Source: Cordylochernes scorpioides
Taxonomy: Eukaryota > Arthropoda > Arachnida > Pseudoscorpiones > Chernetidae
Direction of reading: 5' to 3'
Length of the DNA: 64,000 nt
Assembly: GCA_030710605.1 (NCBI GenBank)
Contig: CP092869.1
Span: 11,805,425 to 11,869,424, forward strand
Part shown: piece after piece, positions 1 to 64,000 of the stretch
How the letters are laid out: each line of letters opens with the position of its first letter
How positions within the stretch are numbered: position 1 is the first letter of the stretch
Made by a program: the position numbers and the translations under genes
The notes under the pieces: generated by a model
Database searches by the model: none
Told to the model about the DNA's origin: nothing
The model's input: the letters and a program-made list of their open reading frames with translations, nothing else

Positions 1-1366
1 AAGATATTTGTTCAATTGAAAAAAAAACGAAATAACTATACTGATGTTAGAAGAAGCATTTCAAATTAAAATTTATCTAAGTGAATCAGTTGCAGCATGT
101 TCCGAGAGTAGCATATGGTCAAACTCTCTAATTCGATTAATGAAAGAATCAAAGCAAGAACAAAGTGCTGTTAAATGTTACTTTGTTGCCAAATTCTAGC
201 TAAAAATTAATAAATATTCAGTTTGTCTGAAAGATGTATATGTTGATATCATGGTTCATCAACAGTTACAATGCATTCCAAGAATTCCAATCTCTCAGTT
301 GCATATTGTCAAAGTTGTTTGTCTATATGAGTATCTTTGTTATGGCTTACTGTGTAGGTGTGAGGTGATGCAGAACATATTAGGTATATTCTTTTCATAA
401 CTCTAGTTTCTCTTTGTCAGAATAAGATGTATGGCAAGCGAATTGAGATTTGTCTTTAAGGGATTACATCGTGTATTGTATTACCTGGATTCTACGATAG
501 AATATCGTTGTCTCTAGCAGCAATATTTGATCAACAGCTACATAGTGAAGGTGAACGCGATTGGCTGAGAATCCTACCAATCAATAATAAAGAAACCCAT
601 CTAGCCACCAGTGATGTCATTTTCCCTGTTGTTGACAGTCGCTGTTGTATGATATATGTTACTTGTTTTCCATAATACACGAAGGTAAATAAAGAATTGT
701 CCAACAGAGATTCTTACCTATCCTGGATGTTTATTTGACCATCTTTGACACTGTAGCGACGTATGAATATTTTCAATTTTGAAAATCATCTATGATTCTT
801 GAATTTTGTACATATATGGGAATACTTACTATTATTTTTAGGGAATAATAGCAAATATTACTACGTTTTGAGAGTGACCTTGTTGGCCGTTAATAAAAAT
901 TGGGTGAATATAGGTAAGAGATGTGTGTAACTAATGAATTATAGTTTCTTGAAAATATCGCGACAGCCATGAAATTTAACATTCAAATAAGAGGGATGAA
1001 GAATAAACGAGGCTTATAACTTTTTAATAAGACTATCATAACGTTTGTCTTTTGAAAATAAGTTTGGGAAAATATAATCACCTCCAAATAGTTTTTAATT
1101 ATTCCATTGTATAATTAAAAATGGTTATTGGAGCCTAAATTCATAGATAAAATCCACAATATTGGTATGGTTGGAATATAGGTGCTGTCATTAGGCCCTC
1201 ATGCACTCCAAGAGGTGGTCTGGAGAGACCTCTTTGGTCATTTGTCATAATGTCCATAAGTCATGGAGCCTTATGGTTCAGATCGTTGAAATATCAAACA
1301 ATAAACCTGTTTACCTTCAATCCAAGATATTTCTATTTGAGTGAAGAATATAGTGTTCTTTTTAAG
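1..1366. other. Non-coding left flank of X1
   Basis: No gene can be supported. The stretch matches 25,468-26,357 and 30,779-31,260 in X2, which are separated there by gypsy C. At ~433-690 lies the counterpart of the 89-codon open frame at 25,899-26,168, but here it is broken by small indels and so shows no coding constraint. Confidence 0.6.
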
Positions 1367-1375
1367 GTTAGTGAA

Positions 1376-1795
1376 AATTTGACTTTTTAATAAGCAACAA
1401 GAATAGTGTGATTATTTCTGCATTTACAAAGTTATTCCTTTTGTCAATATGTTTTTGGAAGGAGTTATGATTATCCAAATTACTTTTAGATATCGAACAC
1501 TGTCCTTCTACTTGATGGTACATTAATGAAACTTAATTATTTGGTTAATTTCATTTCTTGGGTGCGAGAAAAGTATTGAAATTGAATTTTGAGGGTTCAT
1601 TTAGATTAGCTTTCTTTTAAACTATATCCCTTCATATATATACAGTCTTGGAGAAGTTTTTGTGAATTGTTTCTTTGTTATATGCAGAGAATAGAATTTT
1701 TGTATCATCAGCGAAGAAGTGCAGTTTTGTTCCTTCATAACGAAAATAAATCAGATTATTAATTAATATGTAAGATAACATAGGACGAGTAAAAT
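1376..1795 (-). pseudogene. Non-LTR retrotransposon (LINE) reverse transcriptase remnant
   Basis: Read on the minus strand from ~1,787, the conceptual product begins with a GP(x)LSYILIN-like stretch and reaches the reverse-transcriptase catalytic signature FADDT, encoded at 1,704-1,715. It continues, with stops and frame breaks, into a motif of the type NSFQKHIDKR..., which resembles the region after the catalytic box in jockey/CR1-like LINEs. The fragment has no start, endonuclease or 3' end, so it is a dead internal piece. The homologous piece in X2 lies at 31,271-31,945 and has undergone an extra local tandem duplication there. Confidence 0.62.
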
Positions 1796-1840
1796 AGATA
1801 ATTGAAAAATAATTAATATCTAAACATTAATATAGCTGTA

Positions 1841-2656
1841 CTAGAGCAAGGATCTCCAAAACGTCTTTTATCTGACAGAGCGCCCGCTTTTACCTCAGAA
1901 AAATTCCGTAAATTTTTAATGACACGTGGTATACAAACCCTACTCACCACAAGCAATAACCCACAAGCAAACGGTTTAATAGAACGCTTAAATGCGACCA
2001 TTACAGGCAAATTCAGACTAGCTTATCTAGAAAATCCGAAAGCTTCCTGGACTCAACTAGTTAAGCGCGTCACTCAGAACTATAATAACACACCCCATTC
2101 TGTCACAAGTTTTTCACCCACCTATTTAATGTTCAATGTTATCCCCCTAGATCTAAGAACTCATCTTAACCCATACCCCGAAATAAATATAGCTCGAGAG
2201 ATAGTAAGCTCTCGTACCCAAAATAAGCATAAAAAAGATAAAGAAACATTTGATAAGCAGCACAGAACACCACATTTAGAAGTGAATGATCTTTTTTTGG
2301 TCAAAAATTATAGAAGTCCCGATACAGGTAAATTAGCACCATATTTTACTGGACCATACACAATATTTGAAATAATCTCACCCAATGTCGTTCGAATAGA
2401 TCGCCCCAATCAACCTCTCAATAGAGACAGTGACACCATACATGTTAATAAATTAAAATATTACACAGAGAATGTTCCGTACATCACACCTCCACAACCC
2501 CGATTTGTTCAAAACCCACAGCGATGGCCTCAAGATATATATCTCAGTGAATTCAATCATTTGACTCCGGATATCTTCGAGACACAACTATTCCGTATTA
2601 TACCGCCTACAACCTCACAGCCCTTTTTGCATTTAAATCCCGGTATTTTCAAATAG
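1841..2656 (+). pseudogene. Integrase C-terminal half of gypsy A, copy 1
   Basis: An uninterrupted frame of about 270 codons encodes the second catalytic aspartate of the integrase (LLSDRAPAF context, first ~12 residues), the catalytic glutamate (NGLIERLN context), and a GPY-type C-terminal module (TGPYTIFEI). It ends in a natural stop at 2,656. The zinc-binding region and first catalytic aspartate are lost to 5' truncation, so the product could not act as an integrase. This is the least damaged version of this part: copies 2 and 3 have an earlier stop after the GPY module and frame breaks before it. Confidence 0.8.
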
Positions 2657-4234
2657 GCAAGAAAATTGCCAACCTCGACAAAAGAAGAAAGTCAGTTACA
2701 AGTAAATGACAAAAATAACGCCCTCCATGAGTCACCATCCAAGAAATAGAACCCGGCAATTCCCGTGAAAAACAAGAGGAGTGACCCCAGTAATAGGATT
2801 TCCCGAATCTATTTCAGTTACATATCCCAGTCCTCCCTCCCCTCACAAAGCTATCATCTTGACCACTATCTTCATGATCGCCATTTTTTTTTTAAACACG
2901 TATTTCAAACCAATCATTTAGATTTCCTCGAGAATCTCACAACCTCCTTAATCTCAACGCAACATATATTAAACATTTTACATGTTAATTGATATCACGA
3001 ATTAAAACAACTTGGTTTAGTCTGATATAGACTTTATAACGGAAAAGAGATATAATTATCTACATATCGCCTTTTTGGATAAATGAGGATATTGTTCAAT
3101 TTTCCACTACCCAACATTTATCCACTAATTAATGACCTTTAATTATATTTTAATTATTGTATAAAATCTTGAATAATTATTTTTATTTTTACCTTTTAAT
3201 TATATAATCAAATTTTTAATCCAACATGATTTTCAAAAAAAAAAAAAAAATTCAATCAAATTTACTTTTATTTTTCATGATATTATTTTAGTATTATAAA
3301 ACATTTATTTGCTTCAAAAATCATATTTAATTCTTTATTATTATATATTTTATATATATATTACATGTTTGATTTTGTCCACTTACATTTTTTTTACCCG
3401 CAATCATATTTCTATCTTTTTATTCACTATATTTTATATTTGCCTAAATAGCTTTATTATATGACATTGTTTATCATCGAATATCGAGCATACAACAATC
3501 GTTTTCAACAATCATATTCTTTATCCACTTCCCTATACTTTTCATCACTATCTATTTCAGCTATTGCTTCACTTCATTGTAGAAAAACGACAGCACTGCT
3601 TAGCATTTTTTTTTTATTTCGTAATTTTAACAAACTCTTTGAACACAGTTCCCCAGATTTAAAAATCCCAACTTCTGGCCTGAACACGCTTCAAGAGTTA
3701 ATTTAAATCATCCGCAAAGCACAATTACCAACGCATGCACGAAGCGTTCACTTTTTTCAACTTTCAACCTTTTTTTTCAGCTCTAGCGGACCACAATCAA
3801 GCTTTGATTTCGAGTCAAGTCAGACCACCTACTGTCGCTACAATAATTCTACTTATCGCATGGCTCTATTTCACTCCTTTCCCAATCATATTAATGAACA
3901 ACTTTTTCTTCAACAACCTTTTAACCCAATAACCCTACAATTGTGACAAAGCACTGTAACCCTTATACAGGTCGCAAGTGAAACATTGCCTAGGAAGACG
4001 CTCAAGTCTATATCCTCGCTTTGCACCTGGATCTAAGTATTGGGTTTATGTGTGCACTCCTAACAATTGCATATTCTTCAACTACTAACCCTTTCCAACG
4101 CCCGCCAATATTCTCTTAGAATGTGAATTTTTATGGCATCATTTTATTTTAATCATCATTTTTTTTAAAATCAAACAAAAATGTCATTTTTATTTCACTT
4201 TTATATATCCAAACAAATCATCTTGTTATAACCC
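2657..4234 (+). other. Non-coding 3' region of gypsy A (probable LTR-containing part)
   Basis: This AT-rich stretch is conserved among all three gypsy A copies and probably contains the 3' LTR, but with no 5' LTR in the window the boundary cannot be set. Short open frames here (for example 3,461-3,706) are kept in copies 1 and 3 but disrupted in copy 2, so I do not treat them as genes. Confidence 0.5.
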
Positions 4235-4235
4235 G

Positions 4236-4751
4236 TGTCATTATTGCCGTGTCATCCTGAATTTTGTCTTTCCTAATTTTCTACATTGCAAAATCATCGT
4301 TTTATCTAGTGAACATTTTTTCCCGGTCCCTTGAAAAATACTCGATAAGTTGAATAAAATCAATATTAATTGGTTCCCTCGGTAATTGGAAGTTAAAGGA
4401 ATAGTATCTTTGCCATGGAATTGTAGCATTATTCTTGTCTCAAATAAATTGCCGTGTCATCCTGAGATAATCTTACTTTTGATAAATAATCTTTAAGATA
4501 ATAAACTTAGTGATAATAAAACTTATAGATAAAAAAAACTTGTTAACATCGTCGCAATGGTGACGCTGCTTGCGAGTTAAATATACAAATCTGCAAATAA
4601 CTCTAAGGATATTCAAGATATTCAAGATATAATTTTTCAGAAACCTTCCCAGTACTATACCAAATAACTTCCCAAAGAATCATGGCGTTCCAATGAGTGG
4701 TTTAGTCAGGCATAAAGGACACACACATACATTCATTTATATATATATAGA
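4236..4751 (-). mobile_element. Helitron remnant, 3' truncated
   Basis: On the minus strand the element starts at 4,751 with the Helitron-type 5' end TC followed by a TATATATATA-rich start. Its body matches the complete Helitron at 58,882-59,562, for example the segment around 4,520-4,640 and 59,000-59,100. It ends at ~4,236, about 190 bases before the expected hairpin and CTAG 3' end, where gypsy A sequence begins. Likely history: gypsy A inserted into this Helitron, and a deletion later removed the outer parts of both. Confidence 0.7.
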
Positions 4752-5094
4752 TTAATAGATATTAACTGTAGGAAACATTTATCAGATAAAACAAACAGGA
4801 TTTATATTATACACATTTTTATATAATATTGTTTGTTTTCGCGTGTCTAATGAAGAGACATAGATGTCCCCATACATCTCAATCAAGGCAGTTGCAATGT
4901 TCCCTATCTTGAGTGTGTAAAGCTGCTGTTCTGGATTCATGTCAATTTTCTGTTGTTGTTGTGTCCAATGAAGAGTCTCAGATATCTCCATACATTTCTT
5001 TTACAGTAGGTACAATGTCCTCTATCTTGGATGTGTAAAGCTGCTGTTCTGGGTCAATATCAATTGTCTGCAAGGCTGATAATATTCAATATAT
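4752..5094. other. Non-coding X1 segment
   Basis: Collinear with ~32,030-32,205 and 33,533-33,690 in X2, where a mariner lies in the middle. It contains two or three imperfect copies of a ~110-base motif (around 4,850-4,930 and 4,965-5,050). No gene is supported. Confidence 0.5.
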
Positions 5095-5509
5095 TTAAAA
5101 TTTATATGAATGACCTCTGTACATAACTATTGTTTGTACATTCAGGAACTATGTTGAACTTGTTGTTAAACAGTACCTGATAAAGTTATTTTGTACTGGA
5201 ACTTGTCATTGAGGAACAGCCTGCATTCAATATTGACGAGGGCGATCAGTCTAATACGCATAGTTAATTCGATCCTATAGTTAATCAAGTAGATATTTTT
5301 CCAGAAGTCCAGATTAATGAAAAAAATCCCAAAGATTAGTTTATATTTATTCTGACACATGACGCAAGCCTTCAGCTACTTTCATCTCCACGAGATATAG
5401 GATACATATTTCTTAATTTAACGATATAATCTCATTACAATTTCAAATTTTTGTTCTATTTTATAATCATTGTATTATTCTTCCTCTTTCTTATCTCCGC
5501 TCAATCATA

Positions 5510-5905
5510 TTAGGGTATCAAGCTTGTAGAGCTTGAGCCTTGACAACCCTCATGATTGAGTTAATAAGATTGCGTCTGCCTTTGTCATTAAGACTGGGAG
5601 CACTACTCAGTGGCAGGCCGACTTAGCTCCAAAATAAATGGCCGCCTCTGACATGAGGAATAAAAACCATGTGCAGCGCTCCTAACATGGAGTATAAACG
5701 CTGCTCATCCTGTATCTCTGGGTTAGGAGCCCTTACAGGGTACTATCAGCCGGGTCAGCTGAGCCCAGGTTTGTTTAGCGAGCTTTTTACTGCTCCCCTC
5801 CTCCTTTTCATCCGGGATTGGAACCGGCAAAGGCGGAGTTAAAATCATTGTAAATATGTTAAAGAGAAAAATGAATGCAACAGGACTCATATCGTATCCA
5901 GGTTC
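5510..5905 (-). repeat. LINE 3'-end-like dispersed repeat
   Basis: This GC-richer segment recurs at ~18,000-18,365, 34,105-34,480, 38,490-38,860, 42,880-43,250 and 50,755-51,130 in the same orientation, and inverted at ~57,680-58,130. The inverted copy keeps a CCHC-type open frame ending just before a shared tail motif, which suggests that the family is the 3' end of a non-LTR retrotransposon transcribed from the minus strand here. This copy has lost the CCHC part. Confidence 0.5.
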
Positions 5906-6158
5906 TACTCATCAATTATGATACTACATTATATCGCCCGCCATTTTGTTATTGTTTCCTAGCAGTCGAGAGGTAGGTACCTATTTCTTTGCCTCCTCCC
6001 TTTCAATTTATAGAATGGACATTACAGTTTATTATATTACCTATATTTATTGTTGAATTCGGGGAATCGAAGTTAATGGCAAATATTTGTAAGAAGTAAT
6101 AATAAAGATGAATTTAATAAAATAATCTCTTGAATCAATATTAAAATAAGAATATTAA

Positions 6159-6347
6159 AGGGAAAAGTTTCTTTTAAAAATATTTTTCATTCAAAAACTC
6201 TCTCAAGCTTTCAGGCAAGAAAGCCCTTCTAGGGCGTTTTATTGGCGTTTTAATGATGTAAGATATTTTCTCCCATAGAAGGGCTTTCTTGCCTGAAAGA
6301 TTGAGAGATTTTTAAATAAAAAATATTTTAAAAAGAAACTTTTCCCT
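6159..6347. repeat. Foldback MITE in block A
   Basis: Left and right halves are near-perfect inverted repeats of ~75 bases starting with AGGGAAAAGTTTCTTTT. They meet around a short unpaired centre near 6,230-6,280. The inner tips carry a small hairpin followed by GAAAG. The same insertion is present at 18,648-18,820, 43,523-43,710 and 51,412-51,583, so it predates duplication of the block. It has no coding capacity. Confidence 0.85.
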
Positions 6348-6699
6348 GGATGCTTAATGTTCTTGTTTTAATAAAGATGAATTTATTTTAGAAATATATC
6401 TAAGTGCTTATAAGCTTTTTTTCAGAATTTTATTGATGCAAAACTATATATATTGCCATTTAACAAAGATTTACAGCCGAACTTGAATAGTTTGAAGGGC
6501 AAGGGAACAAAAAAAAAATATTATCCAAAATATCAAATCGAAAACGGAAATTCTTTCTATAGGAAATTATAGGGACCAAGATAAATATTCGAATTAAAGA
6601 CGTATTCAAATTAAAGACGTTAGACTTACCCAAGTTTTACTATATATGAAAGTAAAATAATCAGTTCACCAGTCGTTTGCAAGCTTCCTGGCCATATAA

Positions 6700-7070
6700 T
6701 TGACACCCCAAATGCTCCTAGAAGACTACTACCAAAACAAAACGGTAATGGGCATGAAATTAAACCTACCCACCGACATATTAATAGAGTCTCTGACCGA
6801 AGGACTACCCGTCGCAGACCAGCGATTAATCGCAACTGTACAACTAAACACCATTAAAGAATGGTTCGACCTAGTGTCAAGAATAAGAAGAACTCAGTGT
6901 GCCACCAGTACAGCGTACCAATGCCAAGTAGACAAGGCCCCACATCCAACCTACCACAACCCACCCCCACGGTACAACAACCAGCGGTCATGACGTGTAA
7001 TCAACCAAGCTACACCCCCACCCTCGCCTTGCAAGTATTGCAATGCTATGCACTGGCACTACCAGTGTGA
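6700..7070 (+). pseudogene. Gag C-terminal part with zinc knuckle, gypsy A copy 2
   Basis: The first ~85 codons resemble the end of a retroelement capsid domain. In another frame a single CCHC zinc knuckle of spacing C-x2-C-x3-H-x4-C is encoded at 7,030-7,067 and followed by a stop. The capsid N-terminus is absent because the element is truncated. The frame change between capsid and knuckle indicates at least one indel. Confidence 0.6.
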
Positions 7071-7299
7071 ATAACGGTTCCCACAGAGCCAAACACGCCA
7101 AGTCTACAGCGCCAGGCCACGCACAACCACTGTACCAAAATGTGGTACCCACACCCGGCCCAAGGTCCAATCTCTGAGCCATGTTCCCCAAGTCCAAGCT
7201 GCAAGCCAAGACGACTCTACAAGCCCCGCGAGCAACTCAACAGTAGGAAAACCTGCAACCTTTTTTCGTTGAGCAGCTCGTAATATGGACTGAACTGTC

Positions 7300-8824
7300 A
7301 CCAATTGTAAATTTGCCCTTTTTAATAGACACGGGAGCATCTATTAACATACTTAACTTGGATATTTTAAGAACCATAGAAAATAGATTACCATATAAAA
7401 TTATTATACATCAGTAACAGTTTAACTATAAATTCAATAGCCCATAATGTAAATACCCTTGGATATATATTTTTAAAAATTAAAATAGGTAACATCACCC
7501 AAAAACTATTTTTTTTTATAATAGAAGCTTTACTACCTTTTGGTATTTTATCTATTAATACCCTTAAAATATTTAAATTAATTATAGATTTTAATAATCT
7601 CCAAATTTATCAAAATAATGATGCTCTCCCAACGAATGTCTATAAGTTCACCAAGTGCAAACAGGATTTATGTCCCACTCAACAGAGGGAAACAGCTATT
7701 TTTACCACCTTCCCCTCGAACCAGTCCTGTTTACACGTGGCGGACCCTACACCAATTATATGTTCCCCCACTATTGTATCACCCACTATATCTCCTGCCC
7801 ATGATATTAAGTTATCTATACCTTCTAATTCGGCACCTCAGTTAGAACATTGTCCACACGAACTTAACCCAATTCTATACGAATTCTCGCAAGTGTTCTC
7901 TACTAATAAATACAATGTGCCGAAATTGAACATACCACCGGTAAAAATCAATACCACCACAGATAGAATAATAGCATTACGTCCATATAGAGTGCCGCTA
8001 CACGACCAACAAGAAAAACAAACCCAAATAGAGCAAATTCTCCAACATGGAATCATTGCCCCGTCAGTCTCACCTTACGCTAGTCCAATAACTCTTGTTA
8101 CGAAACGTGATAAAACGAAACGTTTCTGTATTGATTACAGAAAACTCAATGAAATCATCGCTCCAGACGTACAACCTTTACCTTTAATAGAAACCATTCT
8201 TGACAAATTGTCGAAGGCCAAATACTACGCTTCTGTAGATAGAGCCTCCGCATATTGGCAAGTGGAAATAGAACCTAACTCACGTAATCTACTAGCTTCT
8301 GTGACGTTAGATAGTCAGTACGAATTTTGTAGACTTCGGTACGGATTTAAAAATTCGCCACAGATATACCATCGTGCCATAAACCAGGTCATGGAAAAAT
8401 ATAAACTAAATTTTATTACTCATTACTTCGACGATTTCATTATTTTTTCTGACACCTTAGAGGATCATCTACAACACACATACAACAATTTCTAACGGTG
8501 TGTCAACACGAAAACATCAAACTCAATTGTAATAAATGTTCGTTTTTCAAAACATATATAGATTTCTTAGGATACACTGTTACCGCAGGTACTTATGCAC
8601 CACAGACGCGCAACCTTGATACCATAAATTCCATCAAACCACCTACCAATCAAAAGACGTTACAATCATTTTTAGGAGCAGTGAACGTTTATAATAAGTT
8701 TATACCAGATTATGCCCGCTTACGAGCACCTTTAAATAAACTACTTGAAAAAAGATGTGAAATGGAATTGGGACCCAGACTGTCAACAAGCTTCCACCAC
8801 TCTCAAAGAGAGTTTAACCAGTAA
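7300..8824 (+). pseudogene. Protease and reverse transcriptase, gypsy A copy 2
   Basis: The aspartic protease signature DTGAS is encoded at 7,328-7,342. A one-base insertion near 7,412, compared with copy 3, shifts the frame. The reverse transcriptase then runs open from before 7,737 to 8,495, with the palm motifs around SVDRASAYWQVEI and the catalytic box YFDD at about 8,425-8,436. A two-base insertion near 8,478 shifts the frame again; the connection region (FLGYTV..., FLGAVNVYNKFIPDY) continues at 8,498-8,760. The catalytic residues survive, but the polyprotein cannot be read through. Confidence 0.8.
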
Positions 8825-9360
8825 ACCAGTACTACACTTGTATCAAGTCGGTTTACCATGCCGCCTTTATTGCGACGCATCAACCCAAGGGATGGCCGGC
8901 ATACTAAAATAGGTACATCCCAGACAGACAAGTACATCCTGTACAATATTTCAGCCGCGCCCTTAGAGCACATGAGAGAAACTACACCGTTTCCGAACTC
9001 CAGTGCCTCGCTATCGTCGAAAGTGTAGACAAATTCCGAATATAACTCACCAGTATAAAATTTACCATATACACAGATCACCAAGCTTTACAATTGCTTA
9101 AAACTACAAAAAAATCCGCCAGGACGACTCTTTAGATGGAGCCTGACTATCTACCAATAATTACGAAATCCACTACCTCAAAGGCAGCCAACAATACAAA
9201 GCAGATTTACTATCACTTAACCCTTTTGTAGGATTTATTAGTGCTGATATTATCAAACAGCATCAACCAAGAGCATCCCCCTTCAACATTTATACAAACG
9301 GCTTACATACCATTACCCGAAAAGGTGTAATTAAAATAATAATTCCCGAAACCCTGCAAC
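8765..9360 (+). pseudogene. RNase H domain, decayed, gypsy A copy 2
   Basis: In broken frames the stretch encodes RNase H hallmarks: YCDAS near 8,870 with its catalytic aspartate, a segment reading LAIVESVDKF, and TDHQAL near 9,075. Several stops follow. It connects the reverse transcriptase to the integrase in the usual Ty3/gypsy order. Confidence 0.6.
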
Positions 9361-9368
9361 ATACTCTA

Positions 9369-10403
9369 ATGAACAAAGTTTACCAAGAATATAACCACCC
9401 AGGCATCTCTCAGATGACCCGCATAATTACTACCCAGTACTACTGGAAAGGTATCTCTAAATATTTAGAAAAATTTGTCAGGTCGTGTCACACCTGCCAA
9501 ATCATTAAAAGGCCCAAAGGTAAACCCTATGGTGCCCTCGGACAAATTCCACCACCTCAACAACCATTCGACTTAATCTCTGTAGATACCATAACTGGAT
9601 TTTCGAAATATGGACACTCCAAGACATATCTACACGTAATAGTGGATCATTTAACGCGATATGCTTGGACCTTTCCATCGAAGTCCACCAGTACACTAAT
9701 GTACATTCAAACCCTCAAAACTGTACTACAGCAAGGATCTCTAAAACGTCTGTTATCTGACAGAGCGCCCGCTTTTACCTCAGAAAAATTCCGTAAATTT
9801 CTAATGACACATGGTATACAAACCCTACTCACCACAAGCAATAACCCACAAGCAAACGGTTTAATAGAACGCTTAAATGCGACCATTACAGGCAAATTCA
9901 GACTAGCTTATCTAGAAAATCCGAAAGTTTCCTGGACTCAACTAGTTAAGCGCGTCACTCAGACGTATAATAACACACCCCATTCTGTCACAAGTTTTCC
10001 ACCCACCTACTTAATGTTCAATGTTATCTCTCCAGATCTAAGAACTCATCTTAACCCATACCCCGAAATAAATATAGCTCGAGAGATGGCAAGCTCTCGT
10101 ACCCAAAATAAGCATAAAAAGATAAAGAAATAAACATTTGATAAGCAGCACAGAACACCACATTTCGAAGTGAATGATCTTTTTTTTTTGGTCAAAAATT
10201 ATAGAAATCCCGATACAGGTAAATTAGCACCATATTTTACTGGACCATACACAATATTTGAAATAATCTCACCCAATGTCGTTCGAATAGTTCGCCCCAA
10301 TCAACCTCTCAATAGAGACAGTGACACCATACATGTCAATAAATTAAAATATTACACAGAGAATCTTCCGTACATCACACCTCCACAACCCCAATTTGTT
10401 TAA
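9369..10403 (+). pseudogene. Integrase, gypsy A copy 2
   Basis: An open frame from 9,369 to 10,133 encodes a partial HHCC zinc domain (NHPG... then CHTC; the first histidine of the usual pair is not visible) and the D,D,E core. The first D is in ISVDTIT, the second in LLSDRAPAF and the E in NGLIERLN. A small indel at ~10,125 introduces a stop, and the GPY module resumes at 10,170-10,403 before an early stop. Order and motifs are those of Ty3/gypsy integrases. Confidence 0.82.
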
Positions 10404-10971
10404 AACCCACAGCGATTGCCTCAAGATATATATCTCACTGAATTCAATCATTTGACTCCGGATATCTTCGAGACGCAACGATTCCAAATTATACCGCCTA
10501 CAACCTCACAGCCCTTTTTGCATTTAAATCCCGGTATTTTCAAATAGGCAAGAAAATTGCCAACCTCGACAAAAGAAGATAGTCAGTTACAAGTAAATGA
10601 CAAAAATAACGCCCTCCATGAGTGACCATCCAAGAAATAGAACCCGGCAATTCCCGTGAAAAACAGGAGGAGTGATACCAGTAATAGGATTTCCCGAATC
10701 TATTTCAGTTACATATCCCCGTCCTCCCTCCCCTCACAAAGTTATCATCTTGACCACTATCTTCATGATCGCCATTTTTTTTAAACACGTATTTCACACC
10801 AATCATTTAGATTTCCTCGAGAATCTCACAAACTCCTTAATCACAATGCAACATATATTAAACATTTTACATGTTAATTGATATCACCAATTAAAACAAC
10901 TTGGTTAAGTCTGATATAGACTTCATAACGGAAAAGAGATATAATTATCTACGTATCGCCTTTTTGGATAA
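10404..10971 (+). other. Non-coding 3' region of gypsy A copy 2, before the gypsy B insertion
   Basis: Collinear with 2,520-3,090 and 47,760-48,328. The early stop at 10,401-10,403 leaves the last ~60 pol codons of copy 1 untranslated here. The target sequence ATGAG at 10,972-10,976 is duplicated by the gypsy B insertion. Confidence 0.6.
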
Positions 10972-10976
10972 ATGAG

Positions 10977-11156
10977 TGTAGAATAGTGTGAAATATATAA
11001 GTGATGTGAATATAAAAAAATGGAATTAAGAACAATAGACTGACGGTGTTTTGTAAACATATAATTAATCTTTACTAAAGTTAAATGTGTGTGATAAATA
11101 AATAATTAAATAATAAATATATAAGTTGTAGTTTATAAAAGATAAACAACACAACA
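10977..11156 (+). repeat. 5' LTR of gypsy B
   Basis: It starts TGTAGAATAG and ends ACAACACAACA. It is identical by eye to 15,338-15,517 except at the second base and one base near its end. The LTR is short (180 bp), as in compact Ty3/gypsy elements. Confidence 0.92.
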
Positions 11157-11160
11157 TATT

Positions 11161-11174
11161 TGGCGACGAGGATT
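11161..11174 (+). promoter_or_regulatory. Primer-binding site of gypsy B
   Basis: TGGCGACGAGGATT begins four bases after the LTR. It starts with TGG, complementary to a tRNA CCA end, as expected for a minus-strand primer site. I cannot assign the tRNA from the sequence alone. Confidence 0.75.
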
Positions 11175-11212
11175 AAAAAAAGAAAATAATAATTAAATAA
11201 GCGTAAAAGAAG

Positions 11213-11871
11213 ATGGCAAATAATTTGACGTCTCCATTACCCTTGAACCTTTTTTAATGCTACAGATTTGTATTCCGAGTACAAACATTGGATGAATTAA
11301 TATTTAATTTATGGATTAGCAAGCGGTGTTTCAACAAAGAAAGATGACGTTAAAAGGGCAACACTTTTGCATTGCCTTGGACCACAGGTCCAAAGAATTT
11401 TCTTTAATTTGCCAAAAGAAAAAGATACGTATGAAAAAGCAAAAGAAGCTTAACTAAATATTTCACACCACAAAAAATATTGTATCAGAACAATTTAAAT
11501 TTAGGCAAAGAAAACAAAATACAGATGAAAATATTGATTCATATGTCATTGCCCTAAGAGAATTAGTCAAATCCTGTGAATTTGGAAATTTAGAAGAAGA
11601 CATGATCAGAAATCAGATAATAGAAAAATGCTATAATAGGCAATTAAAAGAAAAGTTGTTGCAACAAGATAATTTGAATCTTCAAAGAACAATTGAGATA
11701 TCAAGAATGTTTGAAACAGCCAAAGAAGAATTTAGAGTATTGACAAATGAAGATATGACCTCAATAAATAGAGTAAACTATAAAATAATTTCCAAGCAGC
11801 TAATGAATCAACTGTTAAAGGACCAAAAGCTCATAATGTGTACCATCAAAAAGGAAGCACCTCCAAGGTAA
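11213..11871 (+). pseudogene. Gag (capsid part) of gypsy B, frame-broken
   Basis: A plausible start at 11,213 lies 40 bases after the primer-binding site. The frame breaks near 11,255 and again before 11,460, and an open stretch of 89 codons follows at 11,602-11,871. Conceptual pieces look like a retroelement capsid: aliphatic and lysine-rich helices and a YEKAKEAL-type stretch. Zinc knuckles follow in the next frame from 11,838. Confidence 0.65.
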
Positions 11872-14800
11872 GTGCACCTAATTTGGAAGAATGCTATAGA
11901 TGTGGCTTAACTACACATCCTCCATATAAATGTGGAGCTAGAAATATGAAATGCACATTTTGTAACAAGATGTGTCATCTTAATAGAGTTTGTAGAAATA
12001 AAAATAAATATAAAAATATTGAAGGAAAGAAAAGAAATATTCAAAATATTTCAGAAAATAATGAAGACTCAGATGAATACACTTTCTTTTTAGGCTCTGA
12101 TAACAAAGAAAGTATCTATATAGATGGAAAGGAAATAACAATGACTATTGATACAGGTAGTGATACAACATTCATAGGACTTGAAAATTTGAAAAATATT
12201 TTTCCTAGGTCTCAAATGCCAACTTTAAATGGCACAGAAAGGAAATTTTATGCCTATGGACAAACTTCACCTCTTCCATGTTGTGGATATTTCTTTGCAG
12301 ATGTTTCATGGGGTGAAAGGTCTATAAAGGAACAGATTTTTGTGATTGAAGGTGAAGCAGAACCTCTTTTAGGAAAGAAAGCAAGTTTCGAATTAGAAAT
12401 TATAAAGCGTGGAACAAAAATAAGGAATATTCAACAGGAAGTTATTCCGAAGGATATATATAATTTGATACAAGAAAACATGAACCTTTTTCAAGGTCAA
12501 GGAAATGTGAAGGGTTATAGTCAAAAAATAACTCTAAAAGAAAATGTTACTCCTGTAGCTCAGAGATGCAGACATTTTCCATATAAAATGGTAGAAGCCA
12601 TCAATCAAGAGCTAGACAAAATGATAGAAAATGGCATTATTGAGGAAGTCCATGAAGCTTCTGAATGGATCTCAAACATTGTGGCAGTTCCAAAAAAGGG
12701 TACTGAAGAAATCAGACTATGTGTTGATCTGAGAGAAGTGAATAAAGCCATGGTTAGAGAGAGATATACTATACCAACAGTTGACAATATATTGCAAGCA
12801 TTGTAGGGAGCAAAAGTTTTTGCTAAACTTGATGCGAAGAAAGGCTTTTGGCAAATTGAACTTGATGAAAAGTCCAGGCCATTGACCACCTTTATTACAC
12901 CCAGAGGATGCTACAGATTTTGCAAAATTCCTTTTGGACTTTGCAGCGCACCTGAAGCTTTTCAAAAAGCTATGAACTCAATATTGTCTCATTTAGAAGG
13001 AGTGTTATGCTACATAGACGATGTGATTGTATATGCGCAATCTGTAGAACAATTGGATCAAAGACTAAAAAAAGTATTTGAAAGATTCCAACAAGTTTGA
13101 CTCAAACTAAACAAAAGTAAATGTAAATTTGCTCTAAATGAATTGGAAATATTAGGTCATATTGTTAGTAAAGATGGAATTAGACCTGATCCAAAGAAAA
13201 TAGAAAGTGTTCTAAGTTTTTCAAAACCTGAAAATGTAGATTCTCTAAAATCATTTTTAGGTACATGCGGATTTTTAAGAAAATTCATTCCAGACTTTTC
13301 AAAGTTAGCCGAACCACTTAATAATTTGACAAGAAAGGACATATAATGGAAGTGGAGCAAGAAAGAAGAGGACTCATTCAGAAAATTGAAAGAAGCTCTT
13401 ACAAAAAATCCATGTTTAGCCTATTTTGACATGAATGCACCTACCGAAGTAATTGCTGATGCTAGTCCTGTAGGTTTAGGAGCTGTTTTACTACAAAGAC
13501 AAAATGATGGAAGCAAAAAGCCAGTGGCCAATGCAAGTAGATCATTGACTAATGTTGAGAGAAGATACTCACAAATAGAGAAAGAAGCTCTTGGGTGTGT
13601 GTGGGCTGTTGAGCATTTCAATGACTATTTATGGGGAAATAAATTTGTACTTAAGACAGATCATAAACCATTGATTTATATGCTTAATCCCAAGAAGGCA
13701 ACAGTTTTGCCACCAAGAATTGAAAGACTTATTTGGAGACTACAACCTTATGATTATGAAATAGAGTATCTTAAGGGCAAACAAAATATTGCAGATATAT
13801 TTTCAAGAAAACCTTTAACAAATATTTCATGTGAAAATATTGTTGATGATTATGTAGAAAAAGTACTTTCCATATTTTCAGAAGAAATGAAGGCAATTTC
13901 CCTCAATGATATCAAGAAGCAAAGTGAAGCAGATCCATTTTTCAAATTTCTAACTAAAATAATTCAAAATGAAAATTGGCCATATCAAATTGATGATGAT
14001 GAACTTAAAGGTTTGCACAAATTTAAGGAAGAACTTTCAGTTTATGATAATCTCATTTTAAAAGGAAAGAAAATTGTTATACCAACAGATCTTAGAAGAA
14101 ATATTTTAGACTTAGCTCATGAAACTCATCAAGGGATTGCTAGAACTAAACAAAATTTAAGAGAAAAATACTATTGGCCCAATATGGACAAAGATATAGA
14201 AAGATGTATAAAGAATTGTTACATTTGTGAAGTCAATCAACCTTTAATGCATGACCAACCTTTAACAATCATACCAATACCTCCTAGACCATGGTATAAA
14301 GTAGGAGTAGACTTAGTTGGACCAATTGATTCAAAATATATTTTGACACTTATTGATTATTATTCATCGTTCCCGGAAGCGATTATAATAAATGATATTT
14401 CTTCGAAAACTATAATTTCAAAATTAAAAGAAATTTTTGCAAGATATGGATTTCCCATTGAAATAGTTTCAGATAATGGTCTTCAATTTGTAAGCAAAGA
14501 TACTGAGCAAATTTTTATGAAATCAGGTATAAAACATATAAGAGTGTCACCATATTATTCTAAAAGCAATGGAAAAATTGAACGTTTCCACAGATATTTA
14601 AAAAAGCAACTTATTTCAGTAAAATTGCAAGGAAAGGATTGGAAAGAAGAACTTCAATGTGTTCTAATGGCATACAGGTCGACTCCACACCCTTCTACTG
14701 GGAAAAAACCAGCATTATTGCTTTTTCCAGGGAAATTAGAAATAAGCTCAATGATATAAATGACAATGATTCTCTTATGGATAAAGAAGTGATGGAGCAT

Positions 14801-15319
14801 AATCAAGCCTATAAAGAAAGAATGAAGAAATATGCTGATAGCAAGAATAAGGCCTTGCCTCATGACTTCAAGAAAGGTAATATTGTTTATGTCGCAAACA
14901 CTGAAATGAAAAGCAAGTTGACACCAAATTATGACAACCAAAGATTTATCATTCTAGAGACTATATCTCCAAATTCATTCAAGTTAGTCAATACTGAGAC
15001 AGGTAGCTTTATCATTAGGAATGCAAAGCATTTAAGACATGCCAATGTCTTACAAGATTTTAACAAAGGAATTGATTTGAATACCACTTTGATTAAGACT
15101 CCAGAAATTAGAATGGAACTTCCTAGTACTTCAAGGTATCTACCAGAACAAGAAGCAACCTTAGAAGATATTGTACCAGAAGAGCAGATTGCTATATCTG
15201 ATATGGACTGTTTATACCCAAATGAATCACCTAATGAGAATGAAAACAAGACTGTCATCACTAGAAGTGGAAGACAAATACATGTTCCTTCTAGATTTAA
15301 GGACATGATTAGATACTAA
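11838..15319 (+). pseudogene. Gag knuckles and Pol of gypsy B
   Basis: One reading frame runs from 11,838 to 14,759, broken only by nonsense codons at 12,804-12,806, 13,098-13,100 and 13,344-13,346. A frameshift near 14,730 moves the integrase C-terminus into the frame ending at 15,319. Domains in order: two CCHC knuckles (C-x2-C-x4-H-x4-C, ~11,901-11,997), protease DTGSD (~12,151), RT with CYIDD catalytic box (~13,011), RNase H (IADAS near 13,450; TDHKPL near 13,660), and integrase with CYIC zinc ligands (~14,220), D in GVDLVGP, D in SDNGLQF and E in NGKIERFH. Catalytic residues are preserved; translation is not. Confidence 0.9.
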
Positions 15320-15321
15320 CT

Positions 15322-15337
15322 AAACAAGGGAGGAATA
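15322..15337 (+). promoter_or_regulatory. Polypurine tract of gypsy B
   Basis: A purine-rich run (AAGGGAGGAA) lies directly upstream of the 3' LTR, in the position used to prime plus-strand DNA synthesis. Confidence 0.75.
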
Positions 15338-15517
15338 TATAGAATAGTGTGAAATATATAAGTGATGTGAATATAAAAAAATGGAATTAAGAACAATAGA
15401 CTGACGGTGTTTTGTAAACATATAATTAATCTTTACTAAAGTTAAATGTGTGTGATAAATAAATAATTAAATAATAAATATATAAGTTGTAGTTTCTAAA
15501 AGATAAACAACACAACA
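15338..15517 (+). repeat. 3' LTR of gypsy B
   Basis: A copy of 10,977-11,156. It begins TATAG instead of TGTAG, a mutation of the canonical TG end, and ends ACAACA directly before the ATGAG target duplication. Confidence 0.92.
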
Positions 15518-15522
15518 ATGAG

Positions 15523-16667
15523 GATATTGTTCAATTTTTCTCTACCCAACATTTATCCACTCATTAATGACCTTTAATTATATTTAATTTTTTGTAAAAA
15601 ATCTTGAATAATTATTTTTATTTTTACCTTTCAATTATATAATCAAATTTTTAATCCAACATGATTTTCAAAAAAAAATAAAAATTCAATCAAACTTACT
15701 TTTATTTTTCATTATATTATTTTAGTATTATAAAACATTTATTTGCTTTAAAAATCATTATTAATTCTTTATTATTATATATTTTATATATTACATGCTT
15801 GATTTTGTCCACTTACATTTTTTTTTACCCGCAATCATATTTCTATATTTTTATTCACTATATTTTATATTTGTTTGAATAGCTTTATTATATGACATTG
15901 TTTATCATCAAATATCGGGCATAAAACAATCGTTTTCAACAATCATATTCTTTAACCACTTCCCTATACTTTTCATCACTATCTATTTCAGTTATTGCTT
16001 CACTTCATTGTAGAAAAACGACAGCACTGCTTAGAATTTTTTTTTTTAATTTCGTAATTTTAACAAACTCTTTGAACACAGTTCCCCAGATTTAAAAATC
16101 CCAACTTCTGGCCTGAACACGCTTCAAGAGTTAATTTAAATCATCCGCAAATCACAATTACCAACGCATGCACAAAGCGTTCACTTTTTTCAACTTTCAA
16201 CCTTTTTTTTTCAGCTCTAGCGGACCACGATCAAGCTTTGATTTCGAGTCAAGTCAGACCACCTACTGTCGCTACAATAATTCTACTTATCGCATGGCTC
16301 TATTTCACTCCTTTCCCAATCATATTAATGAACAACTTTTTCTTCAACAACCTTTTAACCCAATAACCCTACAATTGTGACAAAGCAGTGTAACCCTTAT
16401 ACAGGTCGCAAGTGAAACATTGTCTAGGAAGACGCTCAAGTCTATATCCTCACTTTGCACCTGGATCTAAGTATTTGGTTTATGTGTGCACTCTTAACAA
16501 TTGCATATTCTTCAACTACTAACCCTTTCCAACGCCCGCCAATATTCTCTTAGAACGTGAATTTTTATGTAATCATTTTATTTTAATCATCATTTTTTAA
16601 AAATCAAACAAAAATGCCATTTTTATTTCACTTTTATATATCCAAACAAATAATCTTGTTATAACCC
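15523..16667 (+). other. Distal 3' region of gypsy A copy 2
   Basis: Continuation of gypsy A after the gypsy B insertion, collinear with 3,090-4,234 and 48,330-49,466. No coding region is supported. Confidence 0.6.
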
Positions 16668-17604
16668 TTTTTAACCCTCACAGTTTAAATTAATTAAAAT
16701 AAATTTTAATTACTCACCTGTGTTAGAGAGGCTTTACCTGCTTAAACCTGGATAAACCCATTCACTCCCCGGGCCCATCTATGGTAATTTAAGCCAACAA
16801 CCCCATATTGTATATAACTTATAACAAGATTTTCATGATGTATAATAGAAACACATCTGTAAATGATTATACGCATGATTGACATGTGTCATTACATTAC
16901 CATATGTAATGTACTTTGTACAAACTGAGGATAAATAAATAAAACTCTGTAATAGATTATGAGTTGAGATGAAGCAAAAGATAGAAGTCAAAAACGTCTA
17001 AAATCGAGATAGATGGAAGTCACTAAACAACATCTAAAGATAGATTGGAAACTGTCAGGAAGGCGCCAGTTTAAAATTTCACCAGACGATCCACACTCTT
17101 CACATCTGGTGAAATGCAAAACTCCCTTTCTCAGAAAAGGTATATAAAGCCTCCGTCCTAGCCAAAAATACAGTCACTTCTCCATCTGCGTGAGCCCTCG
17201 TCGGTTGTTCCCCAGGTCCACCTTATCCACCATGTAGTCAGTAAGAACTCTTTTATCTCCATCTTTCGCTCCTAGCTCAACTTTTATCTGTTCACAGAAC
17301 TTTCTTAGTGCAACTGTGTCTTCGTTTTTTTGTGTGGACATTCCCAAGCTTTCCACTCTGCCTCGACCACGACTGCCTGTACTCTGTGAGAACTTTTAAA
17401 GGTCTTCCAAGGTGCAGAGAGTTACTGGAAAACTCCACATCCTGACTGTTCCTCTCGGTCAACGCAGTATAGCGAGAGTTACAGGGACTCACACCATAGT
17501 TTAAGTCGACTCGATACCTCATCACAGTTTTAGTCGACAGGATTCTACAAGAGTCAACTATACCTCATCACATTTATAGTCGACAGGATGCCATCACATA
17601 TATA
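16668..17604. other. TATA-containing segment between gypsy A and repeat block B
   Basis: About 0.9 kb not related to the surrounding transposons, conserved with 49,467-50,370. A TATA box stands at 17,141-17,149 with an initiator-like CAGTCA about 30 bases downstream. On the minus strand the downstream part reads as two overlapping open frames (17,525-17,292 and 17,356-17,174) that form one 116-codon frame in X2. It could be a solo LTR or a promoter fragment. X1 has ~33 extra bases near 16,880-16,915 absent from X2. Confidence 0.45.
17141..17149 (+). promoter_or_regulatory. TATA box
   Basis: TATATAAAG at 17,141 lies ~30 bp upstream of CAGTCA (17,171-17,176), which matches the arthropod initiator pattern. 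The same pair is at 49,905-49,913 and ~49,936 in X2. No convincing plus-strand reading frame follows, so this may be an LTR promoter. Confidence 0.5.
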
Positions 17605-19150
17605 TGATATATGTATGGCCCCTGTACATAACTATTGATTTTGCATTCAGAAACTATGTTGAACAGTACCCGATAGAGTTATTTTGTACTGGAACTGATC
17701 ATCGAGGAACAGCCTGCATTAAATATTGACGAGGGTCATCAGTCTAAAACGCATAGGTAATTGGATCCTATAGATAATAAAGTAGATATTTTTTCCAGAA
17801 GTCCAGATTAATGGATAAAAATCCCAAAGATTAGTTTATATTTATTCTAACACATGACGAAGCCTTCAGCTACTTTCATCTCCAAGAGATAGAGGATACA
17901 TATTTTTTAATTTAACAATCTTATCTCAGTAAAATTTCATATTTTTTCTATTTTATAATCAATGTTTTCTTATTCCTTATCTCCGCTCAATCATATTAGG
18001 GTATCAAGCTTGTAGAGCTTGAGACTTGACAACCATCATGACTGGGTGAGGTAAAATGCGTCTGCCTTTGTCATTAAGACTGGGAGCACTACTCAGTGGC
18101 AGGCCGACTTAGCTCCAAAATAAATGGCCGCCTCTGACATGAGGAATAAAAACCATGTGCAGCGCTCCTAACATGGAGTATAAACGCTGCTCATCCTGTA
18201 TCTCTGGGTTAGGAGCCCTTACAGGGTACTATCAGCCGGGCCAGCTGAGCCCAGGTTTGTTTAGCGAGCTTGTTACTGCTCCCCTCCTCCTTTTCATCCG
18301 GGCTTGGAACCGGCAAAGGCGGAGTTAAAATTATTGTAAATATGTTAAAGAGAAAAATGAATGCAGCAAGACTCATATCGTATCCAGGTTCTACTTATCA
18401 ATTATGATACTACATTATATCGCCCGCCATTTTGTTATTGTTTCTTAGCAGTCGAGAGGTAGGTACCTAATTCTTTGTCTTCTCACTTTTAAGTTTATAG
18501 GATGAGAGAACTACAGTTTACCATATTTCCTATATTTATTGTTGAATTCAGATAATCTAAGTTAATGGCAAATATTTGAAAGAAGTAATAATAAATATGA
18601 TTTTGATGAAATAATCCCTTGAATCAATATTAAAATGAAAACATCAAAGGGAAAAGTTTCTTTATTTGAAAATATCTCAAGCTTTCGGGCAAGAAATCCC
18701 TTCTTCGGCGTTTTATTTGCGTTTCAATGATGTATGATATTTTCTCCCGTAGAAGAGCTTTCTTGCCTGAAAGCTTGAGAGATTTTAAAATCAAAAATAT
18801 TTCAAAATAAACTTTTCCCTGGATGCTTAATGTTCATATTTTAATAAAGATGGGTTTTCTTGTAGAAATATATCAGAGTGCTTGAATGTTTTTCTTCAGA
18901 ATTTTATCGATGCAAAACTATATGAATTGCCATTTAACAAAGATTTACAACCGAATTTGAGTAATTTGAAGGGCAAGGAACAAAAAAAAAAAAAAGTATT
19001 ATCCAAAAATTCAAATCAAAAACGGAAAATATTTCTATAGGAAATTCTAGGGACCATGATAAATATTCGAATTAAAGACGTATTCAAATTAAAGACGTTA
19101 GAATTATCCAAGTTTTACTGTATATGAAAGTAAAATAATCAGTTCACCAG
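17605..19150. repeat. Composite repeat block, copy B
   Basis: Second copy of the block within X1. It contains the LINE-tail-like segment (~18,000-18,365) and the foldback MITE (18,648-18,820). Unlike copy A it continues past TTCACCAG into a flank shared only with block D (51,909 on), so this is probably the original context of the block end. Confidence 0.72.
18648..18820. repeat. Foldback MITE in block B
   Basis: Same element as at 6,159-6,347, slightly shorter, with AGGGAAAAGTTTC at the left end and its inverse at the right end. Confidence 0.82.
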
Positions 19151-19793
19151 ATTTTCAAATATTTTCCATGTAGAATGACGTGGCCTTTATGGAATTTTTC
19201 TTTATTTGTCTAATATGTGTACATCTATATTAATCAAATTGTTAGTGAAACCTTTTTTAATATAAGAGTTAAATATTGTATTAACTAAAAAAACTCATAG
19301 GTTATGTTGTTTATTGTAAATATCACTGATTTTATACTCTTTTTATCATCATTTTGTATAAAATAAATATGCAGTAGAATAAAGATCATTATATTTTATT
19401 GTTATGTTAAACAAAACTTTCCTTTAATTTGAATAGAAATGCCTAACATTTATTCTAAAAGATGGCGCGTTAGTGCATCTTATAAATGTCACGATCTCAA
19501 CCGTCCACTTATAATGGAGAAAAATATCCCTCATAGCTAGACAGTCAATAGGGACCTACTACTTAGGTTTGCATTCAAGGTCTGAGCTGCTTCTTTTTTC
19601 AAAGAAGACAAGACATACAATGGATTTAGGAAAACAAAAGCCCCCAAACAAAAAAAAACGATAAAACTGTGGTTATTAAACCATTGGTGATTTGAGGTTT
19701 TCAAAATACTTGACGGGAAGTTTAGAAAGGTCCTGAAGGAGATGGGAGATTCATAAACGTGAAGTCAAGACAAGACTGTGTATCCTGTTCATT
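19151..19793. other. Non-coding stretch upstream of the putative exon
   Basis: AT-rich, collinear with 51,910-52,547 in X2. I see no gene or recognisable repeat in it. Confidence 0.5.
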
Positions 19794-19872
19794 TCATGCT
19801 GAATCTTTCAATTGTCCACTCTCGGCAATGGCAAGAACTTTGTTTGCTGCTTCTCTTCCATCTTGCATGGAT
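19794..19872 (-). CDS. Possible terminal exon of an unidentified minus-strand gene
   Basis: On the minus strand a strong splice acceptor (TATTCATCCTCAG) ends at 19,873. It is followed by 26 codons in phase 1, reading SMQDGREAANKVLAIAESG and six more residues, then a TGA stop at 19,796-19,794. The X2 counterpart at 52,548-52,626 keeps the acceptor, the length, the frame and the stop, with a few amino-acid changes. I see no upstream exon; the TRAF gene occupies the DNA to the right in the opposite direction. I do not recognise the protein family. It could be a relic of a gene whose remainder was lost. Confidence 0.35.
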
Positions 19873-20231
19873 CTGAGGATGAATATATTTGGGAGACCAA
19901 TCAGATGGTGATATGTCATAACAATGTGGCTGACACGTTTGGATGGGAAGAGAGAGGGAAAGAAACCTGTAATTTTAACTATTCAACCCTTTTATTTTCT
20001 CCCTTAGGTGTATTTAAGCGACTTACTTCAGTCTTTGTCAGATCTGTATTTTTTATTTTACCATTTCTTGATTAATTTGTTATAATTTGAAATGGTTAAA
20101 ATATTCCTGAACGCTAGAGATATCAAAAGGTTTTTCTTATTTAAAAAGGAAACATTTAAATTATTGACAAATAGGAAAAGTGGTTGAGATGGAATATTTT
20201 GCAGGTTAAGGTATGTAATATATAGACTAAC

Positions 20232-20430
20232 TTATGAAAAAGACATCTCCTCATCGTGCAACTGAAAGTTGCTGATGGCTTACGCCATCTATCGGAATAA
20301 ATATCAACTATTCTCCTTGATTTTTAATTATTCCAGAATTGGCAAAATACCCATTCTTGATTAATCAAGAAAAACTAATCAGGGTCGCGTTTCGGGCGTT
20401 AACAATATCTCATTTGTACTATTTTTTCAC
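20232..20430. mobile_element. Short retroelement related to the hammerhead-bearing element
   Basis: A 199-base insertion flanked by the 12-bp direct repeat ATATAGACTAAC (20,220-20,231 and 20,431-20,442), a target duplication length typical of target-primed retrotransposition. It is homologous end to end with 61,412-61,690. The region corresponding to the hammerhead core is only partly kept: on the minus strand GCCC-GAAA-CGCG is present but the CTGATGA box is gone. The same insertion is in X2 at 52,984-53,180. Confidence 0.7.
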
Positions 20431-20720
20431 ATATAGACTAACGATTATAAATTGTGAAATATATATTTATTTATTTCTATTGCTTCTTAAAGAAAATTTA
20501 TATTGCATAATCAATATTTTATTTAGGCTTTTCAATATTTCACAGCAATGAATTCGCTGATGTAATTGAGCTCTCACCTATAAATATTAAAAGCAGTATC
20601 CTTGTTTGTTTTATGTATATTTAATCTATGGAAATAATGATATTTATTAACCATCCATATATTACTCTTGAAATTATAAAATTTATTGATATGTTCAAGA
20701 AAGTGTTTTGTGTGCATTTC

Positions 20721-20722
20721 AG
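20721..20722 (+). promoter_or_regulatory. Splice acceptor of TRAF-type gene 1
   Basis: A pyrimidine-rich tract ending TGCATTTCAG lies 29 bases before the start codon and is conserved at 53,465-53,466. This implies an upstream non-coding exon that I cannot locate. Confidence 0.55.
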
Positions 20723-20751
20723 ATATGAATATTCAATCCTTTTGAAATCAA

Positions 20752-22172
20752 ATGGCAGTTCAACAAAAGGAAGGCGAGGTGGTTTGTTCATTTGCAGAGA
20801 ATGGCTGTCAGCAAGCCTTCAAGAGTTCCCAAGAAGCCGACAATCACACAGTTCACTGCCAATATTCCACTAAACCTTGTCCAATCGGCTGCAATGACAA
20901 AATATGTAAGAAAGACTTGTTGAATCATTTGTCACAGATTTGTCCTTGTCGAAGTGGCTGGTGTCCTAATTGTGGCCTGGAGATGTTCCACAGCCAGCTG
21001 GACTCTCATCGAGATCTTTGCCCCCTAAAGCCAGTCCAGTGTCCGTTCTGTGATATAGAGACGGTCCTCAAAGATCTGGAGTCTCACCAGAATTCCTGTT
21101 CTAGAAACCTTTTCCTTGTAGCATGCAAGTCCTAGGCTGTGATTGGATCGGAGAGTCTTCGACAAGAGACAGTCATGAACAAGATATCAACTTACATTTC
21201 CCTCTGTTGTGTCGTTCCCTGAAGGGAATCTCCCAGGAAACCTCTCAGAAGTGGAAAGCCATTGAACTAAAGTTGGATGATCTTAGCCTCAATATAAGGA
21301 ACGAGGTCAGTGAAGGTATAGGTCAGCAACTATTGGCCCAACTCACTTCATTTAAAAATGACATAAATGCAGGATTGGATGATTTTGAAAATATTAAAGA
21401 AAAATATACAGAAATATCAAAGAATCAATCTAAAATGGAAAACACTATGAAGACGCTATCAGGAGATTTCCAAAATCTTTTATCAAAAGTAAATATTTTG
21501 ACCGAGAAGTTAACAAAGTTTACAGATAACAATAATGCTGAAGGCCATTCTACGATTGAGACAATAATGGATAAGAAAATAGATCTGATGATGAAAAAGT
21601 TCGAGGATAAAGGATTCATAACAATACCTACAAACATAAGTTTATCACAAAATCACCCAAAAAAATTGGGTAATGTTGAACTTGATTTAAAATTAGGACG
21701 CGATTGCTGGTTTCCCAATGTAGATTATAATAAATTCTATAATCTTTCTAGTAAATATGTAAATGGATGCTCTGATTTAAGCGGACTTAGCCATTTCGAC
21801 TGCAGTTATATAGATTATGCAAATTTAAAAAGTTATACTAATAAAATTATATTTAAAAATAATGATGTTTCTTTGAATATGCAATATGATGGATCGTGTT
21901 CGAACTCCAAGAAGCTGGCTTTGTCTGTCAAAATCTGCACTGACAAAAAAGAAGATGAAATCAAAGTTCATAAATATAGATATGGTATTTTGACATTATG
22001 TAACCCTTGTAATGATGAAGTCATTGTCTACTGTACTTCTCTAGTTAGTTCTTTAATTCCAGGAGCAAATTTTGACAAAAAACCTATTTTCTGGATAAGC
22101 AAGGAATCAATGGATAAATATTATGATGTCTTTCCAGGATATTTGAAAACTCTTTTAATTTTGTATTACTAA
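20752..22172 (+). CDS. TRAF-type zinc-finger protein gene 1 (one frameshift)
   Basis: Starting at the ATG of 20,752, the product opens with a cysteine/histidine-rich region of ~120 residues carrying consecutive TRAF-type zinc fingers (CPIGCNDKICKKDLLNHL, WCPNCGLEMFHSQLDSHRDLC, CPFCDIETVLKDLESH). A one-base deletion near 21,100, relative to gene 2, shifts the frame; the reading continues from ~21,123 to the stop at 22,172. The second part holds a last zinc-finger piece, a ~100-residue coiled coil rich in K/E/N, and a ~170-residue C-terminal domain I cannot assign to the MATH fold. TRAF-type fingers mediate protein interactions in signalling and ubiquitination, but without a RING or a clear MATH domain its role is open. 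Either a recent pseudogene or a sequencing slip. Confidence 0.8.
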
Positions 22173-22284
22173 ATAAGTTTGAAAAAACTTAAGAGCAGTT
22201 TTTTTGTTTATCAGAATATATGCTTAAAATATATTAATCGATTTTGCAATTTAGATATTTTAATAACAACATTGTGTTTTTCGT

Positions 22285-22290
22285 AATAAA
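22285..22290 (+). terminator. Polyadenylation signal of TRAF-type gene 1
   Basis: AATAAA lies 113 bases after the stop codon, followed by a T-rich stretch. Confidence 0.5.
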
Positions 22291-22444
22291 ACTTGTTTCT
22301 AAAAGGCTTTAAAATATATATTTTGGGAATTAAATTTTTCTATTCATATATTTAGAGAGAAATTCAACTTCATAATTAAAAATTAATGAATTCAATTACT
22401 TTAAATCTATTCAAACTGAAAATTTGGTTTTCTTATATTTAAAC

Positions 22445-23250
22445 CCTACCAGCCATATCTCTGAAGGAAATACTTCCTCTCGACCTTATTATTGAAGCTT
22501 GGTTGGCCTTCTTAAAGATATCAGGGAGGGGAACTATGAATCAAAGATGTAACCTGGTGATCTGCCTTAGCATATTCAGATGACTCCTTTACTTCAGACT
22601 GAACCTTAAAGAGGAAACAAAAAACGCAGATAGATCTAAAAGTGATTAAGAAGTTCGTGGTGGTGATGCCTATACCTATGGTTAAACCAATTCCTGAAGT
22701 TCACTCCTTTCCAATTTTGTGATGGCAGTTATAAGCCTGGAAAATAGGTCCTCTATTGTCAGTTCTGGGCATGACAAGATATGCTACGGAGAAGCTTTTG
22801 CACTATTGCATTTCAGGCAGTTATTGAAGATTATTTTTGTTCATTTTAAAATTTTAAGGCTTTTATACGGCCACTTCTTAGTCGTGCGGCAATTATATTC
22901 CCTTTCAAAGAACAACGGCCAATTTTATGCGACTTCATCTAGATAGCACTACCTTTCAAACTGAACTCATAACAATTCTCTAGTCTGCCAAACTCACGTG
23001 AAAAAATCAAACAAGCGCATTAATGACCATTATCTCGGAATGCAGATCCTTCTTAGCATCTATTTGCATATCTGGACCTGCATAGTTATCTTTGATGGCG
23101 GAAATAATAAAGTCCTGAACAGAGCTCCCTACATTAAGCTGTAATGGGTACATGAACATAGTGGTGTCAACGGCAATGAACTAGCAAACAGGTCAACAAA
23201 ATATAGTGTTACTACTGTCTTTCCGCAATTATACTTCACATTGCCTCGAA
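22445..23250 (+). pseudogene. LINE remnant: RT C-terminus and RNase H
   Basis: Near 22,470 the frame reads LPLDLIIEAW, resembling the linker between reverse transcriptase and RNase H in I/R1/jockey-type LINEs. The RNase H hallmarks follow: FCDGSYKPG with the first catalytic aspartate (codon at 22,721), GEAFALLHF with the conserved glutamate (~22,790), and WVHEHSGVNGNELA (23,145-23,186). Stops and frame changes separate them. It lies in the spacer between the segmental copies and has no match in X1 or X2. Confidence 0.7.
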
Positions 23251-24300
23251 CTCATTCTCAACATGGTTCATCTATTGCTGCTCTAACATCATTGACAGAA
23301 ATATGTTCCAAGGATTACTCAAATAGATTTCACAGGAACATTTCTTTCATCTCAAGTTTTCTCTTGAAATTTCTTCCAAATATCTACCAGGAAGAGCTTC
23401 CACTAACATTCTTACAATCCATTGACAAGTCCTGGCAGATATTTGCACTTGTACATCTAGAAATAGATTCAACCTGTCCTCACCATTTGGGAGAATCACA
23501 AACAGTTTCTCGCATCTTCTTCAGCTATCTTTCCTGAGACATTGGATACAGACATATATGCTTCCTGTACTGAACCACTTCAACCCTACCTCTAGACTCC
23601 CAGACTCAACCTCATCATGGAACTTCCTGATCAACTAGTTCTTCTCAACAATCAACTAAACAAATGGTTAAAAACGCTTGACACTAGTCCATACTAATTT
23701 CTATTGTTGTCCTTTTGATATTTTTTTGATGAGTAGTATAATTTTTTAAAATTATTATTTAAATTTCTTATTTTTTACTATTTTACTAATATAAATAATA
23801 TAAACCTTTGTGATTTTTTGAAGAATAAATATTCCTTTTCATATCATGTTTGTGTGAAATTTATTTCAATATTCTTTTATACTATTTACTATCTATTTTT
23901 AGTTTTGCATATTCAATATTTACTAGGGAATTTCATTCAAATACAATGAATACGAACATTAAATCAAATATTTCTCAATATTTTCTGAATATATATTAAT
24001 ATTTATTATTAGAACTTGAAAACCATTTTAGATAAGCAACTTTTAAAATTACTTCTAGTTCAAATTATCAAATTTTAAAATTCATTGTTCAATATATTGC
24101 TGAAGAGAGAGGGCAAACCCTCAAAATATTCAGAGAAAAGGTTTTTTTTTATTCCACAATTCCAAGTATGCTCTGTTTATATAGATATTTCATTTTTACT
24201 AAATTCAGTGTCCTAATTCTATTCAAAATAAAAATATTATTATATCTATTTTAATACAAAACAATTACACTCTATCTATATTTTAAAAATAAGGCTTATT
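23251..24300. other. Non-coding spacer
   Basis: Mostly AT-rich sequence with no supportable gene. A 98-codon open frame at 23,241-23,537 has low-complexity composition and no recognisable motif. It may be further decayed LINE sequence. Confidence 0.4.
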
Positions 24301-24565
24301 TTGGATTTAAATATGATTATTTATTTACCGATATTTCGATGGATCAATCTTCCATCTTTTACGAGGTGTTTTGCAGTGAAGCACGCAGCAGGTCGCGCGC
24401 CCCAGGTTTGCCACTAGACGTCTTCTAAGCTTATTGGGGCGATGAACCATCTAATATATACAATCTAAACAGAGTAAATATAATCAAAATAAAAGTGATA
24501 TATGTAAATGACTATTGAAATTAATAAAATCTATATATATAAAATGAGAGGGCTAAAGGGCTTTT

Positions 24566-24720
24566 ATATATAAAACAAACTTCTACAGTCCTTACTGCGA
24601 TGAAAAATATATATATTGGGAGGGCTTGGCTTATCATTAGCAAACCCTTCCAGCGGTTTTGCCAATTAAATCCACCAGAACGCTTCTTAGAGCCCTAATA
24701 CTGTATTGTATATAAAAGAC
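24566..24720 (-). repeat. Small interspersed repeat, inverted relative to 60.7 kb
   Basis: Reads on the minus strand like 60,690-60,820: a segment beginning near AATACAGTATTAGAG, through GGCGAAACCGCTGGGAGGG-like sequence, to CATCGCAGTAAGGAC. Related pieces are at 60,295-60,470 and 62,285-62,390. The family carries short inverted CTTACTGC/GCAGTAAG ends, as in a MITE. Confidence 0.6.
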
Positions 24721-25464
24721 ACATTTGTGCATGAATCATTTCATTTAAATATATATATATATTTAAAGCAAATATAATCTATTATGATCGTGCAACTGCA
24801 CCTTTCAGAGGGCTTGTTTAATATATCGGAAAATATCAAAAACCTATTTCCATTTTATAATTTTGGACAAAATTTCTTGTTTATAAATCAAGAATGTTCA
24901 ATCACATAAGAAATTCTCGATTTTGGCCTTCGTCCATGTGGTCCAGCTTAACCAAAACGACAAAAATGTGGTATAGAAGATTCCTGATTAAACAAAGGCC
25001 ATTTGTCAATTTGTCCATATTGAAAAAGAGAATTATTATATAAAGCGTTATTACACTAGGATTGAATATATATATGTAGTAATGTGGTTTATGCTGTTGG
25101 ATGAATGTAGTGTGGCATGTTGGTTTAAAGCAGTCGTGGTAATTAAGTGATGGGTAGTAAGGACACACAGTAGACTGGATCCAGAGGCCCCGTGAGGAAA
25201 TAGATCAGGAAGGAAAGATAGAAGGTCCGAGAACAACCCCTAGAACAACTGGTGTCAAGACCAACTCGGTGAGAACTGTCCCTTGATCATCAGATTCGAC
25301 GCTTTTAAACCGATTTGAGTAAGATAAATCCCCTGAGAGAAAATGAAGCTTTGACACTTGTTTACCAAGGGGGTTGTTTTTTAACCCAGCTATCTTCCCT
25401 CTTTTCTTGTACTCCCACAAAGGACATTATATATATAAATTTCCGAATATTATTATATATATAT
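24721..25464. other. Non-coding spacer left of X2
   Basis: AT-rich; contains a perfect A/T palindrome around 24,746-24,767. No gene or known repeat recognised. Confidence 0.4.
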
Positions 25465-25898
25465 CAAGAATTTTGTTTATTTGAAAAAAAAAAAAACGTA
25501 TTACCTATACTGATGTAAAAAGAAGCATTTCAAAGTAAAATATATCTAAGTGAATCAGTAGCAGCAAGTTCTGCGAGTAGCTTATGGTCAAACTCTCTAA
25601 TTCGAGTTATGAAAGAATCAAAGCAAGAACAAAGTACTGTTATATGTTACTTTGTTGCCATATTCTAGCTAAAAATTAATAAATATTCAGTTGGTATGAA
25701 AGATGTATATGATGATATCATGGTTCATCAACAGTTACAATGCATTCCAAGAATCCAATCTCTCAGTTGTAAATTGCTATAGTTGTTTGTCTATATGAGT
25801 ATTTTTGTTATGGCTTACTGTTTAGGTGTGAGGTGATGCAGAACATATTAGGTACATTATTTTCGTAACTCTAGATTCTCTTTGTCAGAATAAGATGT

Positions 25899-26168
25899 AT
25901 GGCAAGCGAATTGAGATTTGTCTTTAAGGGGTTACATCGTGTATTGTATTACCTGCATTCTACGATATATAATCGATTTTCTTTAGCAGCATCTTCTGAT
26001 CAACGGCTATATGATGAAGGTGAACGCGATTGGCTGAGAATCCCACCAATCAGTAAGGAAGAAACCCATCTAGCTATCAGTGATCTCATACTCCCTGTTG
26101 TTGACAGTGGCTGTTGGATGATGTTCCCTGTATGTTACTTGTTATCCAAAATACACGAAGGTAAATAA
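25899..26168 (+). other. Conserved open frame of unknown status
   Basis: 89 codons starting MASELRFVFKGLHRVLYYLH. A GTAAAT donor-like site follows the last codons (AAG|GTAAAT at ~26,159), so it could be an exon. The homologous stretch at ~433-690 is interrupted by indels, which argues against coding constraint. I do not recognise the product. Confidence 0.2.
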
Positions 26169-26357
26169 AGAATTGTCCAACAGAGATCCTCACCTATGTC
26201 GTGTGTTTATTTGACCATCTTTTACAGTGTAGCTATATAACAATATTCTCAATTTTAATAATCATTTATGATTCTTGAATTTCGTACATATATGGGAGCA
26301 CTTATTATTATTTTTAGGGATTATTCTCAAAGATTGCTGATTTTTGAATGTGGATAT

Positions 26358-26578
26358 TGTTGTAATGTGTAAGAGTTGTCTGAACAAACTCGCTACGACC
26401 TACAAGTTGAACTGAATGTTTATTCAATCTAGCAATCTTCTTATATACAAGATAGAAATAAAAAGGAAATAATTTACATAAGTTTTTTTTAAAACAATTG
26501 ACAAATGGAATAATTTTGCATAGTTAACAATAGGTAACAATTATAACACTTAACATAGGTTATTTACATATCACAACA
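26358..26578 (-). repeat. 3' LTR of gypsy C
   Basis: Left LTR in window orientation. It differs from 30,552-30,773 at a C/T (~26,400), an A/G (~26,457) and one base in a T run. Confidence 0.92.
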
Positions 26579-26592
26579 TGTTTCCCCTCTGC
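26579..26592 (-). promoter_or_regulatory. Polypurine tract of gypsy C
   Basis: On the minus strand GCAGAGGGGAAACA abuts the 3' LTR, the expected plus-strand primer site. Confidence 0.75.
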
Positions 26593-26681
26593 TACAACAA
26601 TTAAAGAATGTCAGGAATCTAGAAAACCATCAACTAACAGATCAGGCAAACCAAAAGGCGGTTGACATGCCTCCCTTCTGC

Positions 26682-28103
26682 TTAAAAACAAAATCTTTGT
26701 GGTTTTCTTAACTCTCTTCCAAATCTTGAAAACCGGGGCCCTCCGGATGGTTCTGGTGAATTCCCAGCGGATGTAGTCGCGCCTTCCCTCTGGTCAAAAT
26801 TGGTCTCTTCACTTGACCGCTGTATCGGGGCTGTGGATGACTCGCCCATCGTTGGACTGTCGCACTGCGGATGTTGAGCTTCTGGGGAGGCGGTAATTGG
26901 TTCTGAAGACAACTGGCTTTTTTCGTTGACTCCATCCCTTGGCCTAATAAATTGTTGATTTCTTATCAACCTATTTCCCGATGGTGTCACAACTTCAAAG
27001 CTCTGAGGAGAATCAGCCTGCGCTGAAATCTTCACCGGTGTCCATGTCTCCCTTGGATGTATTTGACACCATGCATCCTCTCCTACATTGACCTTGGGAT
27101 AGCTTTTACTATTTCTGTCATACTGCTCTTTCATCGAGCTCTGTCTTTTTCTTTTGGCATTCTCTATACTTCTCCAATTAGTTTGATAGGGTCTATATAG
27201 CGGTGTAATTCTGGGGATCTGACATCGAAGGCTCCTCGATAAACATAGCTGTGCGGGTGACGGTAGGTCATTTTTTGGTGTATTCCTATATGCCAGAATA
27301 GCCAGATATGAGTCCGACCCTTCATCTCTACATTTAATTAGTTGATTTTTTATTGTTTGAATGTTTCTCTCGGCCAGACCATTAGATCTATGAAGGTGTG
27401 GACTTGAAAATAGCTGTTTTATACCCCATCTTATACAGAAGTCAGTCATAATCTCAGAGCGAAACGGTGGTCCGTTGTCGGACATCATGGTTTCCGGAAT
27501 CCCGAATCGTGCAAATGTTTCTCTCAATTTATTTTTTACATTAATCGCCGTAGGTGGTTCCAATGTAAAGACCTCCGGGTAGCCACTATATCTGTCGACC
27601 ACTAACAAATGGGGCTTTTTCTGAATATAAAATATGTCCAATGATATTGTCTGCCATGGATAATCTGGAACTGGGAAAGGTTTTAACGGCTGCCGTATTT
27701 TTGATTTCTGATGTTTTTGACAAATTTCACAATTTTTTACTTTTTCAGCAATGTCGATGGACATTCTCGGCCAAAATAAAGATTCTCGCGCCAAACCCTG
27801 AATAGCAGATATCCCTTGGTGCGATTGGTGCAACAATTTAAGCATATTGTTCCTTTGTGTCTTCGGAATCACTATGGCCGATCCTATACATAATAGATCA
27901 TTCCATAAATATAAACGGTGTCTGAAATCGAAAAATACTTTGGCATCTTCATCGACGTCTTTTTTGCATATAGGCCATCCCTCAATCACATAATCGATTA
28001 CTTTAACCAAAGCAGGATCCTCTCGGGTATCTTTCTGCATCGCTAACCAGTTTTTCGTCCGAGATATTAACACGTACCATCTTGACCATTCTTTTGTCTT
28101 CAA
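26682..28103 (-). pseudogene. Integrase of gypsy C
   Basis: This open frame of 473 codons is the longest in the window. It holds the HHCC zinc domain (HQSHQG near residue 92, CEICQ near residue 126) and the D,D,E core (D in SLDIFYI, D in SDNGPPF, E in NGLAERN). The C-terminal region reads YDRNSKSYP and PSGNRLIRNQQFIRP. Integrase motifs are complete, but the frame is disconnected from the upstream RNase H by a break between 28,252 and 28,103, so it cannot be made as part of Pol. The last ~80 residues are proline/serine-rich. Confidence 0.85.
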
Positions 28104-29094
28104 GAAAAAGGCGTTGGTAGTTCGTCCATGGGGTGAGTATCCCTGGATAGGGTATCAGCCACAATCAAGTATTTTCCTGGTTTGTACTGCAATTTGAAGT
28201 CAAATGCTATAAGCTTCATTACTAATCTTTGTAGACGCGGAGATATATCACTCAGCGGTTTTTTTGACTAGAGGCAATAAAGGCTGGTGATCCGTCTGGA
28301 CAACGAAAGTGTGTCCTGACAATAGATATTCGAACTTTTTTGCATCCATAATAAATACTCAGTAACTCCTTCTCAATCTGAGAGTACTGTTTCTGCGAGT
28401 CGCTAAATGACGCGGATGCGAATGCTAGAGGTCGATCTTCCTGTAGCAGAGCAGCTCCCATTGCATCTTTGCTGGCATCACACTGCAAAATCAGCATCTT
28501 GTTTTTGTCAAAATGTGCCAACGAAGGAGCATTCCTCACGCATTCCTTAATATGATCGAATTCCCCATCCTGTTTAGGCCCCCAATGCCAGACAACATTC
28601 TTTCTTAATATTCCTCTTATATTGGATGTGGACGCAGCTAAATTTGGAATGAATTTTCCCAAGTAATTATAAAGACCCATGATTCTTTGCAGCGACTTTT
28701 TATCCTCTGGCCTTTTAAAGGTAATTAATTTATCAATCTTATTTGGCTCTGGATCAATTCCATTTTGTGATATCAAATGGCCCAAGAAACGAACCTTCGT
28801 TAGACATATTTGAGCCTTTGTTAAATCAAATGGCAATCGGTTATATCTGAATTTGCCAAATGGCGTGGTCATCACCAACAGATCTCTGCATTCCTTTGCA
28901 ACCGGAATATGCCAATAGGCTGATTTCACGTCTAACACGGTATAATACTTAGCTTTGGGTATCTCGTGCAATAGTTCAGCTGGAGCCGGAGTCTGGAAAT
29001 GTCTTCCCACAAGGGCCTCATTTAATTTCCGAGGATCCAGGCATATTCTGATTTGACCAGATTTTTTTTTACAACGACCATAGGATGAGACCAC
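28104..29094 (-). pseudogene. Reverse transcriptase and RNase H of gypsy C, catalytic box deleted
   Basis: The frame 29,094-28,252 carries RT motifs from the fingers (ICLDPRKLNEAL) and palm (YYTVLDVKSAYWHI, FGKFRYNRLPF). It then jumps directly to LTKVRFLGHLIS at ~28,815. The segment that should contain the YxDD catalytic box, roughly 60 residues in relatives, is missing without loss of frame. RNase H follows with QCDAS and IEKELLS. A frameshift near 28,335 disrupts its end, and the rest of RNase H lies in another frame down to 28,104. Confidence 0.85.
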
Positions 29095-29777
29095 TCTGTT
29101 TCATGATATATTTTTGTTACGATTCCTTGCTTCACCATCTTTTCCAATTCAGACTGAACTTCGGCTCCGAAGCTTGTTGGGATGCGCCTGGGAGGGACTT
29201 GCACAGGAGAATATTCAGGCTTTGTGTAAATCTTACATTCCGAGTTGATTAATCCTACTCCTTGAAATACTTCGTGGTATTGTTCGAGGATTTTTTGAGT
29301 TTCAGAACACAATTTCATTTCATCCGTGTTTATATGATTAATTCGCCTCAATATTTCAAGCTTCTCGCAAGTATCGCCCGTGATAAGTGTCTGCGCTTCA
29401 ACATCGGCTACGATAAATTCAAACATTCCTTTCTTTTCACCATATTGGCATAGCACATTGCATTTGCCGACGATAGGCAATTCTGTATTTCCATATGCGA
29501 ACGCCTTTAATGACGTGGGTCTGATTTCTGGTCTTGATGGCCATTGGTTTATTACTTTATGAGGAAGCACATTTATCTGTGCGCCAGTGTCCAAATGTAC
29601 CGTGGTCTTCTTGCCATTAATTATTATTGTCGCGGACCACTTGTTCGACCGAACAGTCTTTACAGCAACTTCATTTAGATTTATCTGGTCACAGGATTCC
29701 CCAGCTTCACTTTCCGCTAAGAGATTTCTTATACGTTTTGTTAGGCAAACTACTGAGAAATGATTGGTTTTCCGCAT
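29022..29777 (-). pseudogene. Protease and start of RT, gypsy C
   Basis: The frame continues the second zinc knuckle (NHFSVVC), then the aspartic protease signature LDTGAQINVLP at ~29,600, and the RT N-terminal region up to MVVVKK. An indel in a long A run at ~29,065 breaks the frame before ICLDP. Confidence 0.8.
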
Positions 29778-30505
29778 GCATTACATTTCTTACCATATGC
29801 TGGACACTTTCCATACTTGTGTCGTTGTCCACACCACTTACATGGTTCTATTATTCTTTCTCTTCTCGGGTTTATACCGCTTGGTCCTGCTTCTGCATTT
29901 TCCATTCGAATTGTATCTTTCACCCAATTACGTTTTTCAATTTTTTCAATCATTTTTTGCTCATTCAACGATGCTACTTGTGAACATGTTGACTCGGAGA
30001 TCATAGCTATCGAAATTGCCCTTGGTAGTGTCAACTGTGGATCTTCTAACAATTTTCTTTTCACTTCTCGGTCAAGTATTCCAATTATAAGGCGATCCCT
30101 TATGAGAGATTCTGTTAAATTCTCGAATTCACATTCTTGTGCCAGATGCTTTAATTCTGTGACAAATTACATGATTCCCTGCCTTTCCTTTTGTACACAG
30201 GTAAAAAATGCATTTCTCCTTTGAATCGTATTTTTGAAGGGCTTAAAATGGTTCGTAAACATATCAAGCATTTCCTTTACATTTGGGTAGGTATCATTTT
30301 CACTTATGTGAAATGTTTTGTATATCATCACTGTTTTCTCACCAGCAATATGCTTCAAGATTGCTCGCTGACGCACCAGCGGAATGCTTTCTAAATTTAC
30401 CGCTTTTGCAAAAATTTCAAACGACTCTCTACAGGTTTCCCATTTTTTTTCGTTGCTGTACGGGACAAATTCCGCCGGCGGCTTGATTCCTTCCATTCTA
30501 CTCAC
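29750..30505 (-). pseudogene. Gag of gypsy C
   Basis: A start at 30,505 lies about 45 bases inside the primer-binding site. Capsid-like sequence runs to a nonsense TAA at ~30,164, then continues in the same frame to 29,750. It includes a first zinc knuckle CKWCGQRHKYGKC and the first half of a second (CNACGK). The rest of the second knuckle is in the -1 frame after a run of four A residues near 29,766. That could be a decayed or programmed shift; a simple one-base loss is more likely. Confidence 0.8.
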
Positions 30506-30536
30506 TGTTGAATTAATCTGTTTTAATTCGATACTT

Positions 30537-30551
30537 TTGTCGACTGCGCCA
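30537..30551 (-). promoter_or_regulatory. Primer-binding site of gypsy C
   Basis: On the minus strand, immediately inside the 5' LTR, TGGCGCAGTCGACAA matches the type of site used by gypsy-group elements primed with tRNA-Ser. The tRNA identity is from memory of that group and untested here. Confidence 0.7.
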
Positions 30552-30773
30552 TGTTGTAATGTGTAAGAGTTGTCTGAACAAACTCGCTACGACTTACAAG
30601 TTGAACTGAATGTTTATTCAATCTAGCAATCTTCTTATATACAAGATAGAGATAAAAAGGAAATAATTTACATAAGTTTTTTTTTAAAACAATTGACAAA
30701 TGGAATAATTTTGCATAGTTAACAATAGGTAACAATTATAACACTTAACATAGGTTATTTACATATCACAACA
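30552..30773 (-). repeat. 5' LTR of gypsy C
   Basis: Right LTR in window orientation, 222 bases. It lies within tandem unit 1, so further copies occur at 34,942-35,163 and 39,329-39,550 without an element body. Confidence 0.92.
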
Positions 30774-31270
30774 GATATGTTGGCTATAAATAAAATTTTG
30801 ATATAAATGGGTAGAAATAGGTCTAATTAATGAATCATATAGTTTCGTAAAAATATCGCGACAGCCATAAAATTTAACTATCAAATAAGAAAGGCTCATT
30901 TTGGATTGAAATATACAGGTATAATTATTAGAAATTACGTTGAATATAACGTTTCTCTTTTAAAAATAAGTTTGTGAAAATATCAACTCCTCTAAATATA
31001 CTATCGAATAATTATACAAGGTCATGGAGACGAAATTCATAGATAAAATTCACAATCTTGGTATTGCTGGAATATAGGTTCTGTCATTAGACTCACATGC
31101 AGTTGAAGAGGTGGTCTGGTGAGACCTCTTTGGTCCATTGTCATAATGTCCATAAATCATGGAGCCTTATGGTTCAGATCGTTGAAATATAAATAATAAA
31201 CCTGTTTACTTTCTATCCAAGATATTTCTACTTGAGTGAAATAAATAATGTTATTTTTTAAGATTAGTCA

Positions 31271-31945
31271 GAGTTCCCTTTTTATTAAGCAAAACAAGGA
31301 TAGTCTGATTATTTCAGCATTTACAAAGTTGATCCTGTGTCAATGTTTTTGGAAGGAGTTGTGATGATCCAAATTACTCCTAGATACCAAACAGGCTCCT
31401 TCTACTTGATGGTACATTAATGAAACTTAATTATTTGGTTAATTTCATTTCTCGAGTGGGAGAAAAGTATTGAAATTGAATTTTGAGGGTTCATTTATAT
31501 TAGATTTCTTTTAAACTATATCTCTTCATATATAAATTTGACTTTTTAATAAGCAACAAGAATAGTCTGATTATTTCTGCATTTACAAAGTTGATCCTTT
31601 TGTCAATATGTTTTTGAAAGGAGTTGTGATGATCCAAATTACTTCTATATATCGAACACTGTCCTTCCACCTGATGGTACATTAATGAAACTTAGCTATT
31701 TGGTTAATTTCATTTATTGGGTGTGAGAAAAGTATTGAATTTGAATTTTGAGGGTTCATTTAGATTATCTTTCTTTCAAACTATATCTCTTCATATATAA
31801 AGTCTTCGAGAAGTTTTTGTGAATTGTTTCTTTGTTATATGCAGAGAATAGAATTTTTGTGTCATCAGCAAAGAAGTTCAGTTTTGTTCCTTCATAACGA
31901 AAAGAAATCAGATCATTAATTAATATGTAAGATAACATAGGACCA
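31271..31945 (-). pseudogene. LINE reverse transcriptase remnant with local tandem duplication (unit 1)
   Basis: On the minus strand GPMLSYILINDL precedes FADDT (encoded at 31,861-31,875), followed by the NSFQKHIDKR-type segment. A 262-bp period makes the latter segment occur twice (about 31,271-31,532 and 31,533-31,800). X1 has one copy, so this local duplication arose in X2. Equivalent stretches are at ~35,660-36,335 and ~40,048-40,723. Confidence 0.65.
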
Positions 31946-32209
31946 GTAAAAATATAATTGAAAAATCATTAATATCTAAACATTAGTCTAGCTAGCTTAT
32001 TTATATTATATATATTATATTAATAGATGTTAACTGAAGGAAACATTCAACAGATGAATCTTGCAGGATTTATTATTATACACATATTGTATATAAATCT
32101 TTTTTTGTTTTCGTGTCTAATGAAGAGCCTTAGATGTCTCCATACATCTCTATTATAGCAGTTGCAAGGTCCTCTAACTTGGGTGTGTAAAGCTGCTGTT
32201 CTGCGTATA

Positions 32210-33530
32210 CGAGGTGTGTTCAAAAGGTATCGCGACTTTTGAATTTTCGCGGGTTACGTATATTCGAATTTCGATCTTTTTGTGGCTTTATGTTGGTACT
32301 CATGTCTCTCACTTATGCCGACAAGCTCGGCCATTTTGAATGTTCACTTAATTGTTGACAGATGCTTTGCTTGCAGGTGTTTTGGATCGTCTTCGATTTT
32401 TACCTATTAAAAAAAATGGATCAAAGAACCTGTATCAAATTTTGTGTGAAAAACGAAATTATGTGCGCGGATGCATTCCGAATGTTGACTGTGGAATACG
32501 GAGAAGCTACCTTGGACCGAAGCAACGTTTATCGGTGGTACAAAATGCTCTCAGAAGGCCGAGAAGATGTGAACGACGAAGTGCGTGCCTGACGCCCGAA
32601 AACTTCAACAACAGACGAAAAAAATAATGAAGTGGAGAAAATGATATTGGCCAATCGTCGAATCACCGTTAGAGAAGTTGCTGAGGACCTAAACATATCG
32701 ATTTGCTCGTGCCATTCGATTTTTATCAATGATTTGGGCATGAGACTGGTCGCCGCGAAATTCGTACTAAAATTGCTCAATTGCGACCAAAAACAGCATC
32801 ACATGAACATTGCTAATGAGATTTTGGACTCTGTCCGCGACGACCCAAATTTGCTCCAGAAGGTCATAACTGGTGACGTAGTGTGGGTTTATGGTTATGA
32901 CGTGGAAACCAAAGCTCAATCATCTCAATGAAAGCTGCCGCACGAACCAAGACCGAAAAAAGCGCGCCAAGTTCGGTCGAATGTGAAAGTTTTGCTGACA
33001 GTTTTCTTCGATTGCAGGGGCGTGGTGCATCATGAGTTCTTGCCACAGGGTAGAACGGTCAATAAGGAATATTACCTGCAAGTTTTGCGCAATTTGCGCG
33101 AAGCAATCCGCCAGAAATGCCCGGATTTGTGGAAGAACAAAAATTGGCTTTTGCACCACGATAACGCCCCTGCTCACACATCGTTGCTTGTGCGCGACCT
33201 TTTGGCCAAAACGAATACACTAATGATGCCGCAGCCACCGTATTCCCCAGATCTGGCACCCTGTGACTTTTTCTTGTTCCCTAAACTGAAGAGGTCCATG
33301 AAAGGATGACGTTACGCTACGCTTGACGAGATAAAGACGGCATCGAAGGAGGAGCTGAAAAAGATTTTAAAAATGATTTTTTGAAGTGCTTCGAAGATTG
33401 GAAAAACCGTTGGTACAAGTGTATAATATCTCATGGGGATTACTTTGAAGGGGACAAAATAGGCATTCATGAATAAATAAATAATTTTTGAAAAAACACA
33501 AAAGTCGCGATACCTTTTGAACACGCCTCG
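32210..33530 (+). mobile_element. mariner element, unit 1
   Basis: 1,321 bases with ~31-bp terminal inverted repeats beginning CGAGG(T/C)GTGTTCAAAAGG, flanked by TA at 32,208-32,209 and 33,531-33,532. X1 lacks the insertion (~5,055). The transposase gene is broken. The end sequences resemble those of the mori/cecropia type of mariner. Confidence 0.93.
32416..33480 (+). pseudogene. mariner transposase, unit 1
   Basis: One frame from the ATG at 32,416 carries an N-terminal helix-turn-helix region (DRSNVYRWYKMLSEGRED) and the catalytic domain with TGDVVWVYGYD, HHDNAPAH and YSPDLAPCDFFLF. The last two aspartates have 34 residues between them, the D,D34D spacing. Nonsense codons are at 32,590-32,592, 32,929-32,931 and, only in this unit, 33,307-33,309. 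A frameshift near 33,357 moves the C-terminus into another frame. The glutamate usually following the first aspartate (GDE) is replaced by valine. Confidence 0.9.
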
Positions 33531-34503
33531 TATGTAAAATATCTGAGGTTATCGTGTACAATGAAGAGCTCGGATGTCTTCATACATATCTATTACAGAA
33601 GTCGCAATGTTCTCTATCTTGTTTGTGTAAAACATCTGTTCTGAGTCTATGTGAATTTTCTGCAAGGCTGATAATATTTAATATATTTATGATATATAAA
33701 TGACCCTCTACATAACAATTGATTGTACATACAGGAACTATGTTGAACCTGTTGTTGAACAGTACCTGATAAAGTTATTTTGTATTGGAACTTGTCATTG
33801 AAGAACAGCCTGCACTCAATATTGACGAGGGCCATTAGTCTAAAACGCATAGTTAATTGGATCCTATAGTTAATCAAGTAGATACTTTTCCAGAAGTCCA
33901 GGTTAATGAAATAAATCCCAACGATTAGTTCATATTTATTCTGACACATGACCTAAGCCTTCAGCTACTTTCATCTCCACGAGATATAGGATGCATATGT
34001 CCTTAATTTAACGATGTAATCTCAGTACAATTTCATATTTTTGTTCTATTTTATAATCATTGTATTATTCTTCCTCTTTCTTATCTCCGCTCAATCATAT
34101 TAGGGTATCAAGCTTGTAGAGCTTGAGCCTTGACAACCCTCATGATTGAGTTAATAAGATTGCGTCTTCCTTTGTCATTAAGACTGGGAGCACTACTTAG
34201 TGGCAGGCCGACTTAGCTCCAAAGAAATGGCCGCCTCTGACATGAGGAATAAAAACCATGTGCAGCGCTTCTAGCATGGAGTATAAACGCTGCTCATCCT
34301 GTATCTCTGGGTTAGGAGCCCTTACAGGGTACTATCAGCCGGGTCAGCTGAGCCCAGGTTTGTTTAGCGAGCTTTTTACTGCTCCCCTCCTCCTTTTCAT
34401 CCGGCTTGGAACCGGCAAAGGCGGAGTTAAAATCATTGTAAATATGTTAAAGAGAAAAATGAATGCAACAGGACTCATATCGTATCCAGGTTCTACTTAT
34501 CAA

Positions 34504-35163
34504 GTTAAATTCTCGAATTCACATTCTTGTGCCAGATGCTTTAATTCTGTGACAAATTACATGATTCCCTGCCTTTCCTTTTGTACACAGGTAAAAATGC
34601 ATTTCTCCTTTGAATCGTATTTTTGAAGGGCTTAAAATGGTTCGTAAACATATCAAGCATTACCTTTACATTTGGGTAGGTATCATTTTCACTTATGTGA
34701 AATGTTTTGTATATCATCACTGTTTTCTCACCAGCAATATGCTTCAAGATTGCTCGCTGACGCACCAGCGGAATGCTTTCTAAATTTACCGCTTTTGCAA
34801 AAATTTCAAACGACTCTCTACAGGTTTCCCATTTTTTTTTCGTTGCTGTACGGGACAAATTCCGCCGGCGGCTTGATTCCTTCCATTCTACTCACTGTTG
34901 AATTAATCTGTTTTAATTCGATACTTTTGTCGACTGCGCCATGTTGTAATGTGTAAGAGTTGTCTGAACAAACTCGCTACGACTTACAAGTTGAACTGAA
35001 TGTTTATTCAATCTAGCAATCTTCTTATATACAAGATAGAGATAAAAAGGAAATAATTTACATAGGTTTTTTTTTAAAACAATTGACAAATGGAATAATT
35101 TTGCATAGTTAACAATAGGTAACAATTATAACACTTAACATAGGTTATTTACATATCACAACA
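34504..35163 (-). pseudogene. Gypsy C gag fragment plus 5' LTR, unit 2
   Basis: Amplified copy of 30,114-30,773. Gag N-terminus at 34,858-34,541 is shifted by a T-run indel; the LTR is at 34,942-35,163. It has no pol, so it is not an independent insertion. Confidence 0.9.
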
Positions 35164-36598
35164 GATATGTTGGCTATAAATAAAATTTAGATATAAATGG
35201 GTAGAAATAGGTCTAATTAATGAATCATATAGTTTCGTAAAAATATCGCGACAGCCATAAAATTTAACTATCAAATAAGAAAGGCTCATTTTGGATTGAA
35301 ATATACAGGTATAATTATTAGAAATTACGTTGAATATAACGTTTCTCTTTTAAAAATAAGTTTGTGAAAATATCAACTCCTCTAAATATACTATCGAATA
35401 ATTATACAAGGTCATGGAGACGAAATTCATAGATAAAATTCACAATCTTGGTATTGCTGGAATATAGGTTCTGTCATTAGACTCACATGCAGTTGAAGAG
35501 GTGGTCTGGTGAGACCTCTTTGGTCCATTGTCATAATGTCCATAAATCATGGAGCCTTATGGTTCAGATCGTTGAAATATAAATAATAAACCTGTTTACT
35601 TTCTATCCAAGATATTTCTACTTGAGTGAAATAAATAATGTTATTTTTTAAGATTAGTCAGAGTTCCCTTTTTATTAAGCAAAACAAGGATAGTCTGATT
35701 ATTTCAGCATTTACAAAGTTGATCCTGTGTCAATGTTTTGGAAGGAGTTGTGATGATCCAAATTACTCCTAGATACCAAACAGGCTCCTTCTACTTGATG
35801 GTACATTAATGAAACTTAATTATTTGGTTAATTTCATTTCTCGAGTGGGAGAAAAGTATTGAAATTGAATTTTGAGGGTTCATTTATATTAGATTTCTTT
35901 TAAACTATATCTCTTCATATATAAATTTGACTTTTTAATAAGCAACAAGAATAGTCTGATTATTTCTGCATTTACAAAGTTGATCCTTTTGTCAATATGT
36001 TTTTGAAAGGAGTTGTGATGATCCAAATTACTTCTATATATCGAACACTGTCCTTCCACCTGATGGTACACTAATGAAACTTAGCTATTTGGTTAATTTC
36101 ATTTATTGGGTGTGAGAAAAGTATTGAATTTGAATTTTGAGGGTTCATTTAGATTATCTTTCTTTCAAACTATATCTCTTCATATATAAAGTCTTCGAGA
36201 AGTTTTTGTGAATTGTTTCTTTGTTATATGCAGAGAATAGAATTTTTGTGTCATCAGCAAAGAAGTTCAGTTTTGTTCCTTCATAACGAAAAGAAATCAG
36301 ATCATTAATTAATATGTAAGATAACATAGGACCAGTAAAAATATAATTGAAAAATCATTAATATCTAAACATTAGTCTAGCTAGCTTATTTATATTATAT
36401 ATATTATATTAATAGATGTTAACTGAAGGAAACATTCAACAGATGAATCTTGCAGGATTTATTATTATACACATATTGTATATAAATCTTTTTTTGTTTT
36501 CGTGTCTAATGAAGAGCCTTAGATGTCTCCATACATCTCTATTATAGCAGTTGCAAGGTCCTCTAACTTGGGTGTGTAAAGCTGCTGTTCTGCGTATA

Positions 36599-37919
36599 CG
36601 AGGTGTGTTCAAAAGGTATCGCGACTTTTGAATTTTCGCGGGTTACGTATATTCGAATTTCGATCTTTTTGTGGCTTTATGTTGGTACTCATGTCTCTCA
36701 CTTATGCCGACAAGCTCGGCCATTTTGAATGTTCACTTAATTGTTGACAGATGCTTTGCTTGCAGGTGTTTTGGATCGTCTTCGATTTTTACCTATTAAA
36801 AAAAATGGATCAAAGAACCTGTATCAAATTTTGTGTGAAAAACGAAATTATGTGCGCGGATGCATTCCGAATGTTGACTGTGGAATACGGAGAAGCTACC
36901 TTGGACCGAAGCAACGTTTATCGGTGGTACAAAATGCTCTCAGAAGGCCGAGAAGATGTGAACGACGAAGTGCGTGCCTGACGCCCGAAAACTTCAACAA
37001 CAGACGAAAAAAATAATGAAGTGGAGAAAATGATATTGGCCAATCGTCGAATCACCGTTAGAGAAGTTGCTGAGGACCTAAACATATCGATTTGCTCGTG
37101 CCATTCGATTTTTATCAATGATTTGGGCATGAGACTGGTCGCCGCGAAATTCGTACTAAAATTGCTCAATTGCGACCAAAAACAGCATCACATGAACATT
37201 GCTAATGAGATTTTGGACTCTGTCCGCGACGACCCAAATTTGCTCCAGAAGGTCATAACTGGTGACGTAGTGTGGGTTTATGGTTATGACGTGGAAACCA
37301 AAGCTCAATCATCTCAATGAAAGCTGCCGCACGAACCAAGACCGAAAAAAGCGCGCCAAGTTCGGTCGAATGTGAAAGTTTTGCTGACAGTTTTCTTCGA
37401 TTGCAGGGGCGTGGTGCATCATGAGTTCTTGCCACAGGGTAGAACGGTCAATAAGGAATATTACCTGCAAGTTTTGCGCAATTTGCGCGAAGCAATCCGC
37501 CAGAAATGCCCGGATTTGTGGAAGAACAAAAATTGGCTTTTGCACCACGATAACGCCCCTGCTCACACATCGTTGCTTGTGCGCGACCTTTTGGCCAAAA
37601 CGAATACACTAATGATGCCGCAGCCACCGTATTCCCCAGATCTGGCACCCTGTGACTTTTTCTTGTTCCCTAAACTGAAGAGGTCCATGAAAGGACGACG
37701 TTACGCTACGCTTGACGAGATAAAGACGGCATCGAAGGAGGAGCTGAAAAAGATTTTAAAAATGATTTTTTGAAGTGCTTCGAAGATTGGAAAAACCGTT
37801 GGTACAAGTGTATAATATCTCATGGGGATTACTTTGAAGGGGACAAAATAGGCATTCATGAATAAATAAATAATTTTTGAAAAAACACAAAAGTCGCGAT
37901 ACCTTTTGAACACGCCTCG
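36599..37919 (+). mobile_element. mariner element, unit 2
   Basis: Copy of 32,210-33,530 by tandem amplification, not by transposition. The transposase frame has two nonsense codons and the 3' frameshift but keeps an arginine codon where unit 1 has a stop. Confidence 0.93.
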
Positions 37920-38892
37920 TATGTAAAATATCTGAGGTTATCGTGTACAATGAAGAGCTCGGATGTCTTCATACATATCTATTACAGAAGTCGCAATGTT
38001 CTCTATCTTGTTTGTGTAAAACATCTGTTCTGAGTCTATGTGAATTTTCTGCAAGGCTGATAATATTTAATATATTTATGATATATAAATGACCCTCTAC
38101 ATAACAATTGATTGTACATACAGGAACTATGTTGAACCTGTTGTTGAACAGTACCTGATAAAGTTATTTTGTATTGGAACTTGTCATTGAAGAACAGCCT
38201 GCACTCAATATTGACGAGGGCCATTAGTCTAAAACGCATAGTTAATTGGATCCTATAGTTAATCAAGTAGATACTTTTCCAGAAGTCCAGGTTAATGAAA
38301 TAAATCCCAACGATTAGTTCATATTTATTCTGACACATGACCTAAGCCTTCAGCTACTTTCATCTCCACGAGATATAGGATGCATATGTCTTAATTTAAC
38401 GATGTAATCTCAGTACAATTTCATATTTTTGTTCTATTTTATAATCATTGTATTATTCTTCCTCTTTCTTATCTCCGCTCAATCATATTAGGGTATCAAG
38501 CTTGTAGAGCTTGAGCCTTGACAACCCTCATGATTGAGTTAATAAGATTGCGTCTTCCTTTGTCATTAAGACTGGGAGCACTACTTAGTGGCAGGCCGAC
38601 TTAGCTCCAAAGAAATGGCCGCCTCTGACATGAGGAATAAAAACCATGTGCAGCGCTTCTAGCATGGAGTATAAACGCTGCTCATCCTGTATCTCTGGGT
38701 TAGGAGCCCTTACAGGGTACTATCAGCCGGGTCAGCTGAGCCCAGGTTTGTTTAGCGAGCTTTTTACTGCTCCCCCTCCTCCTTTTCATCCGGCTTGGAA
38801 CCGGCAAAGGCGGAGTTAAAATCATTGTAAATATGTTAAAGAGAAAAATGAATGCAACAGGACTCATATCGTATCCAGGTTCTACTTATCAA

Positions 38893-39550
38893 GTTAAATT
38901 CTCGAATTCACATTCTTGTGCCAGATGCTTTAATTCTGTGACAAATTACATGATTCCCTGCCTTTCATTTTGTACACAGGTAAAAAATGCATTTCTCCTT
39001 TGAATCGTATTTTTGAAGGGCTTAAATGGTTCGTAAACATATCAAGCATTTCCTTTACATTTGGGTAGGTATCATTTTCACTTATGTGAAATGTTTTGTA
39101 TATCATCACTGTTTTCTCACCAGCAATATGCTTCAAGATTGCTCGCTGACGCACCAGCGGAATGCTTTCTAAATTTACCGCTTTTGCAAAAATTTCAAAC
39201 GACTCTCTACAGGTTTCCCATTTTTTTCGTTGCTGTACGGGACAAATTCCGCCGGCGGCTTGATTCCTTCCATTCTACTCACTGTTGAATTAATCTGTTT
39301 TAATTCGATACTTTTGTCGACTGCGCCATGTTGTAATGTGTAAGAGTTGTCTGAACAAACTCGCTACGACTTACAAGTTGAACTGAATGTTTATTCAATC
39401 TAGCAATCTTCTTATATACAAGATAGAGATAAAAAGAAAATAATTTACATAAGTTTTTTTTTAAAACAATTGACAAATGGAATAATTTTGCATAGTTAAC
39501 AATAGGTAACAATTATAACACTTAACATAGGTTATTTACATATCACAACA
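38893..39550 (-). pseudogene. Gypsy C gag fragment plus 5' LTR, unit 3
   Basis: Amplified copy of 30,114-30,773 with LTR at 39,329-39,550; further small indels in gag. Confidence 0.9.
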
Positions 39551-40986
39551 GATATGTTGGCTATAAATAAAATTTAGATATAAATGGGTAGAAATAGGTC
39601 TAATTAATGAATCATATAGTTTCGTAAAAATATCGCGACAGCCATAAAATTTAACTATCAAATAAGAAAGGCTCATTTTGGATTGAAATATACAGGTATA
39701 ATTATTAGAAATTACGTTGAATATAACGTTTCTCTTTTAAAAATAAGTTTGTGAAAATATCAACTCCTCTAAATATACTATCGAATAATTATACAAGGTC
39801 ATGGAGACGAAATTCATAGATAAAATTCACAATCTTGGTATTGCTGGAATATAGGTTCTGTCATTAGACTCACATGCAGTTGAAGAGGTGGTCTGGTGAG
39901 ACCTCTTTGGTCCATTGTCATAATGTCCATAAATCATGGAGCCTTATGGTTCAGATCGTTGAAATATAAATAATAAACCTGTTTACTTTCTATCCAAGAT
40001 ATTTCTACTTGAGTGAAATAAATAATGTTATTTTTTAAGATTAGTCAGAGTTCCCTTTTTATTAAGCAAAACAAGGATAGTCTGATTATTTCAGCATTTA
40101 CAAAGTTGATCCTGTGTCAATGTTTTTGGAAGGAGTTGTGATGATCCAAATTACTCCTAGATACCAAACAGGCTCCTTCTACTTGATGGTACATTAATGA
40201 AACTTAATTATTTGGTTAATTTCATTTCTCGAGTGGGAGAAAAGTATTGAAATTGAATTTTGAGGGTTCATTTATATTAGATTTCTTTTAAACTATATCT
40301 CTTCATATATAAATTTGACTTTTTAATAAGCAACAAGAATAGTCTGATTATTTCTGCATTTACAAAGTTGATCCTTTTGTCAATATGTTTTTGAAAGGAG
40401 TTGTGATGATCCAAATTACTTCTATATATCGAACACTGTCCTTCCACCTGATGGTACATTAATGAAACTTAGCTATTTGGTTAATTTCATTTATTGGGTG
40501 TGAGAAAAGTATTGAATTTGAATTTTGAGGGTTCATTTAGATTATCTTTCTTTCAAACTATATCTCTTCATATATAAAGTCTTCGAGAAGTTTTTGTGAA
40601 TTGTTTCTTTGTTATATGCAGAGAATAGAATTTTTGTGTCATCAGCAAAGAAGTTCAGTTTTGTTCCTTCATAACGAAAAGAAATCAGATCATTAATTAA
40701 TATGTAAGATAACATAGGACCAGTAAAAATATAATTGAAAAATCATTAATATCTAAACATTAGTCTAGCTAGCTTATTTATATTATATATATTATATTAA
40801 TAGATGTTAACTGAAGGAAACATTCAACAGATGAATCTTGCAGGATTTATTATTATACACATATTGTATATAAATCTTTTTTTGTTTTCGTGTCTAATGA
40901 AGAGCCTTAGATGTCTCCATACATCTCTATTATAGCAGTTGCAAGGTCCTCTAACTTGGGTGTGTAAAGCTGCTGTTCTGCGTATA

Positions 40987-42307
40987 CGAGGTGTGTTCAA
41001 AAGGTATCGCGACTTTTGAATTTTCGCGGGTTACGTATATTCGAATTTCGATCTTTTTGTGGCTTTATGTTGGTACTCATGTCTCTCACTTATGCCGACA
41101 AGCTCGGCCATTTTGAATGTTCACTTAATTGTTGACAGATGCTTTGCTTGCAGGTGTTTTGGATCGTCTTCGATTTTTACCTATTAAAAAAAATGGATCA
41201 AAGAACCTGTATCAAATTTTGTGTGAAAAACGAAATTATGTGCGCGGATGCATTCCGAATGTTGACTGTGGAATACGGAGAAGCTACCTTGGACCGAAGC
41301 AACGTTTATCGGTGGTACAAAATGCTCTCAGAAGGCCGAGAAGATGTGAACGACGAAGTGCGTGCCTGACGCCCGAAAACTTCAACAACAGACGAAAAAA
41401 ATAATGAAGTGGAGAAAATGATATTGGCCAATCGTCGAATCACCGTTAGAGAAGTTGCTGAGGACCTAAACATATCGATTTGCTCGTGCCATTCGATTTT
41501 TATCAATGATTTGGGCATGAGACTGGTCGCCGCGAAATTCGTACTAAAATTGCTCAATTGCGACCAAAAACAGCATCACATGAACATTGCTAATGAGATT
41601 TTGGACTCTGTCCGCGACGACCCAAATTTGCTCCAGAAGGTCATAACTGGTGACGTAGTGTGGGTTTATGGTTATGACGTGGAAACCAAAGCTCAATCAT
41701 CTCAATGAAAGCTGCCGCACGAACCAAGACCGAAAAAAGCGCGCCAAGTTCGGTCGAATGTGAAAGTTTTGCTGACAGTTTTCTTCGATTGCAGGGGCGT
41801 GGTGCATCATGAGTTCTTGCCACAGGGTAGAACGGTCAATAAGGAATATTACCTGCAAGTTTTGCGCAATTTGCGCGAAGCAATCCGCCAGAAATGCCCG
41901 GATTTGTGGAAGAACAAAAATTGGCTTTTGCAGCACGATAACGCCCCTGCTCACACATCGTTGCTTGTGCGCGACCTTTTGGCCAAAACGAATACACTAA
42001 TGATGCCGCAGCCACCGTATTCCCCAGATCTGGCCCCCTGTGACTTTTTCTTGTTCCCTAAACTGAAGAGGTCCATGAAAGGACGACGTTACGCTACGCT
42101 TGACGAGATAAAGACGGCATCGAAGGAGGAGCTGAAAAAGATTTTAAAAATGATTTTTTGAAGTGCTTCGAAGATTGGAAAAACCGTTGGTACAAGTGTA
42201 TAATATCTCATGGGGATTACTTTGAAGGGGACAAAATAGGCATTCATGAATAAATAAATAATTTTTGAAAAAACACAAAAGTCGCGATACCTTTTGAACA
42301 CGCCTCG
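40987..42307 (+). mobile_element. mariner element, unit 3
   Basis: Third amplified copy. It reads LLQHDNAPAH rather than LLHHDNAPAH near the second catalytic aspartate; otherwise it has the same two nonsense codons and the 3' frameshift. Confidence 0.93.
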
Positions 42308-42477
42308 TATGTAAAATATCTGAGGTTATCGTGTACAATGAAGAGCTCGGATGTCTTCATACATATCTATTACAGAAGTCGCAATGTTCTCTATCTTGTT
42401 TGTGTAAAACATCTGTTCTGAGTCTATGTGAATTTTCTGCAAGGCTGATAATATTTAATATATTTATGATATATAAA

Positions 42478-44035
42478 TGACCCTCTACATAACAATTGAT
42501 TGTACATACAGGAACTATGTTGAACCTGTTGTTGAACAGTACCTGATAAAGTTATTTTGTATTGGAACTTGTCATTGAAGAACAGCCTGCACTCAATATT
42601 GACGAGGGCCATTAGTCTAAAACGCATAGTTAATTGGATCCTATAGTTAATCAAGTAGATACTTTTCCAAAAGTCCAGGTTAATGAAATAAATCCCAACG
42701 ATTAGTTCATATTTATTATGACACATGACCTAAGCCTTCAGCTACTTTCATCTCCACGAGATATAGGATACATATGTCTTAATTTAACGATGTAATCTCA
42801 GTACAATTTCATATTTTTGTTCTATTTTATAATCATTGTATTATTCTTCCTCTTTCTTATCTCCGCTCAATCATATTAGGGTATCAAGCTTGTAGAGCTT
42901 GAGCCTTGACAACCCTCATGATTGAGTTAATAAGATTGCGTCTTCCTTTGTCATTAAGACTGGGAGCACTACTTAGTGGCAGGCCGACTTAGCTCCAAAG
43001 AAATGGCCGCCTCTGACATGAGGAATAAAAACCATGTGCAGCGCTTCTAGCATGGAGTATAAACGCTGCTCATCCTGTATCTCTGGGTTAGGAGCCCTTA
43101 CAGGGTACTATCAGCCGGGTCAGCTGAGCCCAGGTTTGTTTAGCGAGCTTTTTACTGATCCCCTCCTCCTTTTCATCCGGCTTGGAACCGGCAAAGGCGG
43201 AGTTAAAATCATTGTAAATATGTTAAAGAGAAAAATGAATGCAACAGGACTCATATCGTATCCAGGTTCTACTTATCAATTATGATACTACATTATATCG
43301 CCCGCCATTTTGTTATTGTTTCCTAGCAGTCGTTAGGTAGGTACCTAATTCTTTGTCTTCTCCCTTTAAATTTATAGAATGGCCATTACAGTTTATTATA
43401 TTACCTATATTTATTGTTGAATTCAGAGAATCGAAGTTAATGACAAATATTTGAAAGAAGTAATAATAAAGATGAATTTAATAAAATAATCTCTTGAATC
43501 AATATTAAAATAAGAACATTAAAGGGAAAAGTTTATTTTAAAAATATTTTTCATTCAAAAACTCTCTCAAGCTTTCAGGCAAGAAAGCCCTTCTAAGGCG
43601 CTTTATTGGCGTTTTAATGATGTAAGATATTTTCTCCCATAGAAGGGCTTTCTTGCCTGAAAGTTTAAGAGATTTTTAAATAAAAATATTTTAAAAATAA
43701 ACTTTTCCTTGGATGCTTAATGTTCTTGTTTTAATAAAGATAAATTTATTTTATAAATATATCTAAGTGCTTATATGCTTTTTTCAGAATTTTATTGTTG
43801 CAAAATATATAAATTGCCATTTAACAAATATTTACAGCCGAACTTGAATAGTTTGAAGGGCAAGGGAACAAAAAAAAAATGTATTATCCAAAATATGAAA
43901 TCGAAAACGGAAATTCTTTCTATAGGAAATTATAGGGACCAAGATAAATATTCGAATTAAAGACGTATTCAAATTAAAGACGTTAGACTTACCCAAGTTT
44001 TACTGTATATGAAAGTAAAATAATCAGTTCACCAG
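42478..44035. repeat. Composite repeat block, copy C
   Basis: The complete block in X2, formed by the end of tandem unit 3 and the sequence beyond it. It contains the LINE-tail-like segment (~42,880-43,250) and the foldback MITE at 43,523-43,710, and ends TTCACCAG against gypsy A copy 3. Confidence 0.75.
43523..43710. repeat. Foldback MITE in block C
   Basis: Orthologous insertion to 6,159-6,347, with arms of ~70 bases. Confidence 0.82.
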
Positions 44036-44062
44036 TCGTTTGCAAGCTTCCTGGCCATAAAA

Positions 44063-44433
44063 TTGACACCCCAAATGCTCCTAGAAGACTACTACCAAAA
44101 CAAAACGGTAATGGGCGTGAAATTAAACCTACCCACCTACATATTAATAGAGTCTCTGACCGAAGGACTACCCGTCGCAGACCAGCGATTAATCGCAACT
44201 GTACAACTAAACACCATTGAAGAATGGTTCGACCTAGTGTCAAGAATAAGAAGAACTCAGTGTGCCACCAGTGCAGCGTACCAATGCCAAGTAGACAAGG
44301 CCTCACATCCAACCTACCACAACCCACCACCGCGGTACAACAACCAGTGGTCATGACGTGTAATCAACCAAGCTACACCCCCACCCTCGCCTTGCAAGTA
44401 TTGCAATGCTATGCACTGGCACTACCAGTGTGA
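44063..44433 (+). pseudogene. Gag C-terminal part with zinc knuckle, gypsy A copy 3
   Basis: Matches 6,700-7,070. The capsid-like frame runs 44,063-44,356, and the C-x2-C-x3-H-x4-C knuckle is encoded at ~44,393-44,430 in another frame. Confidence 0.6.
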
Positions 44434-44654
44434 ATAACCGTTTACACAGAGCCAAACACGCCAAGTCTACAGCGCCAGGCCACGCACAACCACTGTACCA
44501 AAATGTGGTACCCACACCCGGCCCAAGGTTCAATCTCTGAGCCATGTTCCCCAAGTCCAAGCTGCAAGCCAAGACGACTCTACAAGCCCCGCGAGCAACT
44601 CAAGAGTAGGAAAACCTGCAACCTTTTTTCGTTGAACAGCTCGTAATATGGACT

Positions 44655-46107
44655 GAACTGTCACCAAATGTAAATTTGCCCTTTTTAATAGACACGGGAG
44701 CATCTATTAACATACTTAATTCGGATATTTTAAGAACCATAGAAAATAGATTACCATATAAAATTATTATCCATCAGTACAGTTTAACTATAAATGCAAT
44801 AGCCCATAATGTAAATACCCTTGGTTATATATTTTCAAAAATTAAAATAGGTAACATCACCCAAAAACTAAAATTTTTTATAATAGAAGCTTTACTACCT
44901 TTTGGTATTTTATCTATTAATACCCTTAAAATATTTAAATTAATTATAGATTTTAATAATCTCCAAATTTATCAAAAAAATGATGCTCTCCCAACGAATG
45001 CCTATAAGTTCACCAAGTGCAAACAGGATTTATGTCCCACTCAACAGAGGGAAACAGCTATTTTTACCACCTTCCCCTCGAACCAGTCCTGTTTACACGT
45101 GGCGGACCTTACACCAATTATATGTTCCCCCACTATTGTATCACCCACTATATCTCCTGCCCATGATATTAAGTTATCTATACCTTCTAATTCGGCACCT
45201 CAGTTAGAACATTGTCCACACGAACTTAACCCAATTCTATACGAATTCTCGCAAGTGTTCTCTACTAATAAATACAATGTGCCCAAATTGAACATACCAC
45301 CGGTAAAAATCAATACCACCACAGATAAAATAATAGCATTACGTCCATATAGAGACCGCTACAGGACCAACAAGAAAAACAAACCCAAATAGAGCAAATT
45401 TTCCAACATGGAATCATTGCCCCGTCAGTCTCACCTTACGCCAGTCCAATAACTCTTGTTACGAAACGTGACAAAACGAAACGTTTCTGTATTGATTACA
45501 TAAAACTCAATAAATCATCGCTCCAGACGTACAACCTTTACCTTTAATAGAAACCATTCTTGACAAATTGTCGAAAGCCAAATACTACTCTTCTGTAGAT
45601 ATAGCATCCGCATATTGGCAAGTGGAAATAGAACCTAACTTACGTAATCTACTAGTTTTCGTGACGTTAGATAGTCAGTACGAATTTTGTAGACTTCCTT
45701 ACGGATTTAAAAATTCGCCACAGATATACCATCGTGCCATAAACCAGGTCATGCAAAAATATAAACTAAATTTTGTTACCCATTACTTCGACGATTTCAT
45801 TATTTTTTCTGACACCTTAGAGGATCATCTACAACACCTACAACAATTTCTAACGGTGTGTCAACACGAAAACATCAAACTCAATTGTAATAAATGTTCG
45901 TTTTTCAAAACATATATAGATTTCTTAGGATACACTGTTACCGCAGGTACTTATGCACCACAGACGCGCAACCTTGATACCATAAATTCCATCAAACCAC
46001 CTACCAATCAAAAGACGTTACAATCATTTTTAGGAGCAGTGAACGTTTATAATAAGTTTATACCAGATTATGCCCGCTTACGAGCACCTTTAAATAAACT
46101 ACTTTAA
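44655..46107 (+). pseudogene. Protease and reverse transcriptase, gypsy A copy 3
   Basis: The protease (LIDTGASINIL near 44,690) and linker are open from 44,676 to 45,392, without the insertion that breaks copy 2. A deletion near 45,353 (RPYRD) and another near 45,510 shift the frame. The RT palm with YFDD (~45,785-45,796) and the connection domain are open at 45,568-46,107, where a nonsense codon ends the frame. Compared with copy 2, each copy is intact where the other is broken at several points. Confidence 0.8.
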
Positions 46108-46726
46108 AAAAGATGTGAAATGGAATTGGGACCAAGACTGTCAACAAGCTTCCACCACTCTCAAAGAGAGTTTAACCAGTAAACCAGTACTACCCTTGTA
46201 TCAAGTCGGTTTACCATGCCGCCTTTATTGCGACGCATCAACCCAAGGGATCGCCGGCATACTAAAATAGGTACATCCCAGACAGACAAGTACATCCTGT
46301 ACAATATTTCAGCCGCGCCCTTAGAGCACATGAGAGAAACTACACCGTTTCCGAACTCGAGTGCCTCGCCATCGTCGAAAGTGTAGACAAATTCCCAATA
46401 TACCTCACCAGTATAAAATTTACCATATACACAGATCACCAAGCTTTACAATTGCTTAAAACTACAAAAAAATCCGTCAGGACGACTCTTTAGATGGAGC
46501 CTGACTATCTACCAATAATTACGAAATCCACTACCTCAAAGGCAGCCAACAATACAAAGCAGATTTACTATCACTTAACCCTTTTGTAGGATTTATTAGT
46601 GCTGATATTATCAAACAACATCAACCAACAGCATCCCCCTTCAACATTTATACAAACGGCTCACATACCATTACCCGAAAAGGTGTAATTAAAATAATAA
46701 TTTCCGAAACCCTGCAACATACTCTA
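46108..46726 (+). pseudogene. RNase H domain, decayed, gypsy A copy 3
   Basis: Matches 8,765-9,360: YCDAS near 46,230 and TDHQAL near 46,434 in broken frames, with the same shared stop cluster near 46,268. Confidence 0.6.
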
Positions 46727-47759
46727 ATGAACAAAGTTTACCAAAAATATAACCACCCAGGCATCTCTCAGATGACCCGCATAATCACTACCCAGTACTA
46801 CTGGAAAGGTATCTCTAAATCTTTAGAAAAATTTGTCAGGTCGTGTCACACCTGCCAAATCATTAAAAGGCCCAAAGGTAAGCCCTATGGTGCCCTCGGA
46901 CAAATTCCACCACCTCAACAACCATTCGACTTAATCTCTGTAGATACCATAACTGGAATTTCGAAATATGGACACTCCAAGACATATCTACACGTAATAG
47001 TGGATCATTTAACGTGATATGCTTGGACCTTTCCATCGAAGTCCACCAGTACACTAATGTACATTCAAACCCTCAAAACTGTACTACAGCAAGGATCTCC
47101 AAAACGTCTGTTATCTGACAGAGCGCCCGCTTTTACCTCAGAAAAATTCCGTAAATTTCTAATGACACATGGTATACAAACCTTACTCACCACAAGCAAT
47201 AACCCACAAGCAAACGGTTTAATAGAACGCTTAAATGCGACCATTACAGGCAAATTCAGACTAGCTTATCGAGAAAATCCGAAAGTTTCCTGGACTCAAC
47301 TAGTTAAGCGCGTCACTCAGACATATAATAGCACACCCCATTCTGTCACAAGTTTTCCACCCACCTACTTAATGTTCAATGTTATCTCTCCAGATCTAAG
47401 TACTCATCTTAACCCATACCCCGAAATAAATATAGCTCGAGAGATGGCAAGCTCTCGTACCCAAAATAAGAATAAAACGAATAAAAAAAGAAACATTTGA
47501 TAAGCAGCACAGAACACCACATTTCGAAGTGAATGATCTTTTTTTGGTCAAAAATTATAGAAATCCCGACACAGGTAAATTAGCACTATATTTTACTGGA
47601 CCATACACAATATTTGAAATAATCTCACCCAATGTCGTTCGAATAGTTCGCCCCAATCAACCTCTCAATAGAGACAGTGAAACCATACATGTCAATAAAT
47701 TAAAATATTACACAGAGAATCTTCCGTACATCACACCTCCACAACCCCAATTTGTTTAA
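46727..47759 (+). pseudogene. Integrase, gypsy A copy 3
   Basis: The frame from 46,727 is interrupted by one TGA at 47,018 (arginine in copy 2) and continues to 47,500. The D,D,E residues (ISVDTIT, LLSDRAPAF, NGLIERLN) are all present. The GPY module follows in another frame at 47,529-47,759, with the same early stop as copy 2. Confidence 0.82.
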
Positions 47760-49466
47760 AACCCACAGCGATTGCCTCAAGATATATATCTCAGTGAATT
47801 CAATCATTTGACTCCGGATATCTTCGAGACGCAACTATTCCAAATTATACCGCCTACAACCTCACAGCCCTTTTTGCATTTAAATCCCGGTATTTTCAAA
47901 TAGGCAAGAAAATTGCCAACCTCGACAAAAGAAGATAGTCAGTTACAAGTAAATGACAAAAATAACGCCCTCCATGAGTGACCATCCAAGAAATAGAACC
48001 CGGCAATTCCCGTGAAAAACAGGAGGAGTGATACCAGTAATAGGATTCCCCGAATCTATTTCAGTTACATATCCCCGTCCTCCCTCCCCTCACTAAGCTA
48101 TCATCTTGACCACTATCTTCATGATCGCCATTTTTTTTAAACACGTATTTCACACCAATCATTTAGATTTCTTCGAGAATCTCACAAACTCTTTAATCAC
48201 AATGCAACATATATTAAACATTTTACATGTTAATTGATATCACCAATTAAAACAACTTGATTAAGTCTGATATAGACTTCATAACGGAAAAGAGATATAA
48301 TTATCTACGTATCGCCTTTTTGGATAAATGAGGATATTGTTCAATTTTTCTCTACCCAACATTTATCCACTCATTAATGACCTTTAATTATATTTTAATT
48401 TTTGTATAAAATCTTGAATAATTATTTTTATTTTTACCTTTCAATTATATAATGAAATTTTTAATCCAACATGATTTAAAAAAAAAATTCAATCAAATTT
48501 ACTTTTATTTTCATGATATTATTTTAGTATTATAAAACATTTATTTGCTTTAAAAATCATTTTTAATTCTTTATCATTATATATTTTATATATTACATGC
48601 TTGATTTTGTCCACTTACATTTTTTTTTACCCGCAATCATATTTCTATATTTTTATTCACTATAGTTTATATTTGTTTAAATAGCTTTATTATATGACAT
48701 TGTTTATCATCAAATATCGGGCATACAACAATTGTTTTCAACAATCAAATTCTTTAACAACTTCCCTATACTTTTCATCACTATCTATTTCAGCTATTGC
48801 TTCACTTCATTGTAGAAAAACGACAGCACTGCTTAGCATTTTTTTTTTATTTCGTAATTTTAACAAACTCTTTGAACACAGTTCCCCAGATTTAAAAATC
48901 CCAACTTCTGGCCTGAACACGCTTCAAGAGTTAATTTAAATCATCCGCAAATCACAATTACCAACGCATTCACAAAGCGTTCACTTTTTTCAACTTTCAA
49001 CCTTTTTTTTCAGCTCTAGCGGACCACAATCAAGCTTTGATTTCGAGTCAAGTCAGACCACCTACTGTCGCTACAATAATTCTACTTATCGCATGGCTCT
49101 ATTTCACTCCTTTACCAATCATATTAATGAACAACTTTTTCTTCAACAACCTTTTAACCCAATAACCCTACAATTGTGACAAAGCTCTGTAATCCTTATT
49201 CAGGTCGCAAGTGAAACATTGCCTAGGAAGAGGCTCAAGTCTATATCCTCGCTTTTCACCTGGATCTAAGTATTTGGTTTATGTGTTTACTCTTAACAAT
49301 TGCATATTCTTCAACTACTAACCTTTTCCAACGCCCGCCAATATTCTTTTAGAATGTGAATTTTTATGTCATCATTTTATTTTAATCATCATTTTTTAAA
49401 AATCAAACAAAAATGTCATTTTTATTTCACTTTTATATATCCAAACAAATCATCTTGTTATAACCC
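47760..49466 (+). other. Non-coding 3' region of gypsy A copy 3
   Basis: Collinear with 2,520-4,234 and with copy 2. No gene supported. Confidence 0.55.
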
Positions 49467-50370
49467 TTTTTAACCCTCACAGTTTAAATTAATTAAATGA
49501 AATTTTAATTACTCACCTGTGTTAGAGAGGCTTTACCTGCTTAAACCTGGATAAACCCTTTCACTCCCCGGGCCCATCTATGGTAATTTAAGCCAACAAC
49601 CCCATATTGTATATAACTTATAACAATATTTTCATGTTGTATAATAGAAACACATCTGTAAATGATTATACGCATGTACTTTGTACAAACTGAGGATAAA
49701 TAAATAAAACTCTGTAATAGATTATGAGTTGAGATGAAGCAAGAGATAGAAGTCAAAAACGTCTAAAATCGAGATAGATGGAAGTCACAAAACAACATCT
49801 AAAGATAGATTGGAAACTGTCAGGACGGCGCCAGTTTAAAATTTCACCAAACGATCCACACTCTTCACATCTGGTGAAATGCAAAACTCCCTTTCTCAGA
49901 AAAGGTATATAAAGCCTCCGTCCTAGCCAAAAATACAGTCACCTCTCCATCTGCGTGAGCCCTCGTCGGTTGTTCCCCAGGTCCACCTTATCCACCATGT
50001 AGTCAGTAAGAACTCTTTTATCTCCATCTTTCGCTCCTAGCTCAACTTTTATCTGTTCACAGAACTTTCTTAGTTCAACTGTTTCTTTGTTTTTTGTGTG
50101 GACATTCCCAAGCTTTCCACTCTGCCTCGACCACGACTGCCTGTACTCTGTGAGAATTTCTAAAGGTCTTCCAAGGTGCAGAGAGTTACTGGAAAACTCC
50201 ACATCCTGACTGTTCCTCTCGGTCAACGCATTATAGCGAGAGTTACAGGGACTCACACCATAGTTTAAGTTGACTCGATACCTCATCACAGTTTTAGTCG
50301 ACAGGATTCTACAAGAGTCAACTATACCTCATCACATTTATAGTCGACAGGATGCCATCACATATATATG
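49467..50370. other. TATA-containing segment, X2 copy
   Basis: Counterpart of 16,668-17,604, with TATATAAAG at 49,905-49,913 and the initiator-like CAGTCA near 49,936. Confidence 0.45.
49939..50289 (-). CDS. Open frame of unknown function (116 codons), minus strand
   Basis: Continuous frame starting MMRYRVNLNYGVSPCNSRY and ending LGNNRRGLTQMER. The C-terminal half is charged and plausible as protein (KFCEQIKVELGAKDGDKR). In X1 the same sequence is split into two frames by a one-base indel in a T run. It lies opposite the TATA box just upstream of its stop. I do not recognise it; it may be a gag or leader fragment of a retroelement, or chance. Confidence 0.25.
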   Translation of the reverse strand: MMRYRVNLNYGVSPCNSRYNALTERNSQDVEFSSNSLHLGRPLEILTEYRQSWSRQSGKLGNVHTKNKETVELRKFCEQIKVELGAKDGDKRVLTDYMVDKVDLGNNRRGLTQMER

Positions 50371-50374
50371 ATAT

Positions 50375-51909
50375 ATGTATGGCCCCTGTACATAACTATT
50401 GATTGTGCATTCAGAAACTATGTTGAACAGTACCTGATAAAGTTATTTTGTACTGGAACTGATCATCGAGGAAGAGCCTGCATTCAATATTGACGAGGGT
50501 CATCAGTCTAAAACGCATAGGTAATTGGATCCTATAGTTAATCAAGTAGATATTTTTTCCAGAAGTCCAGATTAATGGATAAAATCCCAAAGATTAGTTC
50601 ATATTTATTCTAACAGATGACGAAGCCTTCAGCTACTTTCATCTCCAAGAGATATAGGATACATATTTTTTAATTTAACAATCTTATCTCAGTAAAATTT
50701 CATATTTTTTTTCTATTTTATAATCAATGTTTTCCTCTTCCTTATCTCCGCTCAATCATATTAGGGTATCAAGCTTGTAGAGCTTGAGACTTGACAACCA
50801 TCATGACTGGGTGAGGTAAAATGCGTCTGCCTTTGTCATTAAGACTGGGAGCACTACTCAGTGGCAGGCTGAATTATCTCCAAAAGAAATGGCCGCCTCT
50901 GACATGAGGAACATCAGCCATTTGCAGCAGCTCCTAACATGGAGTACAAACGCTGCTCATCCTGTATCCCTGGATTAGTAGTCTTTACAGGGTACTATCA
51001 GCCGGGCCAGCTGAGCCTAGGTTTGTTTAGCGAGCTTGTTACTGCTCCCCTCCTCCTTTTCATCCGGGCTTGGAGCCGGCAAAGGCGGAGTTAAAATTAT
51101 TGTAAATATGTTAAAGAGAAAAATGAATGCAACAGGACTCATATCGTATCCAGGTTCTACTTATCAATTATGATACTACATTATATCGCCCGCCATTTTG
51201 TTATTGTTTCCTAGCAGTCGAGAGGTAGGTACCTAATTCTTTGTCTTCTCACTTTTAAGTTTATAGGATGAGAACTACAGTTTACCATATTACCTATATT
51301 TATTGTTGAATTCAGATAATCTAAGTTAATGGCAAATATTTGAAAGAAGTAATAATAAAGATGATTTTGAAAAAATAATCCCTTGAATCAATATTAAAAT
51401 AAAAACATCAAAGGGAAAAGTTTCTTTATTTGAAAATCTCTCAAGCTTTCGGTCAAGAAATCCCTTCTTCGGCGTTTTATTTGCGTTTCAATGATGTATG
51501 ATATTTTCTCCCGTAGAAGAGCTTTCTTGCCTGAAAGCTTGAGAGATTTTTAAATAAAAATATTTCAAAATAAACTTTTCCCTGGATGTTTAATGTTCCT
51601 ATTTTAATAAAGATGAGTTTTCTTGTAGAAATATATCAGAGTGCTTGAATGTTTTTCTTCAGAATTTTATCGATGCAAAACTATATGAATTGCCATTTAA
51701 CAAAGATTTACAACCGAATTTGAGTAATTTGAAGGGCAAGGAACAAAAAAAAAAGTATTATCCAAAAATTCAAATCAAAAACGGAAAATATTTTTATAGG
51801 AAATTCTAGGGACCATGATAAATATTCGAATTAAAGACGTATTCAAATTAAAGACGTTAGAATTATCCAAGTTTTACTGTATATGAAAGTAAAATAATCA
51901 GTTCACCAG
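50375..51909. repeat. Composite repeat block, copy D
   Basis: Counterpart of block B (17,605-19,150), including the LINE-tail-like segment (~50,755-51,130) and the foldback MITE at 51,412-51,583. Confidence 0.72.
51412..51583. repeat. Foldback MITE in block D
   Basis: Same insertion as 18,648-18,820. Confidence 0.82.
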
Positions 51910-52547
51910 ATTTTCAAATATTTTCCATGTAGAATGACGTGGCCTTAATAGAATTTTTCTTTATTTGTCTAATATGTGTACATCTATATTATTCAAATTA
52001 TTAGTGAAACCTTTTTTAATATAATAGTTAAATATTGTATTATCTAAAAACTCATGGGCTTTGTTGTTTATTGTAAATATCACTGATTTTATAATCTTTT
52101 TATAATCATTTTGAATAAAAGGAATATGCAGTAGAATAAAGATCATTATATTTTATTGTTATGTTAAACAAAACTTTCCTTTAATTTGAATAGAAAGACC
52201 TAACATTTATTTTAAAAGATGGCGCGTTAGTGCATCTTATAAATGTCACGATCTCAAACGTCCACTTATAATGGAGAACAATATCCCTCATAGCTAGACA
52301 GTCAATAGGGACCTACTACTTAGGTTTGCATTCAAGGTCTAAGCTGCTTCCTTTTTTAAAGAAGACAAGACATACAATGGATTTAGGAAAACAAAAGCCC
52401 CCAAACAAAAAACGATAAAACTCTGGTTTATAAACCATTGGTGATTTGAGGTTTTCAGAATACTAGACGGGAAGTTTAGAAAAGTCCTGAAGGAGATGGG
52501 AGATTCATAAGCGTGAAGTCGAGACTAGACTGTGTATCCTGCTTATT
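51910..52547. other. Non-coding stretch, X2
   Basis: Counterpart of 19,151-19,793; nothing recognised. Confidence 0.45.
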
Positions 52548-52626
52548 TCATGCTGAATCTTTAAATTTTCCACTCTCTGCAATGACAAGAAATCTGTTTG
52601 CTGCTTCTCTTCCATCTTGCATGGAT
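52548..52626 (-). CDS. Possible terminal exon, X2 copy
   Basis: Counterpart of 19,794-19,872: acceptor TTTATCCTCAG, 26 codons in the same phase beginning SMQDGREAANRFLVIAESG, and the same TGA stop. Differences from X1 are substitutions only, with no indel. That is unusual here, where non-coding sequence gains indels often. Confidence 0.35.
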
Positions 52627-52983
52627 CTGAGGATAAACAAATTTGGGAGATCAATCAGATGATATTTCATAACAAAATGGCTGAAACGTTTGGATGGGAA
52701 AAGAGAAAGAAAGAAACCAATAATTTTGGCTATTCAACCTTTCTATTTTCTCACCTAGGTGTATTTAAGCGACTTATTTTAGTCATTGTCAGATCTGTAT
52801 TTTTTATTTTACCTTTTCTTCATTCACATTTGTTACAATTTGAAATGGTTAGAATATTCACAAAACGTTAGAGATATCGAAAGGTTTTTCTTAGGTAGAG
52901 GGAGCATTTAAATTATTGACTAACAGGAAAAGTGGTTGAGATGGAATATTTTGGAGGTTAAGGTATGTAATATATAGACTAAC

Positions 52984-53180
52984 CTATGAAAAAGACAACT
53001 CCTCATCGTGCAACTGAAAGTTGCTGATGGCTTACGCCATCTATCGGAATAAATATCAACTATTCTCGTTGATTTTTAATTATTCCAGAATTGGCCGAAT
53101 ACCCATTCTTGATTAATCAAGAAAGCTAACCACAGACTCGTTTGGGAGTTAACACTATCACATTTGTACTATTTTTTCAC
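52984..53180. mobile_element. Short retroelement, X2 copy
   Basis: Same insertion as 20,232-20,430, with target repeats at 52,972-52,983 and 53,181-53,192 (one mismatch). The hammerhead core region is decayed. Confidence 0.68.
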
Positions 53181-53464
53181 ATATAGACTAAGGTTTATAA
53201 ATTGTTAAATATTCATTTATTTATTACTATTGCTTCTTAAAGACAATTTTATATCGCATAATCAATATCTTATTTAAGGTTTTCAATAGTTCAGCAATGA
53301 CTTAGCTAATGTAATTGGCTCTCACCTATGAATATTAAAAGCTGTATTCTTGTTATGTTTATGTATATTTAATCTATGGAAATATTGCTATTTAATAGCC
53401 ACATATTACTCTTATAATTATAAAATTTATTGATATGTTCAACAAAGTGTTTTGTTTGCATTTC

Positions 53465-53466
53465 AG
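53465..53466 (+). promoter_or_regulatory. Splice acceptor of TRAF-type gene 2
   Basis: TTTGCATTTCAG, conserved with 20,721-20,722, 29 bases before the ATG. Confidence 0.55.
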
Positions 53467-53495
53467 ATATGAATTTCCAATCCTTTTGAATTCAA

Positions 53496-54921
53496 ATGGC
53501 AGTTCAACAAAAGGAAGGCGAGGTGGTTTGTTCATTTGCAGAGAATGGCTGTCAGCAAGCCTTCAAGACTTCCCAAGACGCCGAGAACCATAAAGATCTC
53601 TGCCAATATTCCAATAAACCTTGTCCACTCGGCTGCAATGACAAAATATGTAAGAAAGACTTGTTGAACCATTTGTCAATTATTTGTCCATGTCGAAATG
53701 ACTGGTGTCTTAATTGTGGCCTGGAGATGTTCCACAGCCATCTGGACTCTCATCGAGATCTTTGCCCCCTAAAGCCAGTCCAATGTCCGTTCTGCGATAT
53801 AGAGACGGTCCTCAAAGATCTGGAGTCTCACCAGAATTCCTGTTCTAAAAGACCTTTTCCTTGTATCATGCAGGACCTAGGATGTGATTGGATCGGAGAG
53901 TCTTCGACAAGGGACAGTCATGAACAAGATATGAACTTACATTTCCCTCTGTTGTGTCGTTCCCTGAAGAAATTCTCCCAGGAAACCTCTCAGAAGTGGA
54001 AGGCCATTGAACTAAAGTTGGATGATCTTAGCCTCAAAATAAGGAACGAGGTCAGTGAAGGTATAGGTCAGCAACTATTGCAACAACTCACTTCATTTAA
54101 AAATGATACAATGGCAGGTTTGAGAGATATCAAAAATGTAAAGAGAAAAATTACAGAAATTTCAATAAGTCAATCTCAAATTAAAGAAGCTATAAAATTA
54201 CAATCAGAAGAAAACCAAATTCTTAAATCAGAAATAAATACTGTAATAGGAAAACTGGCGATGGTGACAAGTAGCAACATTAATAAACATGGTCTATATG
54301 ATATGACAACAAAGAATAATAAAGAATTAGATAATGAGATAAAGAAGCTCGAAGATGAATACGTTCAAAAAAATGCCTCCTAATATACAATTAAGTAAAA
54401 GTTGCCTGTTACGTATTGGTAAAGTTGAACTTGATCTTGAATTGGGATGTGATAGTTGGTTTCCTAAAATGATTTTTGACGATTTTATTGATATTTCCTT
54501 AAAATATTTGTATGGAAAAATTGATTATGAGAAGAGAGATACATGTGGATTCGATATAATAGATTACAAGAATTTACATTTATATAAAAAAGAGATTATT
54601 TTTGAAATTGATGACAAAAATATCACAACAATTTTTAATGGTAAACATTCTAATTCTACGAAACTTGCTTTGTCAATCAAATTCTACCTTGATGATGAAT
54701 CTGAAGACGATGAAACTGTCAAATATCGATACGCCATTTTGACACTATGTAACTCATGTAATGATGAAGTTATTGTCTATTGTACTTCGCTAGTTAGTTC
54801 TTTCAATAATACAGGGAATATTCAGAAAATGTGTACCTTTTGGATAAATAAAGATTTAATGGATAGATATTATGAATATTTTCCAGAAGATATAAAAACA
54901 TATTTAACTTTATATCGTTAA
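53496..54921 (+). CDS. TRAF-type zinc-finger protein gene 2 (one frameshift)
   Basis: The first frame (53,496-54,383) encodes an unbroken N-terminal zinc-finger array (CPLGCNDKICKKDLLNHL, CLNCGLEMFHSHLDSHRDLC, CPFCDIETVLKDLESH, RPFPCIMQDLGCDW) and a ~100-residue coiled coil. An extra A in a run of seven near 54,370 shifts the C-terminal ~185 residues into the frame ending at 54,921. The two copies agree closely through the zinc fingers to about residue 200, then diverge strongly. Shared C-terminal islands include CNDEVIVYCTSLVSS and KYRY(G/A)ILTLCN. The family suggests a cytoplasmic adaptor; no RING or clear MATH domain is visible. Confidence 0.82.
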
Positions 54922-55109
54922 ATACAATCTTTAAAAATATAATGAAGTGCTTTTGTATTTTATTGCGAATCAGAATATATGGATTTATATATTGAATTAA
55001 TATTTTTTTTACATTCTCTATTCAGTTTTTGCTTTTTATTTAATTTATTGCTTAAGATTTTATTTGAAACATTTTTAATTTGGAGAGTGCGCATCATTTC
55101 GAAATTGAA

Positions 55110-55357
55110 ATATAGCTGTCAAGAGGACTTCAGAACTTCCCAAAAAGCCGAGAACCATAAAGATCTCTGCCAATATACCATCAAACCTTGTTCACTCGGC
55201 TGCAATGACAAAATATGTAAGAAAGACTTGTTGAACCATTTGTCACAGATTTGTCCTTGTCGAAGTGATTGGTGTCCTAATTGTGGCCTGGAGATGTGTC
55301 ACAGCCAGCTGGACTCTCATCGAGATCTTTGCCGCCTCAAGCCAGTCCAGTGTCCGT
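55110..55357 (+). pseudogene. Truncated TRAF-type zinc-finger fragment (third copy)
   Basis: Encodes residues equivalent to ~25-105 of the TRAF genes (FRTSQKAENHKDLCQY, CNDKICKKDLLNHL, WCPNCGLEMCHSQLDSHRDLC), then stops abruptly at VQCP, where a (TA)n tract begins at 55,358. It lacks the first ~25 residues and everything after the third finger. It lies ~190 bases after gene 2, so the locus was a tandem TRAF array. Confidence 0.85.
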
Positions 55358-56170
55358 TAAATATATATATATATATGTTCCATATATTCCAATATATACC
55401 TATGTCCCCATTTGTTGTATAGTTATAATGTAATTGCCAAGGTGACAGAAATAAAATTTCGAGTGAGTGACAGCCGGCGCCAGTAAAGGAAAAAAGTTCG
55501 AAAAACATGTCGGGTACCCAGGTGTGCCCCTTTCTTGCTCAAACAGATTAGTACGCTTTGAGACACGATTGACAGACCCCTCTAGACAGTTCTTCCCTAA
55601 CCGGTGTCGGCTTCACTCACTCTCTCGCCATTTCTGTGGTGACATCTAACATGTCTCGTTCTTTGGTGCAATACATTCACGCTTGAAACCACTCTAACAT
55701 TGAGGCCACAACGACTGCATTTAACCAACACACTACAATCATCCTACAGGATCGACTACTTTACTACATATATATATTTAATTTATTGGTTATATATATA
55801 AGAAATAATTATTATATTTCCTCTGGAAATATGAACCATATATTAGGCTAATAATAAATAAAGCTATATGAATATGTATCGAACACATAATCTGTAATAA
55901 TCTTACCAATTCAGTCAAATTTTCGGTTTAAAATTTTATAATATTCATTGTTTATGGAATTCACACACACACACACACACACACACATCATATGAATAAT
56001 AGATTATAATACAAATTATCTTGTTAAAAATGATTTAGTATAATTTCACTATTTATTTTTAAAGTAGAAAAAAATATCTCCCTCTCTTATAATTTTATGA
56101 ATTTTATCGTTTTGAGCATTATTTAATTTAGAGTAACATTTTCGTTGAAGCATGACAATATTTGAAGTTA
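55358..56170. other. Non-coding stretch with microsatellites
   Basis: Starts with a short (AT)n run. A GC-richer segment at ~55,440-55,760 could be part of an LTR but has no partner in the window. A (CA)n microsatellite lies at 55,962-55,987. No gene supported. Confidence 0.45.
55962..55987. repeat. (CA)n microsatellite
   Basis: Thirteen uninterrupted CA dinucleotides. Confidence 0.95.
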
Positions 56171-56171
56171 T

Positions 56172-57140
56172 AAATAAAAGACAATTAACTCAGGGAAGTT
56201 TCTTTTATTTAAAACGGAAATACAAGCTTTTGGACTCAACAGCCCTTTGACAAGTATAACTGCGTTACTGAAGTTTTTCGAATCCAATCCATATATATAT
56301 GTCATAATTTGTATATACCAAGATGTAACCCCACCACAATATATGCAATGTATGGTCCAAAAAGTTTTAATAAAAGTTAGGCCTCGCGAAAAAGAGAGAA
56401 CAGCCATTACAAGGATTTCATTATCCAGGGAGTAAATATTATTACCCAGGAACTATAAAACTATGTTCAAAGACCTTCTTCTTCCTGGAGGATGGTAATC
56501 ATGAAAAGACAATGGAGGTACCAATATCCAATCAGAGTTCAGCATGAAAAACTAACAGCCAACCAAATGTAACCACGTAGACGATTTCAACCAATGAAAG
56601 GCATAGAGAGTTAACGAGGAAAATCTCGGACTCAAAGTTAGGCAGTAGGGAGCTCGACCTGACGAGGAGCAAGACGTGCTTTAGCCCTTCTTACCAAAGG
56701 TAACAACCTATACTTTCCGAATATGTGATAAAGCAAAGTACTCCATTAGTCTCTCAAAACCTTCTCTCCCTTAATCGCGAGGTCCTATTTTTAATCCCAT
56801 CCTGTGTTCCCTCTCGTTATTTCCCCTGTGAAAAACCTACCATCTCGACCAAACGACTGCGCCATCAATCACCACAAGTCACCAACCCTACGGTAAGTCA
56901 ACAGGGTCTTACATAGGAAGAACAAACAAAAAAGGGTCCCAAACAAATCAAATCGAATATCATTATATATATACATATAACGAAGCAGGAAATATAAGAC
57001 AGATATGCAAAAAGCTGATTTACATAGTACACTTTTAAAAAATGAATTATTGGTCGAAGAGCTGTTGAGCCCGAAAGCTTGTATTACCGATATACATAAA
57101 AGAAACTTTTCCCTCAGCGAATTGTCTTTTATTAATAATT
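56172..57140. repeat. Foldback element with ~85-base inverted arms
   Basis: The arm at 56,172-56,253 is the inverse of 57,053-57,140; both contain a hairpin next to (C)AAAGCTT/GAAAGCTT. About 800 bases of unrelated sequence without coding capacity separate them. The arm layout matches that at 63,083-63,316. Confidence 0.7.
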
Positions 57141-57640
57141 ATACTAAAGAGATTATATTAACAACAATATTTGAAGTGTTTAAATTATATTTGGTCAAAT
57201 TTATATATATTAAAATTCTAATTAAATAACTGATAAGTTTTAGCTATATACCTTATTTCTAAAATTTATTTTATATAATTTTTTAAAGAAACATTTAATT
57301 TGAATGTTACAATATTTTATAGCAGATTTAAAATTCACTTCTTTATTTCCTTGTTGAAATATATTTTGAAAATAAAAATGTAGCAACAAACTGTACGTAT
57401 ATATTAATAAAAACACCATTATTATCATTATATCTATACACTAGAGAAATATATCGCTTTCAGAACGTTTCTTGAATAAATATTTTTATATAAGTTTAAA
57501 CCCAGGTTAGGTAATCCACATTGCCTTGTAAATATATTTTAAGTTCAATTAATTAATTGTTCTCACAGAGTGTGAGTGTAAGATCACAAGAAAATAGGCG
57601 CTAACCGTAAGAGATGAGTTTTTCTTTGTTTACTATTTTA
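57141..57640. repeat. AT-rich repeat shared with 61.3-61.8 kb
   Basis: 57,180-57,395 matches 61,295-61,411 plus 61,691-61,790, which shows the uninterrupted target of the hammerhead-bearing insertion: CATTTAATTTGAAT occurs once here (~57,290-57,303). No gene. Confidence 0.65.
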
Positions 57641-57679
57641 AAAGTTTGTTTTGTTCTCTCTCATGTAAATAAATAAAGA

Positions 57680-58145
57680 TAATAACTCTGCCTTTGCCGG
57701 TCCCAAGCTCGGATGAAAAAGGAGGAGGGGGAGCAGTAACAAGCTCACTAAAAAACCTGGGCTCAGCTGGCCCGGCTGATAGTACCCTGTAAGGACTCCT
57801 AATCCAGGAATACAGGATGAGCAGCGTTTGCATTCCATGTTAGGAGCGGCTGCACATGGCGTCTGTTCCTCATGTCAGAGGCCGCCATTTATTTTGAAGT
57901 TAAGTTGGCCTGCTACTAAGTAGTGCTCCAAGTCTTAATGACAAAGGCAGACGCATTCTACTTTACCCAATTCTGATGGTTGTCAACACTATGTACTAAG
58001 TGCAATTCTCAACCTGCAACCCTAAAACACATTATTGACTGTATTGACTCATCCATTGATGAGCTCTACTCTTCCCCGGCAGACACCATCAACAAGCTTT
58101 ACAAGCTTGATACCTTAATATGATTGAGTGGAGATAAGAAAGAAG
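57680..58145 (+). mobile_element. LINE 3' end (best-preserved copy of the dispersed repeat)
   Basis: Plus-strand copy of the repeat found inverted in the composite blocks. It keeps an open frame at 57,977-58,123 with a C-x2-C-x8-H-x3-C motif (ligands at 57,992, 58,001, 58,028 and 58,040) and a stop at 58,121-58,123. A tail with an AATAAA signal follows near 58,145. This arrangement is common at the C-terminus of non-LTR retrotransposon ORF2. Confidence 0.55.
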
Positions 58146-58627
58146 AATAAAAATAAAGAGATAATGTTTGATCAATATTTTTGAAATCAGTATCTTTAAA
58201 AGGTTCTGAGAAAAGTCAACACCTTCCCACTTACTCTTGTCTTATTTATTTACTGAAGCGAGTTAGCATTATCAAGCAACAGGTAATAAGTAGAATAATA
58301 AGGGACTTACTGTTCAATGTAGTTTAGTTCATTTATTAATCATATTCCCTTATGTGTGTAATAATCCCCAGTGTATAAGATTATAATCGTTTTCTTTGTG
58401 TGAAAATGCCTAAATTGTAGGTGTTATGTAAATTTACTGTATTTTTGTTGTTTTTGTGTAATGTATGAAGTATATGTAAAATAGATATGCAAAATAGGTT
58501 GGAATAAAAGGAAAAAAAATGATTAATAAAGATAGGTGTGAAAGTGAAGCTGGTCTCGGGCGAGTTACTGAACCTCCTTTACAGCTTGAAATTGACTCCA
58601 TGTGGTCCTTCGATATCTGGACTTCTC
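58146..58627. other. Non-coding stretch
   Basis: AT-rich, no recognisable gene or repeat. Confidence 0.4.
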
Positions 58628-59608
58628 CAAAGTTTTTCTTGAAAATAACGATACTTCAGCCAGCATATATTTTTATTACCTCGACGTTTCGACAAATATA
58701 TTTTGTCTTCTTCAGGAGTAAACAAAATATTAAAATTTAGCAAGGCGTTAAAAATTATTCTAAGGTTCCAAAGGCCGTTCTCACGCGATATTCAAAATTG
58801 TGTACAACATCTAAAGCACGAGTCAAAAATAAATATTTAACTCACAAAAGACTATGATATTTGAAAGTATTATATAATATATCTATATATATAAAATTGA
58901 ATGTCTGTCTGTCTGTACTCTATAGATTCAAACACCATACATCCAATCGCCGTGAAATTTTGGGATATTATTAGGTATATCCCTGGGAAGGTTTTTGAAA
59001 AATAATATCTCGAACATCTTGAATATCCTTAGAGTTATTTGCAGATTTGTAGATTTAACTCGCAAGCAGTTCCACCATTGCGACGATGTTAACAAGTTTT
59101 TTTATCTATATGTTTTATTATCACTAAGTTTATTATCTTGAAGATTATTTATCAAAAGTAAGATTATCTAAGGATGACACGGCAATTTATTTGAGACAAG
59201 AATAATGATACAATTCCAAGGCGAAGATACTATTCCTTTAACCTCCAATTACCGAGGGAACCAATTAATATTGATTTTATTCAACTTATCGAGTATTTTT
59301 CAAGGGACCGGGAAAAAATGTTCACTAGATAAAACGATGATTTTGTAATGTAGAAAATTAGGAAAGACAAAATTCAGGATGACACGGCACAGAGGGACCG
59401 GGAAAAAATGTTCACTTTATCGAGAGATTCAAATTTACGAGTTTCAAATTATCAAAATATATCTTCTTTTTTTATAAGTTTATAGAGAATTGTTTTAACA
59501 AATGTTCGTTAGACAAACCTTTACTCGGGTAAAACCCGGGCGAAGCCGGGTACGTCCGCTAGTAGTATATAAAGTTTGAAAGCCGAAGTATCTTTATTTT
59601 CAAGAAAT
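58628..59608. repeat. Foldback element split by a Helitron
   Basis: The arms TTTCTTGAAAATAACGATAC (58,634 region) and its inverse near 59,583-59,606 enclose ~300 bases plus the Helitron. On the minus strand at 58,716-58,681 lies a hammerhead-like CTGAAGA, hairpin, GAAACGTC pattern. Confidence 0.65.
58882..59562 (+). mobile_element. Non-autonomous Helitron
   Basis: Begins TCTATATATATAAAA after an A, ends with a GC-rich hairpin (CCCGGGCGAAGCCGGG at 59,535-59,550), and has CTAG at 59,559-59,562 followed by T. These are the canonical Helitron termini and A/T insertion site. It is 681 bases without Rep/helicase coding. A GTCTGTCTGTCTG tract lies near the 5' end. A truncated relative lies at 4,236-4,751. 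Confidence 0.92.
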
Positions 59609-59839
59609 ATGAATGCCGGCCAGGCAGCCTCTATCCTCTCCAAAGTTAGCTTTCCTCACGGAAACCTGTCTCTAAGACGAGTGTATTGTGCAGGGCTAAT
59701 TTTGAACCAGAACTAACTCACTATATATACCTACTATATTTACCTACAATCATCTGTATGAAGAAGGGAAATTACATTTTAATAATACAAGCGATAATTA
59801 TTATCACTCTAATCCCTGCTGTCAGAAACGGTGAAAAGT

Positions 59840-60360
59840 AGACACAATAGATTTATGCAAATTTGTGAGAAGAGGCGAGAAGGATAAAAAACATGTGTAA
59901 ATAAGTTTTTTTTTTTGGGGTTCATGTTAATATTAAAATGTATATTGTATTTGATTTATGTTCAATTAAAACCATTGTGCTATACAGGGAGAATCTTGTA
60001 TGGGGCTTGATCCCTAATAAAAGTTTTTGCACACACAAATGTGCCAGAACCCCGTTTGGTTACTTGCACTCGCTGGTAGGGTTGGATTTTGCAAGAATCG
60101 GGGTCCACTGGAGCACTTTTTTTTTAATCAGAAAAAAAATTCCCAATGCGGGAATCGAACCTGGGTCTTAGCGGTCGAAAAACCAACGGTTTAGACCATC
60201 CTTCCACCGACCCATCAAGGTGACACAGGATGATAGTTCTTTATTAGGTCTCGTTTATATACACGTATGATGATGATATATAAATAAACAATACTGCCCT
60301 TACTGCAATTGAAAAATTAATTGGAGAGGCCTGGCTCATCAGAAGTGAACCCTCCCAGCG
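59840..60360 (-). repeat. SINE-bearing repeat, copy 1
   Basis: About 520 bases shared with 61,845-62,370 in the same orientation. Read on the minus strand it has a tRNA-like head (60,213-60,139) followed by a body containing TGGACCCCGATTCTTGC. The plus-strand open frames here are by-products. Confidence 0.7.
60139..60213 (-). repeat. tRNA-derived SINE head, copy 1
   Basis: The minus strand has a box A-like TGGTCTAAACCG and a perfect box B GGTTCGATTCC at tRNA spacing. The T-arm and anticodon stems do not pair fully, so this is a tRNA-derived promoter, not a tRNA gene. Confidence 0.7.
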
Positions 60361-60902
60361 GTTTCGCCAATTTCGCCAGGGTTCACCACTGATGAGCCAA
60401 GCCCTCCCAATATATTTTTTCATCGCAGTAAGGACAGTAGAAGTTCGTTTTATGTATAAAAGAAACATTCGCGCTTTTAAATTCTTTTATTTTATATGTA
60501 TAGATGGCGCGTTATTGCTTTGTGTTAATCTATTCCTAATGGCCTTGTCTTTATAGTTTGCTGAAGAGCATTGCTCGAAGCAAATATTTGAATGTAATTC
60601 TACTGTCCTATAAGCTTATGTCCATAGTTTACTTGAAAACCATTTCTAAGGTTCAATCCTTCAGTGTAGCATATAAAAGCAGAATGATCCAATACAGTAT
60701 TAGAGCTCTGAGAAGCGGTCTGGTGGATTAAATTGGCGAAACCGCTGGGAGGGTTCACCACTGATGAGCCAAGCCCTCCCAATATATTTTTCATCGCAGT
60801 AAGGACAGTAGAAGTTCGTTTTATGTATAAAAGAAACATTCGCGCTTTTAAATCCTTTTGTTTTATATGTATAGATGGCGCGTTATTGCTTTGTGTTAAT
60901 AA
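60361..60902. repeat. Direct and inverted repeat cluster (CTTACTGC family)
   Basis: 60,375-60,540 is repeated directly at 60,738-60,902 with only a few changes. Next to the first copy, 60,325-60,365 is an inverted, shorter version. The family is also present at 24,566-24,720 and 62,285-62,390. No coding capacity. Confidence 0.65.
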
Positions 60903-61066
60903 TTCACTATATATTTTTTAAAATTGAAAAAAATCTCTCTCCCTTATATATTTTTTATGAATTTGATCGTTTTGAGCATTATTTAATTTAGAGTAACATT
61001 TCCGTTAAAACATGAACATATTTGAAGTGTTTAAATTATAATGATAAGGTACAATTTTGATTATAG

Positions 61067-61289
61067 ATTATTAACACAAGGTAAAAAGTCCAAATCTAAA
61101 TAATTAAATAGTGTGTGACGTTTGACGTGTGACGTCGGTAACAGCGTTGTTATCATTTTCAGATTTTAAAACATGCTGTAGTAAAATTTCTCATTAAGTA
61201 CTTTTGTCTGAAAATGGTAACAATGCTGTTACCGAAACGTCACACACTCTTTATTTATTTGGATTTGGTCTTATTATCTTGTGCTTAAA
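61067..61289. repeat. MITE with ~85-base inverted repeats
   Basis: The arms read (C)AAATC(T/C)AAATAA... then GTGTGTGACGTTT and GGTAACAGC(A/G)TTGTTA(C/T)CATTTTCAG. The left arm has an extra ~14 bases repeating GACGTGTGACG. Right arm 61,208-61,241 shows CTGAAAA, hairpin, GAAACGTC. Confidence 0.8.
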
Positions 61290-61411
61290 TTGTATTTAGT
61301 AAAATTTATATATATATTAGAATTCTAATTGAATAACTGAAAAGTTTTAGCTATATACCTTATTTCTAAATTGTATTTATATAATTTTTTTAAGAAACAT
61401 TTAATTTGAAT

Positions 61412-61690
61412 TAAGAAAAAGGCATCTCCTTATCGTGCAACTGAAAGTTTCTGATGGCTTGCGCCATCTATCGGAATAAATACCAACTATTCACGTTGAT
61501 TTCTAATTTTTCCAGAATTGGCGAAATACCCATTCTTGATTAATCAAGAAAAGCTAACCATGGACGCGTTTCGGGCTGTTGGCCCTCATCAGCGTGGTGC
61601 AAGCTGTACCTCGTTGCACGATAAGGAGATGCCTTTTTCTTAATTTATGTACCTTATCCCAGTACAATATCACATTTGAACTATTTTTCA
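61412..61690 (-). mobile_element. Short retroelement carrying a hammerhead ribozyme
   Basis: 279 bases flanked by the 14-bp direct repeat CATTTAATTTGAAT (61,398-61,411 and 61,691-61,704). The empty target occurs once at ~57,290. Internally it has an inverted repeat of ~33 bases (61,413-61,445 and 61,612-61,647) and, on the minus strand, a hammerhead motif. Two decayed, shorter relatives with 12-bp target repeats occur at 20,232-20,430 and 52,984-53,180. It has no coding capacity. It resembles short derivatives of Penelope-like elements or retrozymes, which carry such ribozymes. Confidence 0.82.
61552..61606 (-). ncRNA. Hammerhead ribozyme (type I, minimal stem III)
   Basis: On the minus strand: helix I strand (AGCTTGCACCACG), CTGATGA (61,592-61,586), helix II GGGC/GCCC with a 5-base loop (61,585-61,573), GAAA (61,572-61,569), CGCG, TC with the predicted cut after C at 61,563, then helix I return strand (CATGGTTAGCT). 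Helix I pairs with one mismatch and an internal loop. Stem III is the self-complementary ACGCGT, as in minimal hammerheads thought to act as dimers. All core bases match the consensus. Confidence 0.85.
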
Positions 61691-61844
61691 CATTTAATTT
61701 GAATGTTACAATATTTTATAACAAATTTAAAATTCACTTCTTTATTTCCTTGTTGAAAATTTATTTGAAAATAAAAATGTAGCAAAAAACTGTATATATA
61801 ATAAAAGAAACTTATCCTCGGAATTTTATGTGTTGCTGCTAACA

Positions 61845-62370
61845 ATAGATTTATACAAATTTGTGAGAAGAGGCGAGAAGGATAAAAAACACGTGTAAAT
61901 AATTATTTTTAGGGTTCATGTTAATATTGAAATATATATAGTACTTGATTTATGTTAAATTAAAACCATTGCTATACTGGGATAATCCTGTATGGGGCTT
62001 GATCCCTAATAAAAGTTTTTGCACACACAAATGTGCCAGAACCCCGTTTGGTTACTTGCACTCGCTGGTGGGATTGGATGTTTGCAAGAATAGGGGTCCA
62101 CTGGAGCACATTAATTTTTTAATCAGAAAAAAAAAGCTCAATGCGGGAATCGAACCTGGGTCTTAGCGGTCGAAAAACCAAGGGTTTAGACCATCCTTCC
62201 ACCGACCCCCCAAGGTGACACAGGATGATAGTTCTTTATTAGGTCTCGTTTATATACACGTATGATGATGATATATAAATAAACAATACTGCCCTTACTG
62301 CAATGGAAAAATTAATGGGAGGGCCTGGCTCATCAGAAGTGAAACCTCCCAGCGGTTTTCATTGCAGTAA
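61845..62370 (-). repeat. SINE-bearing repeat, copy 2
   Basis: Second copy of 59,840-60,360, with the tRNA-like head at ~62,209-62,137 on the minus strand (box B GGTTCGATTCC intact). It ends in a shorter CTTACTGC-type inverted repeat at 62,285-62,390. Confidence 0.7.
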
Positions 62371-62562
62371 GGGCAGTAGATATTGTTTAATTTTAAAAAG
62401 AATCTTACGCGTCTGGAATAGTTTTGAATTTTTTTTTAAATTCAAGCCTGACTTGGACCTTTTATAAATTATTTACGGAAGAACATTGCTCAATTGCAAA
62501 TATACACAGTTTTCCTTATATTTTTCATCGCATTAAGAACATTGGAAAGTTTATTTCATCTA

Positions 62563-63407
62563 TAAGGTTGTCCGAAAAGTTCGTGTTTTATTAAAACGTT
62601 GTTTTTCTTATTAATTAGCGAATAATATTATTACGGCGAATAAATAATAATATATGATACAATTATTTTATTTATAATGCACAATATAATATGGTTTATG
62701 ATTGTAGAACGACTTTGACAATTTTACCGCAAATGTTTCTTTTGATGAAAAATTCGTAATTTATTTTGAAGAGAAATAACGATTATTTCTATCCTTAGGG
62801 ATGAATTATAAAAGGATGAATTGTGAAGAGTAATGATAAATGGAAAAATAAAAGTGTCCAGGGATAGGAAACTTTATTTTTCTGTTTATCATTACCCTTC
62901 ACAATTCATCCTTTCATACTTCATCCTTAAGGATAGAAATATTCGCTATTTCTCCTTAAAGTATGATTTTTCATTCAAAAGACACATTTGAGGTTAAATT
63001 GTCAAAGTCATTCTACAATTACTTTATACATAATACAAAGACATTACAAATTCCTTCCTGATTTATAATATTGTAGAATAAATAAAGCTTCCAGGGTTAA
63101 GTTTCTTGTTCAAATTTTTATTTTCAAGTTTTCGGACTTGTCAGTCCTTCAACAGGATTATTACGATAAAAATAGATGTTATATACTATTTTATATACAA
63201 ATTAATTTTTAAATAAACTAATTTTTTTATCGTGATAATCCTGTTGAAGGACTGATAAGTCCGAAAGCTTAAAAATAAAAATTTGAACAAGAAACTTAAC
63301 CCTGGAAGCTTCATTTATTTTATAACAAAGACATTATACATGACGGCGAATAATATTGATTTTTTATTTTTTTTGCAAGTGTTTACGAACTTTTGGGAGA
63401 ACCTTGT
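62563..63407. mobile_element. mariner-type MITE containing two nested foldbacks
   Basis: Terminal inverted repeats of ~28 bases (AAGGTTGTCCGAAAAGTTCG at 62,565 and its inverse ending ~63,405) next to TA resemble irritans-type mariner ends. Inside are a foldback with ~160-base arms (about 62,697-62,862 and 62,875-63,035) and a second with ~90-base arms (63,083-63,175 and 63,223-63,316). No transposase remains. Confidence 0.78.
63083..63316. repeat. Inner foldback element
   Basis: The arms begin AAGCTTCCAGGGTTAAGTTTC and end in a small hairpin beside GAAAGCTT (63,241-63,270). Arm design matches 56,172-57,140. Confidence 0.82.
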
Positions 63408-64000
63408 ATATAAGAAAAAATCGTGGTTAATAGTGTTTATTCTTTTTAATTGGGAAAACTAAATGTTCTGAAGTTCATTTATTGGTTGAAAGTAAATTCA
63501 GAAAAAACAGAGCCATATCAAACAATAATTATTCCCATGAGGAGAGTGATAGCAAGTTACTGAAACGTCGTGAGTTGAAATAAACTATTGGTTGATATAG
63601 CTTTATTTTATTTCTGAAAACTAAATAGTTTTTATTTTATTTCTTATCAAATAAGACGCGATATCCCCACAAGGGATGCTTACGTCAAGAAACAACACTA
63701 AATTCAGAGACTATTTACATAAACAATTGAATAATTACAAGGTTTGAGTAGAGTTATAGAAGAAAAGAAAGGAAAGTAAACTAAAATCATGCTTGAATTT
63801 ATAACCAACTAATTAAATAAATACAAATAAATATACCTAGTTTGGCAATTACGGTTTTTTTAACCAAGAGAGAAAATCATAGCGTATTAACGCCTATTTA
63901 TATGGAATTTGAATATGAATTCAATGAAGAGTTCACGTTTTTATCGACCAAAGAGAGATGTTTTCTTGTCTAATCCAATAAAATAATTGCAATACCTTAT
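63408..64000. other. Non-coding right end of the window
   Basis: AT-rich sequence; I see no gene, inverted repeat or known element. Confidence 0.4.

What the first reader, a model, noticed from the sequence alone, without database searches (positions are those of the whole stretch)
61552..61606. Complete hammerhead ribozyme in a 279-bp retroelement
The minus strand has every conserved core base of a hammerhead: CTGATGA, a GGGC/GCCC helix II, GAAA, and a TC cleavage site. Helix I pairs on both sides of an internal loop with a single mismatch. The stem III region ACGCGT is self-complementary, the arrangement known in Penelope-like elements and retrozymes, where short stem III ribozymes work as dimers. 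The probability of this by chance is very small. A small non-coding retroelement with its own ribozyme implies processing of a tandem or circular RNA.
Basis: partly seen in the sequence, partly recalled or inferred. Interest (0 to 1): 0.85.

Follow-up and report, generated by a model that had tools for sequence, protein, structure and literature searches.

The report
Ribozyme-bearing jumping element, Penelope-type insertions
The sequence holds a truncated copy of a small non-coding jumping element that carries its own RNA-cutting ribozyme, and the pattern of its genomic copies suggests how such elements insert: copied from a small, possibly circular RNA, once from each side of the break, in the style of Penelope retrotransposons.

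Summary
The minus strand at 61552-61605 has a hammerhead core with one A.C mismatch in stem I. Rfam HH9 matches only below threshold (22.2 bits; a sister family reaches 36.1). The stronger evidence is the family: genomic copies keep the core, with compensatory changes between sister families. The unit is 338 bp (sister family 351 bp), non-coding and often tandem: an animal non-LTR retrozyme. The window copy is not a 279-bp element with inverted ends. It is one 5'-truncated unit inserted as two head-to-head cDNAs, with a 15-bp target duplication and an empty paralogous site at 57176-57403. With a single hammerhead it cannot itself release a circle. Main new result: of 37 head-to-head insertions scored, 32 have one cDNA ending at unit ~295 and the other at ~338; none has the same site twice; 5 have another end. 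A one-sided 30-40 bp "tail" of this kind is published for Penelope-like elements, which are suspected but not shown to move animal retrozymes. The autonomous partner was not found (whole-genome protein searches did not complete), and no RNA or activity was tested.

The parts
61412..61689 (.). whole insertion, two head-to-head cDNA pieces of one 338-bp retrozyme unit
   Evidence: flanked by identical 15-bp duplications; absent from the paralogous locus 57176-57403
61397..61411 (.). left target-site duplication ACATTTAATTTGAAT
   Evidence: exact copy at 61690-61704, present once in the empty site at 57291-57305
61690..61704 (.). right target-site duplication
61409..61612 (-). inverted arm: unit positions 91-294, ending at site I, contains the hammerhead (alignment runs 3 bases into the duplication)
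   Evidence: alignment to the 338-bp unit
61613..61688 (+). direct arm: unit positions 262-337, ending at site T ('tail' end)
   Evidence: alignment to the 338-bp unit
61552..61605 (-). type I hammerhead ribozyme motif; predicted cleavage between 61563 and 61562
   Evidence: core and helices read from sequence; HH9 22.2 bits; covariation in relatives
57176..57403 (+). paralogous empty site
   Evidence: 90% and 92% identical to the two flanks, one copy of the 15-bp target
20228..20435 (-). second copy, begins inside helix II (CTGATGA missing), with a short opposite T arm
   Evidence: unit 127-296 at 93.5% plus unit 313-338 in opposite orientation
52985..53185 (-). third copy, the segmental duplicate of the second
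5205..5462 (+). decayed relative (69% to unit 85-336); similar pieces at 17816-17954, 33923-34052, 38312-38440, 42700-42828, 50591-50719

Best explanation
It is a copy of a non-autonomous animal retrozyme. Its 338-bp unit is transcribed, cut by its hammerhead (probably as a dimer) and probably circularised. The RNA is then inserted by target-primed reverse transcription of the Penelope-like type: both strands of a staggered break in AT-rich DNA are extended, one from initiation site I (unit ~295), the other from site T (~338), often going round the RNA more than once. The two cDNAs join head-to-head, often by microhomology, leaving a duplication of about 9-16 bp. Shown from sequence: hammerhead conservation, units, tandem and head-to-head structure, end rule, duplications. 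Inferred: cleavage, circularity, and a Penelope-like enzyme.
For: Own-genome copies: 89 matches from the 40 scored of 2830 first-look candidates. Tandem hammerheads 337-338 bp apart: 6 pairs in 5 of 20 loci. Covariation in 20 distinct hammerheads of three sister families: 5 pairs changed on both sides, 23 such cells (0 of 500 shuffles as high in cells); sliding the structure destroys it. HH9 36.1 bits, E 5.2e-8 for the 351-bp family. End rule: of 37 head-to-head insertions, 32 have one I and one T end, 0 I+I, 0 T+T, 5 another end; a closer look adds L030 and the window pair 20228/52985. Duplications of 9 bp or more: 30 of 37, against 65 of 400 mismatched flank pairs (without plain AT repeats 25 of 37 against 36 of 400); 19 of the 30 are 12-14 bp, 89% A+T against 66% for the window. 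Microhomology of 4 bp or more at 14 of 39 junctions (about 2% in simulated ones). A 351-bp-family palindrome of 13 full units plus a 299-bp one has 0 substitutions in 103 unit comparisons. [quoted passage not shown] an enzyme that extends both strands, with two internal start sites that delimit the tail (PMC11167929, main text). Animal retrozymes of 170-400 nt with type I hammerheads, mobiliser unknown, Penelope-like elements a strong candidate (PMC7229834).
Against: No autonomous Penelope-like element sharing these ends was found; the whole-genome protein and family searches did not complete. Only fragments turned up in loaded loci (GIY-YIG in L062; a reverse transcriptase in L052 whose Penelope kinship is weak, E 0.03). 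In vitro the anole enzyme showed no start-site difference between strands, and hammerhead cleavage was not needed, unprocessed RNA being the main substrate (PMC11167929); so neither the strict rule nor the circle is predicted by it. 21 insertions show one orientation only (14 end at I, 7 at T); only L030 and the two window duplicates gained an opposite piece on closer look. 16 of 39 head-to-head junctions have extra bases instead of microhomology. One 351-bp-family pair of pieces in L062 (6189-6595, 206 bp apart) both end near 300. No RNA data.
Confidence: 0.78

Rival explanations
1. An ordinary SINE-like element moved by a LINE, with the inversions made by LINE twin priming and the ribozyme a relic.
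For: 5' truncation, target duplications and microhomology at inverted junctions fit twin priming.
Against: Twin priming as known from LINE-1 (recalled) puts the inverted piece's outer end at varied internal sites; here both outer ends sit at two fixed sites, one of each, in 32 of 37. Tandem units follow each other without a gap in many copies. Hammerhead helices covary.
Confidence: 0.1
2. A DNA transposon or MITE with terminal inverted repeats (the 33-bp repeats at 61409-61441 and 61613-61645).
For: Perfect 33-bp inverted repeats at the window copy.
Against: The repeats are the overlap of two head-to-head cDNAs with unequal ends. The other two window copies have an opposite arm of only unit 313-338, so no such repeat; other copies have long tandem arms or one orientation, and duplication lengths vary.
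Confidence: 0.03
3. The arrays are copied from linear multimeric transcripts rather than circles (the insertion machinery may be the same).
For: A linear multimer would give the same arrays; the anole enzyme used unprocessed RNA (PMC11167929). No 5' end marks the cleavage site.
Against: Units inside one insertion share subfamily markers: mixed in 0 of 36, 1 of 42 and 0 of 32 insertions at sites 200, 243 and 318, though 2 of 37 at 210, 1 of 20 at 16 and 7 of 32 at 320; the L087 array has no substitutions. This favours one template type but does not exclude a linear multimer of identical units.
Confidence: 0.3
4. The window motif is a chance resemblance to a hammerhead.
For: Sub-threshold Rfam score; stem-I mismatch.
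Against: 0 sites in 40 simulated windows; conserved core and covariation in relatives.
Confidence: 0.01

Closest known systems
Metazoan non-LTR retrozymes (Cervera and de la Pena 2020, PMC7229834)
   Same: 170-400 bp non-coding unit, type I hammerhead, tandem copies, target duplications longer than 4 bp, low GC, very self-paired RNA; weak helix III as in amphibians
   Different: Helix III has 3 pairs and no loop; insertions here are mostly head-to-head with two fixed, paired 3' ends, a feature not mentioned in the sections I read
Penelope-like elements, insertion anatomy (PMC3846280, PMC11167929)
   Same: Tandem and head-to-head copies, one-sided tail, short target duplications in AT-rich DNA, a hammerhead upstream of two initiation sites
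   Different: No protein frame: longest ATG frame in a trimer of units is 44 aa (338-bp unit) and 28 aa (351-bp unit)
Rfam Hammerhead_HH9 (RF02275)
   Same: Core, helix II and outer stem I align
   Different: Below gathering score; shorter helix III and internal loop
pDo500 satellite of Dolichopoda cave crickets (PMC2837043, seen in a search listing only)
   Same: Insect satellite repeat with a hammerhead
   Different: Not compared by sequence here

Membership tests
Hammerhead ribozyme, type I | Conserved core with three helices, open at stem I | tested here: met
   covariation; the window copy has one mismatch
Hammerhead ribozyme, type I | Rfam covariance model at gathering score | tested here: not met
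   22.2 and 36.1 bits against 52; third family no hammerhead match
Hammerhead ribozyme, type I | Self-cleavage | not testable with these tools
   needs transcription assay
Metazoan non-LTR retrozyme | Non-coding unit of about 170-400 bp with a type I hammerhead | tested here: met
   338 and 351 bp; longest frames 44 and 28 aa
Metazoan non-LTR retrozyme | Tandem copies | tested here: met
Metazoan non-LTR retrozyme | Target duplications longer than 4 bp | tested here: met
   9 bp or more in 30 of 37 head-to-head insertions, 65 of 400 in mismatched flanks
Metazoan non-LTR retrozyme | Highly self-paired RNA | tested here: met
   predicted circular fold -114.2 against -70.7 (sd 5.0) for 60 shuffles; circularity itself not tested
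Metazoan non-LTR retrozyme | Expressed linear and circular RNA | not testable with these tools
   no RNA data
Penelope-like element (as autonomous element) | Frame for reverse transcriptase and GIY-YIG endonuclease | tested here: not met
   no long frame in the units; it inserts like one but is not one
Penelope-like integration | Tail at one of two inverted copies | tested here: met
   32 of 37 head-to-head insertions, none with tail at both ends or with two I ends; 5 with another end
Penelope-like integration | Matching autonomous element in the genome | tested here: inconclusive
   fragments only in 361 kb of loaded, partly overlapping sequence; whole-genome searches unanswered

The most novel reading that the evidence does not exclude
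Each insertion is the DNA record of two-sided rolling-circle reverse transcription: one circular ribozyme RNA is copied from both strands of the break, and the two strands are obliged to use different start sites 41 nt apart. That would be a strand-coupling rule for Penelope-class enzymes, read from all 32 insertions whose two ends fall at the two sites.
Probability: 0.45. Interest if true: 0.8.

Novelty: new member of a known kind. Interest (0 to 1): 0.6.

Why it matters
Who moves animal retrozymes is open in the papers read: they name Penelope-like elements as candidates, because the two co-occur and both carry hammerheads (PMC7229834 sections, PMC7761336 and PMC8969392 passages). Here a genome with 2830 first-look candidates (40 scored) allows a structural test. 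The insertions examined carry the published Penelope signature and a stricter rule, one start site per strand, that an in vitro Penelope system could test directly.

Tried and rejected
Terminal-inverted-repeat transposon: rejected, the inverted ends are two overlapping cDNAs. 5' ends at the ribozyme cleavage site: among the 15 one-orientation copies they lie at unit 1, 1, 1, 11, 52, 74, 74, 81, 81, 89, 90, 90, 92, 174 and 291; none at 140/141, so the DNA gives no direct mark of cleavage. RNA editing or misreading at unit site 142 (two bases past the cleavage site): first attractive because it is mixed within 14 of 19 multi-unit insertions of the first set, 10.1 expected at random, and 16 of 32 over both sets. 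Weakened because two duplicates of one insertion (L079, L085) differ at it, so at least one change or conversion came after insertion, and because A is 3 of 45 in the less diverged set and 23 of 68 in the more diverged one; no age trend by divergence between units of one insertion. Left unexplained. A relative in viral contigs: 0 matches to one exact pattern. Autonomous partner: not found. Literature: 9 searches, open-licence PubMed Central papers only; I saw no report of the paired-end rule for retrozymes in the listings or in the passages or sections read of five papers (PMC7229834, PMC11167929, PMC3846280, PMC7761336, PMC8969392). The original papers on Penelope tails and on Penelope hammerheads were not read (one was not held).

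Rows dropped: L078, L080 and L085 as duplicates of L069, L073 and L079; L032 as the short version of L062; other 1-kb loci later refetched at 9.5 kb; hits under 88% identity or 40-45 nt and clusters under 150-180 bp. L067 and L076 run to the locus edge and were not scored. L043 and L046 are likely duplicates of one one-orientation insertion, and window 20228 and 52985 of another; all four were counted among the 21. The first locus set is all 38 further places; the second is 20 regions chosen from the list, the rest not fetched. Of the 351-bp family only L087 was fetched on purpose.

Full report
What is in the window. The minus strand at 61552-61605 folds as a type I hammerhead: every core base is present, helix II is GGGC/GCCC, stem III is the self-complementary ACGCGT, and stem I pairs on both sides of an internal loop with one A.C mismatch (61561/61594). 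Rfam gives no match at gathering score and HH9 at 22.2 bits against 52. A scanner that asks for the core and all three stems found nothing in 40 simulated 64-kb windows; the window copy itself fails it because of the mismatch.

The insertion. The flanks carry the same 15-bp word at 61397-61411 and 61690-61704. The paralogous stretch 57176-57403 has both flanks (90% and 92% identical) and a single copy of that word: it is the empty site. Between the words lie 278 bp. They are not an element with terminal inverted repeats. Aligned to the 338-bp unit (taken from a tandem copy), the left arm is unit 294 to 91 on the minus strand and the right arm unit 262 to 337 on the plus strand; the 33-bp inverted repeat is their overlap. 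The window copy at 61412-61689 holds one hammerhead only, so it cannot cut out a monomer.

The family. The window copy finds 89 matches, with 2830 first-look candidates; a second query 59, with 1602; a sister family with a 351-bp unit 224, with 772. Only the best 40 candidates are scored each time, so true numbers are not known. Hammerheads stand 337-338 bp apart in 6 pairs in 5 of 20 loci of 9.5 kb. The 351-bp family forms longer arrays. L087 has, inverted, 6 full units and one ending at 299, and, direct, 7 full units, with a short piece on either side of the turn; 0 substitutions in 103 unit comparisons, a few one-base length differences. A third hammerhead, with a CCATGG stem III, lies in two inverted copies at L064 4401 and 4550.

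Ribozyme evidence. All 20 distinct hammerhead sequences that a core pattern found in the loci were aligned, with the window copy, which equals one of them. 93.7% of cells pair. Five pairs change on both sides, in 23 cells; 0 of 500 shuffles reach the number of cells or the covariation score, 14 of 500 reach five pairs and 54 of 500 the number of pair types; sliding the 3' partners by one to three columns drops pairing to 23-38%. Examples are helix II G-C to C-G and outer stem I U-A to C-G between the 338- and 351-bp families. The 351-bp family scores 36.1 bits with HH9, E 5.2e-8; the third family has no Rfam hammerhead match. As a circle the 338-nt unit folds at -114.2 kcal/mol against -70.7 (sd 5.0) for 60 shuffles. 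Stem III has three pairs and no loop, so it can close only between two hammerheads; amphibian examples with a very weak helix III cleave well only as dimers (PMC7229834, section 15). Whether this one cleaves is untested.

The end rule. After removing 3 duplicate loci I scored 60 rows: 2 run to a locus edge, 37 are head-to-head, 21 have one orientation. Of the 37, 32 have one end at site I (unit 286-300) and the other at site T (334-338); none has I+I or T+T. Five have another end: T with 97, 102 and 227, I with 97 and 226. If two ends at these sites were drawn independently with equal chance, 32 of 32 mixed pairs would have a probability of 2e-10. The second locus set, found with a one-orientation copy as query, gives 10 I/T and 2 with another end. 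Looking for arms shorter than the filter added L030 and the window pair 20228/52985, which are duplicates of one another; the other one-orientation copies gained none. In the 351-bp family L054, L060, L063 (2103-2496), L065, L066 and L087 show one end near 293-299 and one near 340-351; a pair of pieces in L062 (6189-6595), 206 bp apart, both end near 300 and may be an exception or two insertions. The 21 one-orientation rows end 14 times at I and 7 times at T.

Target duplications. 30 of 37 head-to-head insertions have one of 9 bp or more, against 65 of 400 pairs of flanks taken from different insertions; leaving out plain AT repeats, 25 of 37 against 36 of 400. Two of the 32 I/T insertions (L060, L061) have none found. 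Nineteen of the 30 are 12-14 bp; the three longest (19-21 bp) lie in AT repeats. They are 89% A+T, the window 66%.

Mechanism. [quoted passage not shown] The purified anole enzyme cleaves and extends both strands of an AT-rich target, and starts copying at two adjacent internal sites that delimit the tail (PMC11167929, main text). The insertions here have the same anatomy: two fixed start sites 41 nt apart, downstream of a hammerhead, one used per strand; duplications in AT-rich DNA; head-to-head junctions with microhomology of 4 bp or more in 14 of 39 cases, against about 2% in simulated junctions, while 16 of 39 have extra bases. I therefore think a Penelope-like enzyme moves this retrozyme. 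The anole study saw no start-site difference between strands in vitro, so the strict pairing is not predicted by it.

Template. Within an insertion the units mostly share subfamily markers: over both sets sites 200, 243 and 318 are mixed in 0 of 36, 1 of 42 and 0 of 32 insertions, site 210 in 2 of 37, site 16 in 1 of 20 and site 320 in 7 of 32; in the first set random drawing would have mixed 6.8 of 23, 13.8 of 26 and 8.9 of 16 at the first three, where 0 were. Together with long arrays without substitutions this fits repeated passes round one circular RNA, but a linear multimer from one homogeneous locus would do as well. In the anole study hammerhead cleavage was not needed in vitro, which is against circles being required. 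No 5' end of a one-orientation copy falls at the cleavage site.

The partner. In 361 kb of loaded, partly overlapping sequence a probe recalled from memory finds a GIY-YIG fragment in L062 (E 4e-9; Pfam PF01541 E 0.0028, below cutoff). A reverse-transcriptase fragment in L052 matches RVT_1 (E 1.1e-7), but the Penelope probe only at E 0.03, and solved structures only weakly (best E 0.067). Penelope-like proteins thus seem to be present, but none is tied to this unit.

Verdict. The unit, the composite nature of the insertion and the paired-end rule are what the tools add. It is a new member of the animal retrozymes, of more than routine interest because its copies bear on how such elements move.

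Noticed in passing
unit position 142 = window 61561 (base 2 after the predicted cleavage site): A or G at this one site varies within single insertions (16 of 32 multi-unit ones mixed), while of the 11 other CpG sites of the unit only 87-88 changes noticeably. A weakens stem I. Two duplicates of one insertion differ at it. Unexplained hotspot.
   Followed up: partly
L069, L078, L081, L067, L048: A further 3' end near unit 97-102 in five loci (L069 and L078 are duplicates), perhaps a third initiation site or a different truncation.
   Followed up: partly
L064 4340-4640 (L014 136-194 is the same place): A third hammerhead family with stem III CCATGG, two inverted copies next to a 338-bp-family insertion.
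   Followed up: partly
window 30114-43282: Three tandem copies of a 4.39-kb block, 99.7% alike, with mariner-like transposase frames (name recalled) at 32932, 37321 and 41709.
   Followed up: no
window 16909-21436 and 49674-54181: 94% identical duplication with TRAF-type zinc-finger frames (name recalled) from 20746 and 53490; the retrozyme copies at 20228 and 52985 lie in it and so probably predate it.
   Followed up: partly
window 61133-61237 and 62783-62942: Hairpins with sub-threshold Rfam microRNA-precursor scores, probably MITE-like inverted repeats.
   Followed up: no
   Followed up: partly
unit about 233-242 and its counterparts in the other two families: A shared AGATGGYGY stretch downstream of the hammerhead in all three families, by eye only.
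   Followed up: no
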